A stretch of DNA of 51,865 nucleotides, from positions 1-51,865 of the forward strand of contig CAMVTO010000015.1 of NCBI GenBank assembly GCA_947170435.1, read 5' to 3'. Position numbers and translations under genes: made by a program. How positions within the stretch are numbered: the stretch's first letter is position 1; every line of letters begins with the position of its first letter. The notes beneath the pieces are model-generated. The model did not search any database. It saw only the letters and a list, made by a program, of their open reading frames with translations, and was not told the origin of the DNA. Below are positions 1 to 51,865 of the stretch, in pieces. The DNA comes from an uncultured Clostridia bacterium. Its GTDB lineage: Bacteria; Bacillota; Clostridia; Oscillospirales; Oscillospiraceae.

Positions 1-421
1 AACCGTTTCTCTTTTGGTCTTGCCCAAAAGAGAAATGGTTTCAAACTTCCGTAGAAGAAAGACGCCAAACGGCAGCCTTCCTCTACGCGCTATCGTGTGC
101 CATGTTCGGTGCGCTCTTTTCCGGCGCTGAACTGACACTGCAATGTGTCGGCTACCCGCCGACACGACCTTTCTTCATATTGTCATACCTGCCACGTGCC
201 TTGGGATAAAACGAACGACGCATCGACTGCCGCGTTGATAAAAGGCGGGGCCGGCCAGTATCCGGCGGTCGAGGGAAGTCAATTCGACGCCCGGACAAAC
301 AGCGTCTCGTACTGCGCACAGCAGCATCATAGCCAAAGGGAAGCTGCCGCAAGGCGCCCTTTTCTCTTTGGAAGTCTGAAACCGTTTCTCTTTTCGGCAA
401 GGCGAAAAGAGAAATGGTTTC
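1..421. repeat. MITE-like element with long terminal inverted repeats
   Basis: The two ends are imperfect inverted copies of each other over about 80 bases (1-81 against 340-421). Each end carries its own hairpin: 1-40 has a 15-bp stem with one G.T pair, and 378-421 has a 17-bp stem with one G.T pair. Both share the arm CGTTTCTCTTTT. Next to each hairpin both copies have GGTTTC-A-ACTTCC followed by a purine-rich tract and a GGCAGC block. The interior (about 85-340) has no convincing gene; a short open frame there on the minus strand lacks a ribosome binding site. There is no transposase, so this looks like a non-autonomous mobile repeat or an interspersed structured repeat. The left border may lie just outside the window. 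Copy number cannot be judged here. Confidence 0.6.
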
Positions 422-435
422 AGGAGCCGTCCTCC

Positions 436-1635
436 TCAGTTGGTATAATTATCAAAATACCCCTGTACCAGCACGATGGGCGTGCCCTTGTCGCCGCTGC
501 CGCTGGTCAGGTCGCACAGCGACGCGATCAGGTCGGTGAGCTGGCGGGGCGTCGTGCCTTCCGTCGCCATCTTGCCCACCAGCGAGCCCTGCTTGGCGCG
601 GATGTCGGCGCTGATGGCATCACGCAGCGCCTCACCTGACAAGTCTTTGTACTTGTCATCAGCGAGATACTTGAGCTTCAGCTCGTTGGGCGTACCGATC
701 AGACCGTCGGTGTACGCGGGAGACGTGACGGGGTCAGCCAGCTCCCAGATCTTGCCCTGCGGGTCCTTGAACGCGCCGTCGCCGTAGACCATGACCTCGA
801 CGTGCTTGCCCGTGGCGGCGAGGATGCGCTTTTGTACGTCCTCCACCACGCCCTGGCAGTCGCGCGGGAACAGCTTGACCGTGTCCTCGGTGGACTTGTT
901 GGAACCGAGCAGGCCGTACTTCTCGTTGCAGCCGCTGCCGTTCACGGGAGCGTTCAGAATCTCATCGAGGCCGTAGACCTTCTTCGCGCCCGCGGCCTTG
1001 AGCAACCGCTTGCTGCGCGCGCGGGTGTGGATATCGCAGGTCAGCACGCAGTCGGTGTACTTCAAAATATCCGTGGCGTGGTTGGCAAAGATGATCTCGC
1101 ACTCGGCCCCACAGCCCTCCACCAGCTCGGTGTAGTACGCGACGTAGTTGACGCCGGTAAACTCGTGCTTCGGCTCGCCGAACAGCTCTTTGAAACGGGC
1201 GGCGCTCAGCACATCGCTGTATGGGTTGACGCCCGCCTCGTCCACAGCGTCGAGGCTCACCAGCGCGTTGCCCACCTCGTCGGAGGGATAGGAAAGCTGG
1301 ATGACAACCTTCTTGCAGCCCTTGGCGATGCCGCGCAGCAGGATCGCGAAGCGATTGCGGGAGAGGATCGGGAACACGACGCCCACGGTCTCGCCGCCGA
1401 GCTTCGCGCGCACGTCCGCGGCAATGTCGTCCACGCTCGCGTAGTTGCCCTGCGCGCGGGCGACGACGGACTCGGTGATGGCGATCACGTCACGGTCGCG
1501 GAGCGCGAAGCCCTCGGCGTCCGCCGCCTCCAATACGCTCTGCGCGGCGATGGCGGCGATGTCGTCGCCCTGACGGATGATGGGGCAGCGGATGCCCCGC
1601 GATACGGTTCCGATGCGTCTATCTTTGGTGCTCAT
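436..1635 (-). CDS. Coenzyme F420-0:L-glutamate ligase-like protein
   Basis: A 399-residue protein of the F420-0:gamma-glutamyl ligase (CofE/FbiB-like) family. In F420 makers this family adds glutamate to F420-0 using GTP, but Clostridia commonly carry homologues without a known F420 pathway, so the substrate here is open. Family features are an N-terminal GDDIAAIAAQ stretch and an ITESVVAR block typical of the nucleotide/metal-binding core. The start is ATG at 1635, because GAGGAGGA lies a few bases upstream; a longer reading to 1755 would run back over the promoter and into the next gene. It lies 58 bases downstream of the TtcA-like gene and has its own likely promoter. Family assignment is fairly sure; the biochemical role is not. 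Confidence 0.8.
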   Translation of the reverse strand: MSTKDRRIGTVSRGIRCPIIRQGDDIAAIAAQSVLEAADAEGFALRDRDVIAITESVVARAQGNYASVDDIAADVRAKLGGETVGVVFPILSRNRFAILLRGIAKGCKKVVIQLSYPSDEVGNALVSLDAVDEAGVNPYSDVLSAARFKELFGEPKHEFTGVNYVAYYTELVEGCGAECEIIFANHATDILKYTDCVLTCDIHTRARSKRLLKAAGAKKVYGLDEILNAPVNGSGCNEKYGLLGSNKSTEDTVKLFPRDCQGVVEDVQKRILAATGKHVEVMVYGDGAFKDPQGKIWELADPVTSPAYTDGLIGTPNELKLKYLADDKYKDLSGEALRDAISADIRAKQGSLVGKMATEGTTPRQLTDLIASLCDLTSGSGDKGTPIVLVQGYFDNYTN

Positions 1636-1678
1636 GGTGGATGTCCTCCTCAAAAGTTGGGATGTTCGCAACAGATTG

Positions 1679-1708
1679 ATTATATCATAACTGTCAATAG
1701 CGCTCCAA
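1679..1708 (-). promoter_or_regulatory. Likely sigma-A promoter for the F420-ligase-like gene
   Basis: On the minus strand there is TTGGAG (1703-1708), an 18-base spacer and a perfect TATAAT (1679-1684), about 45 bases before the start codon at 1635. The -35 box overlaps the last codons of the TtcA-like gene. Confidence 0.5.
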
Positions 1709-2521
1709 AAAGCTGTGCTCTTCCCCTTCTCGCTTCCAGCCGGGGAACGTGTCAATGTTCACCGTGTGCAGCGCGTTGAAGACGCTCTTTTCCACGTTCG
1801 GATTCTCCTCTTTCAGTTTCCGCAGCAGCGCCTTGATCTCCTTGCGCTTGCTCAGCTGCTCGTTCTGGGCGCTCGCCTCGGTGAAGCGGCAGGCGCACTG
1901 GAGAAATTGCAGATCGTGGTGCTTCGCCCACGCGATGATGTCGTCCTCGTGCACGCGGTAGAGCGGGCGGATCAGCTCCATGCCCGGGAAGTTCTGGGAG
2001 TGCAGTTTCGGCGGCATACCCTGGAGCATCCCGCTCCAGAACATGCCCATCACCGTGGTCTCGATCACGTCGTTGAAGTGATGCCCCAGCGCGATCTTGT
2101 TGCAGCCCAGGTCCCGCGCCTTGGCGTAAAGATGCCCGCGGCGCATCTTGGCGCAGAGGTAGCACGCCGAGTGGTCCTGCGCGTTGGCGACCTCAAACAC
2201 GTCGCTTTCAAAGATCGTGAGCGGCACGCGCAACTTCTCCGCGTTCTCCTCGATGCGCGCGCGGTTTGCCGCGTTGTAGCCGGGGTCCATGCAGAGGTAC
2301 ACGACCTCGAACGGCGTGTGTCCGTGGCGGTGCAGCTCCTGCATCAGCTTCGCGAGCAGCATCGAGTCCTTGCCGCCGGAGACGCACACCGCGATCCTGT
2401 CGCCCTCGCTGACCAGCTCGTAGCGCTGCACGGCGGTGATGAACGGCGTCCACAGCTCACGGCGGTATTTTTTGACGATGCTCCGCTCCGCCTGCTGATA
2501 AAACTCCAACTCCCGTGCCAT
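1694..2521 (-). CDS. TtcA-family tRNA-thiolation PP-loop protein
   Basis: A 275-residue PP-loop ATPase of the TtcA/TilS-like family. The SGGKDS nucleotide-binding loop is clear near residue 52. A CYLC pair in mid-protein and a later CAC motif are the candidate ligands for the iron-sulfur cluster of TtcA-type enzymes, which put sulfur on cytidine 32 of tRNA. The GHHFNDVIETTVMG stretch is typical of the family. The ATG at 2521 is preferred because it follows a G-rich site and begins MARELEFYQQ; upstream in-frame codons run into the terminator of the previous gene. Whether it modifies C32 or another tRNA base cannot be told from sequence alone. Confidence 0.82.
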   Translation of the reverse strand: MARELEFYQQAERSIVKKYRRELWTPFITAVQRYELVSEGDRIAVCVSGGKDSMLLAKLMQELHRHGHTPFEVVYLCMDPGYNAANRARIEENAEKLRVPLTIFESDVFEVANAQDHSACYLCAKMRRGHLYAKARDLGCNKIALGHHFNDVIETTVMGMFWSGMLQGMPPKLHSQNFPGMELIRPLYRVHEDDIIAWAKHHDLQFLQCACRFTEASAQNEQLSKRKEIKALLRKLKEENPNVEKSVFNALHTVNIDTFPGWKREGEEHSFLERY

Positions 2522-2572
2522 GCTGCCGACCCCCGTTCCAAATTTCGCGCTATATTGTACGCCGCCGCGATG

Positions 2573-2606
2573 AAAAAAACAAGACCCACCGTTTGGGTGG
2601 GTCTTG
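2573..2606 (-). terminator. Rho-independent terminator after the TepA-like gene
   Basis: On the minus strand there is a strong hairpin (2580-2606; arms CAAGACCCACC and GGTGGGTCTTG, tight loop) followed directly by seven T residues (2573-2579). It begins about 20 bases after the stop codon at 2627. Confidence 0.9.
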
Positions 2607-2626
2607 TGCATGATCTCCAACGTTTG

Positions 2627-3337
2627 TCAGGTTTCGGCCGGTTTCCGTCCGATCTCGTCGTAAAGCGCGTTCAGCGCGTCGGAGAGCGTGCCGATGCGCT
2701 GGATCAGGCCGCACGCTACCGCCTCGTCGCCATAGATGACGCTGCCCACGTCCGCCGCCATGTCTCCCGACGCCATCATCAGCCCGGTGAACGTCTCCTC
2801 GGTAATATCGGAGTTCCCGGTCACAAAGCGCACGATGCGCTCCTGCAGGCGGCTGAAGTAGTGGTAGGTCTGGGGCGCAGCGATCATAGTGCCGCTCATG
2901 CGGATGGGGTGCACGGTCATGGACGCGCTGGGAACAATAAAGGTGCGGCGACTCGCCACCGCCAGCGGGATGCCGATGGAGTGTCCCCCGCCGAGCACCA
3001 GCGACACCGTGGGCTTGCTCATGCCGGCGATCAGCTCCGCAATGGCAAGCCCCGCCTCCACGTCCCCGCCCATGGTGTTGAGCAGGAACAGCACGCCGTC
3101 GGTGCCCTCGTCCGCCTCCAGCCCCGCCAGCAGCGGCAGCACATGCTCGTACTTGGTCGCCTTTGCGCCGCCGGGCAGGGACATGTGCCCCTCGATCTGC
3201 CCGACGATGGTGAGACAGTGGATGTTGCCGCGTTTGGTTTGGAGCGTCGTTGAGCCGAGGTCGATCAGCGGCTGGATGGGGGCGTTTTTGGTTTCGTTTT
3301 CCGCTTCGGGCTTGGTTATCTTGGAACCGTAAATCAT
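2627..3337 (-). CDS. tepA: ClpP-like serine protease, TepA family
   Basis: A 236-residue protein of the ClpP/crotonase-fold protease group, closest in layout to Bacillus TepA (translocation-enhancing protein). The strand FLLNTMGGDVEAG and the segment GGGHSIGIPLAVA carry the family serine, and MTVHPIRMSG supplies the histidine, as in ClpP-type active sites. The N-terminal ~40 residues are polar and lack a signal peptide, so it is probably cytosolic or membrane-associated. The start is ATG at 3337 behind AGGAGGCC. A strong terminator follows. True ClpP is a generally distributed partner of ClpX/C; this form lacks the usual ClpP N-terminal axial loop and is unlikely to be the housekeeping ClpP. 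Confidence 0.82.
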   Translation of the reverse strand: MIYGSKITKPEAENETKNAPIQPLIDLGSTTLQTKRGNIHCLTIVGQIEGHMSLPGGAKATKYEHVLPLLAGLEADEGTDGVLFLLNTMGGDVEAGLAIAELIAGMSKPTVSLVLGGGHSIGIPLAVASRRTFIVPSASMTVHPIRMSGTMIAAPQTYHYFSRLQERIVRFVTGNSDITEETFTGLMMASGDMAADVGSVIYGDEAVACGLIQRIGTLSDALNALYDEIGRKPAET

Positions 3338-3422
3338 GGCATGGCCTCCTGAATGGGTTTTCAGGTAGGATTTGCCAAAGATCCGAAATCTATGCAGCCT
3401 CACGATGTGCTCAAGCGGTCAT

Positions 3423-3983
3423 TTATCCGATCGTATATCCGCCGCGCACCAGCAGCTTGGTCGTTTCCGCCGTTGCCTTGACGCCGCGGTCGTCAATGGT
3501 CATCATGTAAAGGTGGTTCTTCACCAGTGCCTTGCCGTTTTCCAGCGTTGCGGCATCGGTCTCGTCAATCAGGCCGGGGCTGGACGGCGACACGCAGGTC
3601 GCCGTGCCGACGCGCAGCATGACCTCGCAGCCGATCTCGCCGCGCAGCGTCTCCCCTTTCGCGAGCGTCACCACCGCGAAGGTATCCGCGGAGCCGACAT
3701 CTTCACCGGCCTGCGTGCTGCTGCCGTACTTTTCCGAAAGCGCCTTCGTGTCCGCCTGCACCTGAGCGGCCAGCTTGTCCGACAGCTCCTTGTCCCGGGT
3801 CGCGAGCTGCTCGTCCACCTTACTCATGATCTGCGCCATGAACGTGTCGTTCAGGTAGCTCAGCGTCACCAGCGGGTCGGACTGGGAACCGGCGGTGCCC
3901 GCCGCCATCACGCCCACGACCAGCAGCGTGTAGCTCAGGAGCATCAATCCCGCGAGGCGGGCGATCCAGTGGTTGCTTTTCAT
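3423..3983 (-). CDS. Membrane-anchored hypothetical protein with coiled coil
   Basis: A 186-residue protein not recognised by function. Residues ~8-28 form one hydrophobic signal-anchor segment without a lipobox, residues ~50-90 are charged and likely coiled coil (repeats of KVDEQLATRDKELSDKLAAQ type), and the C-terminal ~100 residues look like a beta-rich domain facing outside. The start at 3983 (MKSNHW) follows AAAGG; an upstream in-frame start would overlap mazF. It sits between mazF and tepA on the same strand, 50 bases after mazF. A perfect inverted repeat (4004-4025) lies in its 5' leader with no T tract on this strand. The role is unknown; the position near alr suggests, weakly, a cell-envelope or sporulation setting. 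Confidence 0.75.
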   Translation of the reverse strand: MKSNHWIARLAGLMLLSYTLLVVGVMAAGTAGSQSDPLVTLSYLNDTFMAQIMSKVDEQLATRDKELSDKLAAQVQADTKALSEKYGSSTQAGEDVGSADTFAVVTLAKGETLRGEIGCEVMLRVGTATCVSPSSPGLIDETDAATLENGKALVKNHLYMMTIDDRGVKATAETTKLLVRGGYTIG

Positions 3984-4033
3984 TATGTATCGTACCTTTC
4001 TTTCGGGGAGGCGTCCGCCTCCCCGCGTTTTCT

Positions 4034-4399
4034 TCAAACCAGTTGTGTATGCTGCAATCCGAAGCTCACCGCGATTGCCGCGTCGATCTTCCCCATCAGC
4101 GCGCCATCCACACGGCCCATGCGCTCACGCAGCCGCCGCTTGTCAAGGGTGCGGATCTGCTCAAGCAGCACCACCGAGTCCCGCGGCAGGCCGCTGTCCG
4201 GTGCGGCGATGTTGATGTGCGTCGGCAGCTTCGCCTTGTTCGTCTGAGACGTAATGGCGGCGGCGATGACCGTCGGACTGTAGCGATTTCCGGTGTCGTT
4301 CTGCACGATCAGCACCGGGCGAACGCCGCCCTGCTCGCTCCCCACCACGGGGGAGAGGTCGGCGTAATAGATGTCGCCTCGTTTTACGTTGGTATCCAC
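4034..4399 (-). CDS. mazF: MazF/EndoA-type mRNA interferase, no antitoxin beside it
   Basis: A 121-residue type II toxin of the MazF/PemK family, which cleaves mRNA at short specific sites. The N-terminus [20 protein letters not shown] and the block RPVLIVQND are hallmarks; the family arginine after GG and the RTLDKRRL segment are present. The chosen start is GTG at 4399, ten bases after GGAG; a GTG at 4408 is only one base from that site. The gene follows alr, as ndoA does in Bacillus, but the 129 bases between them (4400-4528) hold no antitoxin. They contain a short inverted repeat (GGGCG/CGCCC) and no convincing promoter. It is probably co-transcribed with gerS-alr. Confidence 0.9.
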
Positions 4400-4528
4400 G
4401 CTGTTCACACTCCGAGCGGAAGAAGTCCTTCGGGCGTAGCGCCCTCATAAGGCTATTTTCATTCTCCCACATGAGAGCGGGTTTTATACCTCGCCCCTGT
4501 TCATCTTATGCGGAGTGCAGCCATCGCG

Positions 4529-5674
4529 TCACGCGAGCGGCGCACCGTTTTCCAAATACACGCGCGGCACGCGCTTGGATACCGCGCACAGCAGTTCATA
4601 CGAGATCGTGCCGCATTGCTTTGCCGCCGTTTCGCACAGGCAGTGTTCGCCGAAGAGCTCCACCTCGTCGCCGGGCTTCAAGTCCGGCTGATCGCTTGCG
4701 TCGATCATGCACATGTCCATGCAGATACGCCCCACCTGGCGTGCCATGCCGCAGGGCGTGCATACGGTCAATTTACCGGACAGCGCCCGATGCAGCCCGT
4801 CGGCGTAGCCCGCGGAGAGCACCGCGATGCGCGAGGGCTTTTCGGTAAAGAACGTGCGCCCATAGCTGATCGAAGTGTCGGCATCAAAATCCCGCACCGT
4901 CGCCACCGTGGTCTTAAAGGTCATCACCGGCTTCATGCCCATGCGCTCCGCCAGATCGCCGGTTCCGTAGAGAATGATGCCGCAGCGCACCATGTCCGAC
5001 GCCCACTCCGGGTACGACGCGATGCCGCCGGCGTTGCAGCAGTGCTTCAGCGCAAAGCGGAAGCCGTCCCGCTCCACTGCGCCGATCATGCGGAGGAAGC
5101 GCTCGTGCTGCACGTTGGTAAACGCGACATGCTCCGCCGCGTCCTCGTCGGAAACCGCGAAATGCGTGAACACGCCCTCCACGTTGAGGTGTTTGAGCGC
5201 CAGAACCTCCCGGATCTCCCGCAGACTCGCGTCAAAATGCCTGTCGTCACAGGGGAAGCCCAGACGGCCCATACCGGTGTCCAGCTTGATGTGGACGGTC
5301 ATCGGCGCGCCGGCACGCTCCGCCGCGGCGTCGTAGGCGCGGGCGGCGTCCAGATTCACCACCGCCTGTGTCATGCCGAGGCGCACGATACGCTCCCCCT
5401 GCTCGGGCGGCGTATAGCCCAGCATGAGGATCGGGATCGCAACGCCCGCGTCGCGCAGCTCCGCCGCCTCGTCGATGTTCGATACCGCGAGGTACGCCGC
5501 GCCCAGCCGCTCCAGCTTCTTCGCCACAGGCACCGCGCCGTGTCCGTAGGCGTCCGCCTTAACGACGCCCAGCAGCTTTGTCTCCGGCCCCACCTGCCGG
5601 CGGATCACGCCGAAGTTGTGGGCAAGATGATCCAGATTGATTTCCGCCCAGGTACGCTTAAGCGTTGTTTTCAT
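4529..5674 (-). CDS. alr: Alanine racemase
   Basis: A 381-residue fold-type III PLP enzyme that interconverts L- and D-alanine for peptidoglycan (and, in spore formers, controls alanine as a germination signal). The PLP lysine lies in VVKADAYGHG (Lys39). The IKLDTGMGRLGF strand, SYGRTFFTEKPSRIAVLSAGYADG and the C-terminal RICMDMCMID block are all intact, and length is normal. Its start overlaps the end of the GerS-like gene by 17 bases, so the two are translated as a pair. It is followed by mazF. The identification is secure; whether it is the vegetative or the spore-dedicated racemase is not. Confidence 0.96.
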   Translation of the reverse strand: MKTTLKRTWAEINLDHLAHNFGVIRRQVGPETKLLGVVKADAYGHGAVPVAKKLERLGAAYLAVSNIDEAAELRDAGVAIPILMLGYTPPEQGERIVRLGMTQAVVNLDAARAYDAAAERAGAPMTVHIKLDTGMGRLGFPCDDRHFDASLREIREVLALKHLNVEGVFTHFAVSDEDAAEHVAFTNVQHERFLRMIGAVERDGFRFALKHCCNAGGIASYPEWASDMVRCGIILYGTGDLAERMGMKPVMTFKTTVATVRDFDADTSISYGRTFFTEKPSRIAVLSAGYADGLHRALSGKLTVCTPCGMARQVGRICMDMCMIDASDQPDLKPGDEVELFGEHCLCETAAKQCGTISYELLCAVSKRVPRVYLENGAPLA

Positions 5675-6293
5675 CCTGCTGCATCTCTTTTCTGTCGATT
5701 CTGTGCGATTCCGTTTCCACTATACCACCAAAAGTGAAATTCGTAAACTCCAAATATTGCATCACCCAGCCGTCGCGCTCGATCTCTGCGTACAGCGGCG
5801 CGTCCTGATCGTCAAAGTACACGGTGACGCGCAGCGTCTGTCCGTTCTGCTCGGTTTCCAGGCACAGCCGCAGCGCGTCTGTGCCCTCGTATGGTTCGTG
5901 GTTTTGTTCCGTGATAAAGCCATTGGCCGCAGCGCGCAGCACCAGGTCTGTGCCGTTGACCGCGTTGAGCTCCGTCGGTGCACCGCCCGCCTCGAGCGCC
6001 ATGCCGTCATAGGTCAGTGACAGCGCGTCGCCGGACACCGTCGCGCTGACGCCTGCGATGGCCTCCGGCTCCAGCACCGTAACGCGGGTCTCCCCATCCT
6101 GCCGTCTGACATCCAAACGATAGTGCATGGATTCGTCACGATCCGCCGCGGTCAGCTCCACCGTGGCGGCATAGCCGTCCATCGCCGCGTATTTTTGCTG
6201 CAAATTCTCTGCGCGTGTGTCTGTCGATTCCGCCGCGCAGCCGCTCAGCAGCAGCGCCGCGAGGCAAAACAGCACACCAGCCTGCCTCTTCAT
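5658..6293 (-). CDS. gerS: GerS-like germination lipoprotein
   Basis: A 211-residue lipoprotein: signal peptide with lipobox LLLSGC (Cys19), then a LolA/LppX-like beta domain made of alternating strands (YAATVELTAADRDES, ETRVTVLEPEAIAGVSATV, LSLTYDGMALEAGG). In Clostridioides difficile a lipoprotein of this kind, GerS, is encoded just before alr2 and is required for cortex modification by CwlD and thus for spore germination. The same order and an overlapping junction with alr occur here. It starts at ATG 6293 after GGGGGCGGAG. The call rests on architecture and gene order rather than strong sequence identity; a generic LolA-like lipoprotein is the alternative. Confidence 0.7.
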   Translation of the reverse strand: MKRQAGVLFCLAALLLSGCAAESTDTRAENLQQKYAAMDGYAATVELTAADRDESMHYRLDVRRQDGETRVTVLEPEAIAGVSATVSGDALSLTYDGMALEAGGAPTELNAVNGTDLVLRAAANGFITEQNHEPYEGTDALRLCLETEQNGQTLRVTVYFDDQDAPLYAEIERDGWVMQYLEFTNFTFGGIVETESHRIDRKEMQQDENNA

Positions 6294-6357
6294 ATCTCCG
6301 CCCCCTTACATCTAACCTTATGTCGGGCGTGGGGATTCCTATACCGGAAAATTTATC

Positions 6358-6386
6358 TTGTATCCAACCGAATACTGTGGTATGAT
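6358..6386 (+). promoter_or_regulatory. Likely promoter of the DtxR-type regulator
   Basis: TTGTAT (6358-6363), a 17-base spacer and TATGAT (6381-6386) lie just ahead of GGAGGT (6404-6409) and the ATG at 6417. The -10 is good, the -35 weak. Confidence 0.5.
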
Positions 6387-6416
6387 GCTCGCAGATCAGT
6401 TTTGGAGGTAATCGCC

Positions 6417-6782
6417 ATGGTGTTGCAGGAATCCGGCGAAATGTATCTGGAGACCATCCTCATTCTCTCGGAGAAAAGCAAATATGTCCGCGCCATCGAC
6501 GTCGGCGAAAAAATGGGCTTCTCCCGCCCCAGCGTCAGCCGTGCGGTGCATCTGCTCTCCGAAGGCGGCTTCATCACCATCGACGCCGACGGCGGTCTGA
6601 CGCTGACCGACGCCGGCCGCGAGATTGCGGAAAAGATCTACGAACGGCACACTGTGCTCTCCAAGTGGCTCATTTCCCTCGGCGTGGATGAAGAGACCGC
6701 CACCGATGACGCCTGTAAGATTGAGCACGACATCAGCGACAAGTCCTTCGCCGCCATCAAAAAACACATCGGCATTCAATAA
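6417..6782 (+). CDS. Short DtxR/IdeR-type metal-dependent repressor
   Basis: A 121-residue metalloregulator with an N-terminal winged helix (about 1-65; VGEKMGFSRPSVSRAVHLL is the recognition part) and a dimerisation/metal domain. Putative ligands are Glu8, Met9, His78, Cys100, Glu103 and His104. The Met plus Cys-x-x-Glu-His pattern matches the iron-sensing DtxR/IdeR branch rather than MntR, which has Asp/Glu at those positions. The C-terminal SH3-like domain is absent, as in MntR. The start follows GGAGGT at 6404. No metal transporter adjoins it, so its targets are elsewhere. Iron as the signal is an inference from ligands. Confidence 0.88.
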   Translation: MVLQESGEMYLETILILSEKSKYVRAIDVGEKMGFSRPSVSRAVHLLSEGGFITIDADGGLTLTDAGREIAEKIYERHTVLSKWLISLGVDEETATDDACKIEHDISDKSFAAIKKHIGIQ

Positions 6783-6787
6783 CGCGC

Positions 6788-6816
6788 AAAAGGCTCCCGC
6801 TTCGGCGGGAGCCTTT
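6788..6816. terminator. Bidirectional terminator
   Basis: Symmetrical hairpin AAAAGGCTCCCGC-TTCG-GCGGGAGCCTTTT between the convergent regulator gene (ends 6782) and the ABC ATPase gene (ends 6819). A and T tracts on both sides let it serve both strands. Confidence 0.88.
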
Positions 6817-6818
6817 TC

Positions 6819-7541
6819 TTACAGTACTTTGCTGAGGAAGTCCTTGAGTCTCGGGTGCTGCGGGTTGGCAAACAGCTCCGCGGGCGCGTTCTGCTCAAGG
6901 ATCTTGCCGTCTGCCATAAACAGCACGCGGGAGCCCACCTCGCGGGCGAAGCCCATCTCGTGGGTGACGACCACCATGGTCATGCCCTCGTCCGCCAGCT
7001 CCTTCATGACCTCCAGCACCTCGCCGACCATCTCGGGGTCAAGGGCGCTGGTGGGCTCGTCGAAGAGCATCAGCTTGGGCTTCATCGCCAGCGCGCGCAC
7101 GATGGCGATGCGCTGCTTCTGCCCGCCGGAGAGCTGAACCGGGTAGGCATCCGCCTTGTCGGCAAGATCTACGCGCTTGAGGAGCGTGACCGCCAGTTCG
7201 TCCGCCTCATCCTGCTTCATAAGCCCGGTCTGCACCGGAGCCAGCGTGATGTTCCTGCGGATCGTCAGGTTCGCAAACAGATTGAAGTGCTGGAACACCA
7301 TGCCCATCTGGCGGCGTACCTCGTCGATCTTGACCTTTGGGTCGGTGATCTCGGTTCCGTTGAAGGTGATGGTGCCCGAGGTCGGCATCTCCAGCAGATT
7401 GAGGCAGCGCAGAAAGGTCGATTTCCCCGAGCCGGACGGCCCGATCACAACGACCTTCTCGCCGGGAGCGATGTGCTCGCTGATGTCATCCAGCACCAGA
7501 TGGTCGCCGAACGACTTGGTGAGGTGATCAACGTAAATCAC
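6819..7541 (-). CDS. Polar amino-acid ABC importer, ATP-binding subunit
   Basis: A 240-residue ATPase of the GlnQ/HisP/ArtP type that powers uptake of a polar amino acid. Walker [10 protein letters not shown] at 34-42, the Q-loop MVFQHFNLF near 81-89, the signature LSGGQ at 137-141, Walker B LMLFDEP at 157-163 and the switch histidine (VVTHEM) are intact. The start is GTG at 7541 ten bases after AAAGGAGG; earlier in-frame codons lie well inside the permease gene. The start overlaps the permease stop by 14 bases, indicating translational coupling. It is the last gene of a three-gene unit ending at a bidirectional terminator. Confidence 0.93.
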
Positions 7542-8292
7542 TTTGACGCAGCCTCCTTTCGAGCTTGCCCAGCAGCGCAGTAAAGAGCATGACCAGCGCA
7601 AGGTAGATGCAGGCCGTGCCCATCAGCGGGAACATGGCCTCGTAAGTACGGTTCATAACGCCCTGCGCGGCGTAAAGCAGTTCCTTGCCGCCGATGACCG
7701 TGATGAGTGAGGTATCCTTCAGGAGAATGATGAACTCGTTGCCCAGCGCCGGCAGGATGTTCTTGATCGCCTGCGGGATGATGATGAACCGCATGGTGGT
7801 GAAGTAGTCCATGCCGAGACTGCGCCCCGCCTCCATCTGCCCCGCGTCGATGGACATGAGGCCGGAGCGGATGATCTCGGACACATAGGCGCCGGAGTTG
7901 ATGCCCAGCGTCAGCGCGCCGACTGCCGTGAAGTTGCGGCTGCTGGCAAAGACCACCATGCCCATGATCAGCAGCTGCACCATCATCGGCGTGCCGCGGA
8001 TCACGGTGGTGTAAACCTTGCAGATCGCGTTCACGACGCCGAGGATGAGGTTTTTGCGGCCCGGGCGCTGCTGGTCATGTGCTGTGCGCACCAGTGCCAC
8101 GATCAGCCCCAGGATCACGCCCAGCACCAGCGCCATGGCGGTGACCAGAATCGTTGTGCCGACGCCCTCGATGTATTGCAGCCAGCGCTCGTTGATGATG
8201 AACGCCGAATAGAACTTATAGTAAAAGCTCTCAAAGAAGCTCAGCTTGACGCCGGACTTCATCTGCTCAAACAGCAGCTCGTAATAATCCAT
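7528..8292 (-). CDS. Polar amino-acid ABC importer, permease
   Basis: A 254-residue HisM/GlnP-type permease with about five membrane helices. The extended N-terminal ~40 residues precede the first helix ([20 protein letters not shown]). The EAA loop that contacts the ATPase is seen as [25 protein letters not shown]. The start is ATG at 8292 after AGAGGAGA. One permease gene suggests a homodimeric channel. It follows the binding-protein gene after a 56-base gap that contains a hairpin. The amino acid cannot be named; cystine, glutamine and other polar substrates are all plausible for this family. Confidence 0.93.
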
Positions 8293-8310
8293 GCAGTTCT
8301 CCTCTTATTT

Positions 8311-8338
8311 GAAAGAAAGGGGCGGCAGAGCCGCCCCT
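8311..8338 (-). terminator. Intercistronic hairpin (partial terminator) after the binding-protein gene
   Basis: On the minus strand, AGGGGCGGC-TCT-GCCGCCCCT is followed by CTTTCTTTC. The stem is strong and the T tract interrupted, so it probably trims or partly terminates transcripts. This would keep the binding protein in excess over the permease and ATPase, as is usual for such operons. Confidence 0.65.
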
Positions 8339-8348
8339 GTTTCAAGTC

Positions 8349-9179
8349 TCAGTTGCCGATGTACTTGTCGACGATGCCCTGCACGGTGCCGTCCGCCTGG
8401 AGCTCGGCGAGCGCGGCGTTCACAGCGTCGAGCAGCGCGGTGTTGCTCTTGGACATGCCGATGGCGTAGTCCTCCACCGCATACTCGGTGTCGAGGATCG
8501 TGAGACCGGCGTTCGCCGCGACGAGGGACTGCGCGGGGGCGTTGTCGATGACGACCGCGTCGACCTGACCGTTGACCAGCGCCTGCACGGCGGTAATGCC
8601 GTTGTCGTAGGCGATAACGTGATCGTCGCCGTAGTCATCGGAGCAGTAGATGTTGCCGGTGGTGCCGCGCTGGGTGCCGATCATGTAGTCGCCCAGGTTA
8701 TCGAGCGTCACGTCGGAGCCTTCCTTAACGATGACGGACTGGATGCCGGTGGAATAGCTGTCGGAGAAGTTCATCACCGCGAGACGCTCGTCGGTAACGG
8801 TGACGCCCGCCATGACGATGTCGCTCTTGCTGTTCTGGGCAGCGAGCAGCGCGGCGTCAAAATCCATATCGTCGATCTGGAGCTCGAGGCCCAGCTTGTC
8901 GGCGATGGCCTGCGCGATCTCAATGTCGATGCCGACGAAGTTGCCGCTGTCGTCCGTGGACTCATACGGGGGGAACGCGGCGTTGGTGGACATGGTCAGC
9001 TTGCCGGCGGTCACGGTGGTGAACGCAGCCTCAGCGGAGGCCTCGGTCTCGTTCGCAGCGGTGGTGGTCTCCGCAGGGGCGGCGCTCTCATTGCTCTGGG
9101 TGCCGGAATCCTTGCTGCCGCAGGCAGCCAGAGAGAGAATCATGGTCGCCGCAAGGAGCAGCGCAAAAATCTTTTTCAT
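8349..9179 (-). CDS. Polar amino-acid ABC importer, substrate-binding lipoprotein
   Basis: A 276-residue family-3 solute-binding protein. It has a lipoprotein signal (LSLAAC, Cys20), a Ser/Thr/Glu-rich linker of about 35 residues, and a two-lobed periplasmic-binding fold. Landmarks are AAFPPYESTDDSGNFVGIDIEIAQAIADKLG, MDFDAALLAAQNSKSDIVMAGVTVTDER and the hinge GTQRGTTG. The second landmark region and the ligand-binding arginine/aspartate pattern (TDERLAVMNFSDSY) are intact. The start is ATG at 9179 behind GGAGGATACTGAT. It is first in the operon, directly after a good promoter. In this Gram-positive setting it is tethered to the outer face of the membrane. Confidence 0.93.
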   Translation of the reverse strand: MKKIFALLLAATMILSLAACGSKDSGTQSNESAAPAETTTAANETEASAEAAFTTVTAGKLTMSTNAAFPPYESTDDSGNFVGIDIEIAQAIADKLGLELQIDDMDFDAALLAAQNSKSDIVMAGVTVTDERLAVMNFSDSYSTGIQSVIVKEGSDVTLDNLGDYMIGTQRGTTGNIYCSDDYGDDHVIAYDNGITAVQALVNGQVDAVVIDNAPAQSLVAANAGLTILDTEYAVEDYAIGMSKSNTALLDAVNAALAELQADGTVQGIVDKYIGN

Positions 9180-9225
9180 ATCAGTATCCTCCATTTTTAT
9201 CGCGGCATCTCCGCCGTGTGTATGC

Positions 9226-9254
9226 ATAATAATACATTTTATTCGTCTCGTCAA
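9226..9254 (-). promoter_or_regulatory. Promoter of the amino-acid ABC operon
   Basis: TTGACG (9249-9254), a 17-base spacer and TATTAT (9226-9231) on the minus strand, about 50 bases before the start codon at 9179. This is a strong sigma-A-like match. Confidence 0.75.
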
Positions 9255-9288
9255 TCATCGTTTCTCCCTAAATGGCGCAAAATAGTGA

Positions 9289-9321
9289 GGGCGCTCCTGT
9301 GCGTTTTGCACAAGAGCACCC
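9289..9321 (-). terminator. Probable terminator after larC
   Basis: A 14-bp stem with two G.T pairs (9289-9302 and 9308-9321) around a 5-base loop, about 25 bases after the larC stop. The T tract is poor on the minus strand (CACTATTTT), so termination efficiency is uncertain. Confidence 0.5.
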
Positions 9322-9346
9322 CGATATTATGCATATATTCAGTAAT

Positions 9347-10549
9347 TTATTCAGTTTCGCGTTCAATCAGCCCATGCGCCTCGGCCAGCGAGATGTCGCG
9401 CTCGCGCGCGATGCGGGCAAGATCCTCATACTCCAGCTTGCTGTGCTGCGTGCCATACCCTGTCGCCACCTTGCGGCGTACCTGCTCATAGGGTGTATCC
9501 AGCGTCTCGATTCTCCGATCCAGCACATGGCGGCGCAGCCGCGCCTCGCGGATACCGATGGTGGTGGTGTGGCGGAAGATCGCCCGTACCATGGCGTCGC
9601 GCTGCTCCGGCATACACAGCACCCGCAGCAACACGCCCGGACGCCCCTTTTTCATCTGCACCGGCATGGTGTAAACATCCCGCGCGCCCAGCGCGAACAG
9701 CCGCTCGGTTGCGAAGCCCAGCGCCTCTCCGGTCATGTCGTCCATATCGCAGGAAAGCTCGATGATCTCCTCCGTCTCCCCTTCGCTCTCGCCAAGGATC
9801 GCGCGGACGCAGTTCGCCTGCTCGAAGTTCTTGCTCCCCATGCCATAGCCATACGCCGCACCGCGCATCAGCGGCATCGCGCCGAACCTGGTCACGAAGT
9901 GCCGCAGCAGCGCCGCGCCCGTGGGCGTGCACAGCTCGCTCTGGATCGTGCCGCCGTACATCGGGATATCCCGCAGCAGCAGCGCCGTCGCGGGCGCGGG
10001 CACCGGCAGAATACCGTGAGCGCAGCGCACCGTGCCGCCGCCGACGTTCACCGGCGAGGCGACCACCGCATCGGGAGAAATCTCGTGCATCAGCAGGCAC
10101 ACCGCGGTCACGTCCGCAACGGCGTCCATCGTGCCGACCTCGTGAAAGTGGATGTGGTCGATCGGTTCGCCGTGTACCCGGCTCTCCGCCTCCGCGATGG
10201 AGCGATACACCGCCAGCACATCCGATTCCACCGCGGGATCGAGGTGCATATCTTCCACGATATGCGTGATCTCATGCATCCCGCTGTGGGGATGGTGATG
10301 ATGCTCGTGCTCGTGGTCGTGATGCTCGTGCAGGTGTTCGTCCTCCTCCGTCCCGTTCACCGAAACGCGGAAGTGCGTCCCCGTGACGCCGCACTTCACC
10401 GACGGCTCGGCGGAGACAGCCACGCCGGGGATGCCGAGCGCGTGAAAGCGATCCAGAAACGCCTGCCGGTCAGGCAGCAGCTCCAGCAGCGCCGCGGCGA
10501 GCATGTCCCCCGCGGCGCCCATGGAGCAATCCAAATACAGTGTTTTCAT
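9347..10549 (-). CDS. larC: Nickel-pincer cofactor CTP hydrolase/cyclometallase LarC
   Basis: A 400-residue LarC, which inserts nickel into the pincer nucleotide cofactor of LarA-type racemases. The start MKTLYLDCSMGAAGDML is diagnostic, and residues 72-96 form a histidine-rich metal tract, typical of LarC. The C-terminal half (ELSCDMDDMTGEALGFA, VYTMPVQMKKGRPG, TTTIGIRE) is the LarC2 part. In Lactiplantibacillus plantarum the two halves are joined by a programmed frameshift; here they form one continuous frame. It overlaps metF by four bases (ATGA). larA, larB and larE are not in the window. Confidence 0.93.
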   Translation of the reverse strand: MKTLYLDCSMGAAGDMLAAALLELLPDRQAFLDRFHALGIPGVAVSAEPSVKCGVTGTHFRVSVNGTEEDEHLHEHHDHEHEHHHHPHSGMHEITHIVEDMHLDPAVESDVLAVYRSIAEAESRVHGEPIDHIHFHEVGTMDAVADVTAVCLLMHEISPDAVVASPVNVGGGTVRCAHGILPVPAPATALLLRDIPMYGGTIQSELCTPTGAALLRHFVTRFGAMPLMRGAAYGYGMGSKNFEQANCVRAILGESEGETEEIIELSCDMDDMTGEALGFATERLFALGARDVYTMPVQMKKGRPGVLLRVLCMPEQRDAMVRAIFRHTTTIGIREARLRRHVLDRRIETLDTPYEQVRRKVATGYGTQHSKLEYEDLARIARERDISLAEAHGLIERETE

Positions 10550-11412
10550 CCGATGATCTCCGATAGATTATCCAGAATCGCCTTGGCGACGGCGGGGTTA
10601 TTCATGGAATAGACGTGTACCGTGCGGATGCCGTTGGCGAACAGGTCGATGATCTGGTCGGTGGCATAGGCAATGCCCGCCTGACGCATGGCGGTCTCCG
10701 AGTCGCCGAAGGTGTCAAGAATGCGGCGGAAGCGTTCGGGCAGCGTGGTGCCGGAGAGCTTGAGCGTGCGCTTCATCTGCTTGGCGTTGACGATGGGCAT
10801 GATGCCGGGGTGCACCGGCACGGTGACCCCCGCCTCGCGCAGCTTGTACATATAGCTGTAAAACACGGGGTTGTCAAAGAACATCTGCGTGATGAGGAAG
10901 TCCATGCCCGCGTCCACCTTCTCCTTGAGATGGGCGATGTCCTCCTTCTGGTTGGCGGAATCCGGGTGTGTGTCGGGATAGCACGCACCCGCTACGCAGA
11001 AGTCCGGGTCAAAGGCCTTGATGTCCCGCACCAGCTCGATGGCGTGGTGATAGTTCTGCTCCTTGAGCTCGAAGCCCTCGGGAATATCACCGCGCAGCGC
11101 AAGGATGTTGTCCACGCCCTTGCTCTTGAGCAGCTTCAGCTGCTCCTGAATGTGGTCGCGACTCGAGGTGATGCAGGTCAGGTGCGCCATCATCGGCACG
11201 CCGCAGTTCTCCTGCAAATCGTGGGCGATCTCGGCGGTGTACTCGCTGGTGCCGCCGCCCGCGCCGTAGGTCACGCTCATAAATACAGGCTTGAGCGCCG
11301 CGATCTCCCTTGCCGCCTTGGTTACGCTCTCTCGGGTGTCCTCGGTCTTGGGCGGAAAGACCTCAAAAGAGACGGAATACTGCCTGGATTCCACGATCTT
11401 ACTGATCTTCAT
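10546..11412 (-). CDS. metF: 5,10-methylenetetrahydrofolate reductase
   Basis: A 288-residue FAD TIM-barrel enzyme making 5-methyl-tetrahydrofolate for methionine synthesis or, in acetogens, the Wood-Ljungdahl methyl branch. The N-terminal SFEVFPPKTEDT (catalytic Glu), VTYGAGGGTSEYT, MAHLTCI, NILALRGDIPEG and FLITQMFFD motifs are all present, and length is normal. It starts at ATG 11412 behind AAGGAGGG, with a promoter partly embedded in the preceding terminator. No S-box riboswitch is visible upstream. No partner subunit gene adjoins it; larC follows with a four-base overlap. Confidence 0.95.
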   Translation of the reverse strand: MKISKIVESRQYSVSFEVFPPKTEDTRESVTKAAREIAALKPVFMSVTYGAGGGTSEYTAEIAHDLQENCGVPMMAHLTCITSSRDHIQEQLKLLKSKGVDNILALRGDIPEGFELKEQNYHHAIELVRDIKAFDPDFCVAGACYPDTHPDSANQKEDIAHLKEKVDAGMDFLITQMFFDNPVFYSYMYKLREAGVTVPVHPGIMPIVNAKQMKRTLKLSGTTLPERFRRILDTFGDSETAMRQAGIAYATDQIIDLFANGIRTVHVYSMNNPAVAKAILDNLSEIIG

Positions 11413-11442
11413 AGCCGTACCCTCCTTGAACTGTTGGGGTGC

Positions 11443-11471
11443 ATTATACCATCCTTTGCATAAAAAAACAA
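11443..11471 (-). promoter_or_regulatory. Likely promoter of metF-larC
   Basis: TTGTTT (11466-11471), a 17-base spacer and TATAAT (11443-11448) on the minus strand. The -35 box lies in the T tract of the upstream terminator. Confidence 0.6.
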
Positions 11472-11502
11472 TAAAATCCCTCGCAAAAACGAGGGATTTT
11501 AT
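11462..11502 (-). terminator. Terminator after the first MATE gene
   Basis: On the minus strand a 13-bp hairpin (arms 11471-11483 and 11490-11502, ATAAAATCCCTCG) is followed by TTG and a run of T (11462-11468). It begins a few bases after the stop at 11506. Confidence 0.9.
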
Positions 11503-11505
11503 CCA

Positions 11506-12894
11506 TCAAACGCGACCCATGTGTACCGCGACCACCGCTTCGCGCCGCGGCGGCTCCTTCGCCCACAGGCGATCCAGCTTGCGCATTTCCACGCGATAGA
11601 GCGCGAGCAGCAGAATATCCGCCGCCACCCACGCGATCGGATTGGAGCAGCACACGCCCACAAAACCGTAGTTCCTCGCGAGCACAAACACCACAAGCAT
11701 CCGCCCGATCAGCTCCGCAAGCCCCGCCGCCATCGCCTGGCTGGAGAAGCCCATACCCTGCAAGCCGTTGCGGAAGATGAAGATGATCGCGAGCATCGGA
11801 TACGCCGCGCCGTTGAGCACCAGATAGGTGTGCACGTCGGCAAGGATCGCGGCATCCGTGCTGCCGATAAACGCCGACGCCACCGCGCTGCCCGCAAAGT
11901 AGTTGAAGCAGAACGCCGCCGCGCAGTAGAGAAACGCCGCGACCGTCATGCTGTTCACGCCCTTGCGGATGCGCGGCAGATCCTTCGCGCCGAGGTTCTG
12001 ACCGCAGTAGGTCGCCATGGCGACGCCGCAGCTGTCCAGCGGCGCGGAGACCAGCATGTGCACCTTGGAGCCGGCGGAAACCGCTGCCACCGCGCCGGTG
12101 CCGAGGACGTTGACCGCGCTCTGCACCATGATGGTGCCGACGGCGGTAATCGAGAACTGCAGCCCCATCGGTACGCCGATGGCGGCGATCAGCCGCATCC
12201 GGCGGCCGTCCGGCCGCAGATCGTCGCGGCTCAAGTGCAGGATCGGCACCTTGCGCCACATATAGACGACGCAGGCAATGCCGGAGAGCAGCTGGGAGAG
12301 CACCGTGGCGTACGCCGCGCCCTCGACGCCCGCGCCGAGGAACTTCATAAACACCACGTCCAGCACGATGTTGATGAGCGCCGCGCCGATGAGGAAAAAG
12401 AGCGGCGTACGGCTGTCCCCCAGCGCGCGCAGCACGCCGGAGCTCAGGTTATAGAGAATCATCGCGCCCGCGCCGAGAAAGACGACGCGGATATAGCGAT
12501 ACGCCTCGTCATAGATCTCCGCCGGGGTGTTGGTGAGCCGCAGGATGTCATCCGTCCAGATCGCCGCGATCAGCGTGATGAGCGCCGTGGACAGCAGACC
12601 CAGCCAGATGAGCTGGCCGGTGCGGCGGCGCACCTCGTCCTCGTCCCCCGCGCCGAAGCTCTGGGCAATGGGGATGGCGAAGCCGGAGCAGATGCCCAGC
12701 GCGAAGCCCAGCACCAAAAAGTTCAGCGCGCCGGTAGAGCCGACGGCGGCAAACGCGTTGACGCCGAGAATCCGTCCGACGAGCACGCTGTCGGCGAGGT
12801 TATAAAACTGTTGAAACAGGTTGCCGATCAAAAGCGGGCCGCAGAAGGCCAAAATCCGCTTGATCGGCGAACCCGTGGTCATGTCTTGGATCAT
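11506..12894 (-). CDS. MATE-family multidrug/metabolite exporter (first copy)
   Basis: A 462-residue transporter with about twelve helices in two pseudo-symmetric halves (1-225, 226-462). N-terminal landmarks are GPLLIGNLFQQFYNLADSVLVGRILG and GSTGALNFLVLGFALG; the second half has IGVPMGLQFSITAVGTIMVQ and ATYCGQNLGA. These match the NorM/DinF-like MATE superfamily, which exports cationic or aromatic compounds with Na+ or H+. It has its own promoter and terminator, so it is probably a single-gene unit. A second MATE (14818-16182) lies 1.9 kb away and belongs to a different sub-branch by sequence. The substrate cannot be inferred. Confidence 0.92.
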   Translation of the reverse strand: MIQDMTTGSPIKRILAFCGPLLIGNLFQQFYNLADSVLVGRILGVNAFAAVGSTGALNFLVLGFALGICSGFAIPIAQSFGAGDEDEVRRRTGQLIWLGLLSTALITLIAAIWTDDILRLTNTPAEIYDEAYRYIRVVFLGAGAMILYNLSSGVLRALGDSRTPLFFLIGAALINIVLDVVFMKFLGAGVEGAAYATVLSQLLSGIACVVYMWRKVPILHLSRDDLRPDGRRMRLIAAIGVPMGLQFSITAVGTIMVQSAVNVLGTGAVAAVSAGSKVHMLVSAPLDSCGVAMATYCGQNLGAKDLPRIRKGVNSMTVAAFLYCAAAFCFNYFAGSAVASAFIGSTDAAILADVHTYLVLNGAAYPMLAIIFIFRNGLQGMGFSSQAMAAGLAELIGRMLVVFVLARNYGFVGVCCSNPIAWVAADILLLALYRVEMRKLDRLWAKEPPRREAVVAVHMGRV

Positions 12895-12927
12895 GGGATC
12901 AGCTTCTTTCCTTTTCAGGTTCCCCTC

Positions 12928-12955
12928 ATTTTAGTCCTTTGCCCGGGGATTGCAA
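12928..12955 (-). promoter_or_regulatory. Likely promoter of the first MATE gene
   Basis: TTGCAA (12950-12955), a 16-base spacer and TAAAAT (12928-12933) on the minus strand, about 35 bases before the start at 12894. Confidence 0.5.
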
Positions 12956-12956
12956 G

Positions 12957-12990
12957 AGGAAAAGCGCCCAAATATTTGGACGCTTTTCCT
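12957..12990 (-). terminator. Probable terminator after the carboxylesterase gene
   Basis: Almost perfect palindrome, AGGAAAAGCG...CGCTTTTCCT, with a 15-17 bp stem, about 22 bases after the stop at 13013. The arm is T-rich but there is no long T tract after the stem. Confidence 0.6.
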
Positions 12991-13012
12991 AAATTCTTTG
13001 TTGCGATTTTGT

Positions 13013-14821
13013 CTAATTTGCTGTAACGCTGTTCTGATGCGCGTCCAGCAGCTCATAGAGCGCCAGCGACGGATCGGCGGCGGGCTTGATCTCCTCGCCC
13101 AGCTCCAGCACCGTGCGTCCGTCACGGGTCGGCTCCCACACGGGAAGGCCCGCGCCGTTGGGGTCGCCGTACTTCACAAAGTTCGCCCAGTACTCCTGCA
13201 TGACCTCGCTCAAAGCGCGGTCGCTTTCGTCGTAAAGCCACGCATGGCGGTCCAGATTGCCGAAGGCGTAGGGCAATTCGCCGCCGTGCGCGGAGCCGAG
13301 GCAGCCGTTGTCCTTGGTAAAGCGGTACTCCCAGACCGGCGTATCCTGTGCGCCCAGCAGGCGCGTCCAGCAGTAGTGGCTGTAGCTGAACCACGCCGCG
13401 GAGTAGACCGTGTTGCTGCTGCCCTTGGCGTCGCCGCCCGCCTCCACCAACCAGTGATATTTCTCGTCCACCGGTGTCGGCGGGTAAAGCGCCGCGGCGT
13501 CCGCCGCCCGGTCGCCCAGCAGCGGGCGCAGCGAGTCCACATAGTTCTCGCCCGTCACCTTGGTAAACAGCGTGAAGAGATCGGCCTCGTGAACGTTGAA
13601 GCCGTTCAGCAGCGCTTCCTCATGGTTTTTGCCCTTTTCATAGGTCAAATACGGCTGCTCCGTGATGGCGTAGCCGTCGACGGTCATGGCGTTGTTGGTG
13701 AACTTCGTGTTCACCAGCTTTTCCGCGGGGACGGCGCGCAGATCATCCATGCCGCTTGCGCCGAACTCCGTCAGAATACTCTCGCCCATCGCCAGCGCAT
13801 CGGAAAGCGTGCGGAAGGTGTGGTAGGGTTGTTTGGCGACGATGCCGCTGCTCTCCGCGATGGCGCGGCGGAACAAGCCCTCGCTCAGCGGGGAGACGCA
13901 CAGCGCGTTCACGCTGCTCGCACCGGCGGACTCGCCGCAGACGGTCACCTGTTCCGGGTCGCCGCCAAAGGCGGCGATGTTGTCGTGTACCCATTGAAGC
14001 GCCGCGATCTGGTCAAGCAGACCGTAGTTGCCGGTGGTACCGTTGGCGGATTCCGCCGCCAGCTGCTCCGTGGCGAGATAGCCGAACACACCCAGCCGGT
14101 AGCCGAAGTTGACCACCACGATACCCTTGCGGGCGAGGCTCTCGCCGTTGTACTCCACCCACGAGGGCTGACCCGTCGTCAGCGAGCCGCCGTGGATGTA
14201 CACCATGACGGGCAGCTTTTCCTGCTCCCCCGCGGGCTTCCAGACGTTGAGGCAGAGCGAATCCTCGCTCATCGGCTCCAGGCTGTTGCCAAGGAGCTTC
14301 GGGCGGAAGGTGTGATAGATGCCCCATTCGGTCAGCGAGTTGAACCACGTCGCGTTGCGCACCTGCATGGACATGGGCGCAAAATGATCGCAGACGCGCA
14401 CGCCCTCCCACGGTTCCGGCGGCTGCGGTTCGCGCCAGCGCAGCTCGCCCACCGGCGGCGCGGCATATGGGATGCCGGTGTAAACCTCCACGCCGCCGTC
14501 CGCGGTATAGACGCCGGTCAGATCGCCCTGCGCGACGGTGACAACGCCCGTCGGCGCCGGGTTTTTGCCCTCCACGGCGGGGATCGCCTGAATGGGCGGG
14601 CCAAACAGCCGAAACGTCAGCGCCAGCGCAGCGGCAAGCACGATCCACCCGGCCAGGCGCGGCAGAAAGCCGCTGCCCGTCATACGCAGGCGCACAATGA
14701 CGAAGCCAACGAACAGCGCTGCCGCCAGCAGCCAGCCGGGCAGGTTGATCCGTCCCAGCAGAAACAGCAGCGCGCACAGCAGCGCAGACAGCGCGAGCAC
14801 AAAGCCCACAGTTCCCTTCAT
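13013..14821 (-). CDS. Membrane-anchored type-B carboxylesterase
   Basis: A 602-residue protein with three N-terminal membrane helices (about 5-23, 28-46, 54-72) followed by a full-length carboxylesterase type-B alpha/beta-hydrolase domain. The nucleophile elbow GESAGA places Ser298. Glu412 (VHEADLF) and His512 (GSAHGGELPYAFGN) are the likely triad partners, and YIHGG (208-212) gives the oxyanion hole. The family hydrolyses ester bonds of varied small molecules. Secreted or cytosolic forms are usual; a three-helix anchor is not. Its start overlaps the upstream MATE gene by four bases (ATGA), so the two are translationally coupled. Substrate unknown. Confidence 0.9.
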   Translation of the reverse strand: MKGTVGFVLALSALLCALLFLLGRINLPGWLLAAALFVGFVIVRLRMTGSGFLPRLAGWIVLAAALALTFRLFGPPIQAIPAVEGKNPAPTGVVTVAQGDLTGVYTADGGVEVYTGIPYAAPPVGELRWREPQPPEPWEGVRVCDHFAPMSMQVRNATWFNSLTEWGIYHTFRPKLLGNSLEPMSEDSLCLNVWKPAGEQEKLPVMVYIHGGSLTTGQPSWVEYNGESLARKGIVVVNFGYRLGVFGYLATEQLAAESANGTTGNYGLLDQIAALQWVHDNIAAFGGDPEQVTVCGESAGASSVNALCVSPLSEGLFRRAIAESSGIVAKQPYHTFRTLSDALAMGESILTEFGASGMDDLRAVPAEKLVNTKFTNNAMTVDGYAITEQPYLTYEKGKNHEEALLNGFNVHEADLFTLFTKVTGENYVDSLRPLLGDRAADAAALYPPTPVDEKYHWLVEAGGDAKGSSNTVYSAAWFSYSHYCWTRLLGAQDTPVWEYRFTKDNGCLGSAHGGELPYAFGNLDRHAWLYDESDRALSEVMQEYWANFVKYGDPNGAGLPVWEPTRDGRTVLELGEEIKPAADPSLALYELLDAHQNSVTAN

Positions 14822-16182
14822 GCTTTTCCTCCCCGCAGCGACGCCCCGGCGCAGCGCGCAAGCCAGTTGCTTTTATAGTAGTAGATCACAAAGGTCACCG
14901 CCGTGATGAACCACGTCACCGGATAGGACACGCTGATGCCCATCACCGTGTGCCAGTGCGGCACCACAAACGCGATCCAAAGAATACGCAGCAGGCACAC
15001 GCCGATGAGGCTGATGACCGTCGGGGCGATGGCGTCGCCCGCGCCGCGCAGTGTGTTGGAGATGATCTCGATGAACGACCAGATGGCGTAGAACGGGATG
15101 AAGTACCACATCAGGCGCGTCGCCTCCGCCACCACCGCCGCGTCTGTGGTGAACAGGCGCAGTCCCCAGCGGCTCAGGCCGATGAGCAGCGCCGACATGG
15201 AGACCGCTGTCCCGATGGCCGTCAGCAGCCATTTGCGCACGCCCTCCTTCATGCGCTCGTACTTGCCCGCGCCGAAGTTCTGCCCCACAAAGGTGCAGAT
15301 CGCCGCGCCGAAGGAGTTGCTGGTGACCCAGTACACACCGTCAAACTTGCTGATCGCCGTCCACGCCGCGATGACCACCGTGCCGAAGTCGTTGATCGCC
15401 GCCTGGATGAGGATGTTGGAGATCGAATACATCGCGCCCTGGATCGCGGCGGGAATGCCGATGTAGAGGATGCGCTTCAAAGACGGCGCGTCGAGGCGGA
15501 GCTTGCGCGGCTCCATACGCTCCGGTCCCTCGCTGCGGCCCAGGCGCAGCAGGATGAGCACCGCGCCCATCATCTGGGAGACCACCGTTGCCCACGCGAC
15601 GCCGTTCACGCCCCAGCGCAGCGCCGCGACAAACAGCAGATCCAGCACAATGTTCATACCGCAGCACACGCCGAGATAGTAAAGCGGGCGGCGGGAATCC
15701 CCCACCGCGCGCAGAATGCCGGACGCGACGTTAAAGAGCAGCAGCGGTACCGCGCCGAGGTAGTAGATGCGCAGGTAGCTGCACGACAGGTCGAGGATAT
15801 CCTCCGGCGTCTTGACCGCCCGCAGCGACCACATCGCGCTCAGGCGCCCCAGCAGCGTCAGCGCCACGCCGGCGATCAGGCAGAACACGAGGATCGTATG
15901 CACCGCGCGGCTGAGGCGTTCGTCATCCCGCGAGCCGAAATACTGCGAGATGATGACCGTCGCGCCGGAAGCCATGCCGGTGAAGATGCCGATAACCAGA
16001 TTGATGATCACCGCCGGGCTGCCGCCCACCGCCGCCAAGGCCTCCGCGCCCACCACGCGGCCCACCACCACGGCGTCCACCGTGTTATAGAGCTGCTGGA
16101 AGAGCATGCCGAAGAGGATCGGAAAGAAAAAGCGCAGGAGGGATTTCAGGATGCTCCCCTGCGTCAAATCATTTGTCTGCAT
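14818..16182 (-). CDS. MATE-family exporter (second copy)
   Basis: A 454-residue MATE transporter with about twelve helices. Landmarks are FFFPILFGMLFQQLYNTVDAVVVGRVVG, GGSPAVIINLVIGIFTGMASGATVIISQ and ICTFVGQNFGA. It is coupled to the carboxylesterase by an ATGA overlap, which suggests that the exporter and the esterase act on one class of compound. The start is ATG at 16182. A TTG at 16206 in frame would place the start inside a strong hairpin (16194-16220), so I reject it. No clear ribosome binding site precedes the ATG; the hairpin lies only 11 bases upstream. Confidence 0.92.
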   Translation of the reverse strand: MQTNDLTQGSILKSLLRFFFPILFGMLFQQLYNTVDAVVVGRVVGAEALAAVGGSPAVIINLVIGIFTGMASGATVIISQYFGSRDDERLSRAVHTILVFCLIAGVALTLLGRLSAMWSLRAVKTPEDILDLSCSYLRIYYLGAVPLLLFNVASGILRAVGDSRRPLYYLGVCCGMNIVLDLLFVAALRWGVNGVAWATVVSQMMGAVLILLRLGRSEGPERMEPRKLRLDAPSLKRILYIGIPAAIQGAMYSISNILIQAAINDFGTVVIAAWTAISKFDGVYWVTSNSFGAAICTFVGQNFGAGKYERMKEGVRKWLLTAIGTAVSMSALLIGLSRWGLRLFTTDAAVVAEATRLMWYFIPFYAIWSFIEIISNTLRGAGDAIAPTVISLIGVCLLRILWIAFVVPHWHTVMGISVSYPVTWFITAVTFVIYYYKSNWLARCAGASLRGGKA

Positions 16183-16193
16183 AGCTGTTGTGA

Positions 16194-16220
16194 GCGACCG
16201 CGGCAAAATGCCGCGGTCGC
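16194..16220 (-). terminator. Strong hairpin between the DUF975 gene and the second MATE gene
   Basis: Perfect stem GCGACCGCGGCA with a three-base loop, 13 bases after the DUF975 stop and 11 bases before the MATE ATG. There is no T tract. It may be a weak terminator, an RNA-stability element or a structure that limits MATE translation. Confidence 0.6.
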
Positions 16221-16232
16221 GCTTACTCCTGA

Positions 16233-17117
16233 TTATTCAAACTCTGGAGACTGTATTTTGGGAGTCTCTTCCGTCTCAGTGTCCGGCCCGGCAATGGCGC
16301 GGTACAGCTCCGCGTTGGCGGCCGCCTTGTAGGGGCGCACCCAGAAGATGTCCAGGATGCCCGCGGTCATGGCGCCGAGGATCTCCCAGCCCAGGAAGGA
16401 CAGGTCGAACACGAAAGCGCGCCACTTGTTGCCCTTCATCATCGTTCGGGAAAGGGTGATCGCCTCCGTGCCGTTCATCTCCGGGTGCTCCGCCATGATG
16501 TAGGGCACCATGCGGTAGGAGTAGCCCTTGACGATGCCGGGGATGATGAACAGGCAGCCCCACAGCAGCGTGAACAGATTCCGCAGGAACATCGTCCAGA
16601 CGTTGTGCGTCCAGTGGGGCATGAAGCCGCGCTCCACGGCGTCGAGCTTCGCCGCCTCATGGGTGTTGCGGGTGAAGAAGTGTGCGGCGCCCACCTCCAG
16701 CGGATTGTAGAGCAAAATGGAGACCACCGACGATCCCACGATCACCACCGCCAGCACCGTGCCGAGGATCGCCAGGATCGGCAGCGCCGCCGCAGCGCTC
16801 AGCGGCGGCTCGTGCGAGTCGTTCACCGCGTCGATGAGTCCCTGCACCTGCGCGGGCGTAAGGTCTTCCATGCCGCCCAGCTCGTCGAGGTCGAGACCGA
16901 CGATACTGTCCAGATCCTCAGGATCGACGGTGATGCTGCCGCCCTGCGGCTGGGACTCGGGCAGGTTAATGTTGATATTCTCGTGTACCTTGCTGCCGCC
17001 GGAGGCAAGCCCGCCGCCGACGATGGCGAACATCACGAACGCCACCAGCACACAGCGCCAGTAATTGAGTCTCAAAGCATCTTTCGCTCTGGTTTTCAAA
17101 TCTTTTCTATCCCACAT
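16233..17117 (-). CDS. DUF975-family integral membrane protein
   Basis: A 294-residue membrane protein of the DUF975 family, common in Firmicutes with no established function. The amphipathic N-terminus KDLKTRAKDALRLNYWRCVLVAF is typical, as is the late block LWGCLFIIPGIVKGYSYRMVPYIMAEHPEM followed by AITLSRTMMKGNKWRAFVFDLSFLGW. Residues about 45-105 form an extracytoplasmic acidic loop between the first and second helices, unusually long. It starts at ATG 17117 after AAAGGAGA behind its own promoter. Transcripts may read on into the MATE/esterase pair past the hairpin at 16194-16220. Confidence 0.87.
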   Translation of the reverse strand: MWDRKDLKTRAKDALRLNYWRCVLVAFVMFAIVGGGLASGGSKVHENININLPESQPQGGSITVDPEDLDSIVGLDLDELGGMEDLTPAQVQGLIDAVNDSHEPPLSAAAALPILAILGTVLAVVIVGSSVVSILLYNPLEVGAAHFFTRNTHEAAKLDAVERGFMPHWTHNVWTMFLRNLFTLLWGCLFIIPGIVKGYSYRMVPYIMAEHPEMNGTEAITLSRTMMKGNKWRAFVFDLSFLGWEILGAMTAGILDIFWVRPYKAAANAELYRAIAGPDTETEETPKIQSPEFE

Positions 17118-17148
17118 GATCGTTTTCTCCTTTCAATGGAACCTTGCT

Positions 17149-17176
17149 ATTATACTGCGGTTTTTTCAAAAATCAA
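17149..17176 (-). promoter_or_regulatory. Promoter of the DUF975 gene
   Basis: TTGATT (17171-17176), a 16-base spacer and a perfect TATAAT (17149-17154) on the minus strand. The -35 box includes the stop codon of the upstream DHH gene. Confidence 0.6.
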
Positions 17177-18138
17177 CCCTGCACGCGCAAAAACCGCTCC
17201 CGCAGGAAATCGTCGGGATAGTTCCCCAGCAGCGGCACGTTCTCCGCCGGGATCAGGCCGCCCGCCATGGTGGCGTGGCCGCCGCCGTCGCCGAGACCCT
17301 CCAGCGCGCGGCGTGTCAACGCTCCCGCGTCTACGTCCGTGCGCTCGGAGCGCACAGAGAACTTATAGCCGTCCACGCGGGTGCAATAGATGACCGCGAC
17401 CTCCACCTCCACGAGCGAGAGGATGAAGTCCGAAAGCATGGCCACCATAGCGTCAGGACAGGAAAACGGGATGTGAGAAAAGCCGTAATAGCCGTAGACC
17501 TTGGTGTTCGCGATCGCCGCGCCATAGGCCTTGAGATCCTGAAACTCAATCTTGCTGTGCTCCAGCAGGCCCATGGTTCGCTCATCGATATAGGGCAGCA
17601 GGAACGAAAACGCCCGGATGTCCGCCTCGGTCACGCCGCGGGTAAAGTTCATCGTGTCCATCTTGATGCCGTAGAGCAGCGCCGTAGCCGCAACAGGATC
17701 CGGCGCCAGACCGCGATCCTTGTAGTACTCCGCGATGATGGTCGAGCAGGCGCCCACCTTCCGAATGTCGGAATAGCGGTACCTGATCTGGGTGTAGGTC
17801 GGGTGATGATCGATGGACGCGATCTCGTCGCCGACAAAGTCGGTGATGTTTCCCGCGCCCTTCTGGGAGTCGACACAGATGATGCAGTCGTCATCCCGCA
17901 GCTCCTGCCCCACCTCCTCGGCGGAGAGCATCTCGATCCGCAGCAGCTCCAGCATCCGCTCGGTGCTGAGCTTGTCGATTTTCCCGTCGTAGCATATCTT
18001 CGTCGGAATCGAATAGCGCAGCAGCAGCTGCTGCAGCCCGTAGGCCGAGCCAATGGCATCGGGATCGGGGAAGTTATGGGTCTGGATGTAAACGCGCTTA
18101 TTCTGGCACAGCGCAATTAATTGACGAACGTCCGCCAT
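17173..18138 (-). CDS. DHH/DHHA1 phosphoesterase, NrnA-like
   Basis: A 321-residue DHH-family phosphoesterase of the NrnA type, which degrades short oligoribonucleotides or dephosphorylates pAp using Mn2+. Metal motifs are intact: THNFPDPDAIGS (residues ~20-31), VDSQ, the DHH triad (SIDHHPTY) and the DHHA1 substrate motif GDGGGHATMAGG near the end. The start follows GTGAGG at ATG 18138. It is 28 bases downstream of the AIM24-family gene, probably in one transcript. The exact substrate (nanoRNA, pAp, linear c-di-NMP products) cannot be assigned from sequence. Confidence 0.87.
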   Translation of the reverse strand: MADVRQLIALCQNKRVYIQTHNFPDPDAIGSAYGLQQLLLRYSIPTKICYDGKIDKLSTERMLELLRIEMLSAEEVGQELRDDDCIICVDSQKGAGNITDFVGDEIASIDHHPTYTQIRYRYSDIRKVGACSTIIAEYYKDRGLAPDPVAATALLYGIKMDTMNFTRGVTEADIRAFSFLLPYIDERTMGLLEHSKIEFQDLKAYGAAIANTKVYGYYGFSHIPFSCPDAMVAMLSDFILSLVEVEVAVIYCTRVDGYKFSVRSERTDVDAGALTRRALEGLGDGGGHATMAGGLIPAENVPLLGNYPDDFLRERFLRVQG

Positions 18139-18166
18139 GGTTCCTCACTTTTGTCCGTTTTTTCGA

Positions 18167-18859
18167 TTATTTGCTGCCGGCGGTCGACGGCTGGGGCAGG
18201 TACGGGATGAGCTGATTGGCAAACTTGCTCAGCGGCATGGTCTGGAGAATCACGCGGCCCGGGCCGGTGACGACCGTGTTGAAGAGTCCCTCGCCGCCAA
18301 ACACCACGTTCTTGATGCCCTTGACCTGCTGAACGTCCAGCGAGCAGGTCTCGTCCATCACGGCAAGGTGTCCGCTGGAGACCAGCATCTGCTGGCCGGA
18401 GGCGAGCTCATATTCCACCGCGGAGCCGTCGATTTCGAGAAACGCCGTGCCGCTGCCGGAGAGCTTCTGCATGATAAAGCCCTCGCCACCAAACAATCCC
18501 GCGCCCAGCTTCTTTTGGAAAAACACCGACAGCTCCACACTGTCCTCGCAGGCGAGGAACGCCGATTTCTGCACCACGACGGGATGCTCCGGCGTGATCT
18601 CCACCGCGCGGATGGAGCCGGGGAAGCTGGACGAGAACGCGATCATGCCCTGGCCGCGGGCGGTATAGCGATTCTGAAACATGCTCTCGCCCGAGAACAG
18701 GCGGCCAAACATCTTGCCGATTCCGCCGCCGGTGGTGGTGGACATCTCCATGTTCGGGCTCATCCAGCTCATGGAGCCGGACTCGGTGCGCATGGTCTCG
18801 CCGTCGTTCATGGTGCAGACCACGACGGGCAGGTTCTCTCCCTGAATTTCGTACTTCAT
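18167..18859 (-). CDS. AIM24-family (TIGR00266) protein
   Basis: A 230-residue beta-rich protein of the AIM24/TIGR00266 family, distributed widely in bacteria with unclear function. Characteristic segments are ESGSMSWMSPNMEMSTTTGGGIGKMFGRLFSGES, ARGQGMIAFSSSFPG, GGEGFIMQKLSGSGTAFLEIDG and the C-terminal GEGLFNTVVTGPGRVILQTMPL. No signal peptide or membrane helix is seen. The start is ATG at 18859 behind AAAGGAGGA. It leads a probable two-gene unit with the DHH phosphoesterase gene. Confidence 0.9.
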   Translation of the reverse strand: MKYEIQGENLPVVVCTMNDGETMRTESGSMSWMSPNMEMSTTTGGGIGKMFGRLFSGESMFQNRYTARGQGMIAFSSSFPGSIRAVEITPEHPVVVQKSAFLACEDSVELSVFFQKKLGAGLFGGEGFIMQKLSGSGTAFLEIDGSAVEYELASGQQMLVSSGHLAVMDETCSLDVQQVKGIKNVVFGGEGLFNTVVTGPGRVILQTMPLSKFANQLIPYLPQPSTAGSK

Positions 18860-18910
18860 TACAATATCCTCCTTTTTTGTTACAGCTTGCTGATGCGCAA
18901 ACCGTGAAAT

Positions 18911-20254
18911 TTACCATTTTGTCAGCTCAAACGCCTCTACAATCCCTTTATACTGGTGTTCGGAGTCGATTTCGCCTTTTTTCATATACTGGTAGCTCTG
19001 GAGGTCATCGCTCATAGGCTTTGCCATCGCAATGTCATAGGTCTCTTTTCTATCCAGCGCACCAACATAGAGCCTGTATCCGCCGTTAAATTCTACCTTA
19101 AACGCCCTGCTGTCGTACCAACCGATGGCACTCGGATATACATATCCGTTTGCGTAGGTGTGCGGGGGAGTGATAGCGTTCATGAAGTCCGCATACGCCT
19201 TGTCGCCCTGCGTAGGATAGATGATGTTCAGAACCTGCTTAAGCAACTGACGGCTACTATAGCTCAAGCCGCTTGCAGGCATATACTTACCATCTTTGTT
19301 GTAGTAGAAATCCAGATGGCTTCTGGTAGTGCGTCTGTCACAGAAGACAATCCCGTTCTCATCGAGAATGTTGGGAACTCCGAGTTCTGTGTCCTCAGTA
19401 TAGGTCAGTTCTGATACAAAATCTTTTGCTGTGATACCGATAGCCCCGCCTCTTTCTGTGTCCTCAATGTTCACAGTGACGGTCAATTGCGCATGCTTAC
19501 GCTCTTTTGCGATAAAATAGAGGGTAGTTACTTTGCTATTCCCAATTTCATCGAGCGACTTCGGATGCTGGAGGTTTGTTTCCTCAGTAAACAGACCCGT
19601 TGCGCGCAACTTATTGATGATTTCCTCGTTCGTCACGCCGTGGCCGGTGGTCGGTTTAACAGCCGCTGTTGTATAACCAGCACGATTGAGAATAGCGCAA
19701 GCCTCGCTACGAGCGAGACCGTTCTGCGGCTTGAAGGTGTGGTTCTCGTCCACGCCATTAAGCAGCTTGTACTGATATGCCTTGAGGACGGCATCTCTGT
19801 ACGCCATATCAACCAGCCCGAAATCAGGGATATAGTCTGCCTCGATGTTATACGCTGTCTTGTCTGCTGGGATTCCGAGACCGTTTACAATCATATACAC
19901 CGCAAGTTCACGGGAACACTCGACATCGTAGTTTTCTGGCGTTAGTTCGCCGCGATTCGGCAAGCAACCGATTTCAAGGCAGTAGTTGACGGCTGCTGTC
20001 CACCAGTAATCGCCTTTGTTTGCATTCGTGTCGTAACCCTTCGCGTTAGCGATAATCTGCGACATCTGCGAAACGGTGAACTTGGTGTTGGGCGAGAACA
20101 TGCCGCCGCCGACACCGTTCACAAGCCCGCCGTCGGCAAGCGCGCTGATGTCGTCGAATGCCCAATGGGTGGTCGGAACGTCGCCGAACCGCCACGCGAA
20201 CGCTGTGGAGCAGCAAAGCGCAAGGGCAATCACAAGACTCGCAATTCGTTTCAT
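18911..20254 (-). CDS. S-layer-homology (SLH) surface protein
   Basis: A 447-residue exported protein. Residues 1-20 are a signal peptide ending TAFA. About 22-195 hold SLH repeats (FGDVPTTHWAFDDISALADGGLVNG..FSPNTKFTVSQMSQIIANA, and YRDAVLKAYQYKLLNGVDENHTFKPQNGLARSEACAILNRAG), which bind secondary cell-wall polymer. The C-terminal ~250 residues match nothing I recognise; they are rich in Tyr, Asp and Asn and may be the functional domain. Codon use looks clearly AT-richer than in the flanking genes, hinting at recent transfer. The start is ATG at 20254 after GGAGGA. No promoter stands out. Confidence 0.86.
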   Translation of the reverse strand: MKRIASLVIALALCCSTAFAWRFGDVPTTHWAFDDISALADGGLVNGVGGGMFSPNTKFTVSQMSQIIANAKGYDTNANKGDYWWTAAVNYCLEIGCLPNRGELTPENYDVECSRELAVYMIVNGLGIPADKTAYNIEADYIPDFGLVDMAYRDAVLKAYQYKLLNGVDENHTFKPQNGLARSEACAILNRAGYTTAAVKPTTGHGVTNEEIINKLRATGLFTEETNLQHPKSLDEIGNSKVTTLYFIAKERKHAQLTVTVNIEDTERGGAIGITAKDFVSELTYTEDTELGVPNILDENGIVFCDRRTTRSHLDFYYNKDGKYMPASGLSYSSRQLLKQVLNIIYPTQGDKAYADFMNAITPPHTYANGYVYPSAIGWYDSRAFKVEFNGGYRLYVGALDRKETYDIAMAKPMSDDLQSYQYMKKGEIDSEHQYKGIVEAFELTKW

Positions 20255-20317
20255 GATGAATGATCCTCCTGCTATTTTATTTCTTATCGGGCAAGCCGAT
20301 AGATCTCTCTCATGTCC

Positions 20318-20380
20318 TCACGCGTCAGCGCACGGATCGAGCTGCACCTGCGTGGACATATAGAAAGGAACGTCGTTCAT
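20318..20380 (-). CDS. Possible 20-residue small ORF after gtrA
   Basis: ATG at 20380 lies seven bases after a perfect GGAGG, 15 bases past the gtrA stop, and opens a 20-codon frame (MNDVPFYMSTQVQLDPCADA). The strong ribosome binding site is the only evidence. A different frame over the same bases ends SIRALTREDMREIYRLAR and reads like the tail of a lost gene, so this may be a decayed remnant. The rest of 20255-20395 has only a weak 6-bp hairpin (TATCGG/CCGATA). Confidence 0.25.
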   Translation of the reverse strand: MNDVPFYMSTQVQLDPCADA

Positions 20381-20395
20381 GCCGCTTCCTCCCTG

Positions 20396-20839
20396 TCAGA
20401 CCGTTTTCCTCTCCGCCGCTTTTTGCGCCACGGCGTTGGTGTCGATACTGTTGCGGAACACAACATAGGTATCGTAGAAATACTCCGTCACCAGATTGCA
20501 CGCCATATTGAGCGCCGTGACCAGATAGTCGTTCCACCCCAGCGTCTCGGCAAGATAGTTGCCGAGGATCGTAGTGGTCGGCGTAAACACGCAGTAGAAC
20601 GCAGCCACCAGCAGCATGGCGCGGGGCACGTTGGCGGTGCTGCGGAAGGTGTAGCGGCGGTTGAGTGTGAAGTTCCACACCACCGACGCCGTCAGCGCGA
20701 GCAGATAGCACGGCCAGTAGGGCCACGGCGTCAACTCATGGAACAACGCGAACGCGACCGCTTCGATCACGCCCGCCGAAGCCGAAAAGACGGTAAACTT
20801 CAAGGCCCGCAGCATTTCCTGCCGTTTGTTGGTCTGCAT
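20396..20839 (-). CDS. GtrA-family membrane protein
   Basis: A 147-residue, four-helix GtrA-like protein. The family is linked to moving or supporting polyprenyl-linked sugars for surface polysaccharides. The GtrA signature is seen in FTVFSASAGVIEAVAFALFHEL, VVWNFTLNRRYTFRS and the last helix NMACNLVTEYFYDTYVVFRN. It starts at ATG 20839 after AACAGGAG. No glycosyltransferase adjoins it, though the SLH gene follows on the same strand. It is divergent from the HNH gene. Confidence 0.88.
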   Translation of the reverse strand: MQTNKRQEMLRALKFTVFSASAGVIEAVAFALFHELTPWPYWPCYLLALTASVVWNFTLNRRYTFRSTANVPRAMLLVAAFYCVFTPTTTILGNYLAETLGWNDYLVTALNMACNLVTEYFYDTYVVFRNSIDTNAVAQKAAERKTV

Positions 20840-20882
20840 GTAAAAAACTCCTGTTTCCTGTGATCTTGTCTATGGGTGCCAT

Positions 20883-20911
20883 TTGACATAGATGGGCCGC
20901 TCGTGTATACT
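20883..20911 (+). promoter_or_regulatory. Strong promoter of the HNH gene, within an inverted repeat
   Basis: A perfect TTGACA (20883-20888), a 17-base spacer and TATACT (20906-20911). TTTGACA (20882-20888) and TGTCAAA (20911-20917) are inverted copies flanking the core promoter and could form an operator. Confidence 0.78.
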
Positions 20912-20951
20912 GTCAAAAAACGACCGGTTCCGAGCGAGAGGAGGCGTGCCT

Positions 20952-21641
20952 GTGTCCGCAGAGCTCAAAAAAGAATCCACACAGCCGGAAGCCCCGATCT
21001 GCGCGATCTGCGGCAAGCCCATCTTCAGCAACTGCACGATCGACCATGTGATCCCTCAGGCGATCTACAAGTGGCACGAGCAATACTTGAGCCACGCGGA
21101 ATTCGCCGCGCTGCGCAAGCGCATCACCTCGCCGCGCAACACTGTGCGCACGCACCGGCACTGCAACGAGCGCAAGGAGGAATCCATCGTTCGCATCGCG
21201 GGACTTCACGTCAGCCGCACCAAGCGCGGCAAGCTGCACCAGACCTATACCGCCGTGGAGCCATACATCGAGGCGTTTTTGAAGCGAAAGGACGAGCTGC
21301 GCGAGCGTCAGCAGAACTGCTGCTACGTCTGCGGCAAGCCGCTTCGGGACGGCGGCGTGCTGCGCCGCATCGACGATACGCTCGACAGGGTCTGGGAAAA
21401 CGCCTGCCTCATCTGCCATCGCTGCAACTGCCGGGTGCGCTCCCACGACGTCAAGACCTACCGGCTCATCCGCATCGGCGCGATCCACCCGGTCCCCAAA
21501 AAGGCCAAGGCAGCCCCGCAGCCGCCCGCCGAGCCGGCGGCTGCCGCGTCTGTGCCCGCCGCGCCCGCAAAGCGGCGCAGGAGGCATCGGCACAGGCGCC
21601 CCAAAAAGGGCGTTACCGCCGCGTCGCAGACGACTCCGTGA
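20952..21641 (+). CDS. HNH endonuclease-like protein with two zinc-knuckle modules
   Basis: A 229-residue protein with an HNH-type nuclease module: Cys17-x2-Cys20, IDHVIP at 30-35 (catalytic His32), THRHCNE at 67-73. A second Cys cluster follows (C124-x2-C127 and C152-x2-C155-x2-C158), resembling a duplicated, degenerate HNH finger without an obvious DH pair. The C-terminal ~50 residues are Ala/Pro then Arg/Lys rich, suiting nucleic-acid binding. The start is GTG at 20952 behind GAGGAGG. The promoter is strong and divergent from gtrA. Its 3' end overlaps the convergent DUF1643 gene by 29 bases. Target unknown; mobile-element, defence or repair roles are possible. Confidence 0.8.
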   Translation: MSAELKKESTQPEAPICAICGKPIFSNCTIDHVIPQAIYKWHEQYLSHAEFAALRKRITSPRNTVRTHRHCNERKEESIVRIAGLHVSRTKRGKLHQTYTAVEPYIEAFLKRKDELRERQQNCCYVCGKPLRDGGVLRRIDDTLDRVWENACLICHRCNCRVRSHDVKTYRLIRIGAIHPVPKKAKAAPQPPAEPAAAASVPAAPAKRRRRHRHRRPKKGVTAASQTTP

Positions 21642-22245
21642 GATAGGCAGACACGTCAAACGGCTCCAGCGGACTGTCCTTCTTTAAGTACAGCGGATGG
21701 TGCGGATGCCCCTGCTTGGAGCGTTGCCCCGCGCAGTACCACGCAGCGCCCCGTCGAACGCCGACGTTTACCATGTCCCGCACACAATCGGCAAGATAAT
21801 CCCGCTTTTCAATGATCGCGCCCCAGGCCGCCCATACGGCCGGGGCGCCGTTTTTGCACAGGGACAGCGCATAGTCGAACGCCTTCATGTTCTCCCGGTG
21901 CAGCGCGGCGTTGCAGCTGCGCTCCATATCGTCCGGGCGCGTGGCGCGCTGGGCATAGACGTTGAACATCAAAAAGCTGTCGTAACCGTTGTACAGCGCG
22001 ACGCGCTCCACGGACTTGAGCGTATTGTCGAGCGCGTCCGGCGCGGCGGTAGAGGGGTTGATGCCCACGCAGATGAGCGGGTGCTCTCCCCGCGTGCCGA
22101 GGATGTAACGGTACTCCGTATAATCGTTGGGGACGTACAGCCAGCGCGCCGTGTCATAGTTCGGATTCGGCTCCAGTGCCGCGCTCAGCGCACTGTCGAA
22201 GTCCGGCAGCTCCAGCGCCGTCGTCTCGCAGGATGGTATGTGCAT
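21613..22245 (-). CDS. DUF1643-family protein
   Basis: A 210-residue protein of the DUF1643 family, whose function is not established. Family features include RYILGTRGEHPLICVGINPSTA, YDSFLMFNVYAQRAT and the terminal GHPHHPLYLKKDSPLEPFDVSAYL. It resembles uracil-DNA-glycosylase-like folds only distantly, so no activity is claimed. The start is ATG at 22245 after GGGGAGAG. It is downstream of the epimerase-like gene by 40 bases, with a weak hairpin between (about 22255-22277). It is convergent with, and overlaps, the HNH gene. Confidence 0.83.
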   Translation of the reverse strand: MHIPSCETTALELPDFDSALSAALEPNPNYDTARWLYVPNDYTEYRYILGTRGEHPLICVGINPSTAAPDALDNTLKSVERVALYNGYDSFLMFNVYAQRATRPDDMERSCNAALHRENMKAFDYALSLCKNGAPAVWAAWGAIIEKRDYLADCVRDMVNVGVRRGAAWYCAGQRSKQGHPHHPLYLKKDSPLEPFDVSAYLTESSATRR

Positions 22246-22285
22246 AAGCTCTCCCCGCACGTCCCGACGGGCGTGCGTCTTTTCT

Positions 22286-23167
22286 TTATTCAAAGATGGA
22301 CACGCGATAGCTCAGCTCCTCCGCCGCGCCCGGGGCAAGCGTGCGCACGCCTGCCTTATCCTTCAGCTCGCGGCCCACAAAGGTCGCGTCCGGCAGCGTC
22401 GTCCACGGTTCGATGCAAACGTAGTTGGTGTCAAACTCCTTCGCCGCTGTCCAAATACCGAGGTACGGAAAATCGGCAAACTCCACGCTGACGCGGGGAC
22501 GGTCCTTTCCGTCCACCAGCACCGCCCTCCGCTCCGGCAGCTCATCCAGAATAATGGTATCCAAATCGTATGCCGAAGGCTTGAGCGGCATTCTGCCGTT
22601 CTGAAGCGAATGCGTCACAGTCTTTGGGGTGATCATGTTTTGCGCGTCCATGCCGTAGGGCGTCACCGCGTTTACGCCGGGGAAGCGGATGGCATAGTCC
22701 CCCATGGTCTCTCCGGGTTCGAGGGGGGCGCGGTAGCCGTCGTGCCCGCCCAGCTCGTAGAGCATCGGCACGTCGCCGCGGTTCTCCACGCGATGGGTCT
22801 TGATGATCGTATTGCCCTCCAGCGTATAGGTCACGCGCAGCACAAACGAGAACGGGTAGCTCTCCCGCGTCTGCGTCGTGTCGGTATAGCGAAAGGTCAC
22901 GCTCGCCTCGCTCTGCGCCTCCACGGTGAACGGCGCGGTGCGGCAAAAGCCGTGGATGCCCATGTGGTAGGCCTTGCCGTCAAGCAGATACTGCTCGTCC
23001 TTGAGTCGCGCGATAAACGGAAACAGCAACGGCGCGCGCCGGTTCCAGATGGCGGGATCGCCCTGCCAAAGATACTCGGTGCCCCGCGTATCGCGGATCG
23101 ACGCGAGCTGTGCGCCGACGTCCTCGATCTGCACGGTGAGCGCTTCGCTGTGAATGGTGATCAGCAT
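22286..23167 (-). CDS. Aldose 1-epimerase family protein (LacX-like)
   Basis: A 293-residue galactose-mutarotase-fold protein. It belongs to the LacX-like subgroup by its start (LITIHSEALTVQIEDVGAQLASIRD..EYLWQGDPAIWNRRAPLLFPFIARLKD). MGIHGFCR carries a conserved His, ELGGHDGYRAP a second, and the late Glu lies in YVCIEPWTTLPD. The enzyme class interconverts alpha and beta anomers of sugars or sugar phosphates. The start is ATG at 23167 behind GAGGAGG. It may share a transcript with DUF1643. It lies next to the GH32 genes, which fits carbohydrate use, though it is separated from them by a terminator. Confidence 0.87.
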   Translation of the reverse strand: MLITIHSEALTVQIEDVGAQLASIRDTRGTEYLWQGDPAIWNRRAPLLFPFIARLKDEQYLLDGKAYHMGIHGFCRTAPFTVEAQSEASVTFRYTDTTQTRESYPFSFVLRVTYTLEGNTIIKTHRVENRGDVPMLYELGGHDGYRAPLEPGETMGDYAIRFPGVNAVTPYGMDAQNMITPKTVTHSLQNGRMPLKPSAYDLDTIILDELPERRAVLVDGKDRPRVSVEFADFPYLGIWTAAKEFDTNYVCIEPWTTLPDATFVGRELKDKAGVRTLAPGAAEELSYRVSIFE

Positions 23168-23203
23168 GGGATCAGCCTCCTCGTTTTGTTTTCCGCATCA
23201 GCA

Positions 23204-23237
23204 GAAAAGGCCGACAGCCATGCAATGGCCGTCAGCC
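23204..23237 (-). terminator. Terminator after the 88-aa protein gene
   Basis: On the minus strand, a 13-bp stem with two G.T pairs (23209-23221 and 23225-23237) and a three-base loop is followed by TTTTC. It starts about 10 bases after the stop at 23248. Confidence 0.7.
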
Positions 23238-23247
23238 CTCCCGGATA

Positions 23248-23514
23248 TTACGCGTTGGCTCTTGCGCGTTCCCGCCGCGCGTCCACCGTCAGAAGAACGC
23301 CAGCGACGGCAACCATACAGACGCCGGCGCCGATCATCGTGTGCGCCGCATCGGTCTTGCTGACGCCGGGCAGCGCCGCGAGAGGAACATCTTCATCCTC
23401 AATGATCATTTCATCGTCAATGCGGATGCTCTCCTCCGCCGCGGCATACGCGGGCAAGGCAAGGATCAGGGAAAGCAACGCGAGAACCGCAAGAAATGCG
23501 CTCAGTCGTTTCAT
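23248..23514 (-). CDS. 88-residue exported mini-protein with sorting-signal-like tail
   Basis: Residues 1-25 are a signal peptide (LALPAYAAAEE), 27-43 an acidic spacer, then EDVPLAALPGVSKTD, a hydrophobic helix and an Arg-rich end (RRERARANA). The order acidic spacer, 'DVPLA', degenerate LPxTG-like motif, helix, basic tail mimics the C-terminal sorting signal of sortase substrates in related Clostridia, but the usual LPKTGD is disrupted. In effect it is a signal peptide joined to a sorting signal with no body. It has its own strong promoter and terminator. It could be a mature peptide or a remnant of a larger surface protein. Confidence 0.75.
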   Translation of the reverse strand: MKRLSAFLAVLALLSLILALPAYAAAEESIRIDDEMIIEDEDVPLAALPGVSKTDAAHTMIGAGVCMVAVAGVLLTVDARRERARANA

Positions 23515-23543
23515 CGTGCACCCCTCCTTTTATTTCTGACCTT

Positions 23544-23572
23544 ATCATAGCACATCGGCCGGATATTTGCAA
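23544..23572 (-). promoter_or_regulatory. Promoter of the 88-aa protein gene
   Basis: TTGCAA (23567-23572), a 17-base spacer and TATGAT (23544-23549) on the minus strand, followed by AGGAGGGG before the ATG at 23514. Confidence 0.75.
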
Positions 23573-23579
23573 GAAATTC

Positions 23580-25055
23580 TTACAGGGCAAGATCGTACTT
23601 CGTGACACGGAAGCTGGCTTTGCCGTCGGCAAAGAACGCAATGCCCTCGGCGTCCAGATCGGTGTAGAGCGTGGCGGTCATGACCTTTTCGCCGTCGTTG
23701 ACGAACATCTCGGCGCTGTAGCGGTCGAGGATCAGACGCAGCTTGAGCTTGCCGTTTTCGTGGCGCACCTTGGCGCGGCGCTGGTGAATGATGGCGCGGC
23801 GCGAGCCGGAGAACTTGCGGTCCACCTTGAGCACCGACTCATGGGGACGGAAGCTGAAGCCGGTGTGATAGTTTTCGTTCTTTGCGAACCACACGGCAAA
23901 GCGGGTGAAATCTCCCGCCTCCAGCTCGATCTCCATGTCCACCATACGGCCGGACACGCCGGGCAGCACGATCTCATCGTTCTCCACGGTGATGTGGTCG
24001 TACTCCACCTTGTTGCGGCGCATTGCCTCCAGCTCCCGGATGGGGGTCTGATACAGGATACCGTCCTTGACGTGCAGCTCCCGCGGCAGACTCATCTGGC
24101 CGAACCAGGGCGTGGATTTCGTATGCAGATTGCAGGTGTCCCAGTTCTGCATCCAGCCGATCATCACCCGGCGTCCATCGGGCGTCAGGACGGTCTGGGG
24201 CGCGTAAAAGTCGATGCCGTAGTCCGCGGCATGGTCGCTCTCTTCCACAATCCTGCCGGTTTCGGGGTCGATGTGGCCGATGAAATAGAACGTGCCGTTG
24301 CCGTTGTGGTACTCAAAGCCCTTGGGCAGCATATCCTGAGAGCTTGCCAGCAGCACGTCCTTGCCGTCGAGGCGGAAGAGATCCGGGCATTCCCACATAC
24401 GGCCGATGCGCCCGTCGTTTCGGGACAGCACGCTGTCAAACTGCCACGCAAAGGCGTCGTCGCTGCGGAAAATCAGCATCTGCCCTCCGCCCTCGCCCGC
24501 ATAGTTCGCGGCGATGGCGCGATAGGTGCCGTCCGGCTCCCGCCAGATCTTAGGGTCGCGGAAGTGCTCCCGGCTGCCGCCCGCCGGCAGATCGGCGGCG
24601 GTAATGACCGGGTTGTGGGGGTACTTTTTATAATTCACGCCGTCGCCGATGGCGAGATTCTGGGTCTGCACGTCCCGCAGCTCGCCGCTGTCCGTCACCT
24701 CGCGGGAAACGCCGGTGTACAGCAGCAGGTGCCGCCCGTCGGGCAGCTCGATGGCGCTGCCGGAGAAGCAGCCCGCGTGGTCATAGGGCATATCCGGCGC
24801 AAGCGCCGCGGGCAGATACTGCCAGTGCAGCAAATCCTTGCTCACAGCGTGGCCCCAGTGCATGGGCCCCCAATGGGAATCGTAGGGGTAGTATTGGTAA
24901 AACATGTGGTACTGCCCCTGGTAGAATGAAAAGCCGTTGGGGTCGTTCATCCAGCCCACACGGGCGCTCAGATGAAATCCCGGGCGATCCTCGGGCTTGA
25001 TGAACAGCTCCCGCTCCTCTTCGTATGCTCTTGCATCTCGTAACGTTTGACTCAT
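23580..25055 (-). CDS. GH32 beta-fructosidase (sucrose/fructan hydrolase)
   Basis: A 491-residue family-32 glycoside hydrolase: five-bladed beta-propeller followed by a beta-sandwich. The nucleophile Asp38 lies in WMNDPNG (35-41), the transition-state Asp167 in FRDPK (165-169), and the acid/base Glu222 in WECPD (221-225). The sandwich ends with LILDRYSAEMFVNDGE. There is no signal peptide, so it works inside the cell, on sucrose, sucrose-6-phosphate or short fructo-oligosaccharides. The start is ATG at 25055 after AAAGGA. It is the last gene of a GH32-HAD-GH32 unit. No transporter or fructokinase is next to it. Confidence 0.94.
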   Translation of the reverse strand: MSQTLRDARAYEEERELFIKPEDRPGFHLSARVGWMNDPNGFSFYQGQYHMFYQYYPYDSHWGPMHWGHAVSKDLLHWQYLPAALAPDMPYDHAGCFSGSAIELPDGRHLLLYTGVSREVTDSGELRDVQTQNLAIGDGVNYKKYPHNPVITAADLPAGGSREHFRDPKIWREPDGTYRAIAANYAGEGGGQMLIFRSDDAFAWQFDSVLSRNDGRIGRMWECPDLFRLDGKDVLLASSQDMLPKGFEYHNGNGTFYFIGHIDPETGRIVEESDHAADYGIDFYAPQTVLTPDGRRVMIGWMQNWDTCNLHTKSTPWFGQMSLPRELHVKDGILYQTPIRELEAMRRNKVEYDHITVENDEIVLPGVSGRMVDMEIELEAGDFTRFAVWFAKNENYHTGFSFRPHESVLKVDRKFSGSRRAIIHQRRAKVRHENGKLKLRLILDRYSAEMFVNDGEKVMTATLYTDLDAEGIAFFADGKASFRVTKYDLAL

Positions 25056-25070
25056 GATAATTGTTATCCT

Positions 25071-25841
25071 TTATCTCTGATCGTTTAAGCTGTCGTTGAG
25101 GGCGTCCACAATGGTCTCCACCACTTTTGTCGCCCGCTTTTGCACCTCCTCCGGTGCATAGGGGAAGGTATAGGACACATCTGCCGCGTCGAGCAGCGGC
25201 AGGTCGTTGATGGAGTCGCCGATGCCGTAGAGCGTCACGTCGCCCCATTTTTCCCGCATATGCTCGCGCAGGTACTCCACACCGAGGCCCTTGGAGCAGC
25301 CCTTGGGCGCGATGTCCACCTCAATCACGTTCTGAAACGCGGTCACATAGTCGCCGTAGTGCTCGTTGACCCACGCGCTGACCGCGGCTGCCTCCTCCAG
25401 CGTCTCGTTGTGGATGCTCACCTGATGGATGAGCCCCTCCGGCGCGTCATCCACGCCGGTGATGACGTAGTATTTGCCGGGATAGTCCATCTCGGCAAAT
25501 ACGCAGATGTTGCCCTCCACGTCCAGCGTCATGCGATGGTCGTCCCGATAGCGCCTGACCAGTGCGTCCGCCACGGCGCGGTCGACGCCGCGCTTGAGGA
25601 TGGGCTGAAAGTCCCGGTCCACAATGTTTGCGCCGCTGCTGGTGATGTAGAAATCCGGCTCGATGATGCCTCCGATAAACGGCGTCAGGCCGCCCACCTG
25701 CCTTCCGGTGCAGAGGCCGAACAGATGCCCCGCCGCCTGATACGCCTTGATCTTTTCCACGCTCTCCGGCGGGAGCTTAACCTCCGCCTTGTAGAAATAC
25801 AGCGTGCCGTCGAAGTCGCTGGCGAACACTTTCTTATTCAT
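25071..25841 (-). CDS. HAD-superfamily (Cof-type, class IIB) sugar-phosphate phosphatase
   Basis: A 256-residue HAD hydrolase with the Cof-type cap. Motif I is ASDFDGTL (nucleophile Asp9), motif II STG-like TSSGAN, motif III Lys in APKGCSKGLGVEYL, and motif IV GDSINDLPLLDAAD. Such enzymes remove phosphate from sugar phosphates or related metabolites. The start is ATG at 25841 behind GTGAGG, eight bases after the stop of the upstream GH32 gene; the downstream GH32 follows after 15 bases. The operon position suggests it handles a phosphorylated sugar produced in fructan or sucrose use, but the substrate is not known. Confidence 0.88.
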   Translation of the reverse strand: MNKKVFASDFDGTLYFYKAEVKLPPESVEKIKAYQAAGHLFGLCTGRQVGGLTPFIGGIIEPDFYITSSGANIVDRDFQPILKRGVDRAVADALVRRYRDDHRMTLDVEGNICVFAEMDYPGKYYVITGVDDAPEGLIHQVSIHNETLEEAAAVSAWVNEHYGDYVTAFQNVIEVDIAPKGCSKGLGVEYLREHMREKWGDVTLYGIGDSINDLPLLDAADVSYTFPYAPEEVQKRATKVVETIVDALNDSLNDQR

Positions 25842-25849
25842 CTCATACC

Positions 25850-27301
25850 TCACACCACGAAATCGTCCCTGACCGAGGGCTTCATCGTCCACAGGCGCAG
25901 CTTCGCGCCGTCAGAGACCGTGTAATGGAACTCACCCTCCGTGGGGTAGCTGCGGGTGGTGAAGGTCTCCTCGCCGTCGTTGACAAAGATCTCCGTCGAG
26001 CAGCGGTCGATGAAGATGCGCAGGGTCTTGAGCGGGGTCTCCAGCGGCATATCCAGCACCTCGAACACCTGCTCGTTGAAGCGCTTGTTCATGCCCGTGC
26101 GATCCACGGTGCACAGGCGCTTTGCGCTGTCATAGCGCAGGCGCAGCCCGCCGGTGCCGTCCGCCTTGGTGAAAAGGGCCAGTTCAAAGTCGCCCTCGCC
26201 CGCCTCGACTTGCAGCTCACACGCGGCGGGCAGATTGCCATTGTCGGGCAGCCCACGCAGGCTCTCGATGCCGGCAATCGGCGTTTGCACCAGTCTGCCA
26301 TCCTTGACGCGCAGCTCGCGCGGGAGCGTCATGGTGCCCTCCCAATCCTCTTCCTCGGTGGGATAGTGGTTGTCGGGCAGGCCGATCCACGAGATCAGGA
26401 TCGCCTTATCGGGATCGCCCACGTTCGCCGCGCCCTGCGCGGCGTAGAAGTCGAAGCCGTAGTCGAGATAGTGATAATCGCCTTGCGGTGTGAAGGTCAG
26501 GGTATCATAGTCCATCTTCCCGAGAAAGTAGACGTTGTGATTGGTGCTGTTGCCGCGCCCGGGCAGCTTGATGTACTGCGGGGAGAAGATCAGCACGTCG
26601 GTGCCGCTGACATTCACGATGTATGGGCACTCCCACATGCCGCCGAAGCTCTCGAAGCCCGGCACCTTGAGCTGACCGGCGAACGTCCAGCCGTCCAGCA
26701 GCTCCGCGGACTCGTAGACCAGCACGCAGCCCTTGAGATCCGCGGTCTGCGCGCCGATGAAGATAAAGTATTTCCGCTTGCTCTCCACCCAGACGATCTT
26801 GGGGTCGCGCTGGTGTTCGCTGTGGGTATCGCGCGGGCCGAAGAGCGGCTTTTCCAGCTTGTGCGGCTTGCCGTCCGCGCCCAGCACCGCCGCGCAGGTG
26901 TAGGGCGTGCGCGTCCAGTCCTCGTCGCGGTGGTTGCCGGTATAGAAGAAATAGAGATCGTCACCCACGGAAATTGCGCTGCCGGAGTGGGTGCCCCGGT
27001 TGTCAAAGTAGCAGTCCGGCGCGAGGCCGATGCCCTCATTTTTCCAGTGGATCAGATCGGTGCTGGTGACATGATACCAGTACTTAAGCCCATGCACCGC
27101 GCCCCAGGGGCACCACTGGTAGCACAGGTGCCACACACCCTTGTGCAGGGCAAAGCCGTTGGGGTCGCTGGAAAGACCCGTCACCGGCTGGACATGGTAG
27201 GTCTGGCGATAGACCGATTTGCTGATGCGCTCGTGCAGGTCGCGAATTTCTTCGGGGCTCTTCAGCTCCCGGTAACGCTCCTCGCGGGTCCATTCTTTCA
27301 T
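25850..27301 (-). CDS. Divergent GH32-family glycosidase
   Basis: A 483-residue GH32 enzyme, distinct from the one at 23580. The nucleophile motif reads GLSSDPNG (Asp46) in place of WMNDPNG, the stabiliser lies in QRDPK (164-168, Asp166) and the acid/base in WECPY (223-227, Glu224), so all three catalytic carboxylates remain. The changed flanking residues imply a different sugar at the -1/+1 subsites, perhaps a fructan disaccharide or difructose anhydride; that is speculation. There is no signal peptide. It starts at ATG 27301 behind AGAGGAGG and is first in the unit, next to a palindromic operator-like site. Confidence 0.9.
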   Translation of the reverse strand: MKEWTREERYRELKSPEEIRDLHERISKSVYRQTYHVQPVTGLSSDPNGFALHKGVWHLCYQWCPWGAVHGLKYWYHVTSTDLIHWKNEGIGLAPDCYFDNRGTHSGSAISVGDDLYFFYTGNHRDEDWTRTPYTCAAVLGADGKPHKLEKPLFGPRDTHSEHQRDPKIVWVESKRKYFIFIGAQTADLKGCVLVYESAELLDGWTFAGQLKVPGFESFGGMWECPYIVNVSGTDVLIFSPQYIKLPGRGNSTNHNVYFLGKMDYDTLTFTPQGDYHYLDYGFDFYAAQGAANVGDPDKAILISWIGLPDNHYPTEEEDWEGTMTLPRELRVKDGRLVQTPIAGIESLRGLPDNGNLPAACELQVEAGEGDFELALFTKADGTGGLRLRYDSAKRLCTVDRTGMNKRFNEQVFEVLDMPLETPLKTLRIFIDRCSTEIFVNDGEETFTTRSYPTEGEFHYTVSDGAKLRLWTMKPSVRDDFVV

Positions 27302-27352
27302 GGGGCGTGCCTCCTCTTGTCAAACAATTTGGTTGGGTACGCAATTAGGGAT

Positions 27353-27382
27353 ATTATACAATAGGCTGATAAAGTGCGTCAA
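27353..27382 (-). promoter_or_regulatory. Promoter of the GH32-HAD-GH32 unit
   Basis: TTGACG (27377-27382), an 18-base spacer and a perfect TATAAT (27353-27358) on the minus strand, about 50 bases before the ATG at 27301. The -35 box is the centre of a perfect inverted repeat. Confidence 0.8.
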
Positions 27383-27396
27383 TCACTTTATCAGCC
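27364..27396. promoter_or_regulatory. Perfect 13-7-13 inverted repeat, likely operator
   Basis: GGCTGATAAAGTG (27364-27376) and its exact complement (27384-27396) flank the -35 box of the GH32 promoter. A dimeric repressor bound here would block polymerase. The site also lies 20 bases after the cbiC stop and could form an RNA hairpin at the end of the cobalamin transcript, but no T tract follows, so operator is the better reading. No regulator gene is adjacent. Confidence 0.7.
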
Positions 27397-27415
27397 ATTT
27401 CCATGTTTTTTCCCG

Positions 27416-28072
27416 TCATTGCCGCCCTTCGGGTTCCAGCAGCCCCGCCGCCGTGTACAGCAGCGCGTTGCAGATCGCCGCCGCCACGTTGCTGCCGCCC
27501 TTGCGTCCCATGGCGACCACGGCGGGCACGCCCAGGCGCTCGCAAACCGCAAAGGCCTGTTCCTTGCTCTCCGTCACATTCACAAAGCCCACCGGCACGC
27601 CGATCACCAGCGCGGGCCGCGCGCCGGCCTCGATCCGCTCCGACAGCTTCAGCAGCGCGGTGGGCGCGTTGCCGATGGCAAAGACCGCGTTCGGATGCTC
27701 CGCAAGCGCCCGCTCCATCGACACCGCCGCGCGGGTGACGCCCCGCTCCTTTGCCTCCGCCGCCACGGTCTCTTCCGCCATATAGCAGCAAATCTCGCAG
27801 CCCAGCTTCTTTGCCGCAGCCTTGCTGATTCCCGCGCGCGCCATATTGGTGTCCGTGACGATCACATGGCCGCGCAGGGCGGCAACGCCCCCGGATGCCG
27901 CTTTATCTGTAAAGCGTATCGCCCTTGCATAGTCGAAATCCGCGGTGGTGTGAATCACTCGTTTGACGATCGCCGCGTGCTCCGGCGGCAAGGCGATCCC
28001 CCGCTCCGCCAGCTCACGGTCGATGATCCGCATACTCTCGCGCTCGATCTCCGCGGGTTGGGTAAACGTCAT
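27416..28072 (-). CDS. cbiC: Cobalt-precorrin-8 methylmutase
   Basis: A 218-residue CbiC/CobH, which moves the C11 methyl to C12 to give cobyrinate. Landmarks are the catalytic-histidine segment KRVIHTTADFDYA, VIVTDTNMARAGI and the end VPVGFVNVTESKEQA..VVAMGRKGGSNVAAAICNALL. Length is normal. The start is ATG at 28072, overlapping the cbiP stop by four bases. It is the last gene of the long cobalamin unit; after it come only the GH32 operator and promoter, with no proper terminator visible. Confidence 0.95.
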   Translation of the reverse strand: MTFTQPAEIERESMRIIDRELAERGIALPPEHAAIVKRVIHTTADFDYARAIRFTDKAASGGVAALRGHVIVTDTNMARAGISKAAAKKLGCEICCYMAEETVAAEAKERGVTRAAVSMERALAEHPNAVFAIGNAPTALLKLSERIEAGARPALVIGVPVGFVNVTESKEQAFAVCERLGVPAVVAMGRKGGSNVAAAICNALLYTAAGLLEPEGRQ

Positions 28073-29535
28073 ACTTTTCCCTCCATGATGCGATAGACGG
28101 CGTCCATGTCCAGTGCCGCGCGGACGCCGTCCGCCAGCAGGTGATACTGCCGTTCCCGATACGCGCGGCGATCCTCCGCCGGCGGGATTTCCACAGCAAC
28201 GCCCTTTTTCGCGCACAGCTGCGCCGCCAGCCGCTCCGTGACCTCACCGCTGTCAAAGAGGCCGTGGAGATAGGTACCGCACACGTTCCCCGCGCGGCAG
28301 CCGTCGCTTCTGCCATCTTCCAGACGGCAGAACGCCTCCCCCCGCACCTCGGTCGTACCCATGTGGATCTCATAACCGTCGATGCGCGCGCCGTCAGGCG
28401 TCGCCGCGCAAACTCGCGTCAGCGTCTTTTTCGGGGCAAAGACCGTCTCGCAGGGCAGAAGCCCCATGCCCCGCAGCGTCGGAAGCGCGCCCTCCACACC
28501 GTCGGGGTCACGCAGTGTTTCGCCCAGCATCTGATAGCCGCCGCAAATGCCAAGGATCGGCGTTCCGCGCTCCGCGAGACGAAGGATCGCGGTCTCCAGC
28601 CCGCTCTCGCGCAGCCAGAGCAAATCCGCCATGGTGCTTTTCGTTCCCGGCAGGATCACAAGGTCAGGTTCACCCAGCTCGCCGAGCCGCTCCACATAGC
28701 GCACGCCCAGCGCCGGGTTTGCCTCCAGCGGCGCAAAGTCTGTAAAGTTGGAGATGTGCGGCAAGCGGATCACCGCCACGTCGACGGGCTGATCCGCAGC
28801 CTTGGCCGCGAGCCTCGGCGCGAGGGAGTCCTCGTCGTCCAAATCGACGCGCAGGTACGGCACCACACCCAGCACCGGCACGCGCGTCATCTCCTCGATC
28901 TGCCGCAGCCCCGGTGCGAGCAGCCCCACGTCGCCGCGGAACTTGTTGACGATCAAGCCCTTGACCCGTGCGCGCTCGCGCTCGTCCAGCAGTGCCACCG
29001 TACCATAGAGCTGGGCGAACACCCCGCCGCGGTCAATGTCTCCGGCCAGCAGCACCGGCGCGTCGATCCGCTCCGCAAGTCCCATGTTTACGATGTCGTT
29101 TTCCCGCAGGTTGATCTCCGCCGGGCTGCCCGCGCCCTCGACCACGATGACGTCGTATGCTTCGGCAAGGCTGCGGTAGGCGCTTAAGATATCGGGAATC
29201 AGCCGCTTTTTGTACGAAAAGTATGCTGCCGCGGTCATCTGCGCGCGGGCAACGCCGTTCACGATGACCTGACTGCCCACGTCGCTGGACGGCTTTAAGA
29301 GGATCGGGTTCATGCGCACGTCGGGTTCGACGCCCGCCGCCTCCGCCTGCACGATCTGGGCGCGGCCCATCTCCAGCCCATCCCGCGTCACGCCGCTGTT
29401 GAGCGCCATGTTCTGACTCTTGAACGGCGCGACGCGCAAGCCGTCCTGCCGGAAGATCCGGCACAGCGCCGCGCACAGCAGGCTTTTTCCCGCGCCGGAC
29501 ATGGTGCCCTGCACCATGATGCATCGTGCGCTCAT
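28069..29535 (-). CDS. cbiP: Cobyric acid synthase (CbiP/CobQ)
   Basis: A 488-residue glutamine amidotransferase that amidates side chains b, d, e and g of adenosylcobyrinate a,c-diamide. The N-terminal ATP-binding domain has MVQGTMSGAGKSLL, FKSQNMALNSGV and GRAQIVQAEAAG. The C-terminal triad-type glutaminase domain has GICGGYQMLGE (catalytic Cys) and GYEIHMG with a later LHGLF (His). The start is ATG at 29535; it overlaps cobD by four bases. Its natural substrate is adenosylated, so a corrinoid adenosyltransferase must be encoded elsewhere. Confidence 0.96.
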   Translation of the reverse strand: MSARCIMVQGTMSGAGKSLLCAALCRIFRQDGLRVAPFKSQNMALNSGVTRDGLEMGRAQIVQAEAAGVEPDVRMNPILLKPSSDVGSQVIVNGVARAQMTAAAYFSYKKRLIPDILSAYRSLAEAYDVIVVEGAGSPAEINLRENDIVNMGLAERIDAPVLLAGDIDRGGVFAQLYGTVALLDERERARVKGLIVNKFRGDVGLLAPGLRQIEEMTRVPVLGVVPYLRVDLDDEDSLAPRLAAKAADQPVDVAVIRLPHISNFTDFAPLEANPALGVRYVERLGELGEPDLVILPGTKSTMADLLWLRESGLETAILRLAERGTPILGICGGYQMLGETLRDPDGVEGALPTLRGMGLLPCETVFAPKKTLTRVCAATPDGARIDGYEIHMGTTEVRGEAFCRLEDGRSDGCRAGNVCGTYLHGLFDSGEVTERLAAQLCAKKGVAVEIPPAEDRRAYRERQYHLLADGVRAALDMDAVYRIMEGKV

Positions 29536-30578
29536 GCCAGCACCTCCGTCAAAGCGTCTATCAGCCGCTGATTTTCCGCATGTGTCCGTACCGCGACGCG
29601 GTACCATGTGTCGTCCAGTCCCGCGAAATCGCCGCAGCCGCGGATGAGGATGCCCCGGCGGCGCAGCGGCGCGGCCAACGGCACAGCACTGCGAAACAGC
29701 AGGAAGTTTGCCTCCCCCGGTACGACAGCAAGGCCAAGCGCCGCCAGCTGCTCACGGAGCCACGCTCGCTCGATGCGCACCAGCGCACGAACGCGCTCGA
29801 TATATGCGCTCTCCTCCAGCGCGGCGACCCCCGCCGCCTGCGCGGGATGCGAGACCGACCACGGCGGCCCCGCGCGACGCATGGCGTCCAGAAACGCTTC
29901 GTCGGCGCAGAGGACGTATCCCAGCCGCACCCCCGCCATCGCACAGAGCTTGGTGAAGGCGTTCAAAACCAGCAGGTTCGGAAACTCCTTCAGCAGCGGC
30001 TTGCAGCTGTACGCCTCCGGCACGTCGAGGAAATCGACAAAGCACTCATCCATCAGCACCCGGCAATCGCACGCGGCGCAGCGCTCGATCATCCGCCGCA
30101 GCAGCGGCGGGTCAACGCTCACGCCGGCGGGATTGTTGGGCTGGCACAGGATCACCAGCTCTACCGAGTCGTCAATTACCGCTAAGAACCCCTCGTCCAA
30201 GCGGAATTCCGAGTTCAGTGAATACCGCAGGATCTCACAGCCCGCAGCCTCCAGCGCCGCCTCGTACCCCCCGAAGGCCGGGGCCGTCACCAGCGCACGG
30301 CGCGCTCGCGCGGCAAAGATCGCGCGATAGATCAGGTCGCTGGCGCCGTTGCCGCAAAGAATCCATTCCGCCGCCACGCCCTCGTGCGCCGCGATCGCTC
30401 CGCGCAGAGCGCGGCAATCGGGATCGGGGTAACGGTCGATCTCTCCCGCCGCCGCGGCAATGGCGGCGCGCACACGCTCCGGCACACCCAGTGGGCTGAC
30501 GTTCGCCGAGAAGTCCAGCGGCAGCGTCCCATATTCTTCCTGATAGGCGGCCCAGTCGCCGCCGTGGGTTCGCTTCAT
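29532..30578 (-). CDS. cobD: L-threonine-O-3-phosphate decarboxylase (CobD)
   Basis: A 348-residue fold-type I PLP enzyme, related to histidinol-phosphate aminotransferase. In Salmonella naming, CobD makes (R)-1-amino-2-propanol phosphate, the linker for the nucleotide loop. Visible features are LDFSANVSPLGVPERV, the dinucleotide-type CGNGASDLIYR, CQPNNPAGV, and the PLP lysine in LNAFTKLCAMAGVRLGY. The lengths and order next to cbiB support CobD over an aminotransferase. The start is ATG at 30578, overlapping the cbiB stop by one base (TGATG). There is no C-terminal Cys-rich extension as in some longer CobD proteins. Confidence 0.92.
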   Translation of the reverse strand: MKRTHGGDWAAYQEEYGTLPLDFSANVSPLGVPERVRAAIAAAAGEIDRYPDPDCRALRGAIAAHEGVAAEWILCGNGASDLIYRAIFAARARRALVTAPAFGGYEAALEAAGCEILRYSLNSEFRLDEGFLAVIDDSVELVILCQPNNPAGVSVDPPLLRRMIERCAACDCRVLMDECFVDFLDVPEAYSCKPLLKEFPNLLVLNAFTKLCAMAGVRLGYVLCADEAFLDAMRRAGPPWSVSHPAQAAGVAALEESAYIERVRALVRIERAWLREQLAALGLAVVPGEANFLLFRSAVPLAAPLRRRGILIRGCGDFAGLDDTWYRVAVRTHAENQRLIDALTEVLA

Positions 30579-31543
30579 CACAGGCCCCTCACGATCCAGA
30601 GTCGTACCGCCGCGCAAGCAAGGCACAGCAGCACGCTTCCGCACAGCATCATACGGTTGGTTTTCAAGATATCCTCCGGCTCACAGCGGCGCGTCGCGTC
30701 GCCCAGCGCCGCCTTCTCATGTTTTTCGCCGAAGTACCACGCATCGCCGCCGAGCTGCACGCCCAACGCACCCGCGCAGGCGGCTTCGGTCTGTCCCGCG
30801 TTGGGGCTGAGATGCTTGTTCGCGTCGCGTCGCCAGACGCGCCACGCGCTCTTTGCGTCCTGACCCGTCAGCGCCGCCGCAAAGATGAGGAACAGCGCCG
30901 CGATACGCGACGGGAGATAGTTCGCCAGATCATCCAGCTTGGCGGCAAATCTCCCGAAATACAAGTACCGCTCGCTGGTGTAGCCCACCATGCTGTCCAT
31001 GGTATTGATGGATTTATAGACCATCGCCAGCGGCGCGCCGCCGAGGAACATGCACAGCATCGGCGCGGCAACGCCGTCGGAGAAGTTCTCCGCCACGGTC
31101 TCCACCGCCGCCTTGGCGACGCCCTCGGCGTCCAGACGCGCCGTATCGCGACCCACAATGCGCCCCACCGCGGTTCTGGCGCTGTCAAGCTTGTTTCCTT
31201 GCAGAGCCTCGGAAACATTGCGGCTCTCTGATGCGAGCCCCCGCGCCGCCAGCGCTTGCGCGCACCAAAAGGTCTCAAGCGCAAGCTCCAGCGCCCAATG
31301 GATCCGCCGTGCCAACCGGCAAGCCCCCAGCGTGACGCACAGCGTCAGCAGCGGCAGCGTCAGCGCCAGCAGCGCCCCGCCCAGCAGCTCGCCCTTTGGC
31401 GTTTTGGGAAGGCGTGCGCGGACAAACCGTTCAAACGATGTGATGTATCTTCCCATCACGACCACCGGATGGAGCAGCCACGCCGGGTCGCCGCAGAGAA
31501 GGTCGAGCGCGAAGCCGCCCGCCGCCGCGCAGAGGGTCAGCAT
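30578..31543 (-). CDS. cbiB: Adenosylcobinamide-phosphate synthase
   Basis: A 321-residue membrane protein with about five helices that attaches aminopropanol phosphate to cobyric acid. Family marks are ALDLLCGDPAWLLHPVVVMGRYI at the start, LQGNKLDSARTAVGRIVGRDT, VETVAENFSDGVAAPMLCMFLGGAPLAMVYKSINTMDSMVGY and RDANKHLSPNAGQTEAACAGALGVQLGG. The start is ATG at 31543, overlapping cobC by seven bases. It is paired with cobD, its substrate supplier. Confidence 0.95.
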   Translation of the reverse strand: MLTLCAAAGGFALDLLCGDPAWLLHPVVVMGRYITSFERFVRARLPKTPKGELLGGALLALTLPLLTLCVTLGACRLARRIHWALELALETFWCAQALAARGLASESRNVSEALQGNKLDSARTAVGRIVGRDTARLDAEGVAKAAVETVAENFSDGVAAPMLCMFLGGAPLAMVYKSINTMDSMVGYTSERYLYFGRFAAKLDDLANYLPSRIAALFLIFAAALTGQDAKSAWRVWRRDANKHLSPNAGQTEAACAGALGVQLGGDAWYFGEKHEKAALGDATRRCEPEDILKTNRMMLCGSVLLCLACAAVRLWIVRGL

Positions 31544-32136
31544 TTCTCCGCCTCCACAAACGAGACGCGCTCCAGAAGTCTCAATTTGCGCCGCGTGTCC
31601 CACAGCGCCGTGTCAAAATCAAGGCGGTAGCCGCCGCCGTTGCCGGACATCCAGTCAAAATAATCCCGCTCCGGCAGGGCATAGCGCTCCATCACCGCCC
31701 GCAGTGTCCCGCCGTGGGCGACGATCACCAGCAAGCCCCTGTCCCGTTCGGAATCCAGCAGCGCTTCAAACGCGGCGCAGCTGCGCGCGCAGAATGCCGC
31801 GCGCGACTCCCCGCCGGGGCATTGGGCGGTGCAGGTGCCATCCACCCACGCGCGGTAGTCCGCGTCCTCCGCCATCTCGTCCGCGGTGCGACCGTCAAAG
31901 GCTCCGAAATCCATCTCGGAGAAATCGTCGATCACGACCTGGCGCGCGCTCGGAAACACGATGCGAGCGGTCTGCTGCGAACGCTGCAAAGGCGAAACGT
32001 AGACAACGTTCGGTGCAAAGTCCGCCGCGCGCAGCTCCGCCGCGCCCGCGGGAGAGAGCGGAATGTCCAGCTGCCCTTGATAGCGGCGCTCGTCATTGAA
32101 TCGGGTGCGCCCATGGCGCAGCAGCCAGATGTTCAT
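31537..32136 (-). CDS. cobC: Alpha-ribazole-5'-phosphate phosphatase-like histidine phosphatase
   Basis: A 199-residue histidine phosphatase. The phosphohistidine motif LLRHGRT places His8; Glu in DFSEMDFGAFDGRT and the second His in VIVAHGGTLR complete the site. In cobalamin operons this protein (CobC) removes the 5'-phosphate from alpha-ribazole phosphate or adenosylcobalamin phosphate. The general phosphoglycerate-mutase-like fold is certain; the CobC role is taken from its position between cbiB and the cobU-like gene, with four- and seven-base overlaps. Confidence 0.87.
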   Translation of the reverse strand: MNIWLLRHGRTRFNDERRYQGQLDIPLSPAGAAELRAADFAPNVVYVSPLQRSQQTARIVFPSARQVVIDDFSEMDFGAFDGRTADEMAEDADYRAWVDGTCTAQCPGGESRAAFCARSCAAFEALLDSERDRGLLVIVAHGGTLRAVMERYALPERDYFDWMSGNGGGYRLDFDTALWDTRRKLRLLERVSFVEAEKC

Positions 32137-32468
32137 GGCAGTTCTCCCTTCATCACCATCGGTATCCCGCAGAACACGCGCACCACGGTGTCCGCGCGCT
32201 CCGCCAGCAGACAGCTCAGCCGCCCCGCGCGCTCCCGCGCGGCACGCTCCGCAGCATCGGCCGGTACGATTCCGCCGCCCACTTCGGTCGCGATCACGAG
32301 GTCGTTTCGCGCCAGCTCATCCGCAAGCGCCGCCAGATCCGTGCGCTCGCGCACCAGCTCCTGTACATCCCACACCGCGCGGCGGGAAAGCTCCGCGTCA
32401 TCCCAGCGCAGGAGCTCCTTTGCCGCCGTGCGCTTGCCGCTCCACAGCGGGCCGAACAGAAAAATCAT
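32133..32468 (-). CDS. Mini CobU-like protein (second cobinamide kinase paralogue)
   Basis: A 111-residue protein matching the two ends of CobU but lacking its middle. The N-terminus FLFGPLWSGKRTAAKELL is a P-loop with Arg in place of the usual Ser/Thr after Lys. The C-terminal half ATEVGGGIVPADAAERAARERAGRLSCLLAERADTVVRVFCGIPMVMKG follows the CobU pattern (EVG.GIVP, G.P..KG). The histidine segment that carries GMP in CobU is missing. It is coupled to cobS (overlap 4) and cobC (overlap 4) and is an intact short frame, not a frameshift product. It may be a partial-activity or regulatory partner of the full CobU at 33208. Confidence 0.75.
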   Translation of the reverse strand: MIFLFGPLWSGKRTAAKELLRWDDAELSRRAVWDVQELVRERTDLAALADELARNDLVIATEVGGGIVPADAAERAARERAGRLSCLLAERADTVVRVFCGIPMVMKGELP

Positions 32469-33229
32469 AACAGCTTCTCCCCGTACTGCACGGCGACCGC
32501 CGCCGCCAGCATCCAAAACTCCGCTTTCACCAAAAACCAGCCCGCAAGATCGCCCGACGTGCCGCCGAACGCCCGCTTCGCCGTGCGAGCATAGCGCCAA
32601 ACCATCAGCAGCGCGGCACAGAGCATCGCCGCGCCGGTCACGCCGCCGAACCGGAGCAGCAGCGCGGCCGTCAGCGCCGCCAGCAGTCCCAGCAGCGCGC
32701 ACACGCGCCGCTTCGCGGCGGTATCCGCAAAGGCCTTCGCCATGCTGGATCCCTCCGCGACGGGAAGGACCGTCAGCAGCAGTCCCGACAGCGTCCGGGA
32801 CAGCACAAAGCCCGCGCAGCACACCGCTGTCGGCTCCGCCGCGCAGCACAGCGCAAAATACACGATGAAATAGACGCACAGCCGGATCACCGCGAACGCG
32901 CCGCAGTGCGGGTCGCGCAGGATCTCCTGCTTGCGCGCGGGGCTTGCGTGACTCGCAAGCGCATCGCAGGTATCGGCATAGCCGTCGAGATGAATGCCGC
33001 CGGTGAGCAGCGCCGGCAGCACGCACAGCAGCGCCCCGCGCAGCAGCTCCGGCGCCGCCAGCAGCACGCACAGTGCATACGCGCTCCGCCACGCCAGCCC
33101 CAGCACCGCGCCCACCAGCGGAAACGCCGCAAGCGCGTAGCGCATGTTCTTTGCATTCCATTCGGTTCGCGGCACCGGCAGCGCCGAGTACATCCCAAAC
33201 GCTACCGTCACGGTTTCCAACACCCACAT
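32465..33229 (-). CDS. cobS: Adenosylcobinamide-GDP ribazoletransferase
   Basis: A 254-residue membrane enzyme, cobalamin synthase, which joins adenosylcobinamide-GDP and alpha-ribazole (phosphate). It has six or seven helices. The active-site motif GGIHLDGYADTCDAL and the later DPHCGAFAVI are typical, as is FGMYSALPVP near the start. The start is ATG at 33229 (MWVLETVTVAFGMYS), inside the end of cobU (22-base overlap). It is coupled on the other side to the mini cobU-like gene. The identification is secure. Confidence 0.94.
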   Translation of the reverse strand: MWVLETVTVAFGMYSALPVPRTEWNAKNMRYALAAFPLVGAVLGLAWRSAYALCVLLAAPELLRGALLCVLPALLTGGIHLDGYADTCDALASHASPARKQEILRDPHCGAFAVIRLCVYFIVYFALCCAAEPTAVCCAGFVLSRTLSGLLLTVLPVAEGSSMAKAFADTAAKRRVCALLGLLAALTAALLLRFGGVTGAAMLCAALLMVWRYARTAKRAFGGTSGDLAGWFLVKAEFWMLAAAVAVQYGEKLL

Positions 33230-33753
33230 CCGTTTTCTTCTCCCTTGCAGTACATCGCAATTCCGCCGCTGACCTCCAGGACGCGATCCGCCAGCGCGGC
33301 GAGTTTCCGGTTGAGATACGCCAGCACGCTCAGGTAGCGCTCCGTGTCCCCGGCGTAATCCATCCCGCCGGCAAACACCTCGTTGGACACGATCACCAGA
33401 TCGCGGCACTGCGCGCGCACTTGCGCAACGCCGCGGAGAATGGCCTCCGCCGCATCCTCGCCCGCCCCCTGTGGGGAAAACAGCTCGTTGGCACAGAGAT
33501 TGCCCAGATCCTCCAGCAGCACCGCGCTGTCGGACGGCAGCGACACGTCCGCTAAGCCGGTCAAGCATTCCAGCGTGATAAAGCCTTTGTTTGCCCGCAT
33601 GGCGCGATGCCGTGCAATGCGTGCCCGCGCTTCCTCGCCAAACGGTTCCATGGTGGCAAGGTACACGCGCCGCGCCGCGCCCGAGCGCTCGATCAGGCGC
33701 TCCGCGCAGGCGCTCTTGCCGCTGCCCGCGCCGCCAACAATCAGCGTCATCAT
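33208..33753 (-). CDS. cobU: Adenosylcobinamide kinase/guanylyltransferase
   Basis: A 181-residue CobU, which phosphorylates adenosylcobinamide and transfers GMP to it. The P-loop GGAGSGKS (residues 7-14), YLATMEPFGEEARARIARHRAMR (with the guanylylated His region) and LLEDLGNL are typical. The C-terminal motif is altered: EVFAGGMDYAGDTERYL in place of the usual EVG.GIVP. That motif is kept instead by the mini paralogue at 32133. It overlaps cobT by four bases and cobS by 22. Activity is likely but the altered C-terminus deserves note. Confidence 0.9.
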   Translation of the reverse strand: MMTLIVGGAGSGKSACAERLIERSGAARRVYLATMEPFGEEARARIARHRAMRANKGFITLECLTGLADVSLPSDSAVLLEDLGNLCANELFSPQGAGEDAAEAILRGVAQVRAQCRDLVIVSNEVFAGGMDYAGDTERYLSVLAYLNRKLAALADRVLEVSGGIAMYCKGEENGCGCWKP

Positions 33754-34805
33754 TGCGGTGTGTACGGCTCGATGCCGCCCTCCGCGAACGTATAGGCGTC
33801 CCGGTACACCGCAAGCGCCATGTCCAGCAGCGGCATGGCCGCCACCGCGCCGGTACCCTCGCCGAGACGCATGTCTGCCGTAATGAGCGCCCGCTTGCCG
33901 AGGGCTTTGAGCACCAGCGCCCCCGCAGGCTCCGCGGAGACGTGGCTCGCGAGCATCGCGCCCGCCGCGTCAGGGCACAGCCGCGCGGCACACAGCGCCG
34001 CCACCGTGCTGGGGAAGCCGTCCAGCAGCACCGGCACGCGGTAATACGCCGCGCCGAGGCAGACGCCGCACAGTCCCGCAAGATCGAAGCCGCCCACCTT
34101 GGCGAGCACGTCCACCGCGTCCCACGCCGCGGGGCGATTGGTGGAGACGCCGCGGCGAATGGTCTTGATCTTTCGCTCCAGCGCCTCGTCGGACAGTCCC
34201 GCGCCGCGCCCGGTCACATCCTGCACCGAGCGAGCCAGCAGCACGCTCGCCACCGCCGATGCGGTGGTGGTGTTGCCGATCCCCATTTCACCCAGCGCCA
34301 GCAGCCTTGTGCCGCGGGCGGATTCGTCCCGCACCAGCTCAACGCCAGTCAAAATGGCGCGCTCCGCCTGCTCCCGCGACATGGCGGGGCCGTCGGCAAA
34401 GTCCGCCGTGCCGTTGCCGACGCGGCGATCCAGCACGCCATTGCAGCCGGGGAAATCCGCAATGCCCATATCCACCGGCACAACGCGGCAACGCGCGACC
34501 TCCGCCATGCGGCAGACCGAGGTCTTGCCAAACGCCAGATTCCGCGCCACGGCAGCGGTCACGCCGCTCCCCGTCTGGGTCACGCCGCGCCGCACCACGC
34601 CATTGTCCGCGCAGAGCACCAGCACCGCTTTCTCGCTCAGATCCACCTCCGCGCTCCCGGTCAGTGCCGCGATGTCCTCCACGGCGCGCTCCAGCAGCCC
34701 CAGACTCCCCAGCGGCTTGGCGCAGGCGTTCCACCGCGCCCTCGCTGCCGCGCGGGCGGACTCGTCCGGTGTGGGAACCGCCGCGATGATCTCATGCAAA
34801 TCCAT
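33750..34805 (-). CDS. cobT: Nicotinate-nucleotide:dimethylbenzimidazole phosphoribosyltransferase
   Basis: A 351-residue CobT, which activates the lower-ligand base as its alpha-riboside phosphate. KPLGSLGLLE at the N-terminus, LCADNGVVRRGVTQTG, LALGEMGIGNTTTASA (containing a conserved Glu) and the terminal RLGEGTGAVAAMPLLD are all intact. The start is ATG at 34805, six bases after GGAG; it overlaps cbiA by 14 bases. The base is not known: neither bluB nor bza genes are in the window, so dimethylbenzimidazole may be made elsewhere, scavenged or replaced. Confidence 0.95.
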   Translation of the reverse strand: MDLHEIIAAVPTPDESARAAARARWNACAKPLGSLGLLERAVEDIAALTGSAEVDLSEKAVLVLCADNGVVRRGVTQTGSGVTAAVARNLAFGKTSVCRMAEVARCRVVPVDMGIADFPGCNGVLDRRVGNGTADFADGPAMSREQAERAILTGVELVRDESARGTRLLALGEMGIGNTTTASAVASVLLARSVQDVTGRGAGLSDEALERKIKTIRRGVSTNRPAAWDAVDVLAKVGGFDLAGLCGVCLGAAYYRVPVLLDGFPSTVAALCAARLCPDAAGAMLASHVSAEPAGALVLKALGKRALITADMRLGEGTGAVAAMPLLDMALAVYRDAYTFAEGGIEPYTPQ

Positions 34806-36138
34806 GTGTTTCTCCATATCGTTTTGCCGCGGCCGCAAAGCGTTCCGCCAACGCAGGACGTCCCGCAAAATAGAGGTGCGGGAACGCCGCGTAGAGGGTT
34901 TCGCTCAAAAAGCCGCAGCGCCAGCTTGTGTCATTCTTTTCAACCCGCAGCCCGTCGCCGCACGCGTCACTGTCCCAATGGTGGAATTCATGCGCCGGGA
35001 TCCGTTCCCCCGCGCGAAACAGCAGGCTGTCCGACTCCGCGCACAGCGTCTGATAGCCGAAGCGCACCAGCCGCCCCGCGTTCGCCGCACGCCCGGGCAG
35101 CGCGCCAACCATCGGGTACTCAGTTCCCTTGTCGTCGCGCAGCGCCGCGCCGAGATAGAGGAATCCGCCGCACTCCGCGACGGTGGGCATACCGCTCTCC
35201 ACCGCCGCCCTGATCGACGCGCGCATCCTCTCGTTGGCGGCGAGCGCCGCCGCGTGCAGCTCCGGGTAGCCGCCGGGCAGGTAAAGCCCGCCGATCTCCT
35301 CCGGCAGGGCGTCGTCCGCGAGCGGGCTGAACGGCACGATCTCCGCACCGCAGCACTCCAGCGTCTCCAGCGTCTCCGCGTAAGCAAACGCAAACGCCGC
35401 ATCGGTCGCAACGGCAATGCGCGCCCGCTTCGGCTGCGCCGCCGCAGGTCTGCGCTTCGGCGGACGCCTGTCAAAGATCGCGGCAAATCGCTTCCAATCC
35501 AGCTCCAGCGCCCCGGCAAGGGCGTCGACGCGGCGCTGTAGATCCCCGATCTCCTCCGCCGCGTACAATCCGAGGTGGCGGCTGCTGATCTGCGCCGCCT
35601 CAACGTATGGCAAATACCCCAGAATCGGCACGCCGGACGCCCGCTCCAGCGTTGGGGCGAGCGCGTCATAGAGCCGCCGCGGGCAGCGGTTGAGCAGCAC
35701 GCCCGCAATGTGGCTGTTCTCCCGAAACTGCGCCAGCCCGCGGATCTCCGCCGCCAGCGTCAGGCTCGCGCCGCCGGCGTTCACCACCAGCAGGATCGGT
35801 ATGTCCAGCGTGTCCGCCACATGCCAGGTGCTCGCGCGGTCGCTCACACCGCCGAGCCCGTCGTAGCAGCCCATCACGCCCTCCACCACCGCCGCGTCCT
35901 GTCCCGCGCAGCCGCGCTCATAGAGAGCGCGCACGCAGTCTCCGTCGCTGAAAAACAGGTCGAGGTTATGGCTCTTCGTGCCGAGCACGGCGCGGTGGAA
36001 CGTGGGATCCAGGTAATCCGGCCCCACCTTGAACGCGCAGGGACGCAGCCCCCGCCGCTGCATGGCACGCAGCAGCGCGCAGGTCACGGCGGTTTTGCCG
36101 CCGCCGGAGCGCGGCGCGGCAACGGTCAGTTGGATCAT
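34792..36138 (-). CDS. cbiA: Cobyrinate a,c-diamide synthase
   Basis: A 448-residue glutamine-dependent amidotransferase that amidates the a and c acetates of cobyrinate. The P-loop APRSGGGKTAVT, FKVGPDYLDPTFH and VEGVMGCYDG are typical of CbiA. The glutaminase domain has LYLPGGYPELHAAALAANE and AECGGFLYLG (catalytic Cys), and ends GYQTLCAESDSLLFRAGERIPAHEFHHWD. The start is ATG at 36138, overlapping cbiET by four bases. Gene and length are normal for the family. Confidence 0.96.
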   Translation of the reverse strand: MIQLTVAAPRSGGGKTAVTCALLRAMQRRGLRPCAFKVGPDYLDPTFHRAVLGTKSHNLDLFFSDGDCVRALYERGCAGQDAAVVEGVMGCYDGLGGVSDRASTWHVADTLDIPILLVVNAGGASLTLAAEIRGLAQFRENSHIAGVLLNRCPRRLYDALAPTLERASGVPILGYLPYVEAAQISSRHLGLYAAEEIGDLQRRVDALAGALELDWKRFAAIFDRRPPKRRPAAAQPKRARIAVATDAAFAFAYAETLETLECCGAEIVPFSPLADDALPEEIGGLYLPGGYPELHAAALAANERMRASIRAAVESGMPTVAECGGFLYLGAALRDDKGTEYPMVGALPGRAANAGRLVRFGYQTLCAESDSLLFRAGERIPAHEFHHWDSDACGDGLRVEKNDTSWRCGFLSETLYAAFPHLYFAGRPALAERFAAAAKRYGETHGFA

Positions 36139-37337
36139 GTCGTCTCTCTCCGCTTCGCCGCAATGAGAAACACGGGGTTGTTTGCCATGAGCAAATGCAG
36201 CTCTCCCGCCGCTTTTGCGCGGGAGACGGAAATCTGCGTGATCTCCGCATCCAAATCCCGAAACACCTCCAGCGCGGCGAGGAGCGTCTCCAGCGCGATG
36301 GCGGTCATACACAGCCGCGCATCTGGATTCTTCGTAAGCGCCGCGTCCACGATACCCCGCAGGTTTCCCCCGGAGCCGCCGATAAACACCGCGTCCGGCG
36401 CAGGCAGCTCCCGCAGCGCCTCCGGTGCGGCGCCGCGCACGACGCGCAGGTTCCACGCGCCGAAGCGGCGGCGGTTTTCTTCGATCAGCGCCAGCGCCTC
36501 TTTGTCGCGCTCCACAGCGTAAACCGCACCCTCATCGGCGGTGAGGGCAAGCTCCACGGACACGCTGCCCGTACCCGCGCCCACGTCCCAGATCGTATCG
36601 CCGCGGCGCACGCCGAGGTGCGAGCGGATCGCCGCGCGCACCTCCCGCTTGGTCATCGGCACGCTGCCGCGCACAAAGTCCTCGTCCGCAAGGCCGCCCG
36701 CCGGGATATCCGGGCGCGGTACGGCCTCTGTCAGCAGCACCGAGAGCGGCGCATAGCTTTGTTTCGCCGCCTCCGCCGCGGTAAGTGAGGTGATCGTCTC
36801 CTTCGAGTAGGCGAGGTTTTCCCCCACTGTGACGCGGGTCTCACCCAGCCCCGCCGCCGTCAGCGCGGCGCATAGGGTCGCGGGTGTGTTGACTCCGCCG
36901 GTCAGGAAAAACGCGGGCTTTCCGCGCATGATCGCCGCGATGGGATCGCAGTCCGCGCCATGGGCGGAGCAAAGCGTCCAGTCCTGCCACGCTCTGCCCA
37001 GACGCGCGGCAAGCAGCTGCACGCTCGAAATGCCGGGCAGCACACGGCAGTCAAAGCCCCGCTCCCGCAGCAGCGGCAGCAGCGTTTTCGCGCCGGAATA
37101 GAAGCCCGTGTCGCCGCTGAAGATCACACAGGCGCGCTCCGCCGCTTCCTGCGTCAGCAGCGCCGCGATCTCCTCCGCCCCCACGGCAGCGAAGCGACGC
37201 TGGTCGTCGTTTTCGGGCAGCGCGTCCAACAGGCGCATCGCGCCGATGAGGATCTCCGCGTCCTCGATGGCGTCCCACGCCTCAACGGTCGCGCCCTCCG
37301 GCGTCCCGCCGCCAAAGCCCAGCAAAGTCACCTGCAT
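36135..37337 (-). CDS. cbiET: CbiE-CbiT fusion, cobalt-precorrin C5/C15 methyltransferase and decarboxylase
   Basis: A 400-residue fusion. Residues 1-~205 are CbiE, a class III SAM methyltransferase (LLGFGGGTPEG, FSGDTGFYSGAK, PGISSVQLLAARLG) for C5. Residues ~215-400 are CbiT (DEDFVRGSVPMTKREVRAAI, SAM motif DVGAGTGS at 251-258, FIGGSGGNLRGIV), which methylates C15 and decarboxylates the C12 acetate. Fused forms are also known as CobL. It overlaps cbiJ by ten bases and cbiA by four. Confidence 0.95.
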   Translation of the reverse strand: MQVTLLGFGGGTPEGATVEAWDAIEDAEILIGAMRLLDALPENDDQRRFAAVGAEEIAALLTQEAAERACVIFSGDTGFYSGAKTLLPLLRERGFDCRVLPGISSVQLLAARLGRAWQDWTLCSAHGADCDPIAAIMRGKPAFFLTGGVNTPATLCAALTAAGLGETRVTVGENLAYSKETITSLTAAEAAKQSYAPLSVLLTEAVPRPDIPAGGLADEDFVRGSVPMTKREVRAAIRSHLGVRRGDTIWDVGAGTGSVSVELALTADEGAVYAVERDKEALALIEENRRRFGAWNLRVVRGAAPEALRELPAPDAVFIGGSGGNLRGIVDAALTKNPDARLCMTAIALETLLAALEVFRDLDAEITQISVSRAKAAGELHLLMANNPVFLIAAKRRETT

Positions 37338-38068
37338 CGTCTCAGCTCCTCGATCTCTCGTAAGATGGTTTCCATCGTCTCGCCCGTCTCCTCCGGGCGG
37401 CGCAGCACGATCACCCGCACGCCGCAGGTTCTCGCCGCACGCAGCTTCTCGGGATAGCCGCCCACCGCGCCGCCGTCCTTGGTCACGAGGCAGGCAATGT
37501 TGTACTGCCGCAGCAGCGCCGCGTTCAGTTCCTCGGAAAACGGTCCCTGCATGGCAATGATGTTGCGGTGGGGAAGCCCCGCCGCTTCGCAGGCGGCGAT
37601 GCTCTCGTGCGAGGGCAGCACCCGGACATACAGCCGCTCCCGCGGCAGCGCCGCGAACGCGGGCAGCTCCTTCGCTCCCGTGGTCAGAAGGATGTTTCCC
37701 GCCGTGGCTTGCAGATATGCCGCCGCCTCCGCCGCGTCAGATACCACAGCGGCGCCCTCGGTGTCTCCGGCGTGCCGCAGCAGCCGGCGATAAGGAACGC
37801 CCGCCGCATCGCAGGCGGCCTTGACGCTCCCGGTGATGCTCGTTGCGTAGGGGTGCGTGGCGTCGACGCACAGCGCCGCGGCACGCAGCAGCGCCAGCTT
37901 CTCCGGCTCGCTGCGCCGACCGGTCAGCACCGTCACGCCGGGCACCTCTCCCTGCTCCTCGCGGCCGTAATCCGTGGCGACGCAGACCGTCACCGCGACG
38001 CCGCGCGCCGCCAGTGCCGCGGACAATTCGCGGCTCTCGGTGGTGCCGCCGAAAATCACAACGTTCAT
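37328..38068 (-). CDS. cbiJ: Cobalt-precorrin-6A reductase
   Basis: A 246-residue CbiJ/CobK. The N-terminal nucleotide fold IFGGTTESRELSAAL, the block VDATHPYATSITGSVKAACDAAGVPY and the C-terminal IIAMQGPFSEELNAALLRQYNIACLVTKDGGAVGGYPEKL are diagnostic. It reduces the macrocycle with NADH or NADPH. Its end overlaps the start of cbiET by ten bases; its start overlaps the cbiH stop by four. Length is typical. Confidence 0.95.
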   Translation of the reverse strand: MNVVIFGGTTESRELSAALAARGVAVTVCVATDYGREEQGEVPGVTVLTGRRSEPEKLALLRAAALCVDATHPYATSITGSVKAACDAAGVPYRRLLRHAGDTEGAAVVSDAAEAAAYLQATAGNILLTTGAKELPAFAALPRERLYVRVLPSHESIAACEAAGLPHRNIIAMQGPFSEELNAALLRQYNIACLVTKDGGAVGGYPEKLRAARTCGVRVIVLRRPEETGETMETILREIEELRRCR

Positions 38069-38796
38069 AGCGGCTGATATCCTCTCGGCGTCACCATATA
38101 TTCACCAACTTTTTTTGTCGTGGATGAGCCGATGAACACCGTTGTCACCATATCGACCGCTGTCTCCCGCAGCTCCGCGAGGGTCAGCAGGCGCTTTTCC
38201 TGCCCGTCGCGGCCGATGTTGCGCACCGTGCCGCAGAGCGTATCTGCGCGCCGCGATTCCAGCAGAATGTCGCAGGCGCGCCGCAGATGCTCCGCGCGGC
38301 GTTTGGACGACGGATTGTAGAGCGCGATCGCAAAGTCGCCCTCCCCCGCGCAGCGCAGCCGCTTTTCAATGGCCGCCCACGGCGTCAGCAGATCGCTGAG
38401 CGAGATCACACAGAAGTCGTGTCCCAGCGGCGCGCCCAGCACCGCCGCGCCGGAGAGCGCCGCCGTCACGCCCGCCACGATCTCCGCCTCCACGCCCGGG
38501 TATTCCGGCAGCAGCTCCAAAATCGGCGCCGCCATGCCGTACACCCCCGCGTCGCCGGAGCACACCATCGCGACGGTTTTGCCGCTGCGCGCCTCGGCGA
38601 GGGCGTGACGGCAGCGGTCGATCTCCCGCAGCATGCCGCTGGTGTAGGTCTCTTTTTCGGGATACAGCGGCGCGATCTGCTCCACATAGGCCGTGTAGCC
38701 GCAGATCAGCCCGGCCGCCGAGAGCGCCGCCCGCGCTTCTTCGGTCAGCTGCGCCGGATGCCCCGGCCCCAAGCCGACCACAAACAACTTACCCAT
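38065..38796 (-). CDS. cbiH: Cobalt-factor III C17-methyltransferase
   Basis: A 243-residue class III SAM methyltransferase. CbiH/CobJ identity is given by VVGLGPGHPAQLTEEARAAL, ICGYTAYVEQI, SGDAGVYGMAAPILEL and ALYNPSSKRR. It methylates C17 and drives ring contraction. There is no C-terminal Fe-S or ferredoxin-like extension of the kind seen in longer CbiH60 proteins. It overlaps the CbiF-CbiG gene by eight bases. Confidence 0.95.
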   Translation of the reverse strand: MGKLFVVGLGPGHPAQLTEEARAALSAAGLICGYTAYVEQIAPLYPEKETYTSGMLREIDRCRHALAEARSGKTVAMVCSGDAGVYGMAAPILELLPEYPGVEAEIVAGVTAALSGAAVLGAPLGHDFCVISLSDLLTPWAAIEKRLRCAGEGDFAIALYNPSSKRRAEHLRRACDILLESRRADTLCGTVRNIGRDGQEKRLLTLAELRETAVDMVTTVFIGSSTTKKVGEYMVTPRGYQPL

Positions 38797-40528
38797 TGCC
38801 CTCTCCCCAATTCAATCGCGCCGGCCGCTCCGCCAGCGCGAAGGTCACGCCGTCCCCGGCAAATTTCCGTGCCAGCAGCGCGCCGTTTGCGGACAGTACA
38901 GCCGCGCGCTCACAGACGTTGCTGACGCCTGTTGTCCGTTCCACAAAATCCGAAGCGGTAAACTCCCCTCGGACGGCGGAAAGCTCCTCCGCCGTGTATG
39001 TGCTCAAGCTCCAGCCGTGGTTTGCGCAGAACGCCCGCAGTCCCGGTTCGCTTTCTTTCCAATCAATGCTCGCCGCGTCGGCGATGGCCTCCGGCAGAAT
39101 GCCGGTCTGCTCACAAAACGCGGCAAACCTCGTCTCCAGGATCTCCCGCGTGATCCCCCGGCGGCAGCCGACGCCCAGCGTCAGCGTCCGCGGCACAACC
39201 GTCAAAGCCTCGTGGGGTCGGATATCCACCCAGACGTCAGGCGCGTCGGATTCTGTCAACGCCACGCGCTCCGGCGGCTCGCCCTCAATGGCGTACGCGC
39301 TGCGGACGGTGATCGTTTCACCGGCAAGCAGCTTGCCGGAAACCCTCTTGATCTGCCCCGCGCCTGTCACCGCACAGCCCTGCGTCCGCGCCCAGTCATC
39401 CACCGCGAACACACCGCTGACATCCGTGGCGGTGGTCACGGCGGCAACGCCGCCGGTCAACCGGGCGATCTCCCGCGAGAGCGCGTTCGCGCCGCCGAGA
39501 TGCCCGGAGGCAACGGGGATGACAAACTGTCCGCCCTCGTCCACCGCGATCACAGCGGGGTCACTCACCTTGCTCACGAGGTGCGGCGCGACGGCGCGCA
39601 CAGCGATGCCCGCCGCACCGATGTAGACCAGCGCCCGCGCCGCTGAAAAGCGGGCTGCTGTCCAGTCCTTGAGCTTGACGCCGTCGCGCGTGCAGGCGGC
39701 TTCCCCGCCCAGCGCGCAGCGCAGCGTTTCCGCCAGCGCGCGGCCGCGTTCGGTAAAGGAAAGGTACGCGATCTCCCCGTCCTCGCTGCCCCGGCGATAC
39801 GCCGTCGTAAACGTGGGATCGTAGAGCCTGCTCTTCTCATACGGCGCATCCAGAAACCCGCCGACAAACACCAGCGCGGTCTTGGTGATTTTTTCCGCCG
39901 CGCCCGCCTCCGCCAGTGTGCCCACGGTGCAGCGAACCGTCTTTTCCTCCGGCCACGTCGCCTTGTAGACGATGGCGGCGGGGGTACTTGCCGCAAGTCC
40001 GCCCGCGAGCAGCTCCGATTGCACGCCGTCCAGCAGCCCCGCCGAAAGGAAGATCGCCATGGACGCGCCGTGGCGCGCAAGCTCGCGCAGCCGTTCGCCC
40101 TCCGGCACCGCCGTGCGCCCGGCAAGGCGCGTGACGATCAGACTCTGGCTGACGCCGGGGAGCGTAAACTCCGCACCCAGCGCCGCCGCCGCGCCGAATA
40201 AGCTCGATACGCCCGGCGTCACGTCGCAGTCGATGCCCTTTGCCGAAAGCGCGTCCATCTGCTCGCGGATCGCGCCGTAGAGCGCCGGATCGCCGGTGTG
40301 GAGCCGCACGACGCACTTGTCCGCGCGGCGCTCCATCACAGCCAGCACTTCGTCCAGCGTCATGGCCGCGCTGTTGTAAACCTCGCAGCCGTCCTTGCAC
40401 CGCGCGAGCAGCGCGGGATTCACAAGGCTCCCCGCGTAGATCACCACGTCTGCCTGCTCCAGCAGCGCAGCGCCCCGCACCGTGATGAGATCGGGCGCTC
40501 CCGGCCCCGCGCCGACAAAATGCACCAT
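38789..40528 (-). CDS. cbiFG: CbiF-CbiG fusion, C11-methyltransferase and delta-lactone hydrolase
   Basis: A 579-residue fusion. About 1-250 is CbiF (cobalt-precorrin-4 C11-methyltransferase): VHFVGAGPGAPDLITVRG, YAGSLVNPALL, HTGDPALYGA, TPGVSSLFGAAA. From ~255 it is CbiG, which opens the delta-lactone and releases the C20 unit: YIGAAGIAVRAVAPHL, DPAVIAVDEGGQFVIPVASGHLGGAN, and the C-terminal GVGCRRGITREI..ASIDWKESEPGLRAFC. The two act one after the other in the anaerobic route, so fusion makes sense. The start is ATG at 40528, nine bases after GGAG; a TTG at 40543 is possible but less likely. Confidence 0.94.
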   Translation of the reverse strand: MVHFVGAGPGAPDLITVRGAALLEQADVVIYAGSLVNPALLARCKDGCEVYNSAAMTLDEVLAVMERRADKCVVRLHTGDPALYGAIREQMDALSAKGIDCDVTPGVSSLFGAAAALGAEFTLPGVSQSLIVTRLAGRTAVPEGERLRELARHGASMAIFLSAGLLDGVQSELLAGGLAASTPAAIVYKATWPEEKTVRCTVGTLAEAGAAEKITKTALVFVGGFLDAPYEKSRLYDPTFTTAYRRGSEDGEIAYLSFTERGRALAETLRCALGGEAACTRDGVKLKDWTAARFSAARALVYIGAAGIAVRAVAPHLVSKVSDPAVIAVDEGGQFVIPVASGHLGGANALSREIARLTGGVAAVTTATDVSGVFAVDDWARTQGCAVTGAGQIKRVSGKLLAGETITVRSAYAIEGEPPERVALTESDAPDVWVDIRPHEALTVVPRTLTLGVGCRRGITREILETRFAAFCEQTGILPEAIADAASIDWKESEPGLRAFCANHGWSLSTYTAEELSAVRGEFTASDFVERTTGVSNVCERAAVLSANGALLARKFAGDGVTFALAERPARLNWGEGNG

Positions 40529-40530
40529 GG

Positions 40531-42672
40531 TCACTTGCTCCAATCGTTCAAAATCGCTTCCGCCGTCTCGGTTTTCCCCAGCAGGCCATATTCGTTGGAA
40601 AACGTCACCGCGCCCACGCGCAGCCTGTCCCCCACGCGGCGCGTAAGCTGCCGCTGCATGGCGGCCAGCAGGCTTGCAAGCACCGGCTCGCGAAGTCCCG
40701 CACCGTCCAGTATCGCGATGCAGGCGTCGGTGGTGGCGGCGTCCATCAGCGCGCGGCAGGTGGCCGCGTCCGCACCGCAGAGCGCCGCGTGGGCGGTAAA
40801 GAGCTCGGTGCGGCAGTCAGCGTACTTAGAGTGCGTATTCATGATCCCGCCCGCGAGCTTCGCCAGCTTGCCGATGTGCCCCACCAGCAGCGCCTCCCGA
40901 TAGCCCATCGTCACCGCGAGATCCAGCGCGTCGCCGAGGAAGTTGGAATACTTGACGCTCGGTATATTGTGCGGATTCCATCCGCTTTCCAGCAGGAAGT
41001 CCGCGCCGTAGTTCCCCGGCGTCAGAATGATCCGCTCCGCGCCCTCGGCACGTTTTTGGCGCAGCTCGGTTTCGATGGTATCCACAACGGCCTGTTCGCT
41101 CATCGGCTCCACAATGCCGGAAGTGCCGAGGATCGAGATGCCGCCCTCGACGCCCAGCATCGGATTGAAGGTCTTTTTCGCCAGCGCCGCGCCGTCCGGC
41201 ACGGAGATCACGATGGACAACCCGTCGGCATACCCCGTCTCGGCGCAGACCGCCTCCGCCGCCTCCGCGATCATACGGCGCGGCACGGTGTTGATCGCCG
41301 CCGCGCCAATCGGCTGATCCAGTCCGGGCCTTGTCACGCGGCCAACGCCCTCGCCGCCGTCCACGGTGATGTCCCCCGCCGCGGCGCGCACCGTGGCACA
41401 GATCAGGCAGCCGTCGGTAACGTCGGGGTCGTCCCCCGCATCCTTGCGTACAGCGGCAACCGCCGCGTCGCCGACGCGCTCGCAGCGCGTGAGCGGCACC
41501 GTGACCGGCGTTCCGTTGGGCGTGATCAGCCGCGCGCTCTCCGGCGCCTCGCCCGTCAGCAGCAGCCGCGCCGCGGCCCCCGCCGCCAGCGCCGCGCAGG
41601 TTCCGGTGGTAATTCCCCGGCGCAGGAGCTTCTGTCCGCTGTGAACGCGGCCGCCGCGCGCCGCCAGCGCCGCGATCTCTGGATAGCGGGCCAATACCTT
41701 GTCGTAGTTCTCCCGCCGGTGCGGGAAATTGCAGTCGATGCAGCTCTTGCTGCCCTTTTCGGTATAGTGAAAGTTCCCGCCGCACGCTTCGCCCAGCGCA
41801 TAGAGCGGGCAATAGCAGAACAGGCAGTTGAACGCCTCCTCCGCCACGCCGCCGTGGCAGGGGAACTTTTCGCAATCACGGTTTTGGAAAAAGGCGTAGG
41901 CCCTCTCCGGTTTGTTTCGTCCCGAGAACCCAGCGTAAGCGCCTCGCGGCAGATCGTAGAGGGTTTCGATGTTTTCGTCGGTCAGCACAGCCTCCGGTGC
42001 GCCGGCGCGCTGCACCGCGCCGTCCTTCACGCAGACCACCGTGTCGGACACGCGCCGCGCCAGCGGCAGCTCGTGGAGCGTCAGCAGCACAGCAAGACGC
42101 TGCGTGCGGCTCAGCTCCTCCAGAAGATCCAGCAGCTCCAGTTGATAGCGTATGTCCAGGTACGCCGTCGGCTCATCCAGCACCAGCACCTCCGGCTCCT
42201 GACACAGCGCACGGGCGAGCAGCACCCGCTGGCGCTGTCCGTCGCTCAGCGCGGTGAAGTCCCGCTCCGCGAGATCTTCGATGTGCAGCCGCGCGAGCGC
42301 CGCCGCCGTCACCTCGCGGTCGCGCTCGGAGAGCATCCCCAGCGTCCCCGTGTAGGGGTAGCGTCCCAGGCTCACCACATCCCGCACCGTCAGCCGGTCT
42401 GTGCGCAGGTGCTCGGTGGTGAGGATCGACAGACGCCGCGCCAGCTCATTGGGTGAGAGCGTTTCCATGGCCCGCTCACCCAGGTATACCGTCCCCGCCA
42501 AGGGCGCGAGCTGCCGGGAGATCGCACGCAGCAGCGTGGACTTGCCCGCGCCGTTGGGACCGACCAGCGTTACGATCTCCCCCGCGCGAACGGTGAAGCT
42601 CACGTCGCGCACCACGGCACGGCCGCCGTAGCCCGCGGACAGGTCGCGGGCGTGCAGAACGATTTCCTTCAT
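40531..42672 (-). CDS. cbiD: ABC ATPase / Cys-rich domain / CbiD triple fusion
   Basis: A 713-residue protein in one frame with three parts. Residues 1-~250 are a BtuD/FecE-type ABC ATPase: Walker A GPNGAGKST (38-46), signature LSDGQ (142-146), Walker B EVLVLDEPTA (161-170), switch His200. Residues ~256-330 are a Cys-rich small domain (C267, C272, C283, C286, C288, C297, C311, C314; FNCLFCYCPLY and CIDCNFPHRR). Residues ~348-713 are CbiD, cobalt-precorrin-5B C1-methyltransferase (LRRGITTGTCAALAAGAAA, TVDGGEGVGRVTRPGL, ILGTSGIVEPMSE, LVGHIGKLAKLAGGIMNTHS). The start at ATG 42672 overlaps the permease stop by four bases. A transport motor is thus joined to a biosynthetic enzyme. Confidence 0.9.
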   Translation of the reverse strand: MKEIVLHARDLSAGYGGRAVVRDVSFTVRAGEIVTLVGPNGAGKSTLLRAISRQLAPLAGTVYLGERAMETLSPNELARRLSILTTEHLRTDRLTVRDVVSLGRYPYTGTLGMLSERDREVTAAALARLHIEDLAERDFTALSDGQRQRVLLARALCQEPEVLVLDEPTAYLDIRYQLELLDLLEELSRTQRLAVLLTLHELPLARRVSDTVVCVKDGAVQRAGAPEAVLTDENIETLYDLPRGAYAGFSGRNKPERAYAFFQNRDCEKFPCHGGVAEEAFNCLFCYCPLYALGEACGGNFHYTEKGSKSCIDCNFPHRRENYDKVLARYPEIAALAARGGRVHSGQKLLRRGITTGTCAALAAGAAARLLLTGEAPESARLITPNGTPVTVPLTRCERVGDAAVAAVRKDAGDDPDVTDGCLICATVRAAAGDITVDGGEGVGRVTRPGLDQPIGAAAINTVPRRMIAEAAEAVCAETGYADGLSIVISVPDGAALAKKTFNPMLGVEGGISILGTSGIVEPMSEQAVVDTIETELRQKRAEGAERIILTPGNYGADFLLESGWNPHNIPSVKYSNFLGDALDLAVTMGYREALLVGHIGKLAKLAGGIMNTHSKYADCRTELFTAHAALCGADAATCRALMDAATTDACIAILDGAGLREPVLASLLAAMQRQLTRRVGDRLRVGAVTFSNEYGLLGKTETAEAILNDWSK

Positions 42673-43649
42673 GGCCGCGCCTCCTTTTTGCGGGATAAGA
42701 GCATCCACACCACCACCGGCGCGCCGAAGATGGCGGTCACAGAGCCAATGGCCAGCTCCGTCGGCGCAAAGACCGTCCGCGCGATCAGGTCGCAGCCGAG
42801 GCAGAACACCGCCCCGCCCAGAAAGCAGGACGGCACCATCACGATGGGCTTCGCCGTACCCAGCAGCCGCCGCATGAGATGCGGCACCGCCACGCCCACA
42901 AAGGACACCGGCCCCGCGAACGCCGTCACGCAGGCGGAGAGCACGCTGGAAAGCAGAATCAGCTGCCAGCGGAACGAGCGCAGGTTTACGCCCATGTTGC
43001 GCGCGTAGCTCTCCCCCAGCTGATAGGCGCTCATGGGCTTGGAAAGCAGCACGCTCCACGCAAGTCCCGCGATCACGAGGGGCACAATGAAGCGCAGGTT
43101 CGCCCAGCTGATGCCGGAAAAGCTGCCGAGCGACCACGAGCGCAGGTTTACGATATTGGAGTCGTCCGCAAACGTCACGACCAGATCGGTGACCGCGGAG
43201 CAAATGTACCCCACCATGACGCCGCAGACCACCAGCAAGGACATCTGCTTTACCCTGCCGGAGATCAGCAGGATCGCGCCCATCACCAGCAGCGATCCCG
43301 CGAACGCGGCGGCGTACAGTCCCGCGGAGCCGACGGCGACGCCGCGCGAGAGCAGCAGCACCATCGTGAGCGCCACGGTCAGCTTCGCTCCCGATGACAC
43401 GCCGAGCACAAACGGCCCCGCGATGGGGTTCGCGAAAAACGTTTGCAGCAGAAAACCGGACACCGCCAGCGCGCCGCCCAGCAGCGCCGCGGACAGCATC
43501 CGCCGCAGCCGAAGATCCACGATCCGCGCGGCGTAGTCCTCCGCGCCCCGGAGCGAGACGCTGCCCACCGCGAGGCTCAAGGCGCCCAGCGCCAAAAGCA
43601 AAAGGGTGAGCAGCGAAAAGGCAAGCGCGCAGCGCGTCTGTCGTTTCAT
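42669..43649 (-). CDS. FecCD/BtuC-type ABC permease
   Basis: A 326-residue permease with about ten helices, of the type that imports vitamin B12, haem or iron-siderophores. Typical segments are RLRRMLSAALLGGALAVSGFLLQTFFANPIAGPFVLGVSSGAKL, GVMVGYICSAVTD, SWSLGSFSGISWANL and FVGVAVPHLMRRLLG (the ATPase contact loop lies between the last two). It is 32 bases after the binding-protein gene and overlaps the ATPase-CbiD gene by four bases. Operon context favours corrinoid or cobalt-tetrapyrrole uptake; the family fold alone does not fix the substrate. Confidence 0.92.
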   Translation of the reverse strand: MKRQTRCALAFSLLTLLLLALGALSLAVGSVSLRGAEDYAARIVDLRLRRMLSAALLGGALAVSGFLLQTFFANPIAGPFVLGVSSGAKLTVALTMVLLLSRGVAVGSAGLYAAAFAGSLLVMGAILLISGRVKQMSLLVVCGVMVGYICSAVTDLVVTFADDSNIVNLRSWSLGSFSGISWANLRFIVPLVIAGLAWSVLLSKPMSAYQLGESYARNMGVNLRSFRWQLILLSSVLSACVTAFAGPVSFVGVAVPHLMRRLLGTAKPIVMVPSCFLGGAVFCLGCDLIARTVFAPTELAIGSVTAIFGAPVVVWMLLSRKKEARP

Positions 43650-43681
43650 GGCCGATCACCCCTTTGTGTGGTTTTCTCTGA

Positions 43682-44791
43682 TTATATCAGCTTGCGGAGA
43701 TAGGTCAACTCCGCCTTCTCTGTTCCGGTCAGCACAGCGTGGAAATCCGCGATCATGCCGCCGACGGCGGAGGTCTCCTGAAAAAGATTCTTCTCCGTCA
43801 CCCAGACGCTGCCGGTCTGCACCGCCTTGAAGTCCGCAAACATCTCGTTTGCCGCGAGCAGCTGCGCGAGGGATTCCATCGGGTAGATCGTGCCGTTGTA
43901 GATCAGCACGTCCGCGTCCCGCGCCCCGGCGTAAAACGCCTCAAACTGCATGTTGAGCGTGGAGAGATTGTTGTCCTCCCCCTCCAGCTCCGCCGGGACG
44001 TACACGCCGCCCGCGAGGGCGATCATCTTCGAGAGGTAGTCCCCCGGGCGGCGCACATTGACATAGCCGTTGGGGCTTACATAGAATACCGCCGCGGTCG
44101 TGCCCGTGCTCTCGGCGGCGAGGATATCTGCCAGCGCGGCGGTCTGCGCGTCGAAGTACGCCTCCGCCTCCGCCGCCTTGCCCACCAGCAGACCGTAGAG
44201 CTTGATCCACTCCAGCCGTCCCAGCGGGTGGGATTCGTAGCTGGAGCGCTCGACCATCGTCGGGATGCCCAGCGCCTCCAGCTGCTCCCGCGTGGCGGGG
44301 CTGTGGAGGATCATCGTATTCTCCACAGCGAACGAGCAGCCCTCGGCCAGCAGCAGCTCATAATCCGGCGCACGGTATTTGCCCGCGTACAGGATCTCCC
44401 CCGCGTCCACGGCCTGCGCCACCTCGGGGATGCTCCACTCCGCCGCAGCCGTGCCGGTGAAGCGCACTGCGTCCAGCGCGTCCAGCCTGCAAAGCGGATC
44501 CATCGCGGATGAGGACGCAAGATAGATGTGATCGAGCGGCGTGTGCAGCACCGTCGCGTCCGCGATGTCGGGCGCTTCCGCGCCGACGGGGACGAGGAGA
44601 TACCGCTCTTCCCCCGCGATCGTCACCAGCGCCGCGTCGCCGTAGTAATCCACGGTGAACTGCTCGGCGTAAGCAAGCTCCATGCCGCCGGTCGGCCGCG
44701 GTTCGTTTGCCGCCGGCTCCGCCGGATGCTGCGCGCAGGCCGTCAGCAGCAGCAGCGCACAGAGCAGCGCGGCAAGAAACTTTCTTACCAT
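43682..44791 (-). CDS. BtuF/FecB-like substrate-binding lipoprotein
   Basis: A 369-residue lipoprotein (lipobox LLLTAC, Cys19) with the two-lobed, rigid-helix fold of class III binding proteins. Landmarks are DYYGDAALVTIAGEERYLLVPVG, LDHIYLASSSAMDPLCRLDALDAVRFTG, PTMVERSSYESHPLGRLEWIKLYGLLVGKAAEAEAYF and YLSKMIALAGGVYVP. The length exceeds a minimal BtuF. It presents the ligand to the permease encoded next. It overlaps the upstream lipoprotein gene by seven bases. The ligand is probably a corrinoid or metal tetrapyrrole, inferred from the operon. Confidence 0.9.
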   Translation of the reverse strand: MVRKFLAALLCALLLLTACAQHPAEPAANEPRPTGGMELAYAEQFTVDYYGDAALVTIAGEERYLLVPVGAEAPDIADATVLHTPLDHIYLASSSAMDPLCRLDALDAVRFTGTAAAEWSIPEVAQAVDAGEILYAGKYRAPDYELLLAEGCSFAVENTMILHSPATREQLEALGIPTMVERSSYESHPLGRLEWIKLYGLLVGKAAEAEAYFDAQTAALADILAAESTGTTAAVFYVSPNGYVNVRRPGDYLSKMIALAGGVYVPAELEGEDNNLSTLNMQFEAFYAGARDADVLIYNGTIYPMESLAQLLAANEMFADFKAVQTGSVWVTEKNLFQETSAVGGMIADFHAVLTGTEKAELTYLRKLI

Positions 44792-45699
44792 TGGTGCGTC
44801 TGAAGCGTCGCGGAGTCGAAGGTCAGCGTGTACTCGATCTCATAGGGCTGGCTCATGGCGGTGGTGTCCGCGACCACCGCAAGCGGGCGGTCAAACGCCG
44901 CAACGGGAATGGTGAACACGGAATGACCGTTGCCGATCTCCGCGTCGTATCGCACGCCGTCCACCAGCATATAATCGTAATTCGCGCTGCTCCAGGTGAT
45001 CTGCGCCGTCACCGCGCCGTCCTTGACCAGCAGAAACGCCTGCTCGTCCACGCTCGCCTTGCCGGAGCCGCCCGCAAGCGTCACGTCACAAACATACGGG
45101 CCGTCGGCAAGGCCGAGGCTCTCCGCCGTGGTCAGCGTCTCAAACGCCGCCAACGGCAGGGAGTCGCTGCGGAACACCAGCGTACGGTCGTACCACAGCT
45201 CCTTGCTGCGGCTCCACGCCGCGCAGTCGATCTGCTGATCCAGCGCCGCAAGCGGAAACACGAACGTGCCGACGCCGTTTTCCACCGCGGGCGCGATGTA
45301 GTCCGCCGCGTCCGCGGCGGCTGCCTCCTCGGCGGTGCCGAGGTAGAGATAGCCGTAGCTGTCGCTGCTCATGATGAGCTTGACCGTCATCGCGTCGCCG
45401 CCGACGGTCAGCTCGCAGTCTGTGATCTTGAACATGGACGAGCTGCTGTCGACGTTGATGTTGTAAACGCCGTCGACAAGCGCAGAGGCGGAAACGGGCG
45501 TCATGCCCTCGCTCCCCACGCTCTCCACCGTCGTCATCTGGGACACGTCCGCCACGGCGGAGGTGTTGCTTTCCGCAGTCTCCGCCGGTACCGGCTGCTC
45601 CGCAGGGGCAGCCTCCCGCGCCGTCTGCGCGGCGCAGCCCGTCAGCAGGCAAAGCGCCAGCAGCGCCGCGGCCCCTTGCTTTTTCCCATTACATTTCAT
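44785..45699 (-). CDS. Lipoprotein with two NEAT-like repeats
   Basis: A 304-residue lipoprotein (lipobox CLLTGC, Cys22), then a low-complexity linker to about residue 65 and two repeats of about 115 residues. The first begins DGVYNINVDSSSSMFKITDC, the second DGPYVCDVTLAGGSGKASVD. Both continue with a T-x-KL/QITWSS-x-x-Y strand pair ('MSSDSYGYLYLG', 'WSSANYDYMLVDG') and a PV/LAALD-type strand, the layout of NEAT-like beta sandwiches that bind haem. No function has been proven for this protein. Between a membrane-anchored chelatase and a binding protein, a role in capturing a tetrapyrrole or corrinoid at the surface is likely. Confidence 0.75.
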   Translation of the reverse strand: MKCNGKKQGAAALLALCLLTGCAAQTAREAAPAEQPVPAETAESNTSAVADVSQMTTVESVGSEGMTPVSASALVDGVYNINVDSSSSMFKITDCELTVGGDAMTVKLIMSSDSYGYLYLGTAEEAAAADAADYIAPAVENGVGTFVFPLAALDQQIDCAAWSRSKELWYDRTLVFRSDSLPLAAFETLTTAESLGLADGPYVCDVTLAGGSGKASVDEQAFLLVKDGAVTAQITWSSANYDYMLVDGVRYDAEIGNGHSVFTIPVAAFDRPLAVVADTTAMSQPYEIEYTLTFDSATLQTHQW

Positions 45700-46708
45700 T
45701 CATAGCCTCCTGTGTGTGCGCGATATAGAGCTGCTGGATCGACGCAAGACTGCCAAGTCCCTCCAGAACGCACTCGACCTCATAGTCCGCCGCCTCGAAC
45801 ATGCTCTTCCAGCTGTCCTCGTCGTCGCCCGCCATATCGTTGTTTGCGTGGTCACCCGCGACCACCATCAGCGGGCGCAGCACGACGCGCTGATAGCTGC
45901 CCATCTGCACCGCCGCGAGCACGTCCTCCACGGTGGGGAACGCCTCGACGGTGCCGATGAAGTAGTTTTCCATACCCTTTTCGTCCAGCACGCCCTGCAT
46001 CTGCTCATAGACGCCGTTGGAATCCGCCTCGGTGCCGTGGCCCATGAACACGATGGCGGTCCCGCCGTCGTCATACTGCTCGGTTGCTGCCACGATGGCG
46101 TCCGCCACCGCGTCGAAGTCGCTGTCGGTTTGCAGCAGCGGCGCGGCGATCTTGATCTTCTCGAACGCGTCGGCATAGCCCACGACTTCGGAGATGATGT
46201 CGTTGTACTCAAAGCCGTCCATCAGGTGCGTCGGCACCACCAGCAGCTCCTTGACGCCGTTATTGACCGCGCGCTCCAGCGCCTCGGTCACGTTGTCGAT
46301 GACCTCGCCGTCGCGGGACTTCACATGGTCAATGATGATCTGGCTGGTGAAAGCGCGGCGGACGCTCCAATCGGGGAACGCCTCCGCCAGCGCGTCCTCG
46401 ATCGCGCCGATGGTGAGGCGGCGGCTGTCGTTGTAGCTGGTGCCGAAGCTCACCACCAGCAGCTCCTTGTCGCCGATCTCGTCCTGATTGCGGGGGTTAT
46501 CCAGCGAGGCGTCGCCGGTGGTATAGTCCTCGTCGTCCGCTTCCTCAACGGTGCTCTCCGCAGGCTCTTCCTGCTTGACTTCCTCCTGCTTGACTTCCTC
46601 CTGCGCCGGAGTCTCCTCCGCACTCGTGTCTGTCTTGCCGCCCGCGCAGCCGGTCAACAGTCCGCAGGCCATCGTCAGTGCCAGCACACATGCCATCATT
46701 TTTTTCAT
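45689..46708 (-). CDS. cbiK: Lipoprotein-type sirohydrochlorin cobaltochelatase
   Basis: A 339-residue CbiK with an export signal: lipobox LLTGC (Cys21), then an acidic Glu-rich linker (22-~78) and the chelatase domain (~82-339). The metal-site histidines lie in VVPTHLMDGFEYND and VFMGHGTEADSNG, as in CbiK/CbiX chelatases; KELLVVSFGTSYNDSRRLTIGAIE opens the domain. Ordinary CbiK is cytosolic and inserts Co2+ into sirohydrochlorin. An exported form resembles the periplasmic CbiK of Desulfovibrio. Here it would sit on the outer membrane face, so it may load or strip metal from an external tetrapyrrole. The start is ATG at 46708 after AAAGGAAG. It is the first gene of the riboswitch-controlled unit. 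Confidence 0.9.
   Translation of the reverse strand: MKKMMACVLALTMACGLLTGCAGGKTDTSAEETPAQEEVKQEEVKQEEPAESTVEEADDEDYTTGDASLDNPRNQDEIGDKELLVVSFGTSYNDSRRLTIGAIEDALAEAFPDWSVRRAFTSQIIIDHVKSRDGEVIDNVTEALERAVNNGVKELLVVPTHLMDGFEYNDIISEVVGYADAFEKIKIAAPLLQTDSDFDAVADAIVAATEQYDDGGTAIVFMGHGTEADSNGVYEQMQGVLDEKGMENYFIGTVEAFPTVEDVLAAVQMGSYQRVVLRPLMVVAGDHANNDMAGDDEDSWKSMFEAADYEVECVLEGLGSLASIQQLYIAHTQEAMNEM
46571..46600. repeat. Two tandem copies of a 15-base unit in cbiK
   Basis: CTGCTTGACTTCCTC is repeated exactly twice, encoding the EEVKQ/EEVKQ linker that tethers the chelatase domain to its lipid anchor. Slippage here would change linker length in frame. Confidence 0.85.
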
Positions 46709-46738
46709 GGTTCGTTCTTCCTTTCGCAAAAAGATACT

Positions 46739-46782
46739 CCGTCTGCCGAAGCAGATCAAAAAAACCCGTCTGCCGAAGCAGA
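46739..46782. repeat. Direct repeat of a terminator-stem sequence
   Basis: CCGTCTGCCGAAGCAGA occurs at 46739-46755 and again at 46766-46782, 27 bases apart. On the minus strand the upstream copy is the working terminator; the second forms a 5-bp UUCG hairpin just before the cbiK ribosome binding site. It looks like a local duplication in the riboswitch expression platform. Confidence 0.8.
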
Positions 46783-46786
46783 CGGG
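46758..46786 (-). terminator. Riboswitch-controlled terminator before cbiK
   Basis: On the minus strand, CCCGTCTGC-TTCG-GCAGACGGG is followed by seven T. It lies between the cobalamin aptamer and the cbiK start, the expected place for a B12-dependent transcriptional off switch. Confidence 0.88.
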
Positions 46787-46800
46787 CATACGCACAGCAA

Positions 46801-46826
46801 AGCTCAGCCGATCGCTCGGCTCAGCT
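46801..46826 (-). promoter_or_regulatory. Hairpin between aptamer and terminator
   Basis: Perfect 11-bp stem AGCTCAGCCGA/TCGGCTCAGCT with a four-base loop and no T tract. It is probably part of the riboswitch expression platform, either a spacer helix or half of an antiterminator. Confidence 0.55.
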
Positions 46827-46858
46827 CTTGAACGCGGTTTCCGGTTCCGGCAGAAACG

Positions 46859-46968
46859 CCGACAGCCTCAGGTATTCTGACTCATCCGCCCATCGCGGCA
46901 TCACAGTGACCGACTCGCGGGGCTTCGCACCCCATTCCCCCTGCCGCCCGAAGCGGCGAGGCCTGTCG
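46859..46968 (-). promoter_or_regulatory. Cobalamin riboswitch controlling the cbi unit
   Basis: Read on the minus strand, the leader has the core GGCAGGGGGAATGGGGTGCGAAGCCCCGCG...GTCACTGTGATG, and near its 3' end the B12-box-like GAGTCAGAATACCTGAGGC. The outer helix pairs CGACAGGCCTC (46958-46968) with GAGGCTGTCG (about 46859-46868). A promoter precedes it and a terminator follows, so cobalamin binding should stop transcription of the whole downstream unit. Confidence 0.93.
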
Positions 46969-46984
46969 TTATTCGGTTGGTTTC

Positions 46985-47013
46985 TTTATAGCATATTTCC
47001 CGGCAAAATGCAA
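46985..47013 (-). promoter_or_regulatory. Promoter of the cobalamin unit
   Basis: TTGCAT (47008-47013), a 17-base spacer and TATAAA (46985-46990) on the minus strand, about 17 bases ahead of the riboswitch. The -35 box is four bases from the stop codon of the CDF gene, and no terminator separates the two, so read-through from the CDF gene is possible. Confidence 0.75.
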
Positions 47014-47017
47014 CCGT

Positions 47018-47884
47018 TTATGCCGGATTGACGTGGATCATGATGTGTTTGACCTGCGGAAACGCGGCTTCCACGTCGTTGTGTACCTGTTCGGCAATCG
47101 CGTGAGCGTCTGCAAGGGGCAGCTGCCCGTCCACGGAAATCTCCAGCTCAATGTAAACGCGGTTGCCGAACTCGCGCGTGCGCAGCAGGTCGATGTGCTC
47201 CACGCCGTCATGACCCATGACGCAGCCGCGGATGGCACGCTCCGTCGCCTCGTCGCAGCTGTGATCCACCATTTTATCCACCGCGTCGCGGAAGATGTCG
47301 ATTGCCGCCTTGCCGATGAACACGCAGATCACCACGCTCGAGAGCGGGTCGAGGATCGGATAGCCCAGCCGCGCTCCGCCGATGCCCAGCAGCGCGCCCA
47401 CCGAGGACAGCGCGTCGCTGCGGTGGTGCCAGGCGTCCGCCATCAGCGCCTCGGAGTCCATCTGCCGCGCGTAGTGGCGGGTGTACCAGAACATCCCCTC
47501 CTTGACCGCGATGGACAGCAGCGCGGCGAGAAGCGCCGCGACGCCCGGCACCGGCAAATCCTCGCGGTGCACGATCTTCTCAATGCCGCTCCAGCCCACC
47601 AGCAGGCCGGTGCCCATCAGGATCGCCGAGAGCACGATGGCGGCGACGCACTCCATGCGCTCGTGACCGTAGGGATGCTCCCGATCGGACGCCTTTTCCG
47701 ACGCCTTGACGCCGATCATCACGATGACGGTGCTCACCACGTCCGACGCGGAGTGGATGGCGTCGGACACCATGGCGCCGGAGCGGGCGAGCACGCCCGC
47801 GAGCAGCTTGACGGCGCTCAGCAATACGTTCGCGGCGATGCTGTGCCGCGAGACGCGCATGGTGAGCTGTGTTCGATTCTCCAT
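47018..47884 (-). CDS. Cation diffusion facilitator, likely Co2+/Ni2+ exporter
   Basis: A 288-residue CDF transporter with six helices and a C-terminal cytosolic domain (VDKMVDHSCDEATERAIRGCV to the end). Metal-site motifs lie in helix 2 (AMVSDAIHSASDVVST) and helix 5 (MADAWHHRSDALSSVG), with HPYGHERMEC between. CDF proteins export divalent metals in exchange for protons. A NiCo riboswitch in its leader points to cobalt and nickel as the inducers, and so probably the substrates. The start is ATG at 47884, six bases after GGGAGG. It sits directly upstream of the cobalt-using cobalamin unit on the same strand. Confidence 0.93.
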   Translation of the reverse strand: MENRTQLTMRVSRHSIAANVLLSAVKLLAGVLARSGAMVSDAIHSASDVVSTVIVMIGVKASEKASDREHPYGHERMECVAAIVLSAILMGTGLLVGWSGIEKIVHREDLPVPGVAALLAALLSIAVKEGMFWYTRHYARQMDSEALMADAWHHRSDALSSVGALLGIGGARLGYPILDPLSSVVICVFIGKAAIDIFRDAVDKMVDHSCDEATERAIRGCVMGHDGVEHIDLLRTREFGNRVYIELEISVDGQLPLADAHAIAEQVHNDVEAAFPQVKHIMIHVNPA

Positions 47885-47896
47885 ACAGTACCTCCC

Positions 47897-47988
47897 AAAA
47901 AGAAAAACACCCGCGGAACACGCTGTCCCGTAGATGTTGTCTACTGTCACGGATGTGACCCGGCTCCCAAGGGCCTGCTCAGTTGTTA
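47897..47988 (-). promoter_or_regulatory. NiCo (czcD) riboswitch
   Basis: On the minus strand the leader reads AACTGAGCAGGC...GCCGGG...GTAGACAACATCTACGGGACAG, matching the conserved junction of the czcD/NiCo aptamer. An alternative helix pairs 47948-47956 (ACATCCGTG on the RNA) with 47907-47915 (CGCGGGTGT) and is followed by TTTTTCTTTT, a terminator that aptamer folding would break. Metal binding should therefore turn the exporter gene on. Confidence 0.93.
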
Positions 47989-47995
47989 TAGTGCC

Positions 47996-48024
47996 AGTAT
48001 ACAAACCCGAAACGCGGAAGTCAA
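47996..48024 (-). promoter_or_regulatory. Promoter of the CDF gene
   Basis: TTGACT (48019-48024), a 17-base spacer and TATACT (47996-48001) on the minus strand, immediately ahead of the NiCo riboswitch. Confidence 0.82.
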
Positions 48025-48072
48025 TCGAAATCATGCGAAATCCACAAGCTTTTTCCAAAGCGAAAAAAACGC

Positions 48073-48101
48073 TTGACTTTATCGCTTTTATGCACTAAAC
48101 T
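48073..48101 (+). promoter_or_regulatory. Likely promoter of the symporter-amidohydrolase pair
   Basis: TTGACT (48073-48078), a 17-base spacer and TAAACT (48096-48101) on the plus strand, divergent from the CDF promoter with about 48 bases between the two -35 boxes. Confidence 0.55.
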
Positions 48102-48160
48102 TTATTTCGTTAAAGCTGTGAAGCGTGAAAGCGCCCACAGAGAGAAAGGATTGGTTTGAT

Positions 48161-49717
48161 ATGGTTCTCAAGGTGCTCATGCTGCTGGTATTCTTCGGCG
48201 TGATGATCGGCATCGGACTGTACTGCCGCCGCAACGCCACCGACGTCAACGGCTTCGTCCTCGGCGGGCGCAGCGTCGGCCCGTGGCTGACGGCGTTTGC
48301 CTACGGCACCTCGTATTTCTCCGCGGTCATCTTCGTCGGCTATGCCGGACAGTTCGGCTGGAAGTACGGCATTGCCTCCACCTGGGTCGGCATCGGCAAT
48401 GCGCTGATCGGCTCGCTGATGGCGTGGGGCATTCTCGGCCGCCGCACGCGCATCATGTCGCAGCATCTCGCGAGCGCCACCATGCCGGAGTTCTTCGGCA
48501 AGCGCTTCGGCAGCGAGTCGCTGAAGGTCGCGGCGTCCGCCATCATCTTTATTTTCCTCATTCCCTACACCGCCTCGCTCTACAACGGTCTGAGCCGTCT
48601 GTTCGGCATGGCGTTCAACATTGATTATTCCGTCTGCGTCATTGTCATGGCGGTGCTGACCGGCGTGTACGTCATCGCCGGCGGTTACATGGCCACCGCC
48701 ATCAACGACTTCATTCAGGGCATCATCATGATCTTCGGCATCATCGCCGTCATCGGCGCGGTGCTCAAGTCGCAGGGCGGGTTCCTCGCGGCGCTGGACG
48801 GGCTCGCGTCGGTCAGCGATCCGCTGGTCTCCGACGCGCCGGGCGTATTCAACTCCTTCTTCGGCCCCGACCCGCTGAACCTGCTGGGCGTGGTGATCCT
48901 CACGTCGCTGGGCACCTGGGGCCTGCCCCAGATGGTGCAGAAGTTCTACGCCATCAAGAACGAGGCGCAGGTCAACAAGGGCATGATCATCTCCACCGTG
49001 TTCGCGTTCATTGTCGCGGGCGGCTGCTACTTCCTCGGCGGCTTCGGGCGGCTGTTCACCGACCGGCTCAATCCCGCCAACGGCGTCCCCTCCGGCGGCT
49101 ACGACGCGGTGATCCCCACCATGCTCTCCGGGCTTCCCGATCTTCTCATCGCGGTGGTCGTGATCCTCGTGCTCTCGGCGTCCATGTCCACGCTCTCGTC
49201 GCTGGTGCTGACCTCCAGCTCCACGCTGACGCTCGATCTTTTGAAGGGCAACGTCATCAAAGACATGGATGAAAAGAAGCAGGTCGCTGTCATGCGCGCG
49301 CTGATCGTGGTGTTCATCGCGATCTCCGTCGTGCTGGCGATCATCCAGTACAAATCCTCCGTCACCTTCATCGCGCAGCTCATGGGCGTGAGCTGGGGCG
49401 CGCTGGCGGGCGCGTTCCTCGCCCCGTTCCTCTACGGCCTGTACTGGAAGCGCGCCACCAGGGCGGCATGCTGGGTGAGCTTCGTGTTCTCCAGCGTCGT
49501 GATGGTCGCGAACATCTTCGTGCGCGGCAGCTTCCCCAAGCTGCTCCAGTCCCCCATCAACGCCGGCGCGTTCTGTATGCTCGCGGGACTGCTCATCGTG
49601 CCGCTGGTCAGCGCTGTCACCGCGCCGCCGGAAAAGGCGCTGGTGGACGATGCGTTCTCCTGCTACGAAAAGCGCGTCATGGTGCGCCAGACCGAGGCGC
49701 TGGGAGACGCGGAATGA
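48161..49717 (+). CDS. Sodium:solute symporter (SSS family)
   Basis: A 518-residue transporter with about thirteen helices. GFVLGGRSVGPWLTAFAYGTSYFSAVIFVGYAGQFGWKYG and the later GVYVIAGGYMATAINDFIQG are typical of the SSS family, as is VLSASMSTLSSLVLTSSSTLTLDL, which holds the Na2-site serines. It imports a small solute with sodium. The start is taken as ATG at 48161, ten bases after AAAGGA; a GTG at 48125 would add twelve polar residues. It is joined to the amidohydrolase gene by an ATGA overlap, suggesting that its substrate is what that enzyme hydrolyses. Confidence 0.93.
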   Translation: MVLKVLMLLVFFGVMIGIGLYCRRNATDVNGFVLGGRSVGPWLTAFAYGTSYFSAVIFVGYAGQFGWKYGIASTWVGIGNALIGSLMAWGILGRRTRIMSQHLASATMPEFFGKRFGSESLKVAASAIIFIFLIPYTASLYNGLSRLFGMAFNIDYSVCVIVMAVLTGVYVIAGGYMATAINDFIQGIIMIFGIIAVIGAVLKSQGGFLAALDGLASVSDPLVSDAPGVFNSFFGPDPLNLLGVVILTSLGTWGLPQMVQKFYAIKNEAQVNKGMIISTVFAFIVAGGCYFLGGFGRLFTDRLNPANGVPSGGYDAVIPTMLSGLPDLLIAVVVILVLSASMSTLSSLVLTSSSTLTLDLLKGNVIKDMDEKKQVAVMRALIVVFIAISVVLAIIQYKSSVTFIAQLMGVSWGALAGAFLAPFLYGLYWKRATRAACWVSFVFSSVVMVANIFVRGSFPKLLQSPINAGAFCMLAGLLIVPLVSAVTAPPEKALVDDAFSCYEKRVMVRQTEALGDAE

Positions 49718-50562
49718 CCGTCGATATCCACACCCATACGTTTCCCGAAAAAATCGCCGCGCGAACCGTGGAAAAGCTGCAAGGCATGTCCCACACCCAT
49801 CCGTTCACCGACGGCACCGTGCAGGCGCTGCGACAGTCCATGGCGGCAGCGGGCATCGACCGCTCGGTGGTCGTGCCCGTCGCCACCAACGCTCATCAGG
49901 TACCGCATGTCAACGATGCGTCCATTGCGCTCAATGCGCAATACGCGGACGTGCTGTCCTTTGGCTGTATGCACCCGGATTTCGGCGGCTGGAAGGCGGA
50001 GCTTTCCCGGCTGGCGGACAACGGCGTCAAGGGTGTCAAACTGCACCCCGTGTATCAGGAGGTCAACTTCGACGACCCGCGGTTTCTGCGCATCCTCGAC
50101 CGCTGCGCGGAGGTGGGTCTGATCGTGCTGACCCACGCGGGAAAAGACGTAGGCTTCCCCGACGCAGCTGACCGCGTCTCCCCCACGCGCATCGCCGGCG
50201 CCGTGCGCCAGACCGACGGCGTGACCTTGATCTGCGCCCACATGGGTTCCTGGCGGCAGTGGGACGACGTGGAGCGGCTGCTGCCGGAGACCGGCGTGTT
50301 CATTGACACCTCGTTTTCCCTCGGCGCAATGACCCCCAACGGCGACGGGTACTATTCGACGCCGGAGAGCCTGCAACTGCTGAGCGACGGGCAGTTTGTC
50401 CGCCTCGTGCGCGCTTTCGGCGCGGAGCGGGTGCTGTTCGGCACCGATTCCCCTTGGGGCGAAGCGGCGGACAGCCTGCGAAGGCTGCGCGCCCTGCCTC
50501 TCACTGACCGGGAACTGACCGCCATTCTCGGCGGCAACGCCCAAACGCTGCTGGCGCTGTAA
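49714..50562 (+). CDS. Metal-dependent amidohydrolase (TIM barrel)
   Basis: A 282-residue enzyme of the amidohydrolase_2 group. The N-terminal HTHTFPE (first metal-binding histidines), GVKGVKLHPVYQEVNF (barrel strand Lys/His), VLTHAGKD, CAHMGSW and the C-terminal FGTDSPWGE (metal Asp) are in the usual order. Some relatives are decarboxylases rather than hydrolases. It overlaps the symporter stop by four bases and ends at a bidirectional terminator. The pair is probably an uptake-and-cleavage module; the substrate is unknown. Confidence 0.9.
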   Translation: MTVDIHTHTFPEKIAARTVEKLQGMSHTHPFTDGTVQALRQSMAAAGIDRSVVVPVATNAHQVPHVNDASIALNAQYADVLSFGCMHPDFGGWKAELSRLADNGVKGVKLHPVYQEVNFDDPRFLRILDRCAEVGLIVLTHAGKDVGFPDAADRVSPTRIAGAVRQTDGVTLICAHMGSWRQWDDVERLLPETGVFIDTSFSLGAMTPNGDGYYSTPESLQLLSDGQFVRLVRAFGAERVLFGTDSPWGEAADSLRRLRALPLTDRELTAILGGNAQTLLAL

Positions 50563-50579
50563 ACGCTTTTTTATACGCG

Positions 50580-50609
50580 AAAAGCCGCCCCGAAATCGGG
50601 GCGGCTTTT
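50580..50609. terminator. Bidirectional terminator
   Basis: AAAAGCCGCCCCGA-AA-TCGGGGCGGCTTTT between the convergent amidohydrolase gene (ends 50562) and the 63-aa gene (ends 50630). Strong, symmetrical stem with A and T flanks. Confidence 0.9.
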
Positions 50610-50629
50610 CTCCGCGTTTTGGGTGCCTA

Positions 50630-50821
50630 TTATCCGCCGAAGTAGGGTTTCAAGTGCATGTCGAGATACAGCACATGGTTCTCGAGGTGATGATGGACGT
50701 CATAGATCTGGTAGACATTTGTGTCGACCTTGAAGATATCGCCCTCCACGGGGGTCTTCTCCATCTCGTTGAACACAAATGTGGGCCGGTGCGGCGAGTC
50801 ATCGAGGAACACTCTGTACAT
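50630..50821 (-). CDS. 63-residue histidine-containing small protein
   Basis: Not recognised. A compact, soluble-looking protein (MYRVFLDDSPHRPTFVFNEM...) with a predicted beta-strand pattern and a central DVHHHLENHVLYLDMHL segment giving five His in about 20 residues, which could bind metal. There is no signal peptide. The start is ATG at 50821, seven bases after GGAG, so translation is credible. It lies 61 bases after the ACT-protein gene with a terminator-like hairpin between, and ends at a strong terminator, so it is probably a separate or partly coupled gene. Confidence 0.7.
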   Translation of the reverse strand: MYRVFLDDSPHRPTFVFNEMEKTPVEGDIFKVDTNVYQIYDVHHHLENHVLYLDMHLKPYFGG

Positions 50822-50856
50822 AATGCTACTCCTTTCCTGTGACGGTTGGTAGGTAC

Positions 50857-50884
50857 AAGACCCGGAACGCGGACCGGGGTCTTT
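50857..50884 (-). terminator. Probable terminator after the ACT-domain gene
   Basis: On the minus strand, AAGACCCCGG...CCGGGTCTT with one bulge, starting at the stop codon of the ACT-domain gene. The T tract is short (CTTGT), so it may be partial. Confidence 0.5.
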
Positions 50885-51314
50885 ACAGATTTGCCATCTC
50901 CTCGGGCGCAACGAGCTTGATGCCCTTTGCCGCGAGCGCGGCGGAGGCTTTCGCATCGTCGGCGACGCGGAAGATCATATAGGCGGCGTTCTCCCGGCCG
51001 CCGAGGAACGCGTACATGTACTCGATGTTCACCTGCGCGTCGGCGAGCACCTGCAAAATGCTGTCCAGTCCGCCCGGCGTGTCGGACAGCGCGACGCCGA
51101 TGACCGGCGTGATGCTGTGGACGAAGCCCGCCTCCTTGAGCACCGCCGCGGTCTTATCCACATCGTCCACGATGACGCGGGCGATGCCGAAGTCGCTGGT
51201 CTCTGCCAGCGAGAACGCGCGCATGTCGATCCTGCTCTCCGCCAGCACGGCGGTGAGCGCCTTGAGGGAACCCGGTTTGTTCTCCAAAAATACGGAAATC
51301 TGCTTCACACTCAT
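50883..51314 (-). CDS. Tandem ACT-domain protein
   Basis: A 143-residue protein built of two ACT domains (about 1-68, ISVFLENKPGSLKALTAVLAESRIDMRAFSLAETSDFGIARVIV; about 70-143, GVALSDTPGGLDSILQVLADAQVNIEYMYAFLG), which sense small ligands, usually amino acids. In many anaerobes and archaea this gene is paired with phenylacetate-CoA ligase, and it lies 14 bases downstream of that gene here. The start is ATG at 51314 behind GAGGAGG. A regulatory role over aryl-acid activation is likely; the ligand is unknown. Confidence 0.92.
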   Translation of the reverse strand: MSVKQISVFLENKPGSLKALTAVLAESRIDMRAFSLAETSDFGIARVIVDDVDKTAAVLKEAGFVHSITPVIGVALSDTPGGLDSILQVLADAQVNIEYMYAFLGGRENAAYMIFRVADDAKASAALAAKGIKLVAPEEMANL

Positions 51315-51328
51315 TGCAACGCACCTCC

Positions 51329-51865
51329 TCAAATCTTACGCTTGTCGATCACGCGGACGGCCTTGCCCTCGCTGCGCACGATGGACTTGGGCGCGACGAG
51401 CGTGACCTTGGCGGCAAGGCCCAGCATGGAGCGCAGGCCCTCGACGATCCGCTTCTGGCGCGCGGCGATCTCGCCCATGTTGTCGGTGAACATCTCCGGC
51501 GTCATCTCCACCTGCACGTCCAGCGTGTCGGTGTGGTTCACGCGGTCGACGATGATCTGGTAATTCGCGCCGTAGCCGAGGCCCAGCAGCACCGTCTCGA
51601 TCTGGGACGGGAACACGTTCACGCCGCGGATGATGAGCATATCGTCGGTTCTGCCGCGCGGCTTCGCCATCTTGACGTGCGTGCGCCCGCAGGAGCACTT
51701 CTCGTGGGAAAGCACGCACACGTCGCGGGTGCGGTAGCGCAGCAGCGGGAACGCCTCCTTGGTGATGGAGGTGAACACCAGCTCGCCCTGCTGCCCGTCG
51801 GGCAATACCTCGCCGGTCTCGGGGTCGATGATCTCGGCGATGAAGTGGTCCTCGTTGATGTGCAT
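51329..51865 (-). CDS. paaK: Phenylacetate-CoA ligase, C-terminal part (cut by window edge)
   Basis: The last 178 residues of an acyl-adenylate ligase of the PaaK type, which makes phenylacetyl-CoA (or other aryl-acetyl-CoA) from acid, ATP and CoA. The visible region has the adenylate-forming segment LVFTSITKEAFPLLRYRTRD, a CSCGRTH zinc-type motif, GRTDDMLIIRGVNVFPSQIE (C-terminal domain hinge) and the end SEGKAVRVIDKR with the catalytic lysine. The true start is beyond 51865. In anaerobes the enzyme often acts with indolepyruvate-type oxidoreductases in aromatic amino-acid use. It is followed by the ACT gene. Confidence 0.93.
   Translation of the reverse strand: MHINEDHFIAEIIDPETGEVLPDGQQGELVFTSITKEAFPLLRYRTRDVCVLSHEKCSCGRTHVKMAKPRGRTDDMLIIRGVNVFPSQIETVLLGLGYGANYQIIVDRVNHTDTLDVQVEMTPEMFTDNMGEIAARQKRIVEGLRSMLGLAAKVTLVAPKSIVRSEGKAVRVIDKRKI

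Follow-up and report, generated by a model that had tools for sequence, protein, structure and literature searches.

A predicted surface chelatase, a NEAT-type lipoprotein and an ABC importer of Clostridia as a candidate route for the salvage of early cobalamin precursors

The classical CbiK, a sirohydrochlorin cobaltochelatase, is a cytosolic enzyme. Why, then, should a member of its family that differs from it by a lipobox (P0001) be encoded at the head of a cobalamin operon, next to a NEAT-type protein and an ABC importer? The question is raised by an uncultured Clostridia bacterium (contig CAMVTO010000015.1), of which a stretch of 51,865 nt, referred to here as the window, was analysed; all coordinates are positions in it. 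At 42669-46708 on the minus strand, three lipoproteins, namely CbiK, a NEAT-type protein and a FecB/BtuF-type protein, are encoded in a row and followed by a BtuC-type permease; a BtuD-zf-CbiD fusion comes after the permease, and a B12-riboswitch-like leader lies 5′ of the set. The CbiK-family chelatase P0001 (45689-46708; PF06180 E 3e-79) and the two-repeat NEAT-type protein P0002 (44785-45699) both carry the lipobox LLTGC, and the substrate-binding protein with FecB/BtuF/HmuT fold (43682-44791; PF01497, Peripla_BP_2, 4.1e-26) carries LLTAC, as read by eye and with a simple pattern script; these lipoboxes agree with an earlier note on this DNA, which had predicted three lipoproteins in sequence. 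The permease of BtuC/FecCD type (42669-43649; PF01032, FecCD, 3.7e-72) and the fusion of a BtuD-type ATPase, a zf-like part and CbiD (40531-42672; ABC_tran 3.9e-32, PF04071 2.2e-24, CbiD 3.2e-92) complete the importer.

Still on the minus strand, the operon continues with a CbiF-CbiG fusion (38789-40543; TIGR01465 1.4e-96), CbiH (38065-38796; TIGR01466 1.7e-91), CbiJ (37328-38068; TIGR00715 2e-52), a CbiE-CbiT fusion (36135-37337; TIGR02467 1.5e-39, TIGR02469 5.1e-34), CbiA (34792-36138; NF002204 9.8e-132), CobT (33750-34868; TIGR03160 1.9e-105) and CobU (33208-33753; PF02283 3.6e-30). A CobS assignment for the frame 32133-33260 is unsupported, since this frame matches just the end of CobU. 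There follow a CobC-type phosphatase (31537-32136; TIGR03162 9e-32, below the cut-off), CbiB (30578-31603; PF03186 2.9e-102), a CobD-type aminotransferase (29532-30644; PF00155 2.9e-44) and a CbiP-type amidotransferase (28069-29607; PF07685 2.7e-57), both named by context, and CbiC (27440-28072; PF02570 3.1e-72), the final operon gene seen. The genes named in the earlier note were all found at the positions it gives, on the minus strand.

Upstream of cbiK, on the same strand, lie a hairpin with a T run that reads as an intrinsic terminator (46758-46786) and the cobalamin-riboswitch-like leader (46850-46979; RF00174 23.3 bits, gathering 31.5, E 5.6e-4). A cation diffusion facilitator gene for metal efflux (CDF; 47018-47884, minus strand; TIGR01297 E 6.3e-70), itself preceded by a NiCo (nickel/cobalt) riboswitch (47921-47992, minus strand; RF02683 49.4 bits, gathering 37), sits immediately 5′ of the operon, and a role in cobalt handling is possible for it. 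The leader of the window scores below the RF00174 cut-off; in 10 of 14 relatives scanned, a cobalamin riboswitch above the cut-off stands directly 5′ of CbiK. Such a riboswitch would switch the operon off once cobalamin is enough. B12 control is also compatible with cobalt uptake, and together with the NiCo riboswitch and the CDF gene directly 5′ it could fit a system in which an external tetrapyrrole, or CbiK itself, binds scarce cobalt in the manner of a "cobaltophore", import of the complex serving chiefly to gain its metal. However, a NiCo riboswitch with a CDF gene suggests efflux of excess metal rather than shortage, and the absence of HemB, HemC and CobA from carriers, described below, would be left unexplained; we regard this reading as highly improbable.

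The conservation of the gene set was followed in 80 loci, which are the relatives nearest P0002 in clostridial records (the best 80 of at least 563 relatives). Around the NEAT gene, CbiK is directly upstream in 76 loci, BtuF is present in 73, BtuC in 66 and BtuD in 65; the loci were picked by NEAT similarity, so that the counts are biased towards conserved context, and several contigs end early. The gene set is conserved, and its recurrence in most of these loci goes beyond chance.

P0001 passes the CbiK family model PF06180 (266.5 bits, cut-off 26.2) and fails the NCBIfam equivalog NF047852 (228.6 bits, cut-off 400). Its best PDB matches are FetB (9b86, 7.4e-43), CbiK (1qgo, 9.5e-43) and CbiKP (2xvx, 3.1e-36), where FetB is presumably identical with IhtB, which goes with the Iht transporter. 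The intact histidines claimed for P0001 are there: it has both catalytic-type His residues and the Glu, and so do nearly all relatives (among 42 exported CbiK domains, the His145-type residue in 40, Glu in 41 and the His207-type residue in 41). Judged from family and conserved catalytic residues, the exported CbiK is probably a chelatase. An export signal is predicted by the pattern script for 74 of the 76 NEAT-linked CbiKs, with a lipobox in 68 and another signal peptide in 6, and the remaining 2 run off a contig end. The location outside the cell, which had been proposed for the window's CbiK, is predicted from these signals and from SLH fusions in some relatives: in L045 and L048, one protein unites CbiK with a NEAT-like stretch and three SLH repeats (SLH E 4.6e-28 and 2.3e-25). 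In L040, a single ORF reads CbiK-CbiK-NEAT. In these fusions, which were counted only where the fused protein itself was inspected, CbiK and NEAT therefore share one exported chain. In the phylogenetic tree, 41 exported clostridial CbiK rows form a single clade (SH-aLRT 100), which nests among clostridial CbiKs, away from FetB and CbiKP; these two form a separate pair (SH-aLRT 97), in which long branches meet, making the pairing unsure. One exported clade common to FetB, CbiKP and the clostridial CbiKs is rejected by this tree.

P0002 consists of two mutually homologous NEAT-type repeats, and the homology of the repeats together with their NEAT beta-sandwich fold upholds what had been called two NEAT-like repeats. 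Against PF05031 it stays below the cut-off (E 0.021); at E ≤ 1, PF05031 matches are found in 52 of 57 family members (best 2.6e-11), and the L040 protein passes the cut-off (36.1 vs 32.8). When P0002 and its profile were searched by sequence against PDB chains, each gave one chance-level row (E 1.5 and 1.6). The assignment to the NEAT fold follows from fold comparison, which was informative where the sequence searches of PDB chains were not, and in which the matches are haem-bound proteins. The YxxxY motif is the haem motif of NEAT domains. In the last strand, read by sequence and not residue by residue in structure, the 57 members have a motif [H/Y]xxxY that starts with His in 44 of them and with Tyr in the other 13, while its second named residue is Tyr in all 57; P0002 carries Tyr in first place.

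For the binder, the profile matches in the PDB are 5joq (Lmo2184, 1.4e-8), 4ovk (3.3e-4) and 2q8p (IsdE, 0.002), among them Lmo2184, which we take to be HupD, a haem binder. Its fold matches are mixed, comprising siderophore, haem and B12 binders, and as a guide to the ligand the fold leaves these three undecided. Haem scavenging could be read from all this: at the surface, CbiK would strip haem of its metal or exchange it, a role put forward for FetB/IhtB of P. gingivalis, with iron or porphyrin as the gain, and the NEAT protein and binder would carry haem. FetB is the top PDB match of CbiK, tied with Salmonella CbiK; the fold matches of NEAT are haem-bound proteins; and Lmo2184 and IsdE are among the profile matches of the binder. 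Moreover, in the accessible text of the sources, IhtB is termed a putative ferrochelatase/reverse ferrochelatase (PMC13227078) and for FetB, which is exported and related to CbiK, protoporphyrin is described as the substrate (PMC13402209). Yet cobalamin riboswitches stand 5′ of the module, cbi genes are linked to it, in corrin-making genomes it is associated with a lack of HemB and CobA, and the tree places the exported clade with clostridial CbiKs and not with FetB and CbiKP; on balance, haem scavenging appears improbable.

The permease has the BtuC model NF003001 as its best NCBIfam match, below the cut-off (211 vs 334), and the ATPase likewise remains below that of the corrinoid-ATPase model NF007082 (214.4 vs 537). 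If the transporter imported finished corrinoids (B12 or cobinamide) and the exported CbiK were otherwise employed, for example in binding cobalt or a cobalt complex, a BtuCD-type transporter with a B12 riboswitch would be expected, and the CobT, CobU, CbiB- and CbiP-type genes of the operon could remodel what is taken up. Such import would, however, make the corrin-ring genes needless, and yet they are kept (in the window, all but CbiL); the catalytic residues of CbiK are conserved, and some loci show a CbiK duplication or a fusion of CbiK to NEAT. A chelatase has no task on a corrin already filled with cobalt, which also counts against this explanation, and we give it only a small probability. 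B12 or cobinamide is less likely as the substrate than an early isobacteriochlorin.

The central finding is which ring-synthesis genes the hosts lack. According to the available text of Shelton et al. (PMC6461909), "tetrapyrrole precursor salvagers" possess the corrin and loop genes but not those for the initial steps of tetrapyrrole synthesis, and are mainly Firmicutes. In the window's genome (G000, 88% complete) and its congener G080, none of HemB, HemC, CobA, CbiL, CbiX and a second CbiK was found, and both show the precursor-salvager gene pattern, with corrin genes except CbiL and without HemB, HemC and CobA. CbiL was found neither in these two, which represent the window's genus, nor in G033, though CbiC and later corrin genes are present; plain sirohydrochlorin would thus be insufficient there. 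G033 has HemB, HemC and CobA, yet exported CbiK alone.

In a family sample of 150 genomes (presence sets entered by hand, exported and cytosolic-type CbiK told apart by eye), the NEAT-positive set comprises 28 of 30 genomes, G061 and G143 being excluded because their matches are confined to residues 1-103 and 1-66. Of the 50 CbiL-positive genomes, HemB occurs in 8 of 21 with NEAT vs 25 of 29 without (Fisher p 7e-4, kinship ignored); among the 30 that are at least 90% complete, in 5 of 11 vs 17 of 19 (Fisher p 0.028, kinship ignored). Seven genomes with corrin genes and at least 90% completeness (G003, G031, G036, G064, G080, G130 and G144) lack HemB, HemC and CobA; six of the seven have an exported CbiK, six keep CbiL, and none showed a CbiK of cytosolic type or a genuine CbiX. 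In G144, CbiK has no match and the contig begins inside a weak NEAT match. A separate CbiX was convincing only in G007 and G098, both with HemB, among 34 genomes searched, and the weak matches fall in CbiK frames. HemB is present in 10 of the 28 NEAT-positive genomes, so the module is not limited to salvagers. Four genomes have CbiL and neither HemB nor NEAT: G003 (exported CbiK), G068 and G128 (cytosolic-type CbiK and CobA) and G103 (no CbiK, 68% complete). G113 (82% complete) and G127 (67%), which lack HemB, have a cytosolic-type CbiK alongside the exported one.

The 80 loci also yielded 50 module-bearing genomes, chosen by hand with longer contigs and isolates first. In this set, for which completeness values are absent, HemB is present in 12 and absent from 38, CobA is over the cut-off in 16, and 49 have a sub-cut-off match of CbiF strength in the CobA search. 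Both HemB and CobA are missing from 34, of which 33 keep a match of the CbiF-type corrin methyltransferase; two isolates belong to these 33, Evtepia gabavorous, whose locus contains CbiL, and Ruminococcus flavefaciens 007c. The ring genes missing in carriers are evidence that lay beyond the reach of the earlier note. An earlier ring, uroporphyrinogen or a porphyrin, might be taken up instead, with the later steps in the cytosol: CobA is kept in some carriers without HemB (G050, G081, G115, G160, G181, G189 and G198), and uroporphyrin has been detected in stool, as the accessible part of Shelton et al. (PMC6461909) has it. But the 34 of 50 carriers that lack both HemB and CobA could not use uroporphyrinogen, and this source is very unlikely.

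It is rather likely, then, that the module salvages an early, cobalt-free cobalamin precursor at the cell surface, where cobalt is inserted before the complex is imported into a truncated pathway; protein families, export and anchor signals, conservation, regulation and the absence of upstream genes support it from sequence. The NEAT fold and the binder profile, with Lmo2184 as its best PDB match and IsdE as the third, also speak for this class of substrate. The NEAT-type lipoprotein would catch, on the outer face of the membrane, an isobacteriochlorin shed by other microbes, namely sirohydrochlorin (factor II) or, possibly in the window's lineage, C20-methylated factor III. The CbiK lipoprotein, its gene neighbour or in some relatives its fusion partner, would insert Co2+ outside; the FecB/BtuF-type lipoprotein would pass on the cobalt-loaded ring to BtuC/BtuD for import, and cytosolic Cbi enzymes of the same operon would complete the corrin. 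We infer which substrate is used, in which direction the chelatase works, in what order the proteins pass the compound on and that the ABC transporter carries this compound too. Capture, a surface metal step and import to the cobalamin pathway, as first suggested from the window, gain predictive support from gene conservation, export signals and hosts without ring genes; of insertion or removal of the metal, which had been left as alternatives, cobalt insertion is favoured and removal is rated less likely. Many gut and rumen bacteria without B12-ring genes probably use this module to take a ready-made ring.

Several known systems come close. In the Isd/Hbp-Hup systems of Firmicutes, NEAT proteins supply a lipoprotein binder and a FecCD-type importer with a tetrapyrrole; the module shares the NEAT fold, and its binder profile matches Lmo2184 and IsdE, but it includes a chelatase, a cobalamin riboswitch leader and a mostly His-first motif (44/57). 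With the BtuFCD B12 importer it shares the transporter superfamily, the BtuC model being at the top of the permease matches, whereas it lies below the BtuC and corrinoid-ATPase cut-offs and is accompanied by a chelatase and a NEAT protein. Roper et al. 2000 reportedly call Porphyromonas gingivalis an enigma, for a reason similar to that behind the name of the salvagers, which keep the corrin pathway without its first steps. The steps leading to precorrin-2 are lacking in P. gingivalis, according to the available text of Shelton et al. (PMC6461909). Its FetB/IhtB is likewise an exported CbiK-family chelatase, but is discussed for protoporphyrin/haem in the accessible text (PMC13402209, PMC13227078). 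It also stands on a branch separate from the clostridial exported clade. The periplasmic CbiKP of Desulfovibrio vulgaris, whose solved structure matches P0001 (at the 3.1e-36 given above) but which groups with FetB, is presumably the product of the Desulfovibrio operon under a B12 element, and its host synthesises its own ring. In Desulfovibrio, as far as the available text goes (PMC545781), cbiK-cbiL and btuCDF share one B12 element, so that CbiK and BtuCDF genes stand under one such element, as here. For the salvagers of Shelton et al. (PMC6461909), dependence on ALA was tested, and the accessible text names no importer or surface chelatase, nor any compound other than ALA that is taken up. 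In titles and abstract openings of the open-licence literature, no description of the chelatase-NEAT-importer gene set was found. As regards the idea of an undescribed system, the exported CbiK as such has precedents in Porphyromonas (FetB/IhtB) and Desulfovibrio, but the clostridial clade stands apart from these and is linked to NEAT.

The module is a concrete importer candidate for "tetrapyrrole precursor salvagers" in gut and rumen Clostridia, cultured isolates included. If surface salvage is true, it would explain how carriers can use the B12 precursors of their neighbours; a biosynthetic metallation step is then relocated outside the cell, unfinished B12 may be common property in the gut, and it would mislead to label carriers as outright B12 producers or the genes as plain haem or B12 uptake.

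A two-sided trade is possible, though on present signs unlikely: donors would synthesise the ring and secrete it by a dedicated ABC-2 exporter, whose genes lie within or adjacent to those for ring synthesis and have a NEAT gene and often CbiL as neighbours, and module-bearing acceptors without ring synthesis would import it. What is exchanged would be an isobacteriochlorin, e.g. factor II or factor III, and acceptors without CbiL, such as the window's genus, would depend on the product of CbiL. An ABC-2 exporter linked to the module in some HemB-positive relatives may be the donor side. In L051 the order is HemA/HemB-HemL-HemC-CobA/HemD-CbiL-ABC ATPase-ABC-2 permease-cytosolic CbiK-membrane-anchored NEAT, and L054 resembles it, without the cytosolic CbiK but with SirC. 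In the relatives' loci searched, ABC-2 permease homologues with 62-89% identity occur in six more genomes (G113, G138, G142, G085, G163 and that of L196). HemB is present in 5 of 6 tested of the seven exporter-bearing genomes, the exception being G113 (82% complete). The exporter lies immediately 3′ of CbiL in L051, L054 and L037/L225, not in L053 and L166, and L046 is cut there; in L196, it comes after an exported CbiK and NEAT.

In the window, the operon lies on the minus strand and is read from right to left, and the five genes picked out by the earlier note (42669..46708 plus the ATPase-CbiD fusion) lie exactly where it had placed them. The three consecutive lipoproteins it proposed are also borne out, with clear lipoboxes in P0001 (CbiK), P0002 (the two-domain NEAT-type protein, hereafter NEAT) and P0003 (a binder of FecB/BtuF fold). 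P0003 is followed by the BtuC-type permease P0004 and then by a single polypeptide of BtuD-type ATPase, zf-like domain and CbiD, after which come, on the same strand, CbiF-G, CbiH, CbiJ, CbiE-T, CbiA, CobT and CobU, and 3′ of CobU a CobC-type phosphatase, CbiB, a CobD-type protein, a CbiP-type protein and CbiC. Of the operon genes that were scanned, none was recognised as CobS; a frame at 32133-33260, whose end is like that of CobU, adjoins the intact CobU. The region 5′ of the operon holds a terminator-like hairpin, a cobalamin-riboswitch-like leader that scores 23.3 bits (E 5.6e-4), under the Rfam cut-off of 31.5, and, at 47018-47992, a NiCo riboswitch and a gene for CDF metal efflux, a pair that recurs in the same-genus locus L149; cobalt exported by the CDF product could feed the outside chelatase. 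A gene for an SLH-domain protein and two of glycoside hydrolase family 32 (18911-20254 and 23580-27301) bear no relation to the finding.

Relatives of P0002 occurred in 30 genomes of the 150-genome family sample, often adjoined by CbiK, BtuF, BtuC, BtuD and cbi genes, and 28 NEAT+ genomes were left after removal of two weak ones. A scan of named genomes gave at least 563 relatives, of which the closest 80 were retained, all titled as clostridial groups except one given merely as Bacillota. Among these closest 80 of at least 563, CbiK lies directly 5′ of NEAT in 76 loci, and BtuF, BtuC and BtuD are present in 73, 66 and 65, respectively, several contigs stopping within the set; the gene set which the earlier note took for one system is kept together. 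A pattern script recognised a lipobox in 68 of the 76 CbiKs and a different signal peptide in 6, the contig ending within the remaining 2, so that an export signal is predicted in 74 of 76, in agreement with the outside location claimed for CbiK. Moreover, a doubled CbiK is fused to NEAT in locus L040, and CbiK is fused with SLH repeats and a NEAT-like stretch in L045 and L048. Because of gene adjacency, export signals and CbiK-NEAT fusions, it is very likely that CbiK and NEAT cooperate outside the membrane. The chains with three S-layer homology repeats and cobaltochelatase (L045:8468-10462 and L048:6303-8201) are probably S-layer- or wall-anchored chelatases. In genome G060, an ORF open at the contig start (L055:1-1584), whose product has several NEAT-like repeats and is anchored in the membrane at its C terminus, stands before BtuF-BtuC-BtuD, and the stretch examined has no CbiK. 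Of the 14 loci scanned, 10 have a cobalamin riboswitch over the cut-off directly 5′ of CbiK, the other four (L148, L149, L150 and L153) all being among the window's nearest relatives; two tandem c-di-GMP-I riboswitches occur near the module at L149:4379-4711.

In the CbiK tree, all 41 exported rows group in a single clade with SH-aLRT 100, and FetB and CbiKP fall outside it; this fits the exported form having arisen once, from clostridial CbiK. The fusion of CbiK and NEAT in genome G084 (L056:7956-9512), with long EPAE-rich repeats, is a divergent outlier lacking the catalytic residues and is perhaps a pure binding protein; that genome has no HemB or CbiL matches.

HemB, HemC, CobA over the cut-off, CbiL and a separate CbiX were looked for, and none was found, in the genome of the window, which is 88% complete, and in its congener G080, which is 100% complete. 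Each has CbiC and a single, exported CbiK, and the tetrapyrrole methylases are CbiF, CbiH and CbiE, plus a match at another place which we take to be of RsmI type. CbiL was likewise not found in genome G033, despite later corrin genes in all three, and in these operons cbiD is directly followed by cbiF (40531-42672 and 38789-40543 in the window); loci L188 and L216 carry cbiL between them. The window's genus and G033 would require the C20-methylated ring (factor III), or else another enzyme would perform the CbiL step.

The wider samples, many of whose genomes are metagenome-assembled, were compared for HemB within the 50 of 150 sample genomes that have CbiL. HemB is present in 8/21 NEAT+ vs 25/29 NEAT- genomes (p 7e-4), in 5/11 vs 17/19 when only the 30 at least 90% complete are counted (p 0.028), and in 27/29 genomes with cytosolic-type CbiK vs 6/21 without (p 2e-6), kinship being ignored in all three tests. 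Seven genomes with corrin genes and a completeness of at least 90% yielded no HemB, HemC or CobA; six of them have exported CbiK and none the cytosolic type; the seventh, G144, has no CbiK match, and a contig of it begins inside a weak NEAT match. Within genus g65, G064 has the exported module and no HemB was found in it, and G143 has HemB and cytosolic-type CbiK. Among HemB+ genomes with exported CbiK, a second, cytosolic-type CbiK occurs in 6 of 9 (G011, G029, G046, G048, G083 and G138) and was not found in G033, G085 and G142. For the named loci, 50 genomes were chosen from those of the closest 80 of at least 563 (the other 30 were left out): 12 have HemB, all of them with CobA, 16 have CobA over the cut-off and 49 a CbiF-strength match. 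Neither HemB nor CobA was found in 34, of which 33 (all but G183) retain a CbiF-type match, including Evtepia gabavorous, whose locus also has CbiL, and R. flavefaciens 007c.

A cell with CbiL to CbiP that is unable to make uroporphyrinogen III or sirohydrochlorin must import a ring at the sirohydrochlorin stage. The outside CbiK, as a cobaltochelatase, would be precisely the enzyme for this stage, and it would act beside a binding protein of tetrapyrrole type and an importer, under a B12 riboswitch. External ring uptake at the sirohydrochlorin stage with an outside cobaltochelatase is the simplest reading. Poor fits to it are G033, which has HemB, HemC and CobA and yet the external CbiK alone; HemB in 10 of the 28 NEAT+ sample genomes; G003, with exported CbiK but no NEAT; G068, G128 and G103, where HemB was not found and the module is absent; and G113 and G127, where both CbiK types occur and HemB was not found.

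Exported CbiK relatives, FetB/IhtB, are known in P. gingivalis (PMC13402209, PMC13227078), and tetrapyrrole precursor salvagers have been defined as a class (PMC6461909). In Desulfovibrio, one B12 element spans cbiK-cbiL and btuCDF (PMC545781). Searches of open-licence papers brought up neither an exported CbiK module linked to NEAT nor an importer of sirohydrochlorin-level precursors; the function of the module, if shown, would be new.

An ABC-2 type exporter lies beside NEAT-like genes in some genomes, mostly HemB+ (5 of 6 exporter genomes tested). Its ATPase is nearest to DrrA and its permease matches PF01061 (E 1.1e-20). ATPase and permease are located at L051:4250-10081, L054:8672-14001, L053:1417-4022 and L166:14898-16980, with further loci in L037/L225, at the end of L196 and at the start of L046, and the permeases are 62-89% identical to that of L051. 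The direction of export is inferred from the ABC-2 type, and, on a bold reading, the system might export a B12 precursor and represent a donor side. In L051 and L054, the exporter lies within the cluster of ring-making genes, together with a NEAT protein that is anchored in the membrane; it is directly 3′ of CbiL in L051, L054 and L037/L225 (three genomes), but not in L053 and L166.
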